Below are positions 1 to 64,000 of a DNA stretch of 64,000 nucleotides, piece by piece. The notes under the pieces were generated by a model that had not been told where the DNA came from, searched no databases, and was given only the letters and a program-made list of their open reading frames with translations. Both the position numbers and the translations under genes were made by a program. Origin of the DNA: Melastoma dodecandrum (Eukaryota; Streptophyta; Magnoliopsida; Myrtales; Melastomataceae); assembly GCA_029817715.1 (NCBI GenBank), contig JARUPY010000539.1, forward strand, positions 2,207,501-2,271,500, written 5' to 3'. Position 1 is the first letter of the stretch. Each line of letters begins with the position of its first letter.

Positions 1-452
1 CCTTTGTTTAAGAAAAGCCGTCGTGATCAACACCCACTCCCGGCCCTTGTTTCTTTCTCCCCAACTCAAGTTTCCATGGCTAAACCCCCGATCGACTTTC
101 CCTTTTAACAAATACTTTTGTTTGGCTAAGTCATGTTCGCGTGGGCATTAAAAAGGGAGTTGCTTGTATCGTCTGTCATGTCAATTTATGTGGCGACGAC
201 AACAGGAAGAAAGAAGGAAAGCCACAATGGGGAAGTTCCCAAAAACTAGTACTTACGAGAAGAACATCACGGTACAACGTCTCCCGTTTCTCAGGCTTCC
301 TTGTAATGAAATCACTACTTGTATTGTAAACACAAGAACAGGGGTGGGAGGGAAGGTATTCTTTTTTTACAAGGCCACATGCGGGCACAAAACAGGGGAA
401 TGAATAAGGTCCCCGGGACGAGATCTGTGTCCACGCATATTGATTAAACTGC
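1..452. other. Intergenic, no gene seen
   Basis: No convincing coding frame. The open frames here are under 80 codons, overlap on both strands and resemble no family. The right part is probably the 3' untranslated region of the minus-strand LysM gene that begins next door. Confidence 0.5.
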
Positions 453-752
453 CTACCTCATCAAGAACTTCCTAGCCGAGTTGCTGTTATGTGGTACGAT
501 CTCGAGGACCAAACCGGGGAAGACATCGTCAGGGTCTTGCACGTGGGGATTCCTCTCGATGATGAAGGGGTCCCCACACTTGTCGCAGATGGTGTGAAGC
601 GTCTCCCCCTCTCTCACCACATATATCTCCTCGCACGGCTTGTCTAGCAGCTGTTTCCCCCTTCTCGTGCTCGCCTCGCCCTCCTCCCATGCAGCCCCTA
701 CCAGAAAGAGAGCCGCGAGGCACGCGGCAAGGAACGACAAAGACGCCTTCAT
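453..752 (-). CDS. Small secreted LysM-domain protein
   Basis: Single-exon frame of 99 residues with an ATG start. Seen: a hydrophobic N-terminus (about residues 1-27, Leu/Ala-rich, ending near GEAST) that looks like a signal peptide, then one LysM module at about 43-88 containing YVVREGETLHTI, the central CGDPFIIERNP and the closing VFPGLVLEI. Two cysteines sit in the C-D-K-C pair inside the module and one just before it. Known: small plant LysM proteins of about 100 residues have this layout; LysM modules bind N-acetylglucosamine glycans, and these one-module proteins are mostly uncharacterised. Inference: secreted, extracellular. No transmembrane helix or kinase follows, so it is not a LysM receptor kinase. 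Confidence 0.78.
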   Translation of the reverse strand: MKASLSFLAACLAALFLVGAAWEEGEASTRRGKQLLDKPCEEIYVVREGETLHTICDKCGDPFIIERNPHVQDPDDVFPGLVLEIVPHNSNSARKFLMR

Positions 753-1799
753 CCCCCGTCCTCTTTACCTTCCTTTTTCCTTCCGCTCGAGTTTGGAAGC
801 CGTGTCTTATGTTGTAAGAATGAAAAGGCTATTTTATATGTGTGTATGTAGTTGTCGAATGAAGATGGGGGAAAGGTTTTGGGTTGAACGAGGAGGTTTT
901 GGGTTGGCCTATTTTCCTAAAAAACGTACGATCACAAAAAAGGGGTTGGCTTTGTTCATCCCGACGTTTTAATCAAAGCCTCATGATTGTTGTTACTAGG
1001 TTGAATCAAAAGATGTTTCTGAGTTCAAGCATCTGAAAAAGTGGGAAGAACAACACGTCAACCAGATCGAAAAAAAAGAGTTCTTCTAAAGGCTGCGTTT
1101 GTGTTCAACTTGACTTGCTAATTCTAGGCAGTAACACAGGAAAGAAGCGTTTCATGGCATTAGCCGGTCAATGGAGGGTGCTTCGGAAAGGTCTATCAAT
1201 ACATGCGTTTGTACTGAAATCAACAAAAGAAAAAACGACCGCATGGAGTGTTCATCCTGATGAAGTTAGGACAGGAAACACGAAAGAAGCATGGTAATGT
1301 AAACTGTGCCCAACAAAAAGAGGAAGTAAAGCCAAAATCACAATGGGGAGACGGACAGCTCAATCAAACAAAGAGAATTGTCTCTTGTAAGAAGAACTGT
1401 AAAGACACGGAGCAATCGCTAACCATTTGCTGCCAAAGATGTATACCCTTCTCGAAGATCCCAGGTTGTTCTTACTGGCAACCGGGCGTATCATCTAATC
1501 CCATCGAGATTCGCGGAAACAAGATACAACACTTGTACAAGAAATCGCCCTTGGGAAGAGGGTCGCCAAGTTGATGTTGCCCCATAAAGAAAAAAAAATG
1601 ATTGGGAGAGTGTCCAGTAGCCAGCTACCTAAGCCAAGAAGTAGATTCCACCACAAGTGCAGGCAAAACAAAAACTCCAGTCCTCATCTTGTATTTCCCA
1701 CTCATTCAGACAAAAATAAATGAAAGGCTTGTATCTATCTAACAAGCAAAAATAATTATCAAAGGAAGAAAAACAGTGTTACATGACCTCTATAACGAG
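753..1799. other. Intergenic; promoter of LysM gene and 3' UTR of ZFWD gene
   Basis: No gene recognised. The stretch 1640-1799 is likely the 3' untranslated part of the minus-strand ZFWD gene. A 108-codon open frame at 1248-1574 has low-complexity, family-less content and I do not support it as a gene. Confidence 0.5.
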
Positions 1800-4772
1800 C
1801 TACTGCTGTGGCACTGGAGAATCCAACCATTTCCAGACTTTTACTTGACCCGTGCCATCGCCAGTAAAAACCATGCCAGCCGGGCCCATCTCGATGGCTC
1901 GAATCTCCTGCTTGGAAAAAATTTTATCCCTCTCGGTGAATCTAGAATGAAGGGTAGAATTCAATAGTTAGTTCAAAGCCCTAACAATATTCTGGACAAA
2001 AGATGTACATGACGCTTAACTTTTGTGGATTCTGTACAAAGATTCAGAATACTCACGAGGGCAAATCGTAGACCCGGAGACAATTGTTGTTGCACGAGCA
2101 TAGCAACACCGGCTTGCCTTCGGGGTCAAGCATTCCACGAAGACAAAGCAAGCCCTGAAGCAGAACGTCGATCATACAAGTACCAAAAATGAGACGACGG
2201 TATTTCAAACCGAAAGAACGACAGCGATTAATGCAGAAAAAGTATTTTAAACAAACTCCCAGCATGATTAGAAGTCCCTGTCGTTATGACAGAATTATGA
2301 CATAACTTCTCGGAACCCCTTTTGATCTTCAGTCAAAACGAGTCCACATTTTTTAGCCATCTCAAGACATTCATTGAGACATGTTCCAGGGGTAACCATA
2401 TAAAATTAAATGTAGATAAGTTACAAAATGCACGCACATGTTCTTCGCTGTGTGTGTAAGTGACTTCCAACTTCCCACTATCGTTGGCTACCCAAACCTA
2501 CAATTAAAAGCATCGAGAATTACAGCATGTCCTCGTTAAAAAATAGAAGGATAAAACAGATGATCACCTTTATAGTCTTATCTAGTGAGCAAGATAAAAG
2601 AAATTGATCCCAGCAGAGAACAGACATCACCACTGAGGTGTGATCTGTCAAAATCTGCATACATTGTAAGCTTTCAAGATTCCACACCTGAGAAGCAATA
2701 AAGAGAATGTAAGATCAAAAGCAAAGCTTTATATGCCATCCCACAATCTTTCAAACCACAATAGTTCCCAAAGGTTCAGGGAGTACCCTGATCGTATTGT
2801 CCATAGATCCAGAGTATAGCCTATTAGCTCCCACTATCAAAGAAACGACAGGGAAGGTGTGACCAGGAAGCGATGCAGCTGGCTCGAAACCATGGGTCGC
2901 TTGATTGAATTTCCATGCTAAAATAGATCCATCCTATATAGAGGTCAACATCCCCAAGCCCCATATGAGACGAGAAATGAAAGCACAACAGAACTTCATG
3001 AGTGTACATTATAATTCACGCGTGCATCAGGTGACGAGAAATGAAAGCACAACAGAACTTCATAAGTGCACATTATAAGGCACGAGTGCATCAGGGGACC
3101 GGCACGTAAATAGGCACCTGAATTCCAGCAAACAGCAACCCATTACCACCCACGGCCATGGCATAAACTTGTCCTACAGGTCCAGTAAGACTGAGTTCAT
3201 TAGAATTTGCGATGTTCCATGCCTGCAGTGTGATTAGTTCAAGCCATTGCGTCACAATTAAACTAACATAGCATAGAAAGACAAGTTTTCCTAGCATAAC
3301 TACCATTCCCAAAGTTGGGCACATGACACCTCACAGTAGTGATATTTATGGTGTATTGGGAAATAGAGAAAAAGAGAGGGCATTGAGGGCAAACTTTGGA
3401 TTATGTGAGATGACTAATTTTCAGGAGACGTGTTTTCATTGATTTTCTCTCCTTTTTTCGGCTGCCAAACAAAGCCTTAATCATTAAGCCAGGCAGCTAC
3501 CTCAACAGAGAAGCATTTACCTTTATTAGATTGGTTAAGCCAACAAATACCCATGAACCTTCGCTCAACATGCAGCCAATGTCACCACCAACACCAATTG
3601 CATTTATGCACTGCAAGAATTAGCATGAGTACAAGCATTATTACAAGAAGTTAAGTCAACAGAAATACACAAACCACAGTATATTCGTGGATAGTCAAAC
3701 TTCTTGATAAATGACCATTTAAAAAGGATTTACATGAAGTTCATTTCATGGAAGTGGAGAAAATCAGTACTCCAAGATATATTCACATAACAACCCACTG
3801 AATGTGTCTAGACTATGTGGAACATGCATACTAAGCAGAAAGCACAGACAGGTTAAACAATACACCTAACTAATTGGGGAATGAAGATGACTGTTTTTTG
3901 AAAGCAGAAACCCGACAATATGATAAGAGGAAGCACAGTATTGATCCTGTCAGGATGTCATCCTATCACTAGAAAAAGCGCAGGCTCAACTCAACCTTAC
4001 AAAAGAAATAGCAACAAAATGCATCACGAAATTACTCCTAAAGCCTTCTTTTATCGTAACCCTTATCAGAATAAATTTAAGTATATTGCGAGAAATTTAG
4101 CAGTCCACATATTTCAGAACGTAGCAAAAAAATACACAAGTATGTAAAAAGCAAATAATCAACCTGGCCAGACTGACAATCCCAAATACGAACAGTCTCA
4201 TCCTTACTTCCAGAATACAGCCGACTAGATCCAGCAGGGAAAGCAATCCCAGTCACCGCCTAAACAGACAAACCCACATCAAGACCAATCCGCCAGCCAC
4301 TAAAGCTCCCTCCCAGAAATCATCGTTCAAAATAGCCTATCACCTTCTGATGACCTTCGAGCGCAGTCAACATACTAAAACATCCCCCAATACTCCAAGA
4401 GTGCAAGAACCTACACTTGTCTCCGTAATTACAGTGGCCCTGCATCCAAAAATTGCAAACCTTCTCCGCCTTCTTAATCATAGGATTACCGCCTTGCACA
4501 CGGCCCCACGTATTACTCCCGCCGCTGAACTTCGGGGGGGCCCGCCGCTGAAACTGCTGCGTATCGTCGGCGAAACGCTTGAGGGCCGTGGACGAGCCAT
4601 TCAACGGTTGGGTACCGGGCAGCTCGTGGTGGAGGAATGGGCAGTTGTGACGGGTACACCGTCCCGCCCGCCAGTGGTAACAGACTTTCTGTTGCTTCAT
4701 AGGGTCAGGGGCAGCCGAAGCCCCTCCTCCGCCCAGCCGGCTGAAAACACGTTTATTCCCATCCAATTCCAT
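1800..4772 (-). CDS. CCCH zinc finger / WD40-repeat protein (ZFWD type)
   Basis: Nine exons on the minus strand (4344-4772, 4164-4259, 3521-3610, 3118-3222, 2787-2933, 2568-2687, 2438-2497, 2057-2154, 1800-1941) join in frame to 428 residues, the normal size for plant ZFWD proteins. The N-terminus carries NKRVFSRLG, then a CCCH finger C31-x7-C39-x4-C44-x3-H48 and a second CCCH finger near residues 105-123 (CNFWMQGHC...CRFLH). WD40 blades follow, with DETVRIWDCQSGQ, DNTIRVWNLESLQ, DKTIKVWV and a last GTGQVKVWKW. Most introns fall in phase 0 between blades. Known: ZFWD proteins pair RNA-binding type CCCH fingers with a WD40 propeller; molecular roles are poorly defined. The first exon is GC-rich and creates a long antisense frame that is not a gene. 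Confidence 0.94.
2969..3096. repeat. 64-bp tandem duplication in a ZFWD intron
   Basis: Two adjacent copies (2969-3032 and 3033-3096), each starting GACGAGAAATGAAAGCACAA, differ at a few bases. They lie in the intron between the WD40 exons ending at 3118 and starting at 2933, near the acceptor side, and do not touch coding sequence. Confidence 0.9.
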
Positions 4773-6901
4773 TAAAAAGGAAACCCAGAACCGGATAACT
4801 CAAAAGCTCCGATCTTTTACACCGAGACGGATCAATCGAGCGCCTCGGAACAGAACCCCGAAATAATCGCTACAGCCGACAAATTTAGGGCGAATTGGAT
4901 GAGTACAAGAGGGAGGGGGGTGGGTGGGTGGGTGGAGGCGGAGGCGGAGGAGACGCCGAATTTGGGAGGTGGCACGATCGGAGCGTCAGATATACGGGAT
5001 TGTTATTTTACTAGTTTTATACATAAAACGAAATTGGCCCAAAGTATGAGTCTCCATGTAATATTTTGAACAATATTATTCATGGATATCTGAAGGTGTC
5101 GGGGAAACTTTCTTCCTTGTAAACTTTGATTCCGGTAAGAGAATTTCTTGCCAGTCGGCCCAACTTCTTTAGGATGCTTTTGGGGCCCAACACGTGGGCC
5201 TACAATTTTAGCCCAAAAAGAGCGTTCTGGTTAAAAGGCCCCAACTCTTATAAGGTTGGTCATTTATCGGGCCTGCAAGGCTGTGTCGTTGCTGCCTCCG
5301 CAGTGCTCCAGTAGCGGCGGAGGCCATTCCCGACAATCAGATTCACTCGAGCAGAGGAGGTTATCAATATCATCAGGCTGGGAGCTAGACAAGTCAAAGA
5401 GAAAGTTTCTCGCCGGAATGACGCACTTGGTTCGGACCATAACCCATTCATGCAAAATGGGCCCACGATCGCAAAAATACTCAAGTTGATGTCATAAGCC
5501 CTGAAGTAAAGCAGCATTCAACAATCTACGGTGCTCGCAGATGAAAATAAAAGAATACATCAGTGACAAGCCTGTGGAAGAGAAATTATAAAGTCTTGTG
5601 CATTTGCAGCCTTAGCCGCTTTATGATGCCTTCCTTGGAACATCATCATAAGGAAATCCATACCCGACGTTTCCTCCAACAGACTCAGAGAAAAGAACAG
5701 GTTCCCGGCATTAGAAACAATTCAGTAGGGTTATCCACCAGGACAACAGCACACGCTGCAAAAGAGAAGCGCAGCAACTAGAGATAGACGACGCGGAAGA
5801 CTACTTGAAGTTATGAAATCATATAAATCTTAGTATTAGAGAAACTGAAAAATGATACTAGCTTGCCCCGTCCATTCCGAAGCTGGGGATTAGGTTCTAG
5901 TATCACTGGATTTGTTTCTTAAACAAATTCACGACGGGATCCAGTCCTAGCATGCTTATCTGGTATATAATAACGTTACAGAATACCTGGTTCACCAAAG
6001 AAACAGCACGAGACCATTCAATTTTATCCAACGTCCGAACATCCTCTCTGCCAACAATTATCTGGCCTTTGGTGGGCTGCACAAGTTAAATTTCAGTTAA
6101 ACGGAATGGTCTGGAAACAACTCCTGAATGTGAGAGACGAAGCTGCCAGGGTCATTCATGTGTGCTGCCCCAGTCATTGCCTTTCTCACAACTCATTTCT
6201 TGTATCTGAATTTCTGTGATCTCAATCTTGGTACGTAACTTGTGTCCTAAATTTTTTCAGATAAGTAATCTTTGTAGATTTGTGGCCGATATCTTCGATG
6301 GAAAGCCTGTCATTTGATTGTGTCCTCGGTAAACTGTATGCATATGCCTGATTCTTATGATTAAACACGGCAATCAAAGGATTTCCTCTGTGAACTACCA
6401 GCTAACCAAGGGGAACTGGCGGGTTAGAACAGGAAGGTTTGGGATGGCAGTATCACAGCTTCTCTCGTTTGGGCCATTTGGGCAAGCGTTACTGGCCATC
6501 CGTTACTGCGGAAGCTGGGGGCTGTCGTCGTCTGAAATTCATGACTTCGCTCTTGACCTTGGCTACATAGGTGCATGCACACACGCTCTGCCATGCCGCT
6601 TCGTTTCCTCTCTCCTACCTCTTGTGGAGCTCTGTGTAAAGGATCATGCCCAGTTTAGGACCTCCCTCCTTGTCGAGAAGGTTAAGTGAGAGACCACCAA
6701 GGCGACTACCAAAACAGGGATGTTATTGGGCCTTTTGGAGTTTGATGCAAGCAATCAGGGAAAAGAACTCGGAACTCCCACCACTTGTTCAAATACGAAC
6801 TCCACAAGTGTCCATTAACCGAAGTACTACTTATCAGCTCAATGAACAGGGATTGACTGCGTTAAAATTGTGTCGAGGTATATCTTCACCTAAAAGCTAG
6901 G
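4773..6901. other. Intergenic, 2.1 kb, no gene identified
   Basis: The first 200 bp is the promoter/5' UTR of the ZFWD gene, with GGTGGGTG-type simple repeat at 4915-4935. Two patches look codon-like but match nothing I know: minus strand about 5264-5455, and plus strand about 6420-6690 (a frame with LLSFGPFGQALLAIRYCGSWG). They may be decayed gene or transposon pieces. Nothing else is supported. Confidence 0.4.
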
Positions 6902-7016
6902 TGTTGGGATAGTCACGCACCGGATAGAAAAGGTCTGGACCAATACATTAAATAGAGTTAGAGACTTTTCATCCTACTGCTAGACACCATTTTTAACATG
7001 GTATCAGAATCAGACC
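6902..7016 (+). mobile_element. Short LTR remnant with tRNA-Met primer-binding site
   Basis: A 97-bp unit runs from TGTTGGGATAG (6902) to TTTTTAACA (6998), so it has TGTT...AACA ends as LTRs do. It is followed directly by TGGTATCAGAATCAGACC (6999-7016), a slightly decayed complement of the 3' end of initiator tRNA-Met. This is the LTR/primer-site junction of an LTR or TRIM-type retroelement. I find no matching second LTR and no coding part nearby, so it is a remnant or partial copy. Confidence 0.55.
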
Positions 7017-7305
7017 TTATTATTCATTGACTTCAATTAAGAAAATCATCATCCTTAACAATTGAATTATCAATTTATGCCAAGTAAGCCTGTGTCGAAT
7101 TATCAATTTCAAGTGCTTTTTTTTATATACATAAATTGCGCATCCACCCAAAACTTATTCCGGATCCTTATTTTTATACATGAATCGGGCATACAATACA
7201 AAAGATCTGTAATCCTAAAACATTCATTAAGGACAGGTATTAGATGAATCTCCTAGGTTCGGAACTTTTAAAGGCTCCGATCAATGTGCTGATGGAACGA
7301 AACGA

Positions 7306-8007
7306 CTATATCGAAAAACTCCATAGCCGCACGTAAGAATCGCAATCATCATCCGTTTCTTCCGCAATGCCAGGTCCGCTGCAACTCGGCGGAGGCAGGA
7401 GCATCGCCTCCGCCATATTCGTCAACAGCCCTGGCATCCTGAAAACATCCTCCTCGTCCATACAGAACACCCTGTTCTCTTCCCCGGCAACTGCTCGGCT
7501 TCCCTGCTCCTGTACCAGTTCCTCATCGCCCATCTCCCGGGCATCACCCTCCGCAGGACCGAACCTCTCCGCCGCCTCAGCGGCCGCCTTCTGTATATCC
7601 CTAGAGTCCGCTGAAGCCGGGATGGGGAGCCGCCAAGCCGAGTCGGTGAAGTTAAGGCAAGCCGCGCGCCTTCCCCTGAGGGCGAGGGCGGCCACGTCGT
7701 GAGCCCTTGCAGCCATCTCCGCGGTGGGGAAAGTCCCGAGCCATATCCTGGACTTCTTGTTAGGCTCCCTGACCTCGGAGACCCACTTACCGGAGTTCCT
7801 CCGCCTGACCCCCCTGTACACGGGGTGCCTGGTCTCCCTGAATTTCCTCCTCCCGGCCCTCTTCTTGGGATTCTTGGAGGCTACCATTACCTCGTCGTAA
7901 TGCCCGTCTGACAGGGAGGAGGACTCAGGAACGGGGTCAGAGGAGTAATGGGTGGGATCAGAGTAAGAGTAAGAAGCGAACATATCGAAATCAAAAACTA
8001 CTGTCAT
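7306..8007 (-). CDS. DREB1: DREB1/CBF-type AP2/ERF transcription factor
   Basis: Intronless, 233 residues. The ATG at 8007 is chosen because the longer frame upstream has no ATG. The AP2 domain ([19 protein letters not shown] ... [22 protein letters not shown]) is at about residues 63-121. It is bracketed by the two CBF signatures: [14 protein letters not shown] just before it and DSAWRLP just after. The protein ends LWSFSI, a form of the CBF C-terminal LWSY motif, after an acidic stretch expected to activate transcription. Known: CBF/DREB1 proteins bind CCGAC (CRT/DRE) elements and switch on cold-regulated genes. A triple G-box lies about 550 bp upstream. Only one DREB1 copy is in the window, whereas many plants carry tandem arrays. 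Confidence 0.95.
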
Positions 8008-8553
8008 GGCGAGATTGAGTTGGGTTTTAGTCTTTTTAGTTTGGGACGAGAGATCTTTCTGGGAGGCATTTATGAGAAAGATGGGGTCTGTCTTTTGGCT
8101 TTTGGAAGAAGTGGAGAGTGTCACGCGGTGGGGATTGTGGTTGGGATAGAAATGACCAATGAGGAGGCGCCAGACCCCCTCTTAATATTAAAAGATGATC
8201 CAGCTGTCGGTCTGACAAGTTGATGGTAGGGGTGACGAGCATAGGGCAAGTGTTAGGGGTGACGTGGCGAGTTCTTGAAAGCAACTGTTAGAGACTCCCG
8301 GGGGGGAGTTGGACCGGACCTGACCAGACCTTCGTACCCAGGTGTCGGAAATAAATGGGTCAAAAGAAAATTAGGAATTTTGTTTTCTGAAGAAGAGCAA
8401 GTTAATCCAACTGTGTCGTCGTCAGGAGGGAAAAAGGGGAGCCGACAGAAGAGGGCGATCCGACACCTGGATGAAGACACGGTTTGACAGTTAATTAACC
8501 GACCAAAAACAGGAAAGTAAGAGAAAAAGACGCGCAAGGGCAAGAGCGTGGGC

Positions 8554-8581
8554 CACGTGATGGACACGTGATGGACACGTG
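8554..8581 (-). promoter_or_regulatory. Three G-boxes at 11-bp spacing upstream of DREB1
   Basis: CACGTG occurs at 8554-8559, 8565-8570 and 8576-8581, embedded in an 11-bp repeat (GTGATGGACAC). The spacing is about one helical turn, so all sites face the same side. They are about 550 bp upstream of the DREB1 ATG. G-boxes bind bHLH (PIF, MYC) and bZIP factors; the link to DREB1 is inferred from position. Confidence 0.6.
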
Positions 8582-9529
8582 ATCCAATCATGGGGGAACC
8601 CATTTTCTTCCTGGTTTGAATACTTCTTCCTCCCCGTTGGGCTTTGTGCTTGTCCACACTTCATCGATTACTACTTTGGCTACTCATCAGAGCCATCGTT
8701 AACCACTGGCAGTTTTCAGACATACAGGAAAGTGCAGATGGGACTCCCAAGTTTTCCTCATTCCTTAAGCAAAATGACCGGGGCCGGCAACCCACCCGGC
8801 CTTGCCTGTCACTTGGGGCCAGTTCCGGCCCCTTTGCCAGCTCCTTCTAAACACTCCAAGGCATTGTCCCAAAGGAATATCATCTGTTTTTTTTTTTTCG
8901 TAGGACTTGCCAGTTTCTTAGTCGGAACCCTCTGAGGATAAACCCTTATGTTAACATATGCGGTTCTTTGTTTTATCGTCGATCTAGCCATGTATAAGTT
9001 GTCATCGGGCTGGAAATTTGTCTGTCGATTAATTACCTTGAGATCGGTGCCAAACACCATCCGACATGGGATGGGAATGAAACTCCCGAAACAACGGGGG
9101 TGGAAGAAGACAACCCTCAATTAAGCCCTAGAAACAAAGGAGGGGGGGCGTGTTTGAGTCTTATTAGCTGGGGAGGGATCTTTAAAGATAAGAAAGAAGC
9201 CACCGTCATGGGATTGGACTGAGGCCAACTCCCCCCCCATGCTTTGTCCCAATTTACAACTTCCCTAACTTTTTACGTTACTTTTGATATAATAAGAGAG
9301 GAAATGAAAAGCAAAAAAGAGTATAGATTTGAACTTGGAGAGGTTGTCTCTATATTGTGAACGATTTGGACATTTCTGCTGTCCTTTGCGTTGGCTGATA
9401 TCCATAATAAATAAATAATAATGATTAACAAGCGAGGAGAAGGAGGAGGAGGCATAGGGCAACTATTTCCAGCGGCAAATAGTTGTTGAATTGAGCCCAT
9501 TGTTTGGGGGAAGGTTCGACACTGATGGG
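8582..9529. other. Intergenic, no gene seen
   Basis: Upstream of the DREB1 promoter. Contains homopolymer runs and short frames only. No conserved family was recognised. Confidence 0.5.
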
Positions 9530-10041
9530 TGTAACAGCACGTACCATCGCCACATGATATTGTTCGCTTTGGACTCCGCAGGCCCGAAAACGCGTCTTAT
9601 GAGGAGAGGTCTCCACAGCCTATACAAGGCATGCTTCGTTCTCCTCAGCCCAGACCACCGCCACAGAATATTGTCCGCTTTGGACCTCGCCCGCAAGGTT
9701 TTGTTTTTTGGCCACACATGCCCGAAAACGCGTCCTATGAGGAGAGGTCTCCACAGCCTATATAAGGCCTGCTTCGTTCTCCTCTCCAACCGATGTGGGA
9801 TATTACAGTCCACCCCCTTGGGAGCCCAGCGTCCTCGCTGGCACACCGATCCGGTCCCTGACTCTGATACCATCTGTAATAGCCTAGACTATTGCCATAT
9901 GATATTGTCCGCTTTGGGCCTCGCCCGCACGGTTTTGTTTTTCGGCCACACAAGCCCGAAAACGCGTCCTATGAGGAGAGGTCTCCACAGCCTATATAAG
10001 GCCTGCTTCATTCTCCTCTCCAACCGACGTGGGATATCACA
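9530..10041 (-). mobile_element. TRIM (miniature LTR retrotransposon) with an extra truncated LTR
   Basis: On the minus strand: an LTR of 167 bp (plus-strand 9875-10041; TGTAATAGCC ... GGGATATCACA), a 67-bp internal part (9808-9874) whose plus strand carries CTCTGATACCA, the complement of the tRNA-Met primer site, then a second LTR ending at plus-strand 9807. The second LTR is preceded by a third, 3'-truncated LTR copy beginning at 9530 (TGTAACAGCA), joined near 9648. All three copies share ACGCGTCxTATGAGGAGAGG and CTCCACAGCCTAT. TGGG flanks the element on both sides, a possible 4-bp target duplication. There is no coding capacity; a 276-codon open frame through the LTRs is a chance product of the repeats. 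Confidence 0.85.
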
Positions 10042-11515
10042 TGGGGGAGTCCTCATCAATGCTAATATGAGGGGGTTTCCGGTAAGAATTACAGTGTTCC
10101 ATTTTTTATCGACTAACTCCGCCAACAACAGGAGAAAAAAAGTAATCCGCAACTCAATAATCGTGTTTGAATCACCAAATCCATTGTATAGTCTACATGG
10201 AAAAATCGGCTGTGTAGTCGGTACTTCTTCGATGCCCCCTCGACCATCCCATTTCTTTTCATCGTCTTCGGCGCTGCTGCCTTGGCTCGTAAAATTAATC
10301 TCCCGTCCATGGTTACAATGAATTGAACGATTTGCATAGGTGTGCTGATGACGACCGCATCCTTTTGCTTCCAATTTCCTCCATATAGACCAGCCCACTG
10401 TCATCGTTTCATACTGACTAATTACAATCACAGAATCGGCAACAGGGCCCACGACGTTTGTTGAGGCGTAACCACGCACGACCGGTCTCCCTAGACGGCC
10501 GATTCGACTAGATCTGTGTTGAGATTCTTTGGCAAAATGAACGAGTTTAAATAAAAAGAAACCCCTGTCACATTAGCCGTCTAAGAGATGATATCGGACC
10601 AAACCACACTTTCTCAAACTCTCTCCCCTCCCCCCACCCCCCCAAAAAAAAAAACCATAACATTGACTAAACCCTCCTCTTGCCCGGATGCCGCATTATT
10701 GTAAGAGAATATATAAACAGAAAAGAACAACCAACCGTGCAACAATTATTTTATTAAAAGAAAAGCTTCGCGCCGGCCGGTTCTCGTCAACCGGGCAAAA
10801 AACGTGTTGGATTAGATTAGAGAAAATGTCTTTGTTATGGATGGAGAGGAACGTGACACTGAACAGTGGGGGGGGGGATTTCTTTTATATTACTGTGTGT
10901 TCTGGTCAAAACAAATCACGATGATTATGTTATTCTTTTTAAGATTGCCGTCCGAAGCCCTTATTTATACAGTAAGCAAACACAAAAAATGTATTAAGTT
11001 AAGACAATGGTGGCCATCGCTCAAATAATTAATGAATCTCTTCCTCATTGTCGGCATTTGGGCTTTTTTTTTTGCCTTGAAGCTCGTCGTTTTGAATCCC
11101 TTCTTCTTTCAATTTTCGTGTTTCTGTCTTGTCCGTTAAGTCAATTATTTTTCACTTAGGTGCAATACAGAAATGTGGGTGGTTTCTTCGTCTTTCGTTT
11201 TCGGCGTCGTCGCCTGCATTTTTTTTTTTCTTTTAACCTTATTTTTGCTGGAGGCTTCCCCTCCTCGACTTCCAACAGAGGCCGGACATTTCAAGACAAA
11301 CGACGAGAGATGAGATGAGATGAGATGAGCTGTAGACACACCAAACCCCGCCCCCTCCCTCACCCACCGTTATTACCAAAAGCACTCCCCCCCGGTAACT
11401 TTTCCTTTTCCTTTTTTTTATTACATCACTAATCTTCTCCGGTTGCCGCTATATTAACTACCACTACCCCCCGATTTCATTGCTCATCCGCCCTCAGTAC
11501 GAGAAGAAACTGAAA
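10042..11515. other. Intergenic; promoter and 5' UTR of the MATE gene
   Basis: No gene recognised. Contains a GAGAT microsatellite near 11308-11328 and pyrimidine runs. CTATATTAA at about 11449-11457 is a plausible TATA box for the MATE gene, about 60 bp before its ATG. Confidence 0.45.
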
Positions 11516-13066
11516 ATGTGCCAACAGGCCACTCCTGTGGAACTGGTCGCCCCGTTGATTGCGGTGCCTACCGCCAGGCTGGAGAAGACGTGCCTCTCTG
11601 TAGCCGTCAACGAGTTCCGGGATCTTTCCAGCATAGCCCTCCCCATGATACTCACTGGGCTGCTCCTCTACTGTCGCTCAATGATATCCATGCTCTTCCT
11701 CGGACGCCTCGGGGAAATGGCCCTCGCCGGCGGCTCCCTCGCCCTCGGTTTCGCCAACATTACAGGTTACTCTGTCTTGTCGGGGCTCTCCACGGGGATG
11801 GAGTCCATCTGCGGACAAGCGTTCGGTGCCAGAAGGTATAAACTCCTCGGGCTCTGCCTCCAGAGGACGGTCGTGCTACTCCTCCTCGTGTCGCTTCCCA
11901 TCTCTTTTCTGTGGCTGAACGTGAAGAAGATCCTCGTGGTTTGTGGCCAGGATGAGTCCATCGCCGCGGAAGCCCAGTCGTTCCTGCTGCATTCTGTTCC
12001 GGACCTCATCGCTCTGTCGTTCTTCCATCCGTTCAGGATTTACCTCCGCGCCCAATCGATAACTCTGCCACTCACGCTCTGTGCTGGTCTGGCGATCCTC
12101 CTCCACATTCCGATAACCTACCTTCTAGTGATCCGTCTTGGTCTCGGCATCAAAGGAGTGGCGCTCAGTGGGGTTTGGACCAACTTCAACCTCATCTTGT
12201 TGCTGGCCATCTATGTTTCAGTCTCGGGCATCCACAAGAAAACATGGGGCGGACTCTCGTGGGAATGCTTCAATCTCAGGGAATGGAGGCGTCTCCTCAA
12301 CCTCGCCATCCCGAGCTGCATCTCAGTCTGCCTCGAGTGGTGGTGGTACGAGATCATGATCCTGCTATGCGGGCTGCTGATTAACCCAAAAGCGACGGTT
12401 GCCTCCATGGGAATCCTCATCCAAACGACATCTTTGATCTACATATTCCCGTCGTCCCTAAGCTTCGGCGTGTCCACGAGGGTGGGGAACGAGCTCGGCG
12501 CCAACCGGCCAAAGAAAGCCAGAATGGCGGCCATCGTAGGCCTTGTCTGCAGTTTCGTGCTGGGAACCTCTGCCCTGCTCTTTGCGGTGGCGGTCAGAAC
12601 CGTCTGGGCTAGCATGTTCACCCCTGACAAAGACATCATAACATTGACCACGCTTGTTCTCCCAATCGTTGGGCTGTGCGAACTTGGGAATTGCCCTCAG
12701 ACGACAGGGTGCGGCGTCCTGAGGGGGACAGCACAGCCGAAGGTAGGGGCAAATATAAACCTGGGGTGCTTCTACGTGGTTGGGATGCCAGTCGCAGTCG
12801 GGCTGTCGTTCTTCGGGGGGTTTGACTTCGAAGGGCTGTGGCTGGGCCTCCTCGCGGCGCAGACGTCTTGCCTGGTCTGCATGCTCTTGGTCCTGTCGTT
12901 CATGGACTGGGAATACCAAGCACAAAGGGCGAAGGAGCTAATAGCCGCAAGAGACGGCCAAGTCGTCCATGGCGTAGAAGATAAGCCATCCAAAGGAGTA
13001 ATCGAGGGGAATTCGTTAATCCCACCAGATGATTCAGTCGATTCTCGACATTCATCGCCCGTTTGA
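11516..13066 (+). CDS. MATE efflux transporter, DTX48-50 type
   Basis: Intronless gene of 516 residues; the ATG at 11516 opens MCQQATPVE and the frame upstream has none. The product is a polytopic membrane protein with about 12 hydrophobic segments and the family signatures: LFLGRLGEMALAGGSLALGFANITGYSV in the first bundle (as two short blocks), CGQAFGARR after helix 2, and SLSFGVSTRVGNELGANRP at the start of the second half. Known: MATE carriers export organic compounds by proton or sodium exchange; the plant DTX48-50 branch is intronless, ends in a long soluble tail and includes carriers linked to ABA export, iron handling and organ growth. The fit to that branch rests on the intronless structure and the sequence style. 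The substrate cannot be read from sequence. Confidence 0.94.
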   Translation: MCQQATPVELVAPLIAVPTARLEKTCLSVAVNEFRDLSSIALPMILTGLLLYCRSMISMLFLGRLGEMALAGGSLALGFANITGYSVLSGLSTGMESICGQAFGARRYKLLGLCLQRTVVLLLLVSLPISFLWLNVKKILVVCGQDESIAAEAQSFLLHSVPDLIALSFFHPFRIYLRAQSITLPLTLCAGLAILLHIPITYLLVIRLGLGIKGVALSGVWTNFNLILLLAIYVSVSGIHKKTWGGLSWECFNLREWRRLLNLAIPSCISVCLEWWWYEIMILLCGLLINPKATVASMGILIQTTSLIYIFPSSLSFGVSTRVGNELGANRPKKARMAAIVGLVCSFVLGTSALLFAVAVRTVWASMFTPDKDIITLTTLVLPIVGLCELGNCPQTTGCGVLRGTAQPKVGANINLGCFYVVGMPVAVGLSFFGGFDFEGLWLGLLAAQTSCLVCMLLVLSFMDWEYQAQRAKELIAARDGQVVHGVEDKPSKGVIEGNSLIPPDDSVDSRHSSPV

Positions 13067-15513
13067 TATGCTCCAAGTTTTTTTCTTCTTATTTTGTCCT
13101 TTAGCTGTTCTAACCACATTGGTGAGTCCAAAATTTTTGTCTTACGGGTTGTACCGGGGAGAGACAACACGAGAGCAGAACGAGGGCATTATATTAATTA
13201 TATTTCAGACGTTTCTTTGTTAATCTTATTGTCGTTTGGTACCAGAAAAAGAGGATGATACCGAATGAGTTATAAAGGCCACTGAATATCAGGAGTTAGC
13301 GATGTTGCTGGCGTTACTTTAGGACACGTTGTACGAGGTTGTCTGAATCGGACCAAACGCAGACATTCGCTGACGGACAATGTTCGCCTTTCCCGGGTGG
13401 GAAAACACGCATTAAATGCCACTTCGACATTTCTTTATTAATTTCAGATCAGTTCATCCGTGAGACTCAAATATGAGAACTCTCTTTATGGGGATCGAAT
13501 ACGGAACCATATTAACTAACTTGTACTTGATCAACATCCACGTTCGTTACAAACAGTGGCGTCCTCCTTTGTACGTCAGCAGACTGAAATCATTGTTCCT
13601 AAAAGGGGCAAAGGTTCATGTGTGTGCGTGTGGCTAAAAATTTTAGTTCGGACGTTCTGGCCAGTGTGATTTGGCCTCAACTGGACCGTGGGACGTAGAT
13701 TTCAACTTCAGCTTCTACAGGTTGAGGCTACCGGCCTCGACCGGGTAATGGAGAACATCTTCTACGTAGGGGAACAACAGCTTGGCCGTCGAGGGGCTGC
13801 ACTGTAGGGAGGACATCGGCAAATTTCATTGACACTCACCGGGGTCGGCCTTGGGTCTGCCTGTATCCGTGAATGAAGGTCGTCAAGGCGTCTACCTAAC
13901 TGTTCATCCAGGATGGGGGCGTTCTGTGGCGAGATACTCAGATACTTTACTTGATCAGAGGAGGAACGTGATGAAAGGGGGCGGGGGCGGGGGCGAAGAC
14001 AGCTCCTCGGCGCTCTGGGGACCCAACCTTCAGGCAACCGGATGAGAAATGGGCCGGCACAGTAAGCGAACAGGTCTTCTTTTACGGTCCAAAAGTATCC
14101 ATCAGTCTTTATGGCGGCAGTGCTGGAGCATTGCAACAAGAAAAAAAAAATATTAATTTAGTAATATATCGAATTGTCGTGTAAGAGATGGAGACGAAGT
14201 AAATTAGAGTAGGCGATTCCGAGAACAAGGCCAGCAACAACAACGTAAGAAGCATATCCATTTTTTCAGTAGTGAAAAATGGAGAACAATCACAAAAGGA
14301 TGACGATGATGCCGATATACTAATAAGCCTGGTGGGATCCGAAGGATGAACAAAATGTACAATTATGGCGATATATGCTTTTTGAGTGCCCATCTGTTCA
14401 CCAGCGTGGCGCAAAAGATCAGGAAATCCAGTCTGTAACTAGTAAACATCATCATCTCCTTAAAGCTAAGGGATCCTCTTCTCGTCTTATGCAAATTCAG
14501 CTTCCCCAGTTTTCCACATTGCTTTCTAGCAAGGAAAGTTATTCAGCTAGACCTACAGCTAAATTCAAATATGAAACCAATAAGAGACTCCGTACCCCAT
14601 TTTTATCTGTGGATGATACTGGAAACTCCTCTTTTGGTAACAATTTCATATACTCAAATCGAGGATAGGAAGGGTATTTGGATTCCATGGGGATGGAGAC
14701 AATTGCCAAATTCCATTGACAAACCATGTCCCTTGAATTAACGACTGGAAACTGGCATATAGCTGCACCAAGTGATACAGCTCATAAGCAGATATTCCTT
14801 CCCAGAAGAAGGCAAGATGGCCAATTTGGTTACCTCTCATTAGTTGCCGGTCATATGAGACCGGGATTCTGTTTAAGAACTGTAGCTTTTATGTTGTACA
14901 TCTTCGACAAGCTGTGGAGGGACCTCTTGCTGCAGCTCTTAGTTTCTACTAGATTTCAACTGAAAGTTGAGCTGGACGCTTGAATCTTCATCATTTCATC
15001 ACAACATGATGTTGGGTTGTTCTCTGGTATGAGGTTTTTCTGCAGTTTTCATGTGAAATTATATGCCAAATGTGGCAAGGTTCTGCAGTTGCTGTCATAG
15101 CAATTGGCTCAACTACCACTTTGTGTCTCTGCTGCGCAGCCCTCTTTCGACGATGCTACTATGCTTATTCAGTCAGCTACTCACACATTCATGATTTCCC
15201 TTGCAATATTATCAATATTTCTATGATAATATTTTTCGCAACGACAACAGCTTTGACAGTAAATGGTCAAGAAAGAGAATCTTCGATCAATAAGCTTTTC
15301 GGACACTCACATGTACCGCCAACATTGGCTAGAGGGAACAGCCCAGATTACCACATAAGGCCCCTAAGAGTGTGGATTATGGGAACAGACAGTAGCATCT
15401 TTTTTCCCCACATGGCTATTGTTTCTCTGACATGCTGCAGCAGCATTTCGAAACACATCAAATTAAGCAGCTACAGAAATAACTCGCATCTAGGACTTTG
15501 GGCCTAGTTATCA
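13067..15513. other. Intergenic with an unidentified exon-like patch
   Basis: 13067-14370 shows no gene. Between about 14390 and 14990 the plus strand is codon-like across two adjacent frames (RLMQIQLPQFSTLLSSKES, then after a stop at 14667 TTGNWHIAAPSDTAHK), as if a spliced coding stretch had been copied here and then picked up a stop and frameshift. I do not recognise the protein. 15000-15513 has no supported feature. Confidence 0.35.
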
Positions 15514-16811
15514 TCAGGATACATATTCCTCATCTGCAAACTCAATGGCACTCCAACTAGTTGGTTTGAGAACCTCGCTTTGCTGCATCAAATCTCTAGT
15601 ATTTGTGGGATCAATCCATCTGTCTGAATTTGCATAAGTATCGGAAAGAAGGACATAATCGCCGCTATACCAGGAATCCAATTCAACAAGTTTCTTTGTG
15701 ACTACTTCTGCTAGCACTACATTACCATGAAGCTTACAAGCACTCAGCAATAGACTCCAGACAACAAGATCCGGAGTTACTGGCATTTCTATAATAAACT
15801 CGTATGCTCTGTTAAGATTGCTGGATCGGCTCAAAAGATCCACTACACAGCCATAGTGCTGCATTTCTGGCTTGAGTCCATGAACCGATTCCATACTTTT
15901 GAAGTATTCCAGCCCTTTATCAACAAATCTGCACAGGCTAGCAACACCCCAACAAAGGTTCCTTGACTCGGTTTAACCCCCTTGCGTCACATTTCTGAGA
16001 AAAGCTCCTGGGAAAAAGTGAAAAAACCATTCACCGCAAGCCCAGAAATAACAGAAGTCCATTCCTTGTCTTTCATGCCTCTGAATACCGTGACTGCTTT
16101 CTCAACAGAACCACATTTGCAATGCATATCAAAGAGCGCATTAACAACATGGGTATCTATTTTCACCGCATGCTCCATTATGGACTTGTTAACTGAAAGC
16201 CCTACATCAAGGGAACCCAGATGAGAACAAGCGGATAGAAAACTAGAAACAGTAACTTCAGCTGGCTTAACCTTCCCAATCATCATTTCTTGCAGATACC
16301 ATGCCCAGACAACACGCATACATATGAATCAAGGTGTTAGATACAAACACATGCTGATCGTACCCGGATCTAGCGACGTGACAGTGCATGGCCCTGCCAT
16401 TACTGACTTCGCAGACGCGACCAGAACTCTTCAGCACGTAAATAAACGTCAAGTGGGTCTTCACTCTTCGCCAGCGCAAGGGAGTTTATCCGATTATATA
16501 CTTGGATGGCTTGCTCACAGCCCCAGGACTCGTAACACGTGGTCGAAGGCGTTGGAGTCTGGCCGCGCCATGCCAGCCAAAACGAGACGGGCCTCGGTCA
16601 AGGTCGCAGGAGAGGACGCATAGGACCGGATGACTTCAGACAAAGAATCCGACAGGTACGCCGCTTGGTTGGACTTGATCAGCCGGGCATAGACGGAGGC
16701 GGCGTGCGACGGACCCTCGGACGGGCGCAGGGAGGCGGTGGCGTGAAACGGGCTACGCGAATTCCGCCGGTGTGGGTCGAAGTAGCCATCGCCTTTATGT
16801 TCGCATTTCAT
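15514..16811 (-). pseudogene. Decayed PLS-class PPR gene with E domain
   Basis: Four successive minus-strand segments in different frames read as one PPR protein: 16811-16515 (N-terminus, SDSLSEVIRSYASSPATLTEA), about 16479-16267 (HCHVARSGYDQHVFVSNTLI), 16319-15987 (VSSFLSACSHLGSLDVG; HVVNALFDMHCKCGSVEKA) and 15894-15514 (HYGCVVDLLSRSSNLNRAYE; VWSLLLSACKLHGNVVLAE, typical of the end of the repeat tract and E domain). At least three frameshifts or stops separate them and the repeats in the middle are fewer than in intact relatives, so an internal deletion is likely. Known: intact PLS-class proteins edit or process organellar RNA. A working product is not expected. Confidence 0.87.
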
Positions 16812-17064
16812 GAAGATTCAACAGACGGGCCGACGAGACGGTTGTTCGGTTGTTTTCATAACGACTTTCAGACATGATGAACTCCTTGGGCTTTTGTCGT
16901 AAAGTTAATGAAAGGACTTATCTTATTTGGGCCATCACCTCAAAGCATGATCGTGATCGTGACGACGTACAACATCGTTTCAATTTAACTGGGTAAAAGC
17001 AGAGTGCTAAAAATCTTCCCGAACTAGATAACCCCCACAATGCATTAATTTCGCAGTTCAACGA

Positions 17065-17258
17065 CTTACGGATGCTTCAAATGTCTCTGGCCTGACTCCG
17101 TAGGGGCATATGAGCACAGAGTCCGTGCAAAGCCCGCCCTTCGTGTGCGTGCAGTCAATCTCTTACGGATGCTTCAAATGTCTCTGGCCTGACTCCGTAG
17201 GGGCATATGAGCACAGAGTCCATGCAAAGCCCGCCCTTCGTGTGCGTGCAGTCAATCT
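17065..17258. repeat. 97-bp tandem duplication across the F-box/PP2 stop codon
   Basis: Copies 17065-17161 and 17162-17258 both begin CTTACGGATGCTTCAAATG and end GTGCAGTCAATC; they differ at about one base (CCGTGC versus CCATGC), so the event is recent. The coding copy is the right-hand one; the other lies just after the new stop codon. Confidence 0.95.
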
Positions 17259-18276
17259 GCACCATCGAGAACTTGATCTTGAGGGGCGTCCCCGTGTTGT
17301 CGACGTGAAAATCTCCCGCATGGTAGTGGACCCAGTTCCCCGGATCATAGAGACAGCACTCGGACGATGAGCGCTGGCCATCAGAAGTGGAGATTTGGAA
17401 CCGGGCTGGCTTTATGTCCCATCCGTGGACCTGTTCGAGATTGAATGTCTTCCGGCCGAACAAACCCTGGGAGGGCTTCCCGAGCCGGAGCCTGAAGAAG
17501 AGGGTGTAGCGTCCAGGGAGGAAGTGGAACTCTGCCTCCCCTGCCACTTCCACCCACCATATCTGTTGCAGATATGCCAAGGTTTCAAACCTGAAAAATC
17601 ATACCAAACCCCGATTTACTTCATTAAATTTCTGTCTTCTAATCGGTTGATCATTGGGTATTGGAAAAATCTAATTAGTGAAGATTAATGAATCGGATGT
17701 CGGGTCGGAAAAAGTAAGCAAAACGGGGTCAGTGTCTGTTTACCTTGACTCGTCAATCTTTATGTGATTCCAGTATCGCCGGTCATCGATGCCGGTGATC
17801 TTCAGCGCCTTGGAAGATATCCGAAGGCTCATGCTTCTGGCAACCTTATCCACCCAAACTTCCTGCAATTATACAAAAGGAAACCGATAAATTATCGGAT
17901 CAAAATCGCACAAAGAAGCCATAGAAGAACCAAAAAAGGATCCGACCCTAATCACCTTGGCTCCGCCGTCGAAGCGATTCGGTCTCTTGCAAAGCCTCTC
18001 GTAAATCTCCTTGTTGCAAATAGTGTCAGGATCCTCGCCAAGGACTTCCCTGACCAAGTACTTATAATTGGTTGGCAGCTTAGACTCCCACACGAAATCG
18101 GCCAAGGCCGCCTCACGGAAGGCCCTGCACATCCTCGCCATCCGACAGATATCTGGCGGATCCAGGTACCCGAGAATCACAGAGAGGCAGCTCTCGGGCA
18201 GGTCATCAAACCCGGGTCTCACCCCAGGAGGGACATACTCCCCTTCCCTCTCGAGACCGGAGAACGCCGACCCCAT
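17155..18276 (-). CDS. PP2-A: F-box protein with PP2 (phloem lectin) domain, PP2-A type
   Basis: Three exons (17956-18276, 17744-17862, 17155-17590) join in frame to 291 residues, the usual length. The start is the ATG at 18276 (MGSAFSGLE). An F-box lies at about 24-65 ([19 protein letters not shown]), which should dock to SKP1 in an SCF ubiquitin ligase. The C-terminal half is the PP2 domain: [23 protein letters not shown]-like [17 protein letters not shown], then [12 protein letters not shown] and [13 protein letters not shown]. Known: PP2 domains bind N-glycan-like sugars, so these proteins may recruit glycoproteins. A tandem duplication has replaced the last residues: the ancestral end ASVSR, still readable in the trailing copy, is now ASVRD. 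Confidence 0.94.
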
Positions 18277-20439
18277 CAAGAAACAGAGCCACGAGAACAG
18301 GACAAAAAAGAAGGGGAAGAACGAGTAGGAAAGTGGGTGAAGAAACGGAATGAAGAAGAATGGAATTCACGAGTAGAGGAGGAGGAGGAGGTGGACGAAT
18401 GGCCATGAGATGGGAGTTGGGTCGGCCATGGATGGCTTGATCTTCAGGTTGGAAGTGGTGGAGAAGCCATTGCCCATGGAATTTTGCAAAGTGAAGAAGG
18501 AAAATGACTTGCTTTGGGGGGTTGGGGGGGGGGGGGGATCGAAACAAGTATATAAGGCAATAAATTATTGTTTGGGAAAACAGGATGAAAAGTGAACAGG
18601 GGAAAGTCCCGATATTTTATGTGGGTCTCTCTCTACTTGTCTGTTCATGGTTTTCTCGTCCGCTTAATCCCGACTGTTTTTCTGGAGGACGTTACAATTT
18701 CACTCACGGGTGAACTCCGTGATTACGAACTAGTTGCGTAACGTGCGAAAGTGGTGTTCGTAAAATCGAATTTCATATTTTACGAAAGAACACATGTAAA
18801 TCAAAACCTTAAGAAACAGACTTTTAAAGGAATACTTTCGAAACATGCACTGTTTCGTGCTCATTGTTTTAACCTTTCCATTAAAATGAAGGTCAGTAGT
18901 TGTTACTACATGCCATGCGACTCCTCTCGACAAGTTTCTGTCCGAAAGAGAGCAGCCACAACAACTCGCGGTTGTACAATGGAAAGAACGGAACAGGGCT
19001 ATCCCTCACCCTCTCTTATTGGTACTTTGGCGACCACGAGCACGACACCTCGCTGAGATCTTTTTGATGAAGTCGTCGTAATGGGAAACGGATGGACGGT
19101 GAGGACTCCCCCAGATGGCACGACCTCCCCCAATTGCCATTCCAAGTGACATTTTCAGGTATAGGGATGATGTACGTGCACATGACCCGACACATTATTA
19201 ACGTTCCCCCCCACTGTTGGCGATATTTTTATCTTTTTTTTTTTGGGCCGTGATGGCGACCAATCCTACCAAAGGCGATTAACGCGTGAGACAAGGAGTA
19301 ACAACAAGGGTGAGTTTGTTTGTGGGAGGGAGTAAACAATGAATGATATAAGCTAAGGATAAAGTTTAAACTAGAAAAGTTGCCAATGGAATGAATGCGT
19401 TGAACACAGGCCACATACCCCAACTCCCCCCTCTTTCTCAATCTCTCCACAAACACGTGGATACTACTTGTCTCAACGCGAATTAAGAATGGCGAACAAA
19501 CGCAGCCCCTTCTCTTTTGTTGGCATATCCTTTGTTTGGGTTTCCTCCCACTTGGAATTTTTGTTGTTGCAAACTTGGGGAAAACTCTGGAAGGATGAGT
19601 GTGTAAGTGTGTGGCTTTTCTGCCTCTCTCGAAGCATTTATTCCCTCCATTTCATTGGTCCCCCCCCAAAAGGAATGCTTCTTTTGAGCGGCCTTGATTG
19701 CGTGACTGACAAGCCTTTCGAGGAGAAAGAATCCAACCAAAAGAGATCCGATTTCCTGCTTCTCATCCACCAAAGGACAGACCCCACCCCCCAATCACGA
19801 GGAAGTCTTACCGCAAGATATTTATATGGGGGGGACAAACGAGGTAGGTTTCGTTAGACGAACGTTACTTGTTTCATTAAAAATGTTTCAAAAGTGATAA
19901 GCAATCCCTCCTTAGTCGCTCTTTTAATTAACGAGGTATAGAGAGAAAATCACTACTTTAACTTGCGATTTAAATCGTCTAACATGAAATTACTACGATA
20001 TTATATTGAAAGTAGTGATTTTATCATGACGACCTAGTTGAAGGAATAAATTTTGTCGTTTTCACGGTCCGTCTGAATGTCGGAGATGCGGTAAGGGCCA
20101 TGTTCCTGTGCGAAGCTTTGGATGTGGGCCTGGCCCAACAAAGAAAATGTTAATAAATTATTTACTTCACTGGCGAATAAAATTGATTGGTTAGTAACGC
20201 GATTAAAATAAACATCACAATTATTTACTAAAAAGATCTTTTAGGCTGGGTTGATAACTGGGGAGGGGGATCCATCCAGATCAGAAAAGAAGACGAAGTC
20301 GGAGGAGGAGGAGGAACACCCACTTACCTCAATTACTTCCCCATTTGTCGGAATTTGGATCTTAATCCATCCCCAGGCGTCTCTGTCCATGGCCTTGCCC
20401 GCCGATGTTGGGTGGTGACCACCCTCTCCTGTCCCCACA
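18277..20439. other. Intergenic, 2.2 kb, no gene identified
   Basis: The left end is the F-box/PP2 5' UTR, with a G-run at 18526-18537. The rest is AT-rich with short frames only; nothing resembles a family. An imperfect inverted segment around 18740-18790 is too short to classify. Confidence 0.45.
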
Positions 20440-21147
20440 AGGGAGGTTAGCAGCTAACCTCTGCTTGAAGAAATTGGTGGAGAAGGGTGATATTGCTATT
20501 TGGCAGAAACCCATCAATCATATGCACTGCAAAGTAAATGGAATTGCTGTCCAATACCCCCCTTTTGTGCCAGTCTTCTGATCCCGAGAACGCCGGGTTA
20601 GTTCGTTGATCTTGGTTCGTTCAGTTGCTCGTTGATCTTATTGAGAGAAATACTTCCGATGTCTTCTTTCTTATATCTCGTCGTCTTCAGGTACACCATT
20701 GAAACTTGCTAACCCGGTTGCCAAAAGTATCCGGGGATGAGGAGTTTGCTGGAGGGAAATTGGAAAACTGGCCCCATAGGTTAAACGCAGTGCCACCTAG
20801 GATTAGAATGACAACTGTGCCGGGAGTTACAGCAGAGGATTTTACGAAGAACACAACTTTGGAAGCGAAGGGTGGCATACTACAAGAAGATGAACAACCA
20901 GCTGGAGAGTCCTGGAAGGTATAGGAATTTGCTGGATATGAATGCTAATCTGGGGGGATTCGCAGCTGCCCTTGTGAACGACCCGGTTTGGGTGATGAAT
21001 GTCGTTCCGGCAGGAAGCGAAACGAACACTTTGGGGATTATTTATGAAAAAGGGGCTTATAGGAACATGCCAAAGCTGGTATCGTCTCAACGAAGAAGAG
21101 TTTTTGCCTTCTGTTCCGACTTGGTGTTCAGTATCTACCAAGACAGG
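20440..21147 (+). pseudogene. Truncated PMT-type methyltransferase (DUF248) copy
   Basis: Two stretches match the plant Golgi PMT family. 20455-20580 reads KLVEKGDIAIWQKPINHMHC and then breaks near 20580. After about 110 bp ending in a CAG acceptor-like site, 20704-21147 reads [40 protein letters not shown] and [10 protein letters not shown] with one or more frameshifts (for example at about 20875). Both ends of the protein are missing, including the N-terminal membrane anchor and the region after VFSIYQDR. The gap between the two blocks may be an old intron, so this looks like a genomic fragment rather than a reverse-transcribed copy. Known: intact members are putative pectin (homogalacturonan) methyltransferases. 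It ends about 0.55 kb before the pararetrovirus. Confidence 0.86.
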
Positions 21148-21840
21148 TAAGTGAAGACTCTGACAGAGTGGACATGAACCACGGCGTCTCTACCAGATCA
21201 TCGATCACGAGGATGCCCTCGAGCCCGGGAGAAGCGGCGGTTCACAGTCAAGTCTCACTGAACCGCCCCTGATCCCAACTCTCCCACATCATAGTGGACA
21301 TAAAAGCGAACTCAACCCGCATTTTCCTTTTCTTTCAGTCATTCATCTGATTCTTTTCAAGATCTCATTACATACAGAAGGCTGTTGTCCAGTTTTAGGA
21401 GAATCCCCTCCCCCATTCTGTACAAATAAACGAAGTGGCTTACTATTTTTGGGTTCGATACCTAAACATAACATTACATTTTTTACTAGTTTATATAATA
21501 AAGGCTGAAAATGGAAGCTTGAAACGAAGGCGAATGGGCTTGTTTTTGGGTGCTCGTGGAGAAAATGTACTGTGTAACTACTTGGGGGGGACAGTGTTTT
21601 GGATCGACCGACCATTTCGAGCGGTTGAGATGAGATGTCCGAGAAAATTCATTCAGTTTGACCTGACTTTGCTGTTTTTTATAGAGTCTAGTTCCCTTCT
21701 ACAGCTAGTGGAAAAAAGAATTTGGAGTTTACGGTGGGAGTTTCGGAAATTCCCAATTTACGGTGGTCCTATTTTTGACTTTTTCCAAAAAATCAATTCA
21801 ACCCCAAAAGTTTGACAAAGTCGTCAATTAGGTCCTTGAG

Positions 21841-24800
21841 ATGGCTGGAGAAGGAAAATCTTCGGGAAATCCTTCAGGGACTCCATCACGATTGGAGTTC
21901 GTTCCAGAAGCCAGATTGTCTCCTTTTGGAATTAGCAAGAGTATAAATGATATTTTAACTCAGCTAACCATTCAGGGGAGCAATGAAAGTCTAGAAAGCC
22001 GAAACCAAATGGCAAGGGAAGTAGGCTCCATTGTAAATACAATGTTAGACGCTCTGGAAAGAGAAAGAGGTTTAAAAAGGCCTGAAGCCGAGGCGACCTC
22101 TGGACTGGAAAGTACTACAGGAAAGCCAGTCGAAAGGTTGAATCTGGGAGGAAGAAATTCCAAACAGAATCAAGGCAAGAGTGTAGATGAAATGTATAGG
22201 GAGTCAGTGGCTCCTTTCATTTCAGACTCGCAAAAGCGAAGTGCAAACTTGAACTCCCAAAGTGGGGAGTTGGCGAAAGACTTAAGGAAAGCCTTAGGTC
22301 TGGCAGAAGATACGCCAGTTCATTTAGACAACAGAACGTTTAATGAATTGGTAACTGCGAAGAGGGAGATTTACAGGCCCGATTATCCTCATAGGACTAA
22401 ACAAGAGTTTGTCCCAAGGAATAATATTTTAAAGCCAATAATAACCCCTGGTTCTTTTCTGGATATTGATTGTGAAAAGCACGTATCTGAAAAGATAGAT
22501 GAGTGGTTATCACTTATTCGGATGACAGCATCTGCAGGAGGAGTACCTCCTGGAGCGGTCTACGAATTGTGTGTGGCAGCCCTCATGGGTACAGCGCAGA
22601 AATACTGGAAAACTTTGGTGGCACACACAGACATCAAGGAAAAGATAGATCAGGCGCTGACGGTTGACGGTGTATTAGCAATCATAGCTGATGCCCTGAA
22701 ACGTGAGTTCTGTGGTTTTTCGTTATCCACTGAAACTGTGGAAAAAGAGCAGTCCTTGACAGCTCTGGTTAAACTACAGATCTGTGATATGTGCTGGTTT
22801 GATAGCTACGTGTGCGAATTCCAGAAATATTATTACAATCTGGATGTAGTATCACAACAGTTCATATTAGGAACCTTTTTTGCAAAACTTCCCGAACCTT
22901 GGCCAGAAGTTGCGCAAAAGGCCTATGAATTACTTCTGAGTGAGGAAAAGATTGTCTCTGGACTCGGAGGTAAAATTCAGGCGGTGAAGTACGCAATGCG
23001 TAAGGCATGTACTGAGCTCCAGGTGAAAGAGGCAGCTAAGAAGCTACCATACCTGAACAAGAGCTGTTGTTCTCAGATAGAGTATGTGCCTGGAAGATAT
23101 GGATGCGATACTCGCAGTACTCCAGGAGACTCTTTGAAGAGAAGGAACTTTCCTCGTAAGAGGAAGTTTGTTGGGTACAACAAAAAGAAAGTTTGGCCCA
23201 AGAAGGACTTCCAGCGTAAGCAAAAGGGAGGTCCTGCTTACAAACCAAGGAGGTTTGTGAGGAGAAGGGATAACCTGAAGGATAAAGATAGGATCGATGC
23301 CTTCAAAAGAAAGCATGGCAGAGAACCTAAATGTCCTAAGGGAAAACCCTTGAGCAGTTGTAATTGCTGCTGGTTTTGTGGCTCAAAGGACCACAAAGCG
23401 GATAGTTGTCCGAAGAAGAACCAAAGGAGAGAAAGACTCCGTATGGTCTTCCTAGACAACAGGAGTCGTGAGGAAGAAGTCCTTGCTTATGAACCAATAG
23501 ATGAGCAAGAGATTTCAGACTTAGATTCGGAAGTAGAATCAATTTATGAGATTGTGTCAAATTATGATACGGACTCAGATGATGATTCTGATCTCTGGAC
23601 CGAACATCTGTTCATGATGCGAGCAGTGAGGGAAGAAGATGGTGATGAGTTGGTTCCTTTGGAAACAACGAATCAGGTACTGGAGGAAACCCACCAGTAC
23701 GAAGATCCATCCCAGTCAATTCTGGAATGGAGGTTGCCAAATGTCAATGCGAGGGAGGTTTATGAAGTATCGAGATTTAGGTTTCGATCCACCATAGATA
23801 TCTCGCAGACGGAGGCGACGGCGCAAGTCACAAGCACTGAGCTTGAGACTTTGGATATCCCACTCTTGAATGTACAACGCATAAGAGATACCATGCGTAA
23901 CGCGAGAGGTGTATATAACTATATACACATTGGGTTGATCCAGATAGGGCTAGTACCGCTGTTTCATTTACCAGCGGATAGTCCTGTGGTAGCAGCAGTG
24001 ATCGATAAACGATGGAGAGAGTTTAGAGATCAGCTGATATCAGAAGTACAGGCCAATTTAGCACATGGCCCTGTATGGTTCCAAGTCCATCCAAACTTTA
24101 TGATGGCTTTGAACGATCGTTGTTTGGGGACTTCATTGACATTAAGAATCAAGTCAATGAATATGGATCGAATGAATCCCCAAGCTAAGTATTTGGCGTA
24201 TCACACTAGGGTAATTTACAGATTGGTAAATACCACTAGTCCTGGTGTGAGGAACATCTCTAGACTTACAGAGTTGTTCGAGGAAGGTCCAAACAACTAC
24301 CAACAGTTCCATAGGCGTGAGGTAAATCCATTGGAATTAACCTGGCCAAGGAGTTGGGTTATGACTGAACCTGGTAGTAGCTCTAGGCCCATTAGTGCGG
24401 CGAACATCCGACAGAGGGGTAATGAAATTACTCTTATGTTAGGAGATCCGTCAAGGGTCAGTGAAAGAGCTGATAGGCATTTGCCTATGCTTAGCGAAAG
24501 AGCTGACAGGCATTTGCCTGTGAGGATGCCAATCCTGAGAGAACCGTTCAATAGAACGCCCTCTGAAGTCTCTTCAAGAGCTAGTGATGTGGGAGAGGAT
24601 GTAATAGTCTCTCGACCAGAGGTTGCAAGCGCACCTCCACTAATAGAAGAGATGTCTCGAAGATCTGTTGATTCGAGAACCCCGTCACAACATACGGGGA
24701 GAATCGTAGGGTATAGACAGGTATCATTACCAGTCTATGAAGACCCTGTAGATCAACCAAGAGAGGAGTCTATACGAATGTTAAGAGTAACCAATACTGG

Positions 24801-27063
24801 TAGCTCTTTATCTGAGATTCCTGAAGTTTGTAAGGTTATCGAGCAGATAGCCAAGCAAAGGTCTATTGCGATAGACGATATCTGGAGGATGATAGAACCA
24901 TCCCAAAGTGTACTTGAGAATATTGGGTTTAGTGTCAGGAAGACAGACATGAGCACATATGTGGCTCTAACTTTCAAATTTCCTGGATACTATGAGTATT
25001 CTTTAGATACTTTAATAGACACTGGGTGTAGCATAACTTGTGCTAGACTCAATGCTCTGCCAGATGAGTGGTGGGAACCACTGCAGAAACCCATCCACAT
25101 GGTTAACGTCGATGGCATGGCCACAATTGTTGGTCATAAGGCAAGTAACGTGCCTGTCTTTATTGGTGGACAAAAGTTCATCATTAAAGAGATTCTTGCA
25201 CATCCTTTATTAGAGGCCGACATCATTATTGGTAACGCCTTTTTAAAGGGACAAAAGGAAAACCTTCCCTTTGTGCAGAATGAAAATGATGTTTCCATCG
25301 GTGGGGTAAAAATAAGTATTCTACAAGAGCCTAGAATTAGGTTAAAATTTGGCTTTTATCCGGTAAAATGGACAGAATACTGTGGCGATATCCCATGTGA
25401 AAGAGCTTTCAGAGTGCGAGCTCAACGTGGTGATATACGGTTGGATGAGAATGAATCATGGGTACAAACCATGTTTTCTCCAACGAATGCCAGTAATAGT
25501 AGCTGGTATGACGACCTGTTTACCAATCCAAAACAGGAAGTGTGTATGGCTGTAAAGTTAACAGGGATGAAATGGGATAAGTTCCTGATAAAACTGGCCG
25601 ATAACTTTAGTGAAGATCCGCTGAAGTTATGGACTCGAAATGGCCTAAAGGCTAAATTAGAGTTGAAAGATCCCGGAACCATTATAAGAGCCAGAAACAT
25701 TACGTATACGGCTGAGATGGTTGAGGAGTTTGATAAACAAATTCCTGAGTTGCTTGGAAAGGATTTGATTAGGGACAGTTACAGTCCGCATTCTAGTCCA
25801 GCCTTTATGGTAATTAACCATGCCGAGCAGGTGCGAGGCAAAGCACGAATGGTTATAGATTATCGTCAGCTTAATAAAGCTACAAAGGACGATGGCTATA
25901 AGATTCCAACTGCGGGAGATCTTATTGATAGGATTAGTTTGAGTCAACCAAAATACTTTTCTAAATTTGACTTGAAAAGTGGATACTGGCAAGTCAAAAT
26001 GGAAGAAGAGTCGGTTCCTCTAACTGCCTTCAATGCTCCGCGAGGAATGTTTGAATGGTTGGTTATGCCATTCGGTCTGAAAAATGCTCCAGGCGTGTTT
26101 CGGCGCAAAATGGATAATGCTTTTAAGCAGGTCCGAAAATTTTGTGCGGTCTATATTGACGATGTGCTAATCTACAGTCAGTCTGAAGATGAACACATGG
26201 GGCACCTTGATCAGGTGACTGATATCTTCCGACGGAAAGGTATGATTCTATCAGAAAAGAAGATAGAATGGTTTAAGGAATCAGTTAACTTTCTAGGCAT
26301 GGAAATTGAGCAGGGAAAAATTAAACTGCAAAATCATATTGCTGAGAAAATAGTTAATTTTCCTGACAGACTTGAGGATAGGAAGCAAGTCCAAAGATTT
26401 TGTGGATGCGCTAACTATGCAAGAAAGTTTGTGAAAGATCTCTCCCAAGACCTGAGTAGGATTTCGAAGAAAACCTCTTCTACAAGTCCTTGGAAATGGG
26501 AAGATGAAGACACTCAGTCCATTAGAAGGATTAAAGCAAAGGTAAAAAATTTACCACAATTAGCTTTGCCATCTGATAGAGACGAGTTAGTCTTGGAAGT
26601 TGATGCTTCTGAAGAATTTTGGGGAGCAGTCCTCAAAATTAGAGGACGAAAACCAGAACCGGTATGCAAATACTGGTCGGGAAGCTTCAAGGGGTACGAG
26701 CTAAGATACCCGATACATGAAAAAGAAGTATTAGCCTTAAAATATGGAATAAAGGCTTTTTACATCTTTTTGGCACCGAAAGCATTTTTAGTGCGATCTG
26801 ACTCGACCTATGTAAAAATGTTTATGAGTCTGAACCTTAAGGAAGCTAGGCAAACTAGACTCTTAAGGTTGCAGGAACAATTGAGCTATTATAAATATGA
26901 GGTCGAATACATTAAGTCCGACCACAACATAATAGCTGACTCTCTCTCTAGAGAACTTGCAAATACCTCTCTTTCTAAAAACTCTGCAGATGGATCCTCC
27001 TGCAAAGAGAAAGATATGCTGGGGATGCAAGAAGGAGGGACATTCCCGAAAGGTATGTCCTAA
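21841..27063 (+). CDS. Pararetroviral polyprotein: coat-like, movement, protease, RT, RNase H
   Basis: 1740 residues from an ATG. Order as read: Ser-rich N-terminus; coat-like region about 180-525 with a very basic stretch (430-480) and a zinc knuckle C510-x2-C513-x4-H518-x4-C523; acidic linker (540-650); 30K movement-protein core about 665-860 with GLIQIGL at 698; linker 860-1030 with an 11-residue tandem duplication; aspartic protease with D1060-T-G; reverse transcriptase about 1300-1500 with FSKFDLKSGYWQV, LVMPFGLKNAPGVF and YIDD at 1438-1441; RNase H with acidic residues D1588, E1629, D1654 and D1700. All catalytic motifs are present. In badna-, petu- and florendoviruses the movement domain comes first and the coat after it; here the coat-type zinc knuckle is before the movement domain. 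The last 74 nt overlap the next ORF. Confidence 0.95.
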   Translation: MAGEGKSSGNPSGTPSRLEFVPEARLSPFGISKSINDILTQLTIQGSNESLESRNQMAREVGSIVNTMLDALERERGLKRPEAEATSGLESTTGKPVERLNLGGRNSKQNQGKSVDEMYRESVAPFISDSQKRSANLNSQSGELAKDLRKALGLAEDTPVHLDNRTFNELVTAKREIYRPDYPHRTKQEFVPRNNILKPIITPGSFLDIDCEKHVSEKIDEWLSLIRMTASAGGVPPGAVYELCVAALMGTAQKYWKTLVAHTDIKEKIDQALTVDGVLAIIADALKREFCGFSLSTETVEKEQSLTALVKLQICDMCWFDSYVCEFQKYYYNLDVVSQQFILGTFFAKLPEPWPEVAQKAYELLLSEEKIVSGLGGKIQAVKYAMRKACTELQVKEAAKKLPYLNKSCCSQIEYVPGRYGCDTRSTPGDSLKRRNFPRKRKFVGYNKKKVWPKKDFQRKQKGGPAYKPRRFVRRRDNLKDKDRIDAFKRKHGREPKCPKGKPLSSCNCCWFCGSKDHKADSCPKKNQRRERLRMVFLDNRSREEEVLAYEPIDEQEISDLDSEVESIYEIVSNYDTDSDDDSDLWTEHLFMMRAVREEDGDELVPLETTNQVLEETHQYEDPSQSILEWRLPNVNAREVYEVSRFRFRSTIDISQTEATAQVTSTELETLDIPLLNVQRIRDTMRNARGVYNYIHIGLIQIGLVPLFHLPADSPVVAAVIDKRWREFRDQLISEVQANLAHGPVWFQVHPNFMMALNDRCLGTSLTLRIKSMNMDRMNPQAKYLAYHTRVIYRLVNTTSPGVRNISRLTELFEEGPNNYQQFHRREVNPLELTWPRSWVMTEPGSSSRPISAANIRQRGNEITLMLGDPSRVSERADRHLPMLSERADRHLPVRMPILREPFNRTPSEVSSRASDVGEDVIVSRPEVASAPPLIEEMSRRSVDSRTPSQHTGRIVGYRQVSLPVYEDPVDQPREESIRMLRVTNTGSSLSEIPEVCKVIEQIAKQRSIAIDDIWRMIEPSQSVLENIGFSVRKTDMSTYVALTFKFPGYYEYSLDTLIDTGCSITCARLNALPDEWWEPLQKPIHMVNVDGMATIVGHKASNVPVFIGGQKFIIKEILAHPLLEADIIIGNAFLKGQKENLPFVQNENDVSIGGVKISILQEPRIRLKFGFYPVKWTEYCGDIPCERAFRVRAQRGDIRLDENESWVQTMFSPTNASNSSWYDDLFTNPKQEVCMAVKLTGMKWDKFLIKLADNFSEDPLKLWTRNGLKAKLELKDPGTIIRARNITYTAEMVEEFDKQIPELLGKDLIRDSYSPHSSPAFMVINHAEQVRGKARMVIDYRQLNKATKDDGYKIPTAGDLIDRISLSQPKYFSKFDLKSGYWQVKMEEESVPLTAFNAPRGMFEWLVMPFGLKNAPGVFRRKMDNAFKQVRKFCAVYIDDVLIYSQSEDEHMGHLDQVTDIFRRKGMILSEKKIEWFKESVNFLGMEIEQGKIKLQNHIAEKIVNFPDRLEDRKQVQRFCGCANYARKFVKDLSQDLSRISKKTSSTSPWKWEDEDTQSIRRIKAKVKNLPQLALPSDRDELVLEVDASEEFWGAVLKIRGRKPEPVCKYWSGSFKGYELRYPIHEKEVLALKYGIKAFYIFLAPKAFLVRSDSTYVKMFMSLNLKEARQTRLLRLQEQLSYYKYEVEYIKSDHNIIADSLSRELANTSLSKNSADGSSCKEKDMLGMQEGGTFPKGMS
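24460..24522 (+). repeat. 33-bp in-frame duplication in the pararetroviral ORF1
   Basis: Copies at 24460-24492 and 24493-24522 encode SERADRHLP twice, separated by a Met-Leu. It lies in the unstructured linker between movement protein and protease and keeps the frame open. The copies differ at a few bases, so the duplication predates some later changes. Confidence 0.85.
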
Positions 27064-27700
27064 TAAGGGAGATGGTGAGCATAGTGATGCTGGTTCCGTT
27101 TCAGGAACGAAGGCGGCAGTTCTCTGCTGGCAGTGCAAGCAACTAGGACATCGTTCTTACGAATGTCCCAAGAAGCTGAAAACTACGGATTCCCAGAAGG
27201 GGAAGGCTGAACTTAAGGAGAAAGCAAAAGCTGACTCCGAGAGTAAGGCGAAACCAGATCTCCAGAAGGAGATGGCTAATCCCAAAGAGGCTGAGGCCAG
27301 ATCTAAGGGAAAGGCGAAAGAATCCCAGAAGGGGATGGCTAGATCTAAAGGAAAGGCAATAGCCGATCCTAAAGAGAAAGCGAGATTTTCCCAGAAGGGG
27401 AAGACAGATCTGAAGGAGAAGGGTAACACCAACTCTAAAGGAGATGTGAAGAAAGATCTTCAAAAGAAGATGACAGATCTGGAGGAAAGCTCCAGAAGAA
27501 ATGTGAAAATGGCATATCTGAAAGACAAGGCAAAGGCTGAGTCAGAAGAGAAGGCCAGGAAGAAGAAGAAAGCCAAGAGGCTTGGGTCTTCTGATCCCAA
27601 AGGGGATGATTCTGCAAAGGATGGTCCTAAGAAGGACGGAAAGGTTGAAGAACCTTGGTGGTCTCCGTTGAGCAGTTTAATTACTGCCGAAACCACTTAG
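26990..27700 (+). CDS. Pararetroviral ORF2: two zinc knuckles plus Lys/Glu repeat tail
   Basis: 236 residues from the first ATG in the frame (MDPPAKRK), in the +1 frame relative to ORF1 and overlapping its last 74 nt. Two CCHC knuckles sit close together near the N-terminus: CWGCKKEGHSRKVC (about 9-22) and CWQCKQLGHRSYEC (about 49-62). The remaining 170 residues are a highly charged tract built on variants of SQKGKA, LKEKAK and SKGKAK, with a matching DNA-level repeat (CCAGAAGGGG). The last 46 nt overlap the open frame of ORF3. Inference: a nucleic-acid-binding accessory protein, perhaps a second nucleocapsid-like or virion protein. I know no described caulimovirid protein with this make-up, but I could not search. 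Confidence 0.8.
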   Translation: MDPPAKRKICWGCKKEGHSRKVCPNKGDGEHSDAGSVSGTKAAVLCWQCKQLGHRSYECPKKLKTTDSQKGKAELKEKAKADSESKAKPDLQKEMANPKEAEARSKGKAKESQKGMARSKGKAIADPKEKARFSQKGKTDLKEKGNTNSKGDVKKDLQKKMTDLEESSRRNVKMAYLKDKAKAESEEKARKKKKAKRLGSSDPKGDDSAKDGPKKDGKVEEPWWSPLSSLITAETT

Positions 27701-27783
27701 CCAAAGAGCAGAAAATTTCCATTAATCAAGCTGTGAAATCCTACAAGGCTTTATTACAAAGCAAGGAGGAACAGAAGGAGAAT

Positions 27784-29241
27784 ATGGAAACACAGTATGC
27801 TGAAGAAGAGGCTAAGTTTAAGGCCATAATAGGCGAGCCAATTCAAGTGGTAGACCTTGAACCAAGGGGAGAATCAGAGGAAGCGGTTGCAATGGAGTGT
27901 GAGCAATACTTCGACTTTGGAAGTGCTTACGCAGCATTGGAAGGTAATCTTGAAAAGAAAGAAAGCCTTGAGGAGGTAATTCCTGTCAAGGAGTCTGGTG
28001 ACAGTAGTCACGGTGGTAAAAACCACGATGGCAAAGGCCATGTTGGGAAAACCCAAGAGGATCTAGGAGGATCCTGGTTTTTTGATGAAGACTCATTTGA
28101 GGACGAATCCCTAAGTTGGGATGCGGCTGTAGTTTGTGGAGGACTCATGGCCGGCATCAAGCATGATGAAAAGCGCCAGATTGAGTTTTTTGCAAGAAAG
28201 ACCGTAGAATACATCAAAGATCTGGAGTATAAGCTATCGATTATGGCTTCAGGTGAAGAGGAGATGTCTAAAGTCGAAAAAGAAAGACAGCAGATTTTCT
28301 CCACAACAATGTCGATAATACCAGGGGAAGTCAGAGAGTATGATGTCCCAAAGGTAACAGTAGACATGAGTGAATCCTCTCTTGAGGAAAACACTGTACT
28401 TCAACCGTATCTACACTGGATATCGGGGAAGTGGCCATCTCTGAGAATTCATTCAGAAATGGTGGGAGTAGCAGCACCTTATGTGTATGCTGGGTTTGTA
28501 GACATACTGGAGATCGATAGATCAGAACTAGAATGCATGGAACCCCTGCCTACGTTGGTAAGGTACGTACTCGGATGCCTAGGTTACGGACCAAAGTATG
28601 CCACGGCATTGATTACTAGCACAATGAGGGAGGAAGAAGACCATCCCCAGTTTGGGAAGGTGATACTGCAGAACCTGCAAGTATGGAACATCCACCCTTG
28701 TGAGAGTAGACGTCTAACGGAACCTCAAAAGCAGGACCTCGATCAGAGGGGATTATGGCGGAAATACTACAAGGACAAAACTGTCCGAAAGGCCATAAGG
28801 GTTGAGTTCCTTGAAGATGTGCTAGAGCATGTGTTAGCCCGAAAGGACGAATATTACGTGCTCTGTGATGGTATGGTCACCGTCACAATTCTTCGGTCAA
28901 ACTTAAGCTTCATCGATGAGCAAGCAGGAGACCGAGGATGGCAGAGAATGCTCGACCTTCTGGATAGCTTCTGGAGGCGAGAGAACTCTGAGCTGCACCT
29001 CCGAACCGACACCTTCGAGGTTTGGAGCAAGATTGCTGATTTCACAGACAAGACCCTGAATCAGCAAATCGAGCATGATGCAGAGAGAGCCCAACAAATT
29101 CTTAATGCGGTCCAAGACCCGCCGGGACTCTCGGAAAAAGAAGGAGTTGGCGAGACTTCAAACACCAACAACAAGGAACGAGTCTCCCAAGATAGCGTAC
29201 AAATGCAGACGGGAGAAGATAACTGTATAAAGTTAGACTAG
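27784..29241 (+). CDS. Pararetroviral ORF3, function unknown
   Basis: The frame is open from 27655, overlapping ORF2 by 46 nt, but its first ATG is at 27784, giving 485 residues. The N-terminal 60 residues look helical and charged, followed by an acidic, His/Gly-bearing linker (SHGGKNHDGKGHVG) and a predicted globular part from about residue 190 with LPTLVRYVLGCLGYGPKYAT, FLEDVLEHVLARKDEYYVL and GDRGWQRMLDLLDSFWRREN. No enzyme motif is visible. Its place after the polymerase ORF corresponds to the transactivator/viroplasmin ORF of caulimoviruses or the unassigned ORF2 of florendoviruses, but position is the only support. How it is translated is open: reinitiation 84 nt after the ORF2 stop, or frameshifting in the overlap, where I see no canonical slippery heptamer. 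Confidence 0.8.
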   Translation: METQYAEEEAKFKAIIGEPIQVVDLEPRGESEEAVAMECEQYFDFGSAYAALEGNLEKKESLEEVIPVKESGDSSHGGKNHDGKGHVGKTQEDLGGSWFFDEDSFEDESLSWDAAVVCGGLMAGIKHDEKRQIEFFARKTVEYIKDLEYKLSIMASGEEEMSKVEKERQQIFSTTMSIIPGEVREYDVPKVTVDMSESSLEENTVLQPYLHWISGKWPSLRIHSEMVGVAAPYVYAGFVDILEIDRSELECMEPLPTLVRYVLGCLGYGPKYATALITSTMREEEDHPQFGKVILQNLQVWNIHPCESRRLTEPQKQDLDQRGLWRKYYKDKTVRKAIRVEFLEDVLEHVLARKDEYYVLCDGMVTVTILRSNLSFIDEQAGDRGWQRMLDLLDSFWRRENSELHLRTDTFEVWSKIADFTDKTLNQQIEHDAERAQQILNAVQDPPGLSEKEGVGETSNTNNKERVSQDSVQMQTGEDNCIKLD

Positions 29242-29341
29242 GACATTTTGTCGGTCATTAGGACCCCACTAACTTTAGCAACAGTTAGATTCCTTTTACT
29301 TTTAAGCTGGCAAACAGTGCATAGGCACCAGCTCCTTTGTG

Positions 29342-29348
29342 TATATAT
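29342..29348 (+). promoter_or_regulatory. Possible upstream TATA box of the pararetrovirus
   Basis: GTGTATATATTCAC, about 100 bp after the ORF3 stop and followed by a CT-rich tract (29396-29415). It is a second candidate for the pregenomic promoter; the downstream TATATAA at 29601 fits better. Confidence 0.3.
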
Positions 29349-29600
29349 TCACAAGCCTTCTACCTCATTTGGGGAGGCGATCTGAATAGAGAATTTTCTC
29401 TCACATCTCTCTGAGTTAGAAATTCTTTGATCGTCCTCCGGGAAAACCAATAGGTAATCCGAATAATACCTTAAGGAATCAAGAATAAGGTGGTTAGAAT
29501 TAACCAAACCTGGTTAAAGACTAACGGAAGGTCAGATCGTTAGATCAAAACCTTGAAAGGATTGAAGCCTAAGGGCCGAAACCTTTGGATGAGGAGTGTC

Positions 29601-29607
29601 TATATAA
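29601..29607 (+). promoter_or_regulatory. Likely pregenomic RNA promoter TATA box
   Basis: GTGTCTATATAAGACC resembles the 35S-type TATA context, with a purine/pyrimidine leader beginning about 30 bp later. From there to the primer site is about 530 nt, a normal leader length for pararetroviral pregenomic RNA. Confidence 0.55.
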
Positions 29608-29829
29608 GACCCTCAAGGTAAGGGCATTTGGTGTGACACAGAAGAGCCTCTCCACTCGATTCCCCAAATTTGAGGAATTCTTCACTCTTGAAGATCCATA
29701 GTGCGGAAGCTTGGTGAACCCTCTGAGCTATCCTATCGGTTAAGGTATGATAAACATCCTTTATGTTGTTTATGCTTTTCTTTCTTGAAAAGAGAATCTG
29801 AGAGAAGTGCAAGTGCACGAGTCATTCGT

Positions 29830-30138
29830 ATGACTGATTGTCCTAACCCAGAGTTGCTCCATTTGGATCACGGGGTTGGCAAGGATTCTACTACGGGACT
29901 ACAAAACACTGTAGTAGATCGATTAACAAGTATTTCAGCACAAATAACGCAGCTGACTGAACTTGTGGATAGCTATTCTAAGAAATTAGAAGAGCTGACT
30001 CTTTTGCAGAGTGAATTTGAGGATTATTTCCTTGAAGGTAAATCCAATCTTGGGTTTGCGGCAAGTTCGAGGTACTCAAACGAGTATTCGAGGTTGGTAG
30101 AACGCCGACGACAAAGACAAATAAGAAAACAATCTTAA
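29830..30138 (+). CDS. Small coiled-coil ORF in the pararetroviral leader
   Basis: 102 residues from the first ATG (MTDCPNPELL). The centre (about 30-65) is a heptad-like coiled coil, VVDRLTSISAQITQLTELVD and KKLEELTLLQSEFEDYF, and the C-terminus is strongly basic (RRRQRQIRKQS). An N-terminal coiled coil with a basic nucleic-acid-binding tail is the layout of the virion-associated proteins of caulimo- and badnaviruses, so a role of that kind is possible; sequence identity to them is not evident. Its place is odd: between the TATA box and the primer site, ending 22 nt before the latter. The frame is also open upstream to 29701 without an ATG. Confidence 0.55.
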   Translation: MTDCPNPELLHLDHGVGKDSTTGLQNTVVDRLTSISAQITQLTELVDSYSKKLEELTLLQSEFEDYFLEGKSNLGFAASSRYSNEYSRLVERRRQRQIRKQS

Positions 30139-30159
30139 GTTCGATTCCTGTATTATTAT

Positions 30160-30172
30160 TGGTATCAGAGCC
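30160..30172 (+). other. tRNA-Met primer-binding site
   Basis: TGGTATCAGAGCC is an exact 13-nt complement to the 3' end of plant initiator tRNA-Met, the minus-strand primer of caulimovirids. Pararetroviral sequence after it seems to end within about 200 bp, while ORF1 begins at the other end of the copy. Confidence 0.8.
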
Positions 30173-30360
30173 CGCTTAAGATCAGAATTCCTAAATTGTT
30201 TTGAGGGATTAGATTGAAAAAATAAAACTTCTTGGGTAAATTTGAAGGAAAAAGGTGGTAAATAGTACAACTGCCGTAAATCCGTAATTTTGAAACTCGC
30301 AGCCATAAAAATCAAAATTCTTTAAAAACTAGCGATAAAACGGTACAAAGCTCGTTTTTT

Positions 30361-30726
30361 CTAAGTGACTTTTAAGCAGGCGACCGACAGACTGAGCTCA
30401 TGGGGGGAAAAGATCACTTTTGCTTCTTGTCATTTTTAGAAGGGTAGTATGTCATAATTCCGAATCCCCCAGTTACAAGATAATCTAAGAACAACAAACA
30501 GTAAACAAGTTTAAAAGTTATTTACATCATCATCATTACATGTTATGTTAATTATCACGTGAAAAGAAATAAAGAAGTCAATTTTTACTCAAATATATAT
30601 ACATCAGAGGTTTTATTCCATTTCCCTGCAACTCAAGTTCATTCCTTTTTCAATCCCCATTTCCCCTCCCCTCCCTCCCCACCACGAAACGGCATTGCCC
30701 ATGAGTTCCCTTTTCGAGTCCCCGTG
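30361..30726. other. Host flank and IQD promoter/5' UTR
   Basis: Sequence from the approximate right edge of the viral copy to the IQD start codon. CAAATATATATACATC at 30591-30606 is a plausible TATA region for the IQD gene, followed by a CT-rich leader. The insertion thus sits within about 0.3 kb of that promoter. Confidence 0.5.
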
Positions 30727-33671
30727 ATGGGATTCCTCCGGCGTCTCTTCGGTTCTCATGGAAAGCGCGGCAAGGCCACCTCTCCCTCGAAGCAGGGGAG
30801 CCGCGGCAGGAGCTCCCTCGATGAGGGAGGCAGTGACCGCCGGGGGGGCCGACTGACCCTCTCTTCCCAGTTCAATGTGGGTTTCTATGAGAAGGACACG
30901 GGAGATGTCGACCCCAACAAGCACGCTATCGCCGTGGCAGCCGCTACTGCTGCTGTGGCAGAGGCTGCGCTCGCCGCGGCGCAGGCGGCTGCGGAGGTCG
31001 TTCGGCTCACCAGCGGCGGTAGGAGGGGTTACATGAGGGTTGAGGAGTCGGCGGCGGTTAGGATTCAGTCCGCATTCAGGGGATATCTGGTCAGTTTACT
31101 TTGTTTATCCTAATCATGAAAAAAAGTTTTGTTTTTTAATGTATTTTTGCCAGCAAAAAGGTTTGCTTCTTGTGGGTTTGCGTGTTTGGGGGGGATGGAT
31201 GGATGGGGGCGGGGGAGGGGGGTGGCGATTACTTGCTGGGATCTGGGAATAACTGTAACAGGGGGATCGACCCTTTTAGGAAGCTTCGATGTTCATCGAA
31301 ACACTTCTTGCTTTCCAGCTGGTTGGTAACGCTTGGAAGGTATTGTATTAAAGGTAGTTGGTCAGCTTTGCTTGTATTTTTCCCCAAAAGAAAGTAAAGT
31401 TCTGATGAGTGAAAAAAAAAGTAGTTAATTAATTAGGTTTTGGGTAGAGGATTAGTTGAGATTAGTCCCAGGGTGATGGTAGTAATCATCACTAATCCGG
31501 ACCCAAAAACTTGGGGACAGCCAGCACTAAAAGTAGTTTCAGTTTCTAGTGGACTCTTGTAGATTCACGGGGTCAGAACTTTTCAGCCGAAAGATATGGT
31601 GGAGTAATTTATCTCTTCTCTCGGTTTTCTCAATTGGAAGTTAGTGGGAAATGAAGGCTTGGTACTGCACGTGTCTGTTGGTGATGATGATGAAAGTTTG
31701 ATCTCTTTCGAGCTCCATTATTTGAGTTCTCAAAAGGGATTTTAGGGTCTCTTTCCTTTTTGATGGTGATGGTGATGCAGTGGCTGCTGCTAATCTCCTC
31801 CAGAGTCTGTTTGACTAATTCTGAATATCACCCACCAATTTTGAGAGGACCAGTTTGAACATAAAGCACTTTTTCTGGGACAATGAACATTACGACCTGC
31901 CCCCTTCCCAGTATCAGATTCTTCATCTTTCTCCTAACCTTGGATCAGTTCCTCTTTGTTGGGTGGTCAGGGTTTGCTTCATTACTTCATGGGGCAAATT
32001 ATGGTCTTGCAATTGATGCCCCCAGCTAAAGTGGACCGAACTTCGTTGATTTTTTAAAAGGAAGAAGAGTCCTGCTTTTATTTAAGTTAGGCTGGTGGGA
32101 ACTTTGTTTATTCCACCCATCTGTAGGGCCATTCACGGGCGATTCATTACAATTAATAATAGCTGGTATGTTCTGCATGGAGCGTTTCCCTCTTCCTTTC
32201 CAGAAATCCTACCGGTTTTTTTAACTTGGGAGAGCATAATCAGAATCTGTCCCCATCCATTGTCCTTTCTTGTATCTGCTGTTTTGTGTAATGGTCCCTT
32301 GCTGGCCTGACTGCGATCTGATATAACTGGGGACCAGAATGGATCATTTCGACAAGAGGGCCGAACTTGTGGAGCAGAATGAAATGCGACTGTGCGATTC
32401 TTTTGGTGTTTATAGGCTCTGGGGATATTTCTCCAAGCTGTAGTGATTCTGAAATGAACGTTCTTTCTGTGCTGCCTGGACATGTTTGACCCGATTGCTG
32501 GGAGGTGTGTTTGGCAGTTGACTTGCTTGTAAAGTGTCCTTGTCATCGTAATTTCGCAAGAATTGATAAACGAAAGTATCATGCGATCCAAAAATTCATG
32601 TGAGGTTCCAACGGTCAGGAAGATTACTTTAAGATGACTCTTGAGTCCTCTTGTGATATTCTCAGGCAAGGAGAGCATTGAGGGCACTGAAAGCTCTTGT
32701 GAAGCTGCAAGCACTGGTGAGAGGCCACATTGTTCGGAAGCAAATGGCGGACATGCTCAGGCGCATGCAGACACTCGTTCGGCTGCAAGCACGAGTTCGT
32801 GCAACTCGGTCATCTACGGCATTGCCGTCGTATTCCGGAAGCAAATCCTCGTCATCTCATCGGACTGTAAGAATATCTCTAGACGGGTAGTAGTTTTTCA
32901 GCATGATTTAGATTTGAGTCGATTTCTGTTATGCCATCTGAATTGTTTCAGAGATGTGGATCCGTCTCGAACCTTGGGGGAAGTGTTAACACTGAAGGGA
33001 CGAAATTCAGATCGAATTGGTTAGACCGGTGGATGGAAGAAAGCGTGCCCAACAATCACGGAGATGCTTCCTGTAGATACTGGCACGATGATGAGAGGAA
33101 TGCCAAGATCCTCCAAGTAGACACTTGGAAGCCGCACTTGAATTTCCCAAAGGATCATGGAATCATCGATCCCTATCACACCTTCGACTCTCCTTACATC
33201 AAAGGACCAAACCCGGTAGCAAGTTTTTCATCCGAGGAGATCACATCATTGAGATCTGCGCATCCATACGGCATCAAAGGCGACATGCTAGGTTCAGTGG
33301 AGAACAGCCCACAGATGGTCTCAGTCTCGTCAAGGCCCGGAAGCAGCAGCAGCGCAAGAAGAGGTCCATTCGCCCCGGCGAAGAGTGAGTGCGGGTGGGG
33401 ATCATATATCAGGTACTCTGGCCATCCAAACTACATGTCGAACACGGAATCCTCCCGTGCCAAGGTGAGGTCGCAGAGTGCACCGAAGCAGAGGGTCGAG
33501 CTTGACAGCCGAGGGTTGTCCAAGAGGGGAGCCCTCCGCCTCCGGAGTTCTTGGGAAACCGAGTCCATCTCCGAGAGGGGATATCCTATTAGTGCGGACT
33601 TGAGAAAGAAGGCCGCAGCTTATTCGTCCTCCAACCGACTGAATACGTTACGCAGTTCGAACACGAGCTGA
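30727..33671 (+). CDS. IQD: IQ-domain (IQD) calmodulin-binding protein
   Basis: Three exons (30727-31089, 32666-32866, 32952-33671) join to 427 residues, all in phase 0. The start is the ATG of [16 protein letters not shown]; a longer frame upstream lies in the leader. The IQ67 domain (about 106-170) reads [20 protein letters not shown] ... [15 protein letters not shown] ... [10 protein letters not shown], with the family's conserved intron after FRGYL. Downstream are [10 protein letters not shown] and, near the end, [21 protein letters not shown] split over the DUF4005-type region. An Ala-rich segment (75-97) precedes the IQ domain. Known: IQD proteins bind calmodulin, decorate microtubules, membranes or nuclei and shape cell form. 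The motif set is closest to the IQD22-25 group. The first intron is long (1.6 kb). Confidence 0.94.
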
Positions 33672-36620
33672 CCCATCATCCTACCATACGTCTGCACCTC
33701 TCCGTGTGTGTGTGTTTAGGAGACAGTGGGTGGTAGCCACTCTCTCCATTTGCCTTTCCCTTTTCTCGGTTTTGTTTTCATTTAATTCGTGGATCGTCTA
33801 ATTTGTGCCGTGCTGGCCACCGAGCAGCGATAAGAGCTGCATACCCCCCATGTCCATATGGCTCATCGAGCTCATTTTCCTCCCGTAACTTAGTTTTGCT
33901 CCGGTCCGCCTCCCGCCCTTTTGTGGTCTGAACTGGTCCTGTAATGGGAGATGCTATGACTCTGTCATGTTTTCTATTTTCTCCATGTGTAAAGCAAGAA
34001 ATGTGTATTACCTTAAAACTTTTTGTGGTTTGAACTGGGAATCAGGGCATTTTAGTGGAGGGAAAACGAGATGGCCCTTGAAGAGGAATATGCAGGCCAC
34101 TGCTGTGTCTTGGAAAAGTTCGATTCCTTCTTGTTCTCAATTCTCTACTCCATGCACTCGTTCTCAATCGAAATTTCTTGGGATGGAGGTTCAACCAATG
34201 TGATGTAGGAAGTAGACTTTCACTAGTTAAGCAAGAAAAGGTTGCAATGAGCTTCTGCTTCCTTCTTTCTCACTGTTGTCATGTATATTGTTTTAAAGTG
34301 AAAAAAAGTCACCTTCACAGTCTTTGTCAATCCTCCCTTTCTGGAAATACAATTTCCTTTCTCTAATCCCAATGACCTAACTCTAAAATAAGAAGAAAAA
34401 AAAACATCGAAGTAAAGGATTGTCAACGGGGGCGTTCTAGTGCGTTGTAGATTCTTATCCAAGACTTGTATATTTGATGATTACCATGTGAATAGCTAGA
34501 AACATGTGAAGTGTATGGCTAACCCAATAACAAAAGTTTTGTAAGGGGAGGGGGTTGTGCCTGCAAAGCTGATGTTTGCTGATGGAAGTAGATGCTCCTT
34601 TTGACCCCCATATGAGAAATGAGGAGATGACCACGCCTCCCTTTTCACAACTTCATGTATAATTTCCCTTTTTCCCTTGTTTTGGGTTATTCATGATTTA
34701 TCATGAAAAAAAAAAAGAAGAGAAAGAGAAAACGACTAAAAGGACCAACTCTCTTTGCAGGAAAAAGAGAAACAGGCCCTCAATGCCCAGATAAATACAT
34801 CTCCCTCTCCAACTCAAACCATGAAGAAGATGTTCAAAGTGTTTATGAATGCAGGAGCTGGCTGAAATTTTCAGTAGCAAAAAATTGGCAAAACACTCTC
34901 TGGACTCACTCGAAACAAAACAAAAAAAAAACACAACAAATGCAACATAGCTGGTTACAAGAAAACAGAAACTTCCATTTATGGAGGCATTCCCTCCCCC
35001 ACCCAAGTTTGGTTGCTTCCTCAGAAGAGAAGGGAACATCTCCCTCCTCACCATTTCCTTCTCAAATATTCTCTTTGGGCTCAGGGTTTACAACATTATT
35101 AACTCGTAATCAGAGTCATTAGATTGGAGGTTAAGAGCCCTTTCCACTAAATTTCTTTTCTTTTTTTATCAGGGATCCCAGATTCTAAAAGCCTGATTTT
35201 AATAGTGACATTTACAGTTGGGGGGAAGTAAAGAGTTACGACACTTTTAACCGATTCCCAGAGTAGTAACCTGCCTTATTTCCTATTACTTACATAACAA
35301 AAGTAAAAATCATTGACTGATTTCCTCCTCACAGCCTGTGGGTGGGCCCCACTTACTTTGGAGCTCAAATAGCGGATTTGGGGGTTGTTATACTGGTATC
35401 AGTCTCTCCCTATCTAATGCGGGTGTGGCGCGTAGTGTCATGGTCTGACGAGGGCGGAGGGCGGGCCCCTGGCAGGCTTCTAGGATGGTAGGAATCGTGC
35501 ACTGCATATAGTGTCCCGGCCTGATGAGGGCGGGGCTAGGAGGCCCTTGGCAGGCTTCTAGGATGGCTGAGAGCATACAAAACACGCTCTGAAATGCAAG
35601 TGGAGTGCTGAAAACAATTTTCATGATTGGTTGGGAAAAAAACTGACTGGATAGGGCTTAGCTCCTGGCATAGCTGCTTCTGGTGCTGTTTTCTGCGGAC
35701 TGGTTACCCATGATTGGCTCTTGCTGGTTCTGATGGTGGTCCGACGTGGTGCCTTAAGAGCTGAGCCGCTTGTTGATCCAATAAGCTTGTGGGCTAGTTA
35801 TTAGATTTGTTAGTTGTTGTAGTTGATTCAGGCTACCCGGAGAGGGTTTTAGCTCTTACCACTGCTCGGGTTTTCTAGTACTCTTGTATGGAGTATAGGT
35901 GTATCCCGTGTGTGGGTTTAAATCTGTACCCGTGGATTTTAGGTGTATACCACTTGGGTATTTTCTCTATTTGGGTGGTGTTAGGCCCTTGTAACAGCCG
36001 CGGGGCTGTCCTTTTTCATCTAATGAATTATTTACCAACGAAAAAAACATGATAACATGCTGATGATGGGGTGAGTCTCTTCGCTGTGGCCTCTCCAGTG
36101 TGACTTGTTGGGGTTCACACCATTCACAGTAGACAATTTCTTCTTGAGGGGCAGGGGAGAGTGTCTACCTTCTCCCCCACATGCCAATCTTGTGCCCGGT
36201 CAATTCTGTGATACCCACAAGCCAAAACCAAAACACACACCTGTGGTGTTTTCCGATGCTTCACAGAAACCTCGTTACCCCCTTATATGTTCTAGGGGGA
36301 TGTGTCACTGTTGCTATCTCTATTTCCATTTTGTTAAGCCAAAAAAAAAAATTGTGAAGGTTCTAAGTTCCTTGTTAGGGACACCCTTGTAAGGAAAAGG
36401 ACCAAATCAGTATTACACAGAAACATTGAGGACTCGTCTGCAATCCCGACACGTCATCGTCTTCCTCTGAGAACTCTCTTCCTTTATACAAAACCAACCA
36501 ATGGACCGACCCTTCCTTCCTAAGAACCTGTCTCCCTTCCACCGGCAATGGCTGACCCAGTTCTCCGTCTCCGCCCTTACCTGCTAAAAGTCTGATCTTT
36601 TTCTGACCCACATTGTCGCC
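33672..36620. other. Intergenic, 2.9 kb, with retroelement-like 3' end
   Basis: 33672-34000 is the IQD 3' UTR. From 35340 to 36048 the sequence is repeat-like: two 76-bp units, then a segment ending CATCTAATGAATTATTTACC followed by AACGAAAAAAA (about 36020-36047), like the A-rich 3' end of a plant LINE. No reverse transcriptase frame is present, so at most a short 5'-truncated copy. 36050-36620 is the promoter and leader of the receptor kinase gene. Confidence 0.4.
35433..35580. repeat. Two imperfect 76-bp tandem units
   Basis: Units start TAGTGTC at 35433 and 35509; both contain GGCAGGCTTCTAGGATGG and a GAGGGCGG block. Identity is high but not perfect. Possibly part of the truncated retroelement described for this interval. 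Confidence 0.8.
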
Positions 36621-39600
36621 ATGGTCAGAAATCTCCTGCTTCACCTCTTCCTCGTCGCCACCACCCTCTTCCCCTTGTTCGGGCCATCTTCCGTAGCCCT
36701 TTCGACCCCCGGAGATGACCAGGTCGGAGAAAGGTCCCGCCTTCTGGACTTCAAGCACTCCCTCGACGACCCGGAGATGCTGGCTTCGTGGAATGATGAC
36801 ATTCACTATTGTGAGTGGGACGGCGTACTCTGCCAGGATGGTGTCGTGGTCTCGCTGTCGTTGTCTGGACAGTCCCTCAAGGGGCCGCTCTCGCGGTCCC
36901 TCTTCGCGCTGTCGGGACTCGTATCAGCGGACCTTTCGTTCAACTCCTTCTCCGGAGAGCTTTCTGGGGAGGTGTCCATCCTTAGGAACCTAAATGTACT
37001 GTCTTTGAGCCATAACGGGCTTTCCGGGGAGCTGCCAGCTCGGCTTGGGGAGTTAGCTGGGCTTGAAACGCTGAAGCTGGGGTTCAACTCGTTTGTGGGG
37101 AGAGTTCCGCCGGAGCTCGGAATGCTGAACCGGCTACAGATGCTTGAGCTCTCCAGTAACGCCCTTGTTGGAGAGCTCCCGAGCGAACTCAGTGGGATGA
37201 GTCGGCTGCGATTCTTGGACTTTGCAAATAACTTATTGTCGGGCCCCCTCCCGGGGAGCATGCTCACGGGGCTGGCATCTCTATCCTCATTCGATGTATC
37301 AAATAACTCATTTTCTGGTCGGATACCACCCGAGATTGGAACGCTGAAGAACCTTACTGAGCTTTACATCGGCATGAACCATTTCTCTGGACCGCTGCCT
37401 CCAGAGGTTGGTGAGCTTTCGAGACTCGTGAACTTTTACGCGCCCTCGTGCTTTATTTCTGGTCCAATACCTGAGGAGATCTCCAGGCTGAAGTCCCTCA
37501 ATAAGCTTGACCTTTCCAACAATCCGTTGAAAGGCCCCATCCCTAAATCCTTTGGAAAGCTTCAGAATTTGACCATACTAAACATAGTCAATGCCGGGCT
37601 TCACGGGTCGATTCCCGGCCAGCTGGGAAATTGCCGGAACTTGATAACTTTGGTGCTGTCCTTCAATTCTTTGACTGGGTATTTGCCTGTGGAGTTGTCG
37701 GAGCTTCCCTTCCTGGTGTCATTTGCGGCAGAAAAGAACCAGCTTTATGGTCCTCTGCCTTCATGGCTGGGGAACTGGAAGATGGTGGATTCTATCCTGC
37801 TCTCGGGCAATTGTTTCTCGGGTAAGATACCACCAGAGATCGGTAGCTGCACCATGTTGAAGCATCTCGGCTTGGCTAATAATTTATTAACCGGATCAAT
37901 ACCGAAGGAGTTATGCACTGCGGGGTCTTTGATGGATGTTGATTTCACCAGCAATTTCCTGTCTGGAAGTATTGGTGATGCGTTTTCCGGATGCGTGAAT
38001 CTAACTCAGCTTGTGTTGGTGAATAATCGGATAGAAGGATCCATTCCTGAGTATCTCTCCAGTCTTCCGTTAACGGTGCTTGATATCGACTCCAACAACT
38101 TCTCCGGAACAATTCCCCTTAGCTTATGGAGTTCTTCCTATCTGATGGAATTCTCAGCTGCAAACAACCAGCTTGAAGGGACCCTCCCAGAAGATATAGC
38201 CAGAGCAGCGGTGCTCGAGAGGCTTGTTCTGAGCAACAATATTTTGAGGGGGAGAATTCCAAAGGCGATTGGGAATTTCACTTCCCTGTGCTTTCTTAAC
38301 CTAAACTACAATCATTTTGAAGGAATGATTCCCGCAGAGCTCGGTCAGTGCATCAATCTGAACACACTGGACTTGGGAAATAATCGATTCTCGGGGTCTA
38401 TTCCACCTTCCTTGGCTGGCCTACGGCAGCTTCAGTGTTTGGTTCTTTCTCATAATAACTTATCAGGGCCAATTCCAGCAGTAGCGTCTTCCTACTTCCG
38501 TCAGGCCAACATTCCTGATCTCACCTTTCATTCAGCATCATGGGCTATATGATCTGTCTTACAATCAATTGTCGGGCTCGATTCCTGAAGAACTGGGCTC
38601 TTGTATGGTGGTTGTAGATCTGCTTCTCAATGACAATTTGCTTTCTGGTGTGATCCCTAGATCTCTGTCCCGACTGAAGAATCTAACTACGGTGGATCTG
38701 ACTGGAAACATGCTTTCGGGTCAAATTCCTTCAATGCTAGGTGACTTGAGCAAGCTTCAGGGCTTGTACTTGGGTTACAACCGACTTTCAGGGTCCATCC
38801 CACAGAGCTTTGGTCGATTGAGAAATTTGGTGAAGCTGAACCTGACGAACAACAAGTTATCCGGCTCAATACCTCTGAGTTTGGGGAAGCTGAAAGGTTT
38901 GACCCACTTGGACTTGAGCTTCAACAATCTGAAGGGGGAGCTCCTTCCATCTCTCTCGGGTTTGCAGAACCTGGTGGGCCTACTCATGCAGCGAAACTCG
39001 TTCAGTGGTAAGCTTGATGCAGTGTTCCCGAATTTCACATCATGGAGAGTTGAAACAGTGAACTTGAGTTGCAATTCATTGTCTGGTGAGCTGCCTGAGT
39101 CACTGGGCAATCTCTCGTACTTGACCAGCCTGGATCTTCACGGGAACATGTTCACTGGAATAATTCCTCTGGCACTGGGAAATATGATGCAGTTGCAATA
39201 TCTCGATCTTTCAATGAACAGACTTTCTGGGGTGATCCCAAACGAAGTATGCAGTGTGCTGAGCCTGAACTACTTGAATTTGGCTAATAACAGCTTGTAC
39301 GGGCCGATACCTGGGAGCGGTGTTTGCAGGAACCTATCAAAGGATGCTCTCATTGGGAATGCAAATCTGTGTGGAAGCATCATCAGTTCAGATTGCCATG
39401 CTAAGTGCTTTGGCAGCAAAATGCCTGCACTTGGTGCTTGGGGACTTTCAGGGATCGGGGTCGGTATGGCTGTGGGGATGGTGTGCTTTGCTTGTGCCTT
39501 GCGTAGGTTGATCACCAAAACCACCAAGCACTGTGACCCAGGGGATATTGAGGCAAGAAAACTGAACAGCTTTACACATAGTCTCTACTTCCTGGGTAGC

Positions 39601-40536
39601 AGCAAAACCAAAGAGCCTCCAAGCATTAATGTGGCCACATTCGAGTTGCCACTTCTAAAACTGACACTGGTAGATGTACTTGAAGCCACAAACAACTTCT
39701 GCAAGACTAATGTAATAGGAGATGGTGGTTTTGGGACTGTTTATAAGGCTGTTTTGTCTGATGGAAGAACTGTCGCAGTTAAGAAGCTGAGCCCAGCAAA
39801 GACACAGGGACACCGGGAATTCACAGCCGAGATGGAAACTCTGGGCAAGGTTAAGCACCAGAATCTAGTCTCATTGCTTGGCTATTGCTCCTATGGAGAG
39901 GAGAAACTCCTGGTTTACGAATACATGGTGAACGGAAGCTTAGATCTTTGGCTGAGGAGCAGAACTGGAGCATTGGAAGGCCTCAACTGGCGTAACCGAC
40001 TGAAAATCGCCTGTGGTTCTGCACATGGTCTTGCTTTTCTACACCACAGGTGCATCCCCCATATTATTCACAGGGACATCAAGGCAAGCAACATCCTCCT
40101 GAATGAGGGTTTTGAGCCCAAGGTCTCGGATTTCGGCCTGGCGAGGATGATCGGTGCTTGTGAAACTCATGTCACCACCGACATCGCCGGAACATTCGGC
40201 TACATACCCCCGGAGTATGGACAGAGCGGAAGGTCCACCACCAAGGGAGATGTTTACAGCTTCGGGGTGATCCTGCTCGAGCTAGTAACCGGGAAAGAGC
40301 CCACTGGACCAGACTTCAAGGAAGCAGAGGGAGGGAATCTTGTGGGGTGGGTCTTCCAGAAGATCAAGAAGGGAAACACTGCCGATGCCCTCGACCAGAC
40401 AATCCTCTCTGCCGAGTCAAAGGAGCCGATGCTGCAGATGCTGCAAGTTGCTGCCATTTGCCTTTCGGACAGCCCTGCTAACAGGCCGAGTATGCTTCAT
40501 ATCTTGAAGTTGCTCATGGGGATTCAGAGATGCTAA
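36621..40536 (+). CDS. EMS1: EMS1/EXS-like LRR receptor kinase, interrupted by one frameshift
   Basis: Two consecutive open frames read as one 1304-residue protein if one base is removed near 38526-38529. Frame 1 (36621 onward) gives a signal peptide, the paired-Cys cap (YCEWDGVLC) and most LRRs, to SSYFRQANIPDLTF, where the frame shifts and meets TGA. The sequence then continues with GLYDLSYNQLSGSIPEELG, more LRRs, a transmembrane helix (near 39440-39500) and a kinase with GDGGFGTVYKA, VAVKK, HRDIKASN, DFG and GTFGYIPPEYG. DLSF-QHHG-DLSYN at the break is where EMS1 has continuous sequence, so this is an indel, not an intron. Known: EMS1 binds the TPD1 peptide and specifies the tapetum in anthers. 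It is intronless here. Either a recent null allele or an assembly error in a TTT run. Confidence 0.92.
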
Positions 40537-40986
40537 AGACTAACCAACATTGGGCTCTCAACGCCCATTTTCGAAGTAAAACCTTGAATTTCATCTATGT
40601 AGTGTGTTAATCTAGCAGCTTATCTTTTCTTATGCAATCATCATAGTTCCTCATAGGCATCAGCTACGACTGCCTAACTTCACTGATTCTATGATAATGG
40701 TATATCCAAGTCCATCCTTTCCCGCATCTTCGACCTTTCCAGGCGATCAACATTTCTGCCTCATTCCAAAATTCAAACTTAGCCGATTATAAAAAAAAGG
40801 CTGCTTCCTGTAAAATCAAAATCTGCAGCACAACATAAGCACGCTACTTCAAGGCCGATGAACATAACACATGACTTGCCTATCCTGACCTCATCCATCA
40901 AACACTCAAAACATCGCACATGACCAATCGTTTTTTATTCAGCGGGAGTGATATTGCATTCGTTTGATTCTGAGTATTTCACAGCT
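40537..40986. other. Convergent 3' regions of the receptor kinase and HSF genes
   Basis: The two genes face each other across about 450 bp. No further gene is seen; the space holds both 3' untranslated regions. Confidence 0.6.
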
Positions 40987-41942
40987 TCAACCATCGTGCC
41001 GATCCGATGGCTCCATCTTCACCTTTCTGAAGTTGGGCAGCTGTAGCTGCGATGAATGACCGCGTTCAAGCAATTCATCGCATCTCCCACGCTTTGTACC
41101 AAGAAACAGCCTCATTTCCTCCTCGTCTCCCACCTCCTCCCCGTCCTCCAACATCACCTCCTCAGCCACAGCAGCACTACCATCACAGGCATCGGCATAA
41201 CCGCACATCGAAAGCAGATCGAGCGCTCTCACACATTCTGGAGTCCCTTCCGACCTCCCGTTCGCGTAATTAGACATCAAGCTGAGTATGTTACCGCACA
41301 GGTGCTTCATCTGAGTCAACTCCTTGCACAACAACACGTTCTCCTTCCTCAACCTCTCATTCTCATCCATAACATCTGCCGCACAGTTCTGGCTGCAGAC
41401 GAACGACGATGACTGCGACGACATCGCCTGCTCCTCCCCAGAATCCGATGGCGATATCATTGAGATGGCAGCGGCCACCGCGATCACAGCCTCCGGAATC
41501 ACCGCAGCGGACACCACAGGGGCCATCACCGGCAAGGGAGCGACAACAACTTTCCTGCGCTGGATATCACAGAGGAGACCCCTCTCCCCTCTTCGGAAGC
41601 AATCGTTGGAGAATTCCCATCGATCCGGCATGACCTTGTGGAATCCCTAGATCATCACAATCAATATAGTCACTACACCAGCGCGGAAATCACCACGCGG
41701 GGAATCACCGTCACAACGTCCCCGAGACTCACGTAGGTGTTGAGCTGCCTGACGAAGCTGGAGAAGTTGCTGTGCTTGAAGTAGTTGGGGAGCAAATCCC
41801 TGGCGAAGACGGTGGGGTTCCAGACGACGAAGCTCGACCCATCTTCGCCCCAAGAGATGACCTCGTCGAGGGAACTATCCTCCACCAGCTGGTACGTCTT
41901 GCTAAGGAACGGCGTCGGCGTCGTCAGCGGCGGCGGAGACAT
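40987..41942 (-). CDS. HSFB2: Class B heat-shock transcription factor, HsfB2-like
   Basis: Two exons (41733-41942, 40987-41646), 289 residues. The intron falls after [10 protein letters not shown], the position conserved in all plant HSFs. The DNA-binding domain (about 10-102) includes [45 protein letters not shown] and ends [16 protein letters not shown], the wording of B2-type factors. The oligomerisation heptads (about 160-190) read [20 protein letters not shown] with no insert, as class B lacks. Near the end, [11 protein letters not shown] is a changed form of the B-class repressor motif LFGV-LG-KR, and also supplies basic residues for nuclear import. Known: class B HSFs lack activation motifs and mostly repress or attenuate heat-shock genes. 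Confidence 0.93.
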
Positions 41943-42316
41943 CCGATTAACCGAACGAAACGGGAGGCTTTGAAAGTTGGCTGGTGCTGACGTAATCCTA
42001 TGGGTCGGAAACTGAGGATGAGAATCGAATCGAAAGCCGTGGAATTTATGCGGATTATTTTATTTCATGTGGACGAGGGCGACGTCCAACTCCAAACCTT
42101 CTCATTTTTAAGAAAAATCATATATTTCCCTACTTAAAAGATCGTATCTAAAAAAAAAGTACATTAGATCGGGGCTTCTACTGCTACTTGTACCACTACC
42201 ACTTCTACATCACAAACAGACACACACTACACAGACCGATGACCGTAAAACAAAATCCAGACAACTACAAAGGACGGATCAGGGAGAGACACAAAGGAGA
42301 GTTGCGGGGAATTAAC
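41943..42316. other. HSF promoter; 3' end of the COR27-like gene
   Basis: Upstream region of the HSF gene (divergent from nothing) and downstream untranslated sequence of the next minus-strand gene. I see no gene and no clear perfect heat-shock element. Confidence 0.4.
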
Positions 42317-42979
42317 TTAATAAATAATATGAATTCCTCCTGGGTTTGGGCAAGACATCCTCGTCTTTTTGTCCATGTTCTTTCTCTTCCACGTCATCTT
42401 CCTGGCCTCCTCATGTACTCGCGAGCTGTGGGACAACCTTCTTGCAAGAACGGATGCAAAAACAAAGGAAACGAAGATCAAAACACGATCCATATGCTCG
42501 GACACGAAATTTTTTTTTTTACGCGATTCGACATTTTCGTCGTTGTGAACCTGATCGTTCGATGGATCCACATGATGCCTGCTCGTTGACGACGACCACC
42601 TCGTCGACTTCTTGGGCTGCTTGCTCATGCCTGGAACGGAAAATGGGGGGTTTGTTTAAATTTAAACGTGTTTTCCTATTCTATCACCTACCAGCAAACC
42701 AAACACCCCCCCCCCCCCCCAGACGAGTAAGAATCACGGTGTCGAGCAGCTACCTTCCGAGAGATGGGTCTTCCTCCTCCTCCTCCGTGGAATATGAGGC
42801 CCAGAGTCCCGCGTCGAGTCGCAGATATCCGGCAGCTCACGGTCTAGGCGGCCGTGCTCCCCTACCCCGGCGCCGCCGGCCCCAAACATGGCGTGCAGGA
42901 AAGAAGTCTCCAGGAAGTCCAGGAAATGACTGTGCTTCTCGTCGGTCCATGACCCATTGTCAACCAGGCAAGGATCCAT
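42317..42979 (-). CDS. COR27: COR27/COR28-like cold-regulated protein
   Basis: Two exons (42754-42979, 42317-42630) join in phase 1 to 179 residues. The ATG at 42979 is the first in the frame. Near the N-terminus WTDEKHSHFLDFLETSFLHAM matches in style the conserved core of Arabidopsis COR27/COR28 (WTDEKH... followed by a Met/Glu-Ala-Ser-Phe helix). Downstream are basic stretches (PRRRRRK) and a Ser-rich block, with NDQV near 110. Known: COR27 and COR28 are small nuclear proteins induced by cold and blue light under the circadian clock, acting with COP1/HY5 in freezing tolerance and flowering. The promoter here carries a canonical evening element. The C-terminal 60 residues are not recognisable and the true 3' splice pattern could differ. 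Confidence 0.65.
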
Positions 42980-43160
42980 TCGCTCCCTCTCTAGCCAAGA
43001 CAACCTCCGCGACGCTTGAGGTTTTAAGATCTCTGGGTTCGGGTGGGCAGGTGGATGGAAGGCTGTCTGTCCGTTGGTGTGTTGTGGTGGTGTTATTATA
43101 AAGATGGTTAGGAGGTTGGACGATGAAGTAGGGAAGGAGGTAAAATAAAATAAAACAAAG

Positions 43161-43234
43161 AAATATCTTCGCTAAGATTTTATTGCGGGGGTGGGAGAAT
43201 GAGATATTTTCCTGCTCCACCAAGGAGTCGTCGG
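43161..43234 (-). promoter_or_regulatory. Evening element and CCGAC core upstream of COR27-like gene
   Basis: AGATATTTT at 43202-43210 is the evening element AAAATATCT on the gene's strand, about 225 bp before the ATG. AAATATCT at 43161-43168 is an evening-like element on the other strand, and GTCGG at 43230-43234 is a CCGAC (CRT/DRE) core on the gene's strand, 20 bp beyond. Evening elements with cold elements are the known set-up of Arabidopsis COR27. Confidence 0.55.
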
Positions 43235-44536
43235 AGGGGGATGAAATTCCGCAAGGAGGGGGTGGGAAACAATGTCTTTCCAGGAGTGCAGAGCAATATA
43301 CAATTAATCAAAAGGGGTAAACATTGAATGGATGATAGATGGAATGGTATGATTTGAGGGTGGGGAGGGGGGGGAAAAAATCTGGAATGGGGGGGTTGAG
43401 GCCGGTGGCTTGATATTTTCACTTTGATATTTGCATTGGGATTGGTGGCCAAATTGGGATATTTATGTGTTTTTTTTGTGATATATTAATGCCCTCCTCC
43501 TATCCCAACTTGGGGTTTATATGATTGAATCTCGTTAGCAAATTATTTAAGCGAAATATGGGTGATGATAATCTGGGTGTGGGCCACCATTTCATTGGAT
43601 TTTTTCTCTTCTTTTTTTGGTAAAAAAAAAAAAGAAAAGAAACATGTCCTTTGAGTTTGATTGTGATGGACCTTGTAATGAAATTGGAGTTGAGGAGTGC
43701 CCGCCGGCATTATGAGAAGAAATGAAGATTCCGAATTCCTTTTTCTGGGGAGAGGCGGATGGACAAAACAAAACATACAAATATCCACTACAGTTAAGTC
43801 TCCCCGATTGGTACGATCTTTTTCTTATCTATGGATTGCGTGGGGGGATATGGCTGATATTGATACGTTTGAAAATTAGTCTTAAGTCCCATGTGGGCCT
43901 AAAAGATTATTAGCCCGCAAGACTGCTGTCCTTGACAGGCCGAGAAGCCTCCACGTCATCTCCTGACATAACATCTGAACCACTTTGGGTTTTGAGTTCG
44001 GGTCCGAGTAACTCGTGGGTCTCTGTAGTTCGGTTGACCCATGATGCTCCTGCATTCGGACCTTAGATTTGTCTCTTGTTTCTGATTTGTTGTTCTCTTG
44101 TCCTGCTGCCAACTGCCCTCTGAAATCTGGGACACAAATCGATCCCGATTGTTTCTCAATCCACGGTTAGTTTGGTTTCCGGAATTGCGGCCGGAATGGA
44201 ATGGATTGGGCCAAAGGAGAGTTACGAAGAGATCACGTGGCTTTGGGAATGGAGGGCTACAGGCTTTGGGTTTTCTGTTTATGGAGGTCGGCCGCCCATT
44301 CCTGCACATGTAAATGCCAGCTTCACTCACTTGGTCCTTACACCACCTCATCCCATGTTACTTTACCAAGACCATGCCCACATGGTCCTTCTCACTCTTT
44401 CCGACTGAAGATTAGATATTCCATAAAAATCGAGTACATGAAAGAAACTAAAAAAGACCAGATTGTTTCATCGTCCACGCCACATTTACAGATCAGATCA
44501 CCCACGGACGTGTCCCAGTCTTTGCTACTACCGCCG
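43235..44536. other. Intergenic, 1.3 kb, no gene identified
   Basis: Upstream of the COR27-like gene and downstream of remorin. Short frames on both strands, none family-like. Further near-matches to the evening element (AAAATATCA) occur around 43413-43423. Confidence 0.45.
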
Positions 44537-45440
44537 TCAGAAGAGGCCAAGACGATTCTTGGGGGCCGCCCCCTTGGCCCGGTACTTGGCGGCCAGCTCC
44601 TCCGCCTTGAGGAGGCTTTCCCCTTTCTTTGCCTCCACCATTGCTCGCTTCTCCTCCGCGGATTTGCGGATCATTGCCACCTTGTTCTTCATTTTCTCCA
44701 CGTACTCCGCCTTCTGCTTTTCCAGCTTCTCCTGCGACCAACCGCCCCTTGTCATGTATCATCATCAATCATGTGGACGATCTCTGCGAGCTTGTTCCAT
44801 ATTTTTTTTACCTCGATCATCTTCAGTTCGGCCTCCAAGGAAGCTTTCTTGCTGTTCTCCCACGATCCGATCACCGACAGCTTCTTCTGAGCCCTGATCA
44901 GCATCCAATTCCATAAAAGATCATCAGCAAAAAAATAAAGATCAGAAATAACATTTGATTTTGGATTCCATGAGAGGACTTAGAGAGACGGAGAAACTCC
45001 CTACTTGTTCTCGGCTTTCACCTTCTCGCTGTCCTCCCACGCCTTGATCAACGACAGCCTCTTCTCCGTCTCGACTCTAGCGAGCGCCACGTCTAAACCA
45101 TTCACAAGTACGATAGATCATTTCCGAGGTCAAAGGAGATAATTCATCCGCAGGGAGGACACAAATCCTTTACCTCGATCGCGATCGGGCTTCTTGACCT
45201 CCTCGGCGGGTTCGGGTTCAACCAGCTCTGCCCCAAAAAATCATAGTCCTAGAAAACCAAAAATCCAGAGCTAAAAAAACGATGTAAAAAGCACAAAGAA
45301 TTCGACATACTTTGGACGAGGACGAGGGCCTTGGAATCCTCCTTGGGTTGAGGGACGACGGCCTTCTCCTCGGCCACGTTATCCCTGGAGACATCCGCGA
45401 CCACATCCGAGGACGTTGGGTGGGGCCCTTCTTGTCCCAT
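44537..45440 (-). CDS. Remorin (group 1 type)
   Basis: Five exons (45311-45440, 45174-45227, 45005-45092, 44812-44893, 44537-44731) join in frame to 182 residues. The N-terminal half is Pro/Glu-rich and disordered (VVPQPKEDSKALVLVQ, EPEPAEEVKKPDRDR). The C-terminal remorin domain (about 70-182) reads ARVETEKRLSLIKAWEDSEK, AQKKLSVIGSWENSKKA, EKLEKQKAEYVEKMKNKVA and ends AAKYRAKGAAPKNRLGLF, a long coiled coil. Known: remorins are plasma-membrane nanodomain proteins without transmembrane helices; the last about 28 residues form the membrane anchor. They affect virus movement, symbiosis and plasmodesmata. The final residues lack the Cys that some remorins use for palmitoylation. Confidence 0.94.
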
Positions 45441-47293
45441 GGATCGGGAAGTGTTGGCGAAGTTCTTGAACAGAGGAGGGAAGGATAGTTAGGAAGAAGG
45501 AGAGGAAGTAGAGGTGACAGAGTTGGTTGTGATATCGCAGGTTAGGTAAAAACAAAGATGGGGAGGGGGAAGGATGAGATGAGCTGGAGGTGTTGGTCTT
45601 TCGCCATTGTCATTTGGCTTAACAAGCTTTCTTCCTCTTCCTCTTACGATTTCCACGAAGCTAAGCTACTCTTAACTAGGTGATAACAATTTGCTATTAT
45701 TTAAATCAATATGTGTTTTATATAAACGAAACGAGATAAAACATCGAATTTTATACTTAGACATATCCATAATACAACCCGTTTAATAAATTGAAACATT
45801 TATATTTTTTAAATGTTATTACTATTTGTTCGAAACAATCATGGAAGTTTTCTTATTAAGTTAAAAATAAATTAAGAAAATAATAATTTAAATTTCTTTT
45901 TTATATTAATATAATATTTTTATTTTCATAACCTTTAAACAAGTTAACCCATATAACACGTTTAATAAATAAGACTCTAAATATTTAGATTAGTTAACAA
46001 TGAATTGCCATCGTTAATCCTTCGCCTACCTATGTCCTCGTCCCTTTCTTCCTGGCATGACGTCGCCCCATTTGAATTGATGGGGTGTTTTGAGTTGGCA
46101 ACCAGATTCGGCCCATTGGGTTCAACAGAAATCAGATGGCCCTAAGTCCATCACTTGGAATGCGACTTGGGGCCAAATCTTTACTACTGGGAGAATTCAT
46201 TTCACGTGGAAGATCAGGAGCACGGTCTTGATTTAATGATGGGGTCAAAGTCAAACAAAGCCTCTTACATCTAAAGATATAATTTTAAAAAGGCAAATAA
46301 ATCTTCCCCATCCTTTTTTTTCTTAACCAAAGAATTATTTCTTGCCATCCTCACTCGTCAAGATAATTAATGCCAAGTGTCCAAAGGAATGAAATTCTGG
46401 TGAGGTGGGTAGGGGGGGAGGCTATGGCTATAATCAAAATATGACGCGATAAAATGTCCTTTGTCCAGACAGCCCCGACCAGTTTAGTCATAATGAACGT
46501 TTGGGGGTTTGGTAGGACCAAACACCAATTATTTTTATGAAAAAACCATGATGCAAGAATCCAACCCTAAAAGGTGATTGTTTAATTATCTCAGATCCAA
46601 AACCGACAGACTAAACAAAAGAAAGAGGACAGCGAGCAGAGCACAGCCACAGCACAGCCCCTTTGGGTTTCTTTAAGGGGAAAAATAATTTATAATTCAA
46701 TGAAAAAAATAGAAATAATATATTATAATAATGAAGTAAATGGCTCAACCTCCCCCCCTAAAAATTGGAATTGAATGCGCCCCTCAATCTGACTCCTTAA
46801 CCTTTCCCTCTATAATTGTTCTTGAATCAAAACCCCCCACAAGAGAAATTGACCAAGGAAGAACTTTCCCATGGCCTCCCACAAAAGCAGAAAAGATGAG
46901 TTGGGAAATTTCCAACTTTCTCAAAGGGGAACATAACACACACCCAGATCGATGATTGGGAGGGGGGTGCATTAGTGGTGGTGTTATGAAATGAGAAGGG
47001 GGGTAGGGACGACATGCGTACATGCCCAACTAAGCGGAATAGTGAAAGGGCCCCCCACCCCTACATGTCCAATGCCCCCCCTAAAAATTAATAAATCCAT
47101 TATATCTGCTGGAGTTTTTTGGGTGGCAAGGTATCTCTCTCTCTCTCTCTCTCTCCGTCTAAATCTCATTCTCCGCTTTTCCTGATTTCTTAATTTTCTT
47201 TTCCTTATTACCAGTAATAGTACTGTTGGGTTGGGTTTTGTCTTCTGTCCTAAGTTCCTCTGAGTGCTCAGAGGGAGGGAGAAGATTCCGACA
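45441..47293. other. Intergenic, 1.9 kb, AT-rich
   Basis: 45640-46020 is very AT-rich. No gene or transposon was recognised. A CT microsatellite (TCTCTCTC) at about 47133-47155 lies in the leader or core promoter of the next gene; such tracts are common 5' UTR features. Confidence 0.5.
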
Positions 47294-50200
47294 ATGTTCA
47301 GGTCATGGAAGAGCGACAAGTACAAGATCAAGTCCGTCTTCAGGCTTGAGTTCCAGGCCACTCAGGTACTACTGCCATGATCCGATTTCAGTGTGACGGG
47401 GATGGGGATGGGGATGTGATCTGATCTGGGTGGTTTTATTATTCTTTTTTTCGGGAGATTGCTTTGAGGTTTTGACGGCGAGAACCCAGTTTTCTTTTGC
47501 TGTAATTGTTAGGTCCCCAAGTCGAAGAAGTCGGGGGTGAGTATATCCCTGGTGCCGGACGATGTCGGCAAGCCTACGCTGAAGCTGGAGAAGGTCCCAG
47601 TCACGGACGGGACTTGTTCCTGGGAGAATCCGGTTTTCGAGACGGTGAGGCTTTCCAGGGATACCAAGACCGGGGTGATCAAGGAGAAAATCTACCACTT
47701 CATTGTCTCCACGGTGAGGGGGGAAGCTGGCAAGCGTCTGTTTTCGAGTTAATGGAGGAATGACTGATTGTGGTTGAATGTGGATTTGGTCCAGGGCTCG
47801 TCGAAATCAGGATTTCTCGGGGAGGCCTCGATTGATTTCGCAGATTTCGCGTCCGAGAATGAGCCCTTCACTCTCTCGCTGCCACTGAAATTTGCTAACT
47901 CGGGCGTGATACTACATGTCAGCCCTCTGCTCCCGTCTGTTAAAATATTTGTGAATGGCACGCCCTAACGAATCCCTTGCTCTTGTACTGCGATTTCTGA
48001 AACAGGTTACCATTCAGCGAATGCAGGACAACGATCAAAGGTAACTGCAATGCGTTGCTCCTTTTTCTGTCAATCTCGGTTACTTCAGAACACTGGCTTA
48101 CTTATTATCTGTGCCGATTAGTGCTGTGTTGACGTTGTTTTGCAATAATCTCAGCGAAGTCGAGGGAAATGGAGTTAGGTGCCTGACGAACCAAGTGAGC
48201 GACATCAGTCTAGACGAGGATGGCTTTTTCGACGTAATGTTCTTCTTTGTCTCTTCGAAATGGCCTGTCCTTGCGGTTGCTTTCACAGGATAAGTAACTT
48301 CTTCTGCGAAACAGGATGAAGAGCTCAATGACAGTAAGCAACCTGCCAGTTCGGGGTCCGAAGTAAGCTTAAGCGACTCGCTGAATGACATTGATGGAAA
48401 ACCGCGTCGAGAGGGATCCAGCGAGGCCAACAAGAATCGACTTGAGAAGCTAACGTCGGAGATCAACAGCCTGAGGAGGCAGGCATCACTCTCGGAGATG
48501 GAATTACAATCTCTCAGGAAGCAGGTCGTGAAGGAGACGAAACGCGGTCAGAGCTTGTCGGACCAAATCACGGGCCTGAAGGAGGAGAAAGATGCGTTGG
48601 AACGAGAATGTCAACAGCTCCGGTCGGGTAAATTTGCAAGGGTAGACGAGTCGCGGCCGAGAAAACCGCAGATTGAATGTGAGGAATTGAGATGCGAGCT
48701 CGAAGAGATGAGGCAGGAGCTCGATCGTCAGAAAGACTTGAGTTCAAAACTGAGGCTGCAGCTGCATAAAACGCACGATTCCAACTCGGAGTTAGTTTTG
48801 GCTGTCAGAGATCTAAATGAGGCGCTGAAAGAGAAAGACGTCGAGATATCTCGACTTTCCACCCGAAAGCAAAGCAAAGAGAAGCCGAGTGACCTATCAA
48901 GGAGGATGTCAAACCGCAGCATGACGGAGGAAGAAATCAACGGTTTGCTGCAGCTGTACAAGAAAGATAGTGTGGATCCTCAGGAAGGAGTCCGTCTGAA
49001 GCAAATAGTAAAAAATCAGAAGGGTGAGATCGAGGCGTGCTTGAAACAGAAGGAGTTGGAGACGCAGTTGAAGCAGGTGACCTTGGACTATGAGATCTTA
49101 AAGCAGGAAAACTACGAGATCTCCTCTAAGCTTCGTGTGATTAGCCTACAGAAAGAGATGGACGAGCATGCCGAGTGTTCTGCACGTGTTCGGAAATTGG
49201 AGACGCAGATTGCAAAACTAGAGGAAGTTGTCCAGAGGCAGGTGGAGGAACTTTCCGAGTCATTGGCATATGTAAACGAACTGGAAGGCCAAGTTAAAGG
49301 GCTCGGGAAGGAAATGGAAAAACAGTCAAGGGATTTCGAGGAGGAATTCAATGCCTTGATGCAAGCCAAAGTTGAGTTGGAGCAGAGGGCAATCCGAGCA
49401 GAGGAGTCATTGAGACAAACTAGGTGGAAGAATGCTGTTGCTGCCGAGAAACTTGAGGATGAATTTAAGAGGCTTTCAACGGAGATGAGAACAAAGTCTG
49501 ACGAGAATGAGCAGCTGACACTAGAAGCAGTTCGCGAAGCAGAAGAACTCCGTCAACGGAACAAGGATCTCGAGGATATGCTCCATCAGGCCAACGGAGA
49601 CACTCAAGAGATCGATCACGAACTTTCTCTCAAGTCGATCGAGCTCGAGCGTATGCAAGCGGAGCTTAACAAGAAATCAAGACAACTCGAGGAGGTTCAA
49701 GCAGAAGCAGAGAGGCTAAGAAAGGATAGCTCCAATGCCCGAGAACAGGAGGAACAAGCATCAATGCTGGTACGACAAAAGGAAGCCTTAAAAACGAAGC
49801 TCCTTTCAGCAAAGAAGGATGCGGATGAAGCGCTGAAGGAGTTGAGTGCGGAGAGGTCGTCAAAACAAAAGCAAATGCAAGAAATGGAACAGCTGCGATC
49901 CCAACTGGATTGTCTCGTGGCGCAAAACGATGGCTTCAAGAACAGGATTTCGGAAGAAGAGACTGTGACAGATAAACTCAGAGAGAAGGTGGCCGAACTT
50001 CAAAAAGTCATAGCGGCGGCTGAAGAGGAAAGGAAATTGACTCGTCGAGATTCGACCGGCGTCACTAGCCTGCAGCAGAAGTTGGCCTCCCTCAAGGTAA
50101 TAACCAAAGCTCCAAATTCTCCACTGAGCGTGAAGTAGATACTAAAAAGATAATGACTTCCTAGCAGGAGAGAGCTGAATTCAAGGGCCACGAGTCGAAT

Positions 50201-50684
50201 GGGCGAGCCAATAAAAGAAGCATCGTCGATGAACTGGAAGAATGTATTGACTGGCTGAAGGTGTGTTACGAATCACGCAAACTGTTTAACCTCCTGCATC
50301 CCCTCAACACATTTCCTTAACAGGTCATGGAAGTGGACCAGCCATCTGAAAGCCCGCAGAAGTTCAAGAACAGCCCCGCCCAGGATGATGTATCTCGTAA
50401 CAGGTTTGTATCATTTGCTTCGCGGAAACTACCCAAAGTATCTATCCCCGCAGACGGGCGACTCGACGATCTAGAGCTAAACGAACAGAGCATCTTTGTG
50501 CAGCGGAGGCGAGTCGAGGGGGGAGGTGGAAATGCTACGGGAAAAGAGCAGGAAGATGGAGGAGGAGCTGAAGGAGATGGAAGAGAGGTACTCGGAGGTC
50601 AGCCTGAGGTTCGCGATGGTCGAGAGCGAAAGGGAACGGCTGGTCATGACAGTACGAAACCTCAAGAACAGCAAGAACAAATAG
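47294..50684 (+). CDS. NT-C2 domain protein with long coiled coil
   Basis: Nine exons (47294-47365, 47513-47713, 47795-47917, 48006-48040, 48155-48233, 48315-50096, 50168-50260, 50324-50403, 50504-50684) sum to exactly 882 codons, 881 residues. The N-terminal 150 residues are an NT-type C2 domain (MFRSWKSDKYKIKSVFRLEF; VPKSKKSGVSISLVPDD; GFLGEASIDFADF; ILHVTIQRMQ). From about residue 190 nearly everything is heptad-rich coiled coil (exon 6 alone encodes 594 residues), ending RLVMTVRNLKNSKNK. Known: Arabidopsis relatives are annotated as myosin-heavy-chain-related; NT-C2 domains are thought to bind membranes. It has no motor domain, so myosin is a naming artefact. Inferred: a membrane-tethered scaffold. 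The LTI65-like gene starts 360 bp downstream on the same strand. Confidence 0.92.
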
Positions 50685-50933
50685 CCCTTTCTTTCTTTTC
50701 TTTCTTCCTTCCTGTACATCATCAGCATCGTCCACACCATATTCGCCAATACCAAAAAACTCAATTCAAATTTGAAAAGTATTGCTGAAAGTAGAAACAA
50801 ACAGCAATCCGAACAGCTGTCTGGGGTAAGATTTCAGGCTCATGTAATCCCAAGGCTTGCGTGTGTTTCTGATCCCCCGGCGGGACCAGGGCTGTGGTGC
50901 CGCGTGTGCCTGTGTTTTCTTACTTGCATGCAA

Positions 50934-50942
50934 ACGCGTGTC
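50934..50942 (+). promoter_or_regulatory. CE3-like ABA coupling element
   Basis: ACGCGTGTC matches the core of coupling element 3 (ACGCGTGTCCTC), which works with ABREs in ABA-induced genes. It is 104 bp upstream of the LTI65-like ATG. No CCGAC core was seen in this short intergenic space. Confidence 0.35.
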
Positions 50943-51045
50943 ATGCAAAGGTGGCAATGAGACAGAGACAGACCACTCCGAATCCTCTTTTAAAAAGGAC
51001 GCTTCCCCAAACTCGCTTCTGGCACTTTCAGACAATCAGGGAGCC

Positions 51046-52517
51046 ATGGAATCTCAGTTAGTTCGTCCTGAAGAAGGGGAGCAGCAGCAGCAGCCGCGGG
51101 GCGATGATAAAAACTCTGTTCTGAAGAAGGTGAAGGCTAAAGCCAGGAAGTTGAAGGAGACTATTGCTAGGCATGCTCACGCACGTGAACACGAGCATGA
51201 CCGCCTCGGAGATGTTCCGGATGATCGTGATCGTGACGAGGAAGAGGATGATGAGAGGGGCGAGGAGACGTTGACGGGCCAGGAGGTTCGCATGGCTCGG
51301 AGTGAGTTTGTGCTATCCCGTTTGATTTCGTCGGGCGAATTTGCACTCGATTGTCCTTATGGGCTTCCTTGGTTTTGTTTTCTCGTTGCAGCTGATGAGC
51401 CGACAAGCCACGAAACTGAGCAAGTTAAGAACCAAAGGGAGGAGATTGTTCCTTCACTGGCTACTACACCAAGTTCTGTATCAAGCTCCGCCCTAATCGA
51501 TCAGCATCCCGATCAGACAAAAGACTTTCTAGGACCACCTGGTTTAGAGGAAGGCACGAAGTCTCCAGCTTGGAGGACTGATCCCCCAAACAATCAGACT
51601 AAAATCTCCGATCCTACTGGCTTAGGCAAGTTCTTTCCAGTCCCTGAGTGTTCCGCCCATGGATTGTCCAACCACTAGACCTGTCTCAATGTTATTGTAC
51701 TTTAACCTTCGAGTCGGATTAAATACTAATCTGTTTGGTATGATACCGAATGATAGGAAACGAGGAGGCGGATGGTTCGCCGCTGACAGAGTCCATAGGG
51801 AAAATGACAATCGAGGCAGAACTGGAGACCCGAGCAGACGGGGCTCGCATTTCAACCAGCAGGACTGGAAGTCATGACCAGTTCTCCCCCGAAACTGTCA
51901 GGGATCCCATCCCAACACAAGACGAAAGCGAGAAACCAACGATGGGGAGCAGCTACGCAGATAAGATAATCTCCATGACGGCTGCAATTGCCGACAAATC
52001 GGCCTACGCTAAGGATGTCGTGGCCTTGAAACTAGGACTTGTGGACAAGTCTAATACCGAAGCTGGCATAAAGGACTCTGGTGATGCCACTGCTAAGAGG
52101 GAACAAACATCAGACCAGCCAGCCGCCAAAAGGATCGCGGCTGTGGTGACAGAGAAACTATCACCTGTGTACGAGAAGGTGATTGAAACGGGAAGTGCGG
52201 TAGCGTCTAAAGTGAGGGGCAGCAGTGGGGGTACCGGGGAGGATAAGGGGGTGTCGGTGAAGGAGTACGTGTCGGAGAAGTTAAAGCCCGGGGAGGAGGA
52301 CAAGGCGTTGTCGGAGTTGATCTCGGACGCGCTGCGCGAGAGGAAGGAGAGGATGGGGAAGGTGGCTGAGGATGCAGCCGGGAGGAAGGGCGCCGTTGGT
52401 TATATGCTCAAGAAGGGCGGGGAGTCTCCTCAGGCTTCAGCATCAGGTGGTGGCGCTGATGAGGGCGAGGATCAAAGACAAGCTGTTGGTGAAAAGGAAG
52501 AAGTGGGTTTAGGTTGA
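51046..52517 (+). CDS. LTI65: LTI65/RD29-like low-temperature and ABA-induced protein
   Basis: Three exons (51046-51301, 51392-51625, 51757-52517) give 416 residues. The N-terminus has the charged helical block SVLKKVKAKARKLKETI with a His/Asp-rich stretch (ARHAHAREHEHD), as in CAP160/LTI65 relatives. DPTGLG and GNEEADGSP join across intron 2. The C-terminus carries AVVTEKLSPVYEKV and the family hallmark GVSVKEYVSEKLKPGEEDKA followed by LSELISDALRERK. The protein is hydrophilic with no membrane segment. Known: RD29B/LTI65 proteins accumulate under cold, drought and ABA; the molecular action is unclear. Intron 2 uses a GC donor (TTAG|GCAAGTT ... ATAG). The internal repeats of the family are fewer than in RD29A/B, so this is a short member. 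Confidence 0.93.
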
Positions 52518-53274
52518 GAAGGCCTTCCCTTCCCTCCCATTATGGACTTGTTATACTTTAACTGTGTAATTATGTCTCACTCCCCCCCCCCCCCCCCCGT
52601 CAAATAAAAGTTTGCTCCGAATAATTATCGTCATTTATGCTTTGGGCGTTTTGTTAAGCACTCAGATGTGAGGCCTATTTATAGTATTTAGGCCCAATAT
52701 GAGAAGCCCATAATAACCCATCCGGTCTCCACGTGGCTCGTTCTTAATGAGAGACCACGGACTCTTCTTGTCCGTCGCCACACCCGATCACTTCTGCCAC
52801 AAGTTCTTCACCGCCGGTTGCCACCCCAATACCATCACACCAAATCGCCTCCCGCCGCCGCAGCCGACGGCACCTCCTCGTTAACCTCTTTGTCCTTTGC
52901 TTGCAGCTGTTGAGTCATTCCCTGACTTCCCGTCCTATAGTCGGCGAGGCGATTGCCTTCCTTTTTTTTCCATATCTCGGGGCTCTCAGCTTTGCTCTGT
53001 TTCGATTCATCAAACCACGATGGCAATTCCCTGCGTTGCACCCTGAGTAAGATTTTCTTCGTACCTGGTTGGGATTTGATGCGAAATAAGTCTCAATGAC
53101 CTTTGATTTATGTCGATGTGTGGAGGCGTTTGTGAGCGGCGCTCTGTTTCGTTCGAATTTGAGTTGTTGTTGTTGTTGTTGGGCTACAACTGTCAGGGGG
53201 AGTTGATAGTCGATAGTCGATCGAGTTGGATCCCGGTGGTGTGTCGTATTGACCTGGATTGATTGCTCCCTTCC
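52518..53274. other. 3' UTR of LTI65-like gene; promoter and 5' UTR of PPR gene
   Basis: Holds a 17-base C-run (about 52581-52597) in the 3' UTR, a GTTGTT microsatellite near 53164-53180, and a short upstream reading frame starting at 53020 ahead of the PPR start. No additional gene. Confidence 0.5.
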
Positions 53275-54729
53275 ATGATTATTAGGACCCTCTTTTCTGT
53301 GCGTATGGTTCGCAGAGCGTCAAACTTCGTTGTTGATTCTCAGAGGCGGTGTATGTGTAGCTGTAGAGGGGATGAGGAGGATGGGTTCATGGAGGATCCG
53401 CTGAGGATAATGTGGGTCGGGTCAGAATCGGAAGCCTTTATGGATGACGAGCCTATATTGAATCAGTCCGGGTTGGATTGGAGAGACGATTCCTTCCAGA
53501 CAGCTGATTATCGCGATTACGTGGAGATCATTGCCCAGAGAGTCTTTGAAGTCCTACGACAAGACGGTCCGGGATTTGATACGAAGGCTGGCTTAGATGA
53601 ACTTCGGGTGAGAGTTTCGGGGCTTCTTGTTAGGAAAGTCCTTTTAAGGATACTGAGAAGTTTGGAGTTTTCGGATAAAGCACACTGTGCAAAACTCGGA
53701 TACAAGTTTTTCGCTTGGTCGTCTAAGCAGGAGAAATACACTCATTCAGCCGATGCTTATCATCTCATGACGAAGATCCTTGCGCAGTGTGATGAGTTTA
53801 AGTCAATGTGGAAGCTGGTGGATGAGATGATTGAGAAGGGATTCCCGACTACTGCCCGAACTTTTAACATACTGATTTGTGCTTGTGGTGAGGTAGGGTT
53901 AGCTAGGAACATCGTGGAGGGATTCATTAAGTCAAAGACGTTTAACTATAGGCCTTATAAGCATTCATACAATGCTATCTTACACTCCCTTGTTGCTATG
54001 AAGGAGTATAAGTTGATTGAGTGGGTTTATCAGCAGATGCTGGACGAGGGTCTACTGCCCAATATTCTTACTTATAATATAGTTATGTGTGCAAAGTATC
54101 GTCTAGGTAAACTGGATCAATTTCATAGATTGCTCGATGACCTGGGCAGGCAGGGATTGTTTCCAGACTTCCATACATATAATCTGCTTCTGCATGTTCT
54201 GGGGAAAGGGGACAAACCGCTTGCTGCACTAAATCTCCTTAAGCACATGAAGGAGACAGGTGTTGACCCAGGTGTTATTCACTTCACTACATTGATAGAT
54301 GGATTAAGTAGAGCTGGGAACTTGGATGCCTGCAAATATTTCTTTGACGAAATGGTGGAGAACAACTGTATGCCCGATGTCGTGTGCTACACTGTTTTCA
54401 TCACAGGATATGTAGTGGCGGGGGAGGTTGAGAAAGCCAAGGAATTGTTCAACGAGATGATTCAAATGGGACAGATCCCAAACGTATTCACCTATAATTC
54501 CATGATTCGTGGGTATTGCATGGCTGGTGATTTTGATGACGCATGTTTGTTGCTGAAGGAAATGGAGGCCAGAGGCTGCAATCCAAATTTTGTGGTGTAC
54601 GGCACCTTGGTTGGTTATTTACAGATTGCTGGGAAGATGGCTGAGGCTCATGACGTAATAAGACATATGCTCGACAAAGGACAATATGTCCATCTGAAAA
54701 CCAAATTCAGAAGTCGTCGGAGATGCTGA
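53275..54729 (+). CDS. P-class pentatricopeptide repeat protein
   Basis: Intronless, 484 residues. The ATG at 53275 is the first in the frame. The N-terminus (MIIRTLFSVRMVRRASNF) is Arg/Ser-rich and lacks acids, as in mitochondrial targeting peptides. A linker of about 120 residues is followed by about eight 35-residue PPR motifs from near residue 155 to the end, for example TFNILICACGEVGLARNIV, TYNIVMCAKYRLGKLDQF, HFTTLIDGLSRAGNLDAC, CYTVFITGYVVAGEVEKA and TYNSMIRGYCMAGDFDDAC. No E, DYW or SMR domain follows. Known: P-class PPR proteins bind organellar RNA to stabilise, splice or activate it. The RNA target cannot be read with confidence. Intact, in contrast to the PPR pseudogene at 15.5-16.8 kb, which belongs to a different class. 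Confidence 0.94.
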   Translation: MIIRTLFSVRMVRRASNFVVDSQRRCMCSCRGDEEDGFMEDPLRIMWVGSESEAFMDDEPILNQSGLDWRDDSFQTADYRDYVEIIAQRVFEVLRQDGPGFDTKAGLDELRVRVSGLLVRKVLLRILRSLEFSDKAHCAKLGYKFFAWSSKQEKYTHSADAYHLMTKILAQCDEFKSMWKLVDEMIEKGFPTTARTFNILICACGEVGLARNIVEGFIKSKTFNYRPYKHSYNAILHSLVAMKEYKLIEWVYQQMLDEGLLPNILTYNIVMCAKYRLGKLDQFHRLLDDLGRQGLFPDFHTYNLLLHVLGKGDKPLAALNLLKHMKETGVDPGVIHFTTLIDGLSRAGNLDACKYFFDEMVENNCMPDVVCYTVFITGYVVAGEVEKAKELFNEMIQMGQIPNVFTYNSMIRGYCMAGDFDDACLLLKEMEARGCNPNFVVYGTLVGYLQIAGKMAEAHDVIRHMLDKGQYVHLKTKFRSRRRC

Positions 54730-55806
54730 CTACCAGGGGTCTTCAGAGTCATTTGCCACTGTGTTGTTCTTCCTTGACACTGCAATTAAGTGAACAACAA
54801 CAAACTCGGGAGGTAGGGACACCATCCCTCATGTACACATACTGTACAGTTATTGCATTGTGACGCATTTTGCAATCTTATAATGTTCATCTTCATCATA
54901 TAAATTCAGTTGCTGCTTTATGTGCTTATCAAGGACTGACAACCCTGTTGTTTTCTTCATAGTCAAGTTTCCAAATGAAGCATGCATTCCCAGCTGTGGA
55001 AAGGCTTCTCGTCAAAGTGCATCGACCATCGTCACTTGATGTATGTAACCCGAGAATTTGTGTTTGGTTCTGTATCTGCATTCTTTTATTTTTTGTCGCA
55101 AGTTTGCAAAGAGTTGTTTCACATGCAGTCCAGATAATGCTGACAACAGACCTCTCTTGCTTAAATCTCTTCAAGCGACTCAAGGAATGAGGAGGGATCC
55201 GTGTATATCATGTCAAGCCATGTATTTCAGACCTCCAAATCCGTGATGGCTCATGCAATCATGTCGCCCCTTCCGAGTCTCCCAGGTGCAGCTGACTACT
55301 GTCGAAATCCATAAGGTGAAGGAAATTTTTCGTGGCACATTATTTCCTCGTGCCGCCATAAACGGACATGGTTCGAGGTGAACCCACCTACTGTGGTGGT
55401 TGATTAGGTGTAGGATCCCCTTGTGGGGACATCATGCCAAAATTGTGATCTTCATACAGACATTCCAACTATTTTTAGTACATCATCGACGTGTGCGAGA
55501 GAGCGAGAGGGCTTTCATTCCAGAAACAAAAACCAAATGGTTGGGTTGTGGGGTTGGTGTTCTCCTAAAAGTCAATGCATGCATATCCCACCATACACCA
55601 ATTCGCCCGACTCTTCAAAACTTTGGACAGTGATGACAACACCAATCCGACCAAATATACTAAACACCCAAAGTCCTTCTGTCTCCTTCCTCTTACATAC
55701 CTTAATATCTCAAACTTCCTTAGCAGACACGAAACCAATATAATAAAAGATTGGGAAAAAAAAAAAAGGGAAAAGAGGAAGGAGAGGAGAGAGCTGGTGA
55801 TCACTA
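54730..55806. other. Intergenic; 3' regions of the PPR and HMA genes
   Basis: The two neighbours converge here. Short frames on both strands have no family resemblance. No transposon recognised. Confidence 0.5.
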
Positions 55807-56268
55807 CTACTTCTTGTCGCCACCGCCGGCCTTCTTGTCCCCACCGCCGGCCTTCTTGTCGTCCCCCTTCTTCTCCTCCTTGGCCGGGCCTACCGAGACT
55901 ATGTCAACCTTCCCGATTTTCTTCAACTTCTTGGCAACTGCCACCGTGTCCATCGTCCCTATCACAGTCAGCTTCTGGTCCTTGAGTTCCGCCGCTATCG
56001 AGTCCACCCCTGTAAGCCGGAACCCGAAACGAATCAAACGTTGATCGGATCTAACGAACCAAACATCAACATCTCAGACAGACAGAAGGGAGGGATTCAC
56101 CGTAGATGTCAGCGGCGGCCTCGATGGCCTTCTGCTTGGTCTTGTCGTCGGTCATGGTCGTGATCTTAAGCACCACCTTCTGCATAGAAAAACAAAAAAC
56201 ATGCCATGGGATGGACAACAAAAATCAAACTTTGAGCACAAAATTCTTAATTGTTCAACCTGTGCCAT
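55807..56268 (-). CDS. Heavy-metal-associated (HMA-fold) protein lacking the metal-binding cysteines
   Basis: Three exons (56260-56268, 56101-56179, 55807-56009) join to 96 residues; the first coding exon is just the nine bases ATGGCACAG. The HMA fold (about 4-70) reads KVVLKITTMTDDKTKQKAIE, GVDSIAAELKDQKLTVIG and TVAVAKKLKKIGKVDIVSVG. The usual MxCxxC loop is replaced by TTMTDDKTKQ, so metal transfer is not expected. The tail is three copies of a KKAGGGD unit and ends without the CaaX box, placing it with HPP rather than isoprenylated HIPP proteins. Known: Cys-less HMA proteins are common in plants and are targets of fungal effectors; some rice NLR receptors carry integrated HMA domains. The function of this one is unknown. 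Confidence 0.88.
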
Positions 56269-56864
56269 TTCGAGGGGGAGGAGGGGGTGGGAATGATTTT
56301 TGTTGGGTGGTGACGGAGTGTGTAGTCTTTCATGCGTGGGGGGGAATTATCAAATCTTTTAAGGACAAATGGGGGGTGGGGGCGGGGCGTGTTGCCTTTT
56401 TTGACAAGGGTTCTTAAAATCACACCAAAAAATCATATATATTTAATTTCATGAGCGTTTATATTGGTCCTCTAATTATCTATATATATTGAATTTGGGT
56501 GTGTTATTTATTAAGATTGAGGGACGGTGAGTTCACACAATGTCCTGTCGTAATCCGGACGTCGTAGCTGTTGGGATTGGGACAGAGTGTAAGGAGGAGG
56601 CAGCTAAACTTCCTCGGGAAGCTTCCGTGGAATATAAAACAGTGGCAATCTTTAGTATTTTAGTACGAATAGTTTCGTGAAGTGCATTTTGTGACCGTTC
56701 GTATTTCAGAAAGCTTTCGTGGGTGAAAGTTTTGTCAACGATCTAGCTCCGCCTGATCAAGTTGAGCTGCCATCGGAGACCACGAAGGAAGAAAGAGAGA
56801 GAGGAAAACAGAACCAACAGAATTTGTTATTTTATTTTGTCTTCTTCCTCAACCACTTATACAC
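56269..56864. other. Intergenic; HMA-gene promoter and left flank of foldback element
   Basis: No gene seen. The last 10 bases (56855-56864, ACTTATACAC) are the left target-site copy of the foldback element. Confidence 0.5.
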
Positions 56865-58267
56865 GGAAGCGGCTAACGGTACGTGTACGTAACCGTTACG
56901 TTGTTTACTAAAATTGATTTTTTTTAGTAAAGTTTACTAAAAATCGATGTTTTTTAGTAAAATCTTAGTAAATTACTAAAAAAATTAGTAATCTGTTACT
57001 AATTTTTCACTGTTTGACCATTAGGAAAGTTACTAAACGGTAAATCGGTAGAAAAATTTACTAAACTTTTTAATGACCGATTACTAAAAATATCGATGAT
57101 TTGACCTTTTCTTAGTAACCATTACTAAAATTTCACTATTCAACTTTAGTAATCGGTTACTAAAAAGTTTAGTAATTTTTTCCGCCGATTTACTAAACGT
57201 AGTTTAGTAACTTTTCGAATGGTCAAACAGTGAAAAATTAGTAATGGTTACTAATTTTTTTTAGTAAAATATATATCTTTAGTAATTTTCCAAGTAGGCC
57301 GTCGACCGATTTCAGAAATGATTTACCAATTTCGTAAGAGAAATTAGTAAATTACTGTGTAACATAGTAAAGTCGTTAGTAAATTACTAAAGTCGTTCTT
57401 TTTTTCGTAATCGTTTACTATTTTCTGAACGAAATTTAGTAATCGATTACTAAACTTTTTAGTAATTTATTAAATAGAACAGTACATTCCGAACCTAAAA
57501 CCGAACCTACTTTCAATGTGAAATTACCATTTTACCCCTGCGGTAAAATTATAAATAGGTTCGGTTTTAGGTTCGGACTGAAAATTCGTAAACGATTTTG
57601 TAATTTACCGCATGGGTAAAATTGTAATTTCACACTGAAAGTAGGTTCGGTTTTAGGTTCGGAATATACTATTCTGTTTAGTAAATTACTAAAAATTTTA
57701 GTAATCGGTTACTGAAATTTGTTCAAAAAATTGTAAAACATTACGGAAAAAAATGACGACTTTAGTAATTTACTAACGCCTTTACTATGTTACATAGTAA
57801 TTTACTAATTTCTCTTACAAAATTAGTAAATCATTACTAAAATCACCGAATGGCCTGCCTGGAAAATTACTAAAATTATATATTTTACTAAAAAAAATTA
57901 GTAACCGTTACTAATTTTTCACTGTTTGACAATTTAGAAAGTTACTAAACTACGTTTAGTAAATCGGCGGAAAAAGTTACTAAACTTTTTAGTAACCGAT
58001 TACTAAACTTGAACAGTGAAATTTTAATAACGGTTACTAAAAAAAATGTCAAATCACCGATATTTTTAGTAAACGGTTACTAAAAAGTTTAGTAAATTTT
58101 TCCGTCGATTTACTAAACGAAAAATTAGTAACGGATTACTAATTTTTTTTAGTAATTTACTAATTATTTTAATAAAAAAAAATCAATTTTTAGTAAAGAT
58201 TACTGAAGTTTTTATCGATTTTAGTAAACAATGTAACGGTTACTTGTACGTACCGTTAGCCGCTTCC
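56865..58267. mobile_element. 1.4-kb foldback element (Mutator-like candidate)
   Basis: Nearly the whole 1403-bp element is one inverted repeat: arms 56865-57550 and 57601-58267 around a 50-bp loop. Ends are GGAAGCGGCTAACGGTACGT and its reverse complement. It is flanked by ACTTATACAC (56855-56864) and ACTTAAACAC (58268-58277), a 10-bp target duplication with one mismatch, a size seen with Mutator-like elements. The arms consist largely of dozens of TTTAGTAA/TTACTAAA units, themselves palindromic, and the inner ends carry CCGAACCTAAAACCGAACC on one arm with its complement on the other. There is no coding capacity, so movement would need a transposase supplied elsewhere. A transcript would form a very long hairpin. 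Confidence 0.85.
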
Positions 58268-58277
58268 ACTTAAACAC

Positions 58278-59310
58278 CTGCGTTTGTGTCATCTGGCTTT
58301 TAACTTGGGCTAAAAAAAACAAACATTACAAGCAGCCCAAAGCCCAAATTCTACTAACTGAATTAACATTACAAGCTCGCAGCTCTCTCCTCTGCTTCTT
58401 CTTCTCTAACTTCTTCACAAGTTTAGCCTTGTCTAGAGCGTAATGTCAAGGAAACCCCATTTGATTGGTGTTCGAAAATGGTAACTTTTTTGTTTCAAAA
58501 TAATAGGAGGAAAATATATCACACTTCTCAAATAATATTCTTATTATGTGTTATAAAGAATTCCGTCGAAAAAGAACAAATTCTATATTTTCGCAAAATA
58601 ATTTTACTTGGGAATCTTATTTAGGAGCATAGCTATCGAAAAAGTTAGAATAGTGTGAACTTTGCTTATTTGTGAAGGGTTTGCAATTCCTATGGCACTG
58701 CCTGCATGGGGGTGGATCCGTCAGCGAGAAGTACATCTTGGCCTGCAATTCGGTCACCCTCCTCGTGAAGCCACGTGACCACGACCCCTTTTCACTCGAG
58801 GATTGATTGCCGGTGCATCATTACTTGGCCGGTGGAGGAGGACGAACGCCATCGAGCTTCGCCCGGGGACTATGGCCTGCCAGGCAATAGGGTTGGTGAG
58901 GAAGTTCATCGAGGAATCCCTCGCTCGGCCCGCAAACTCGTATCCGTGCCGAGCCTTTCTCCACACTTTAACACAGCGTCTCTTTATGCCCTCCAACGAA
59001 AGGCAAGATAATTTTCTCATAATTATAATTGAGTGTTAGGTTCCTCGGATGAAATACTTCATCATTTCTCAGATTCAATTATATTAACGCAAAAAAAAAA
59101 ACTCGACTAAGGTGTACATTTGACTATTAATACGGATTCAATTAACACCACAAGCCTTAAAGTGCAAACTCCGGGAAATCTGGGAGAGTTCATGATCTTC
59201 TAGTGATAATTCATTAATTGCTACGGGGAACATGACTAAATTTATCAAATCTACGACGGCCGTCTGAAAACATACCTGTTTTTTTTTTTATAAAGTAAAA
59301 CATATCAGTT
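58278..59310. other. Intergenic; unidentified codon-like fragment at 58700-59010
   Basis: Plus-strand 58803-59008 reads GASLLGRWRRTNAIELRPG and AIGLVRKFIEESLARPANS without a stop and with GC-rich, exon-like composition, unlike its AT-rich surroundings. I cannot assign it to a family; it may be a gene fragment. The rest is AT-rich without features. Confidence 0.35.
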
Positions 59311-62300
59311 TTAGAACAATGGCAACGCGGCGGGGAACCTCACGTGCATCCATTCCTCCTCATAACTCAGCGAGTGGTCCCATCCGATATCTGCCAGCAA
59401 GGAGAGCTTGAGTTCGTACAGCTGCCTCTTTGGAGGGTCGCCATCCTCTTGGATCATGTCATTTAGCACCTGAACAAAGACCACAAACCATCACATTGAA
59501 GAACATTAATAACATCCAGTTATCGCCTGGCTTCACCAACAGCATCTTAAGCAACTATGCTGATGATTTAAATCACCTTCAAGGCTGTTCCCAGTCGTCC
59601 ATGCCGTTTCTCAGAAAGGACCAATAAGGTACCGTGCTTGGAAGTTTTTACGTCGACCCACTTCTTGAATTCCTTGAAATTCTCGTCGAAGAGACCCGGA
59701 GGGAGACAAGGACCCTCGGTGGGTTCATCGTCGCCTGCTGCTGAAGCCTTCTCCTGCTGTCAATATTCACAAGGTGAATACATTTTCAGCTAATGAAATA
59801 CCAACAACAGAAGACTTGAAAGAAGAGATATCTAAGACAATGCACCTATGTTAAAGCATTCCTGGTATAAATTAATGCCGAACAGAAAGTGATCTAACAA
59901 AGGAACGAGCTAGATATATCGAGATCTTTTTAAGAAAATATTTGACTCTGGAAAGGACAGCTGTTTGTATGCAACGTCCAGATATGTGGAGAAAATAAGT
60001 AAAAAATGAAAATGAAATAGTTCAATGCATAGTCACAAAATCATTTAATTGTATCCAACAGAAACTCCTTACGCTGACTGATTCAATTTCCGCTATTGCC
60101 AGTCCTTTACGATAGAGGGCCTCCACAAGTTGATCGCGTGTCGTCTCCATCTTCTTCTTTGTCCTCTGGTAGAACCAAAAAGTGTATATCATAAATTCTT
60201 TGGCATATCAACGTACTGATGTATATCATCCCCCATCAATTAGAAGTTAACTACTCAAGCATAAACAAAAACCTCTGCTTCTTCATCCTCAGGGTCACTT
60301 CTAAATGCAAAATACTTGGCCAACTCCTCTTTATCAATGCTGCCGATAACATCATCTGCCACACCAATTACCTGCAACGCAGCAAAGATCCGATCCGACT
60401 AACATAAAAAAGATGCGATGGGGCCATTAAAGACATGCAATCATTTAGTGATTTGATAACAGCCTTAATGCACTTCCAGCATGACCTTGTACCGTCCATT
60501 TCATAATGCCGCATAAATTGCTTAAAGTCAACCTTAATGGCGTGTTTGGTATAAGTAACAACAGAAATGCATTGGATGGGTCAGAAAATGTAATGGAATG
60601 CCCATTCCTTCCCAAATTAATTGGATGGAATGAATTTTCATTCGTATCCGTAAATTCCAGTCATTCCTTTGTTTGGTTAGTTACAAGGAGGTCCTTGAAC
60701 CTAATGGACTGTAAAATTAGGTAGTAAAGCAGACAACGAGACAAAAACACAACCATATCTCCAACAGCAGACGGGTTAAGTAGGGAATATCACAACAATG
60801 CAGCAGGCATCAACATAGTACAGGTACAAGCCCTTGGAGAGCTTGGTGTTGAACACGAAACTAAAGAGGAAGTCCAAGAGGAGTCAGCACAGCCATCCAA
60901 CACAAAAATGTTTTTATATAGGAAATAATGAGGAAAGATACGGATTACCTCATGGTTATGACTAATCTTATCACTGCCATTACTCTGAGAAAGCAGACCT
61001 TCCAAAACCTTGGCTAGCAATGGAGTGTAATTTGGATACTCAGACTGACAAAGCACATACAATCAGGATTTTAAGTGGATCAGAAGCGTATCGCCTTTGA
61101 CGAAAACAAAAACAGCAAGCCAGCCTCAAGCAACAGGTCTATGAATAGCATTCAAAGAGCTCTTAAAGATGGAAGAGAATGAAAATAGCATCGGTCAGAA
61201 AGGCGAACAATAACTCTCCGACGTGATCCAATTATATATTGCATAACTTCTTGTTACAAGAGTAAACGACCATGCAGAAACAATTAAGAATTATTAACTT
61301 AATAGAGATCACACCTTTAGTTTGATGGATAAATTCTTCCACTCCGATCTTTCTTCATCAGTATTCTGCTTTAATGAGCCAAAGAATTTGACCTTTGCAT
61401 CTCGAATCTGATTGGCAAGTCAAAATCAACATAAATTTAGAATTAATCTCAATAGAGATAAAATTCACATTCTGCATGACTGCATATTTGGTCCTTCGCG
61501 AAAATATTCCAACAAGAACATGTCAGACAAAAAATCCATCGAGAAAGCAAATGCCTCTGTTGTCAGCACTAAATACATCTAACAATATCTCCGGACCTCA
61601 AGTCAGAGGGAAAGAAAACAACCAAATATTATGTGAATGTAACAGACAACCCACATAATCCACGCATAAAAAATCAAATTTGAACAATTCTGGAGAACAG
61701 TTGCACAATGATAAACTGTACAGGCCTCAGATAACGTAAATGCTACATGACAAATACAATATACCTCTTCTTCCAAGCGTTCTGTTGTGGTCTTTGAGCC
61801 AATTGATGAAGACAGTTTACCTTTCTCCTCCTCAATCTTTACAAATTGAATGGATAAATTTTAAGCAAATAACCAGATATCATAATTGAGATCTGTTTAT
61901 AAGTATAGAATAAATTATGGAGACATTAAATACAAGTACCTTATTTGGTGGAATTATGTAACAAATCTGATAAGATGCAGGGTTCTTTCGAGGACTTTTT
62001 CCACCATCCTGGCTAGAAGTTGATAGCTTTCCATATGAAATTGTTCCAACCAAAACAGACCCTGGCGGTGTGTTCTAGAAGAATAAAGCAGCTGAAAAAT
62101 AAATTATATTGAACAAACCTACAAATATTTTCTTTGGAAAGTTCATCAAATTCATAATTACCTTTGGGAGCTTTTCTTTTGTAGGGGGTGCCAAATATAT
62201 AGCTTCCTTTTTACTGAATGAGAATAAAATAGATTAGTCAACAAGTATCAGAAATCCACATCATAATCCATGAACCATCAAGGAGTGATCATACCCCGGA

Positions 62301-64000
62301 ATCAAAATTGAGGATTTGTAAGCGCCATCTCCAGTCACGGGACCATCAGGCTGAGAGAAAAAGCTCAATCGAATGGCATCCTATATCAGAGCACCGACAA
62401 AGAATGTAATAGTTTAGTCTTTGACCATAAATTAGCAATAAAACGAGGTAGACAGTGAGAAAAGACACTTGTTTGGAACAGACCCTACCTTTTCCTCCAG
62501 CTTTCTTTCAATAAATAATACCAGTTGCTTCAACTTTTCCAGATATTGTACATTTTCATGTCTGACATGCAATCACAAAACAACCAAAAAAAAAGGTATG
62601 ACAGCAATACAATTGCTGTTAAATTTAGTCAAATACAAGTAAAGGATAGAGAAATAGATTTATTATTTCATAATTTCGTATTTGCAATACTTAAGAAATG
62701 AAGACTAACCTTAGATATAGTTGAAGAGTATATTCACCCTTAGGAAGTTTTTTAAATTTGGGGTAGACATCCCCCAATGTATGTACTCGCTGAAAATAAG
62801 AATGTCAACTGTAAGATTTCTCATAAAAGAGACAAGATGCTTTTTTTTCAGATAAGTAGGCTACAAAACATGTTCCATCAATAACCATCTTTTGCTGCCC
62901 GGTCTAGTTAAATTGTCACTGCAAAAAAGCTGATTACCTTGTTTGAATCCGAAACGATGTAAAATTGTGATTCAAATTTGGTGTCGTATACACGGTTATT
63001 GAGTAGGGGAACATAAGGCCTGATTTCCGATCCATCTTCTAGTTTGAACTTGTAACTTCAAAGTAGATATAAATATATTTAAAAAAAATGAAAAACTAAA
63101 AAATACTAATGTAAAATTCTAGATCATATGAAAAGGAAAAATTCTTCTTACGTCAAAGTTAGAGCTAGAATCTGCTTGCCAGAGGGTAAGACATCTCGAT
63201 TTGAATCAAGGGCGTAGAGTTTCGAGTCAACAGGCCGATATGGAATCCGGACCTAGAAAATAAATGATATTCCATAAAAAGGTGATATTATCTTGTTGTC
63301 AAAATAATTCCACAAAGAGAATGGCTTTTTACCATATCGAGAACAGCAGCAGGTGAAAGATTCTCCGATGCAAGCAAAGCTTCAGCATCAATTCTTACCG
63401 GTGCTTCACTACCATCAAGAATTAATTCCTCTTTCTTGACAGCAATCACATGAAATGTAATCTTTAAAAAATATATAAGGTAATTAAGGCCAAAAAGAAC
63501 AAGTTAGATCCAGTCACCTGCAGTAATGTCCTTCTAGAGATGTATACTCAACAAATCAGTGGAAACTCAAACTGTCCACCCTGAATTCTTTATACTACCC
63601 CGATCAAGAATTTTTTTTTTAACAATATGCAGTAATTTGATGAAACGTGGATACATTTTAGATATACAGTGAAAAGAGTTTATGGATAACTAGGTTAATA
63701 TAGAAATCTGTACTAATTTGATACCTTAAAATCCACAGCAGCGGTTTCATTGCTCCCAATTCCACTGGACCAAAACTGAGCTATCGTTAACTCCATAGTC
63801 TGGCCACCAATGACAGGGAATGTATAACTTTTGGCAGCTGGTGAAGAAAAGGTGACCACACTTTCCCAAACAATCGGCCTTTGTAATGGAGAGATCTGAA
63901 AATAGAAAACAGATTAGCGGTTCTCTGGTGTGAGACAGGCCAGCAATGAGTATTTAGTACCTGAACTGCATCAACAAAAAATCTCCGTGTTGTATCAAAT
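59311..64000 (-). CDS. TPP2: Tripeptidyl peptidase II, C-terminal part (runs off the right edge)
   Basis: Seventeen minus-strand exons are inside the window, from the partial 63961-64000 to the last at 59311-59469. The others are 63725-63895, 63333-63461, 63152-63252, 62938-63055, 62710-62789, 62489-62561, 62295-62380, 62162-62213, 61940-62074, 61765-61836, 61315-61407, 60949-61044, 60273-60371, 60073-60165 and 59577-59756; all phases agree. They encode about 590 residues of the C-terminal half: RRFFVDAVQISPLQRP, PYRPVDSKLYALDSNRDVLP, FYIVSDSNKRVHTLGDVYP, LPKGEYTLQLYLRHENVQYL and the end EEEWMHVRFPAALPLF. Known: TPP2 is a giant cytosolic subtilisin-type protease that trims peptides from the proteasome; the catalytic triad is in the N-terminal half, outside the window. 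One intron (60372-60948) is enlarged by repeat-like sequence. Confidence 0.96.
60531..60680. repeat. Possible MITE remnant in a TPP2 intron
   Basis: Begins TAATGGCGTGTTTGGTATAA, wording typical of plant MITE ends, and is full of short inverted GGAATG/CATTCC pairs. A clear opposite terminus and target duplication were not found, so the call is tentative. Confidence 0.35.

What the first reader, a model, noticed from the sequence alone, without database searches (positions are those of the whole stretch)
21700..30360. Near-complete endogenous pararetrovirus with three long open ORFs
The sequence shows every core caulimovirid domain in uninterrupted frames totalling about 7.4 kb, plus a TATA box and a tRNA-Met primer site, in one collinear genome unit. 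Most plant endogenous pararetroviruses are fragmented, rearranged or full of stops. The architecture (zinc-knuckle ORF2, unassigned ORF3, leader ORF) does not match a genus I can name, so it may represent an undescribed lineage.
Basis: partly seen in the sequence, partly recalled or inferred. Interest (0 to 1): 0.9.

Follow-up and report, generated by a model that had tools for sequence, protein, structure and literature searches.

The report
Intact endogenous plant virus, undescribed lineage
A plant chromosome carries one nearly complete, unbroken copy of a plant DNA virus related to cauliflower mosaic virus; it fits no genus that could be tested and has an unusual gene layout, so it widens what is known of this virus family.

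Summary
One circularly permuted unit of a plant pararetrovirus (Caulimoviridae), 8.3-8.8 kb, lies within about 21640-30400: three long open frames (1740, 236, 485 codons from ATG), a TATA box, an exact 12-nt tRNA-Met primer site, no LTRs, no integrase match. ORF1 reads CP - zinc knuckle - MP - protease - RT - RNase H. RT-RNase H identity is 57% and 55% to two unnamed database polyproteins with the same order and at most 47% to 41 named virus proteins. The tree puts the window with those two (100/98), outside sampled Caulimovirus, Ruflodivirus, Dioscovirus and Badnavirus, weakly beside strawberry sequences (probably Zendovirus). RT identity stays under a 62% genus-level cut-off, not under a 55% one. 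Solendovirus, Petuvirus, Xendovirus and Wendovirus could not be tested. New here: a 102-codon ORF upstream of the primer site, its weak start followed by the window's longest ATG-free run, then ORF1 with an optimal start: the RTBV leaky-scanning layout, but ahead of the primer site. ORF2 is a separate two-knuckle lysine-rich protein; ORF3 has relatives only in Melastoma candidum (84%). An undescribed genus-level lineage is likely. The host genome could not be searched.

The parts
21841..27063 (+). ORF1, 1740 aa polyprotein CP - CCHC - MP - protease - RT - RNase H
   Evidence: open frame; Pfam in pieces; start context G at -3 and G at +4
22741..23055 (+). coat protein domain PF22909 (ORF1 aa 301-405)
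   Evidence: E 1.1e-8
23368..23409 (+). CCHC zinc knuckle of the coat protein (ORF1 aa 510-523)
   Evidence: same motif type in P0125 and P0126
23779..24237 (+). 30K-type movement protein domain PF01107 (aa 647-799)
   Evidence: E 6.4e-19
24952..25296 (+). aspartic protease PF02160 (aa 1038-1152), DTG at aa 1060
25834..26307 (+). reverse transcriptase PF00078 (aa 1332-1489), YIDD at aa 1438
   Evidence: AlphaFold2 model of RT-RH pLDDT 89.8, best PDB match CaMV RT 8r0s
26497..26892 (+). RNase H PF17919/PF17917 (aa 1553-1684)
26990..27700 (+). ORF2, 236 codons, two CCHC knuckles and a Lys-rich tail with repeat copies spaced 132 and 66 nt; overlaps ORF1 by 74 nt in another frame
27784..29241 (+). 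ORF3, 485 codons, no known domain; 84% identical to Melastoma candidum P0124
29601..29607 (+). TATA box of the putative pregenomic RNA promoter
29747..29801 (+). three upstream ATGs with short frames (13, 12 and 9 codons, the last two nested in one frame)
29830..30138 (+). leader ORF, 102 codons, weak start context (C at -3, A at +4), possible coiled coil and basic C-terminus
29833..30399 (+). ATG-free stretch, longest on the + strand of the window
30160..30171 (+). tRNA-Met primer binding site

Best explanation
A single, near-complete, probably recently integrated copy of a circular plant pararetrovirus of an undescribed genus-level lineage, in the part of Caulimoviridae that holds Caulimovirus, Badnavirus and Dioscovirus (clade A of Diop et al., by inference). 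The circle was opened in the leader, between the primer site and ORF1, and joined to the chromosome about 0.3 kb upstream of the start codon of an IQD-like gene, without LTRs or integrase. Inferred working of the parental virus: polymerase II starts a pregenomic RNA near 29632; ribosomes pass short uORFs, some start at the weak AUG of the 102-codon leader ORF, the rest scan through an AUG-free stretch to the optimal AUG of ORF1; the polyprotein is cut by its own protease into CP, MP and RT-RNase H; tRNA-Met primes minus-strand synthesis at 30160. ORF2 (knuckles plus lysine-rich tail) probably binds nucleic acid, reached by reinitiation or from a separate RNA; ORF3 stands where some genera keep the transactivator gene, role unknown. 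Shown: sequence features, domain order, relatives, ATG depletion. Inferred: transcription, translation route, functions of ORF2, ORF3 and the leader ORF, and recency.
For: Domains and order; two relatives with the same order in one ORF, P0125 and P0126, the two best matches for RT-RH, CP and N-terminal pieces, P0125 also best for MP and protease; clade support 99 and 100/98; 0 of 184 covering proteins reach 62% in the RT piece, the best of 41 named virus proteins has 51.3%; named caulimovirids that span RT-RH lie at 34-47%; exact primer site; no LTRs. Leader: ATG is the only one of 64 trinucleotides absent from 29833-30360 (7.0 expected, 0 of 1000 shuffles as low; 0 of 102 control tiles reach 0 of 100, 5 reach 5 of 100 or fewer); start contexts weak at 29830, optimal at 21841.
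Against: The larger, quick tree left the place of the trio open; the sister position to strawberry sequences has 88/85. By the 55% cut-off the window also links to 5 of 184 proteins outside the trio (P0001, P0007, P0022, P0023, P0054), and partial Rubus P0060 has 57% over 211 columns. 61.4% sits at the 62% cut-off and depends on where the piece is cut. Short named fragments score higher than whole ones (a cacao swollen shoot virus fragment 49% over 139 columns). Solendovirus, Petuvirus, Xendovirus, Wendovirus and Yendovirus were not comparable by name. Leader ORF: its codon usage beats 1985 of 2000 plain shuffles but a reverse frame scores alike (0.097 and 0.094); no family or solved structure matches it; three other trinucleotides are also low (GTC, ACC, TTA, each about 20 of 1000) and CAT is 2 against 5.3. 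Copies, RNA and host are unverified.
Confidence: 0.7

Rival explanations
1. It is a divergent member of the strawberry-type Zendovirus group rather than a lineage of its own.
For: Nearest labelled neighbours in the careful tree (88/85); RT piece 54.5-54.9% identical to Fragaria P0131, P0132 and P0134, 55.4% to unnamed P0054, which groups with Rubus, and 57% to a partial Rubus protein.
Against: Below the 62% cut-off; no such sister group in the larger tree; Pfam finds no coat protein domain in Fragaria P0131, which opens with the MP and runs on about 500 residues after RNase H. That P0131 is a Zendovirus is inferred from the host range in PMC9794742 and PMC11359110 (passages), not tested.
Confidence: 0.13
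2. It belongs to an endogenous or exogenous group already described but not retrievable here (Xendovirus, Wendovirus, Solendovirus, Petuvirus or a numbered OTU).
For: Wendoviruses share the order CP, MP, protease, RT, RNase H, unknown last ORF (PMC9794742, passages); unnamed rows of the trees may be such viruses.
Against: Wendoviruses have four ORFs and two protease domains; here one ORF carries CP to RNase H, and one protease domain and one DTG were found (one search looked in aa 901-1350). Petuvirus-type polyproteins run MP then CP (PMC6256638, whole text).
Confidence: 0.13
3. The frames stay open because the plant uses the proteins (domesticated genes), not because insertion is recent.
For: All three frames are open and the DTG and YIDD motifs kept; ORF3 is 84% conserved in a Melastoma candidum protein.
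Against: Replication genes, primer site and promoter are kept together, as expected of a recent unit; there are no expression data either way.
Confidence: 0.03

Closest known systems
Unnamed polyproteins P0125 (1583 aa) and P0126 (1592 aa) in public contigs
   Same: Order CP - CCHC - MP - protease - RT - RNase H in one ORF; 57% and 55% over RT-RNase H; P0125 matches ORF1 in one stretch from 22231 to 26973 at 38%, P0126 in three stretches
   Different: No host or name; whether ORF2, ORF3 or the leader ORF accompany them is unknown (their contigs were not fetched)
Strawberry (Fragaria) endogenous caulimovirid P0131, probably Zendovirus
   Same: MP - protease - RT - RNase H; nearest labelled rows in one of two trees
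   Different: No coat domain found in the same ORF, long C-terminal part, RT piece 54.5%
Wendovirus (PMC9794742, passages)
   Same: Gene order CP, MP, protease, RT, RNase H, then an ORF without known relatives
   Different: Four ORFs and two proteases; no knuckle ORF after RNase H described in the passages seen
Rice tungro bacilliform virus and badnaviruses (PMC5902531, passages)
   Same: Polyprotein preceded by small ORFs free of internal AUG, read by leaky scanning
   Different: There the polyprotein is MP-CP-RT and the small ORFs follow the leader with its primer site; here the small ORF lies before the primer site. RT-RH 34-40%
Florendovirus (PMC4241990, passages)
   Same: Large polyprotein and a last ORF without known relatives; uninterrupted copies known
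   Different: MP before CP; mostly two ORFs; no second knuckle ORF described in the passages seen

Membership tests
Caulimoviridae | CP, 30K MP, aspartic protease, RT and RNase H, without integrase or LTRs | tested here: met
Caulimoviridae | tRNA-Met primer binding site | tested here: met
Caulimoviridae | circular double-stranded DNA genome of 7.1-9.8 kb in virions | not testable with these tools
   only the integrated form is seen; its 8.3-8.8 kb fit (PMC7660458)
Caulimovirus and Ruflodivirus | RT inside the genus clade | tested here: not met
   RT piece 48-51%
Badnavirus and Dioscovirus | RT inside the genus clade; MP before CP | tested here: not met
   order of P0163, of badnaviruses from PMC5902531
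Florendovirus | polyprotein order MP, CP, protease, RT, RNase H | tested here: not met
   against PMC4241990; RT not compared by name
Zendovirus | RT at genus-level identity (62%, or 55% in older work) to the strawberry sequences | tested here: inconclusive
   54.5-54.9% to Fragaria, 55.4% to P0054, 57% to partial Rubus: under 62%, at the edge of 55%; naming of these as Zendovirus is inferred
Wendovirus | four ORFs and two protease domains | tested here: not met
   RT not compared by name
Vaccinivirus, Soymovirus, Rosadnavirus, Tungrovirus, Cavemovirus | RT identity of a genus member (62% cut-off) | tested here: not met
   44, 38, 39, 37 and 41% in structure-based alignments of RT-RNase H, Cavemovirus over 235 columns only; RT alone not measured
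Solendovirus, Petuvirus, Xendovirus, Yendovirus | RT inside the genus clade | not tested
   no sequence with these names was among the proteins retrieved

The most novel reading that the evidence does not exclude
A new caulimovirid genus with a layout not described before: a protein-coding ORF between the RNA start and the primer site, translated first and passed by leaky scanning to a CP-first polyprotein, plus a free-standing two-knuckle nucleocapsid-like protein encoded after RNase H in addition to the coat protein's own knuckle.
Probability: 0.38. Interest if true: 0.62.

Novelty: new variant of a known kind. Interest (0 to 1): 0.47.

Why it matters
PMC5902531 sets two groups of caulimovirids apart: those with a transactivator and separate genes, and those without one, with an MP-CP-RT polyprotein read by leaky scanning. 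This unit has the second group's expression layout but a CP-first polyprotein and a large last ORF, so it bears on how the two arose. Its open frames give a clean query for relatives in other plants, and the leader layout is a sharp, testable hypothesis about how such RNAs are read.

Tried and rejected
LTR retrotransposon: no direct repeats of LTR kind in 19000-33000, no integrase match among the eight pieces and ORFs scanned. Ribosomal frameshift from ORF1 into ORF2: no slippery heptamer in the overlap 26957-27063. ORF3 as transactivator: no Pfam match up to E 10, one chance-level NCBIfam hit (E 0.036, far below cut-off), no PDB match, and the AlphaFold2 model is useless (mean pLDDT 34.9). 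Leader ORF as virion-associated protein: no match but chance-level ones; the coiled coil rests on a simple heptad count (24 of 1000 shuffles as good). Codon usage as proof of the leader ORF: not discriminating. Related viral contigs: two scans of IMG/VR, no relative confirmed. The promoter and terminator scan is of the bacterial type and says nothing here.

Rows dropped: for the first tree 76 rows, the window and 75 of the 220 proteins held, chosen by me; P0110 left out as too short. For the careful tree I left out 22 of the 76 (near-duplicates, short or long-branched rows, among them Viola yellow mottle virus and three Rosaceae-type rows), 54 used. No test of alternative trees was run. Of 216 proteins with an RT match, 32 that cover less than 90% were set aside.

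Full report
What is there. Three long frames lie end to end on the + strand: ORF1 21841-27063 (1740 aa), ORF2 from ATG 26990 to 27700 (236 codons, overlapping ORF1 by 74 nt in another frame) and ORF3 from ATG 27784 to 29241 (485 codons). Scanned in pieces, ORF1 gives coat protein (aa 301-405), movement protein (about 647-799), aspartic protease (about 1038-1152), reverse transcriptase (about 1332-1489) and RNase H, with a CCHC knuckle at 510-523, a DTG at 1060 and a YIDD at 1438. A TATATAA lies at 29601 and an exact tRNA-Met primer site at 30160. No LTR-like repeat was found between 19000 and 33000, and no integrase matched. The unit is 8.3-8.8 kb, within the 7.1-9.8 kb of the family (PMC7660458, whole text seen).

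Ends and neighbours. The order ORF1-ORF2-ORF3-promoter-primer site means that the circle was opened between primer site and ORF1. The last ATG before ORF1 is at 21635 and the first after the leader ORF at 30400; I take these as rough outer bounds, but the junctions are not known. Read by eye, an IQD-type coding start follows at about 30727 (recalled family, no profile run). No second caulimovirid fragment showed in the window with eight query proteins at E 1e-3.

Relatives. In a database of 5.8 billion proteins the best RT-RNase H matches among candidates of 627-1995 aa are P0125 (57%) and P0126 (55%), both unnamed; next by E-value come mixed plant and unnamed proteins, strawberry sequences at 49% and caulimoviruses at 44-46% (120 of 749 hits listed, 120 of 334). 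Both top matches have the same order in one ORF and end 306 and 283 residues after the YxDD motif, ORF1 302. Separate pieces agree: P0125 is best for CP, MP, protease, N-terminus and the MP-protease link; P0126 is second for CP and N-terminus, third for MP; P0148 is second for MP and protease. With RT alone, 184 of 216 matching proteins cover the piece: P0125 has 61.4%, P0126 59.2%, none 62%; 7 reach 55%; the best of 41 named virus proteins, strawberry vein banding virus, has 51.3%. A partial Melastoma candidum protein, P0110, has 61.6% over 159 columns. PMC13308828 (sections 6-8 and passages seen) uses 62% for genus-level units, Diop et al. 55% (PMC10377300 section 2 parts 1 and 2, PMC5766536 passages).

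Tree. With 76 rows the window joins P0125 and P0126 at 99, but its place in the larger group is open. With 54 rows and bootstraps the trio has 100/98 and stands beside two strawberry-type rows at 88/85. Caulimovirus, Ruflodivirus, Dioscovirus and Badnavirus rows lie elsewhere. Genera absent from the protein lists were reached through structure: the RT-RNase H model (pLDDT 89.8) aligns with Vaccinivirus at 44% identity, soybean chlorotic mottle virus 38%, rose yellow vein virus 39%, Agapanthus tungrovirus 37%, sweet potato collusive virus 41% over 235 columns (best 50 of 1513 matches listed), and CaMV RT 8r0s 44%. Short named fragments can score higher, up to 49% over 139 columns.

The leader. 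After three upstream ATGs with short frames (29747-29801) comes an ATG at 29830 in a weak context (C at -3, A at +4) opening 102 codons that end 21 nt before the primer site; ORF1 starts in an optimal context (G at -3 and +4). From 29833 to 30399 there is no ATG in any frame, the longest of the 1116 gaps between ATGs on the + strand. In 29833-30360 ATG is the only absent trinucleotide of 64, with 7.0 expected and 0 of 1000 shuffles as low; of 102 tiles of that size outside the unit none reaches 0 of 100 shuffles and 5 reach 5 of 100 or fewer. Split, the leader ORF gives 8 of 2000 and the rest to 30360 gives 69 of 2000; the last 151 nt before ORF1 are also ATG-free, which is not remarkable (644 of 2000). 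This is the sequence mark of leaky scanning as described for RTBV (PMC5902531, passages seen). Against it: codon usage does not favour the frame over a reverse one, nothing matches the protein, GTC, ACC, TTA and CAT are also low, and the minus strand has a 441-nt ATG-free run there too. The RNA 29632-30159 folds better than all 100 shuffles (z -3.7), but as a branched structure, not one long hairpin, so the shunt structure usual in the family was not recognised.

ORF2 and ORF3. ORF2 has two CCHC knuckles and a lysine-rich tail with repeats, in addition to the coat protein's own knuckle. ORF3 matches 2 proteins only, both from Melastoma candidum: P0124 (84%) and P0110, a gene model mixing RT and ORF3 pieces (in one search only the 7988 candidates sharing most words were scored). 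So the lineage occurs in Melastoma, and the host here may be a relative of it; this is inference. No transactivator domain was found and the model failed.

Reading. The unit meets the testable defining features of caulimovirids. It meets the criteria of no genus tested, with Zendovirus left inconclusive. The expression layout is that of the polyprotein viruses without a recognised transactivator, while the order CP-MP is that of wendoviruses (PMC9794742, passages). Searches of the open-licence PMC library for melastoma with pararetrovirus (two papers, one seen in passages, one in the listing), xendovirus/zendovirus (49), wendovirus (77), leaky scanning with primer site (93) and zinc knuckle (94) listed no paper on an ORF ahead of the primer site or a second knuckle ORF, judged from titles, starts of abstracts and the passages seen; subscription papers are not covered.

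Limits. The host genome could not be searched (12 calls unanswered), no RNA data were at hand, and several endogenous genera have no retrievable type sequence. Recency is inferred from about 2460 open codons only.

Noticed in passing
36621-40536: A leucine-rich-repeat receptor kinase is split into two ORFs (36621-38552 and 38569-40536) in different frames; pseudogene, intron or assembly error.
   Followed up: partly
11480-13066; 50857-52517; 53263-54729: Host-type genes: MatE transporter, LTI65/LTI78-like protein, PPR protein.
   Followed up: partly
24460-24522: A 33-nt-spaced tandem duplication (90% identical) inside ORF1 between MP and protease.
   Followed up: no
27188-27432: Three repeat copies spaced 132 and 66 nt in the lysine-rich part of ORF2.
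   Followed up: no
9861-9872: A second, one-mismatch tRNA-Met primer-like site on the minus strand; no match there to eight query proteins.
   Followed up: partly
21665-21690 and 29742-29746: Pyrimidine-rich stretch ending in AG near the left end of the unit and a donor-like AAG/GTATG in the leader; possible splice sites, not tested.
   Followed up: no
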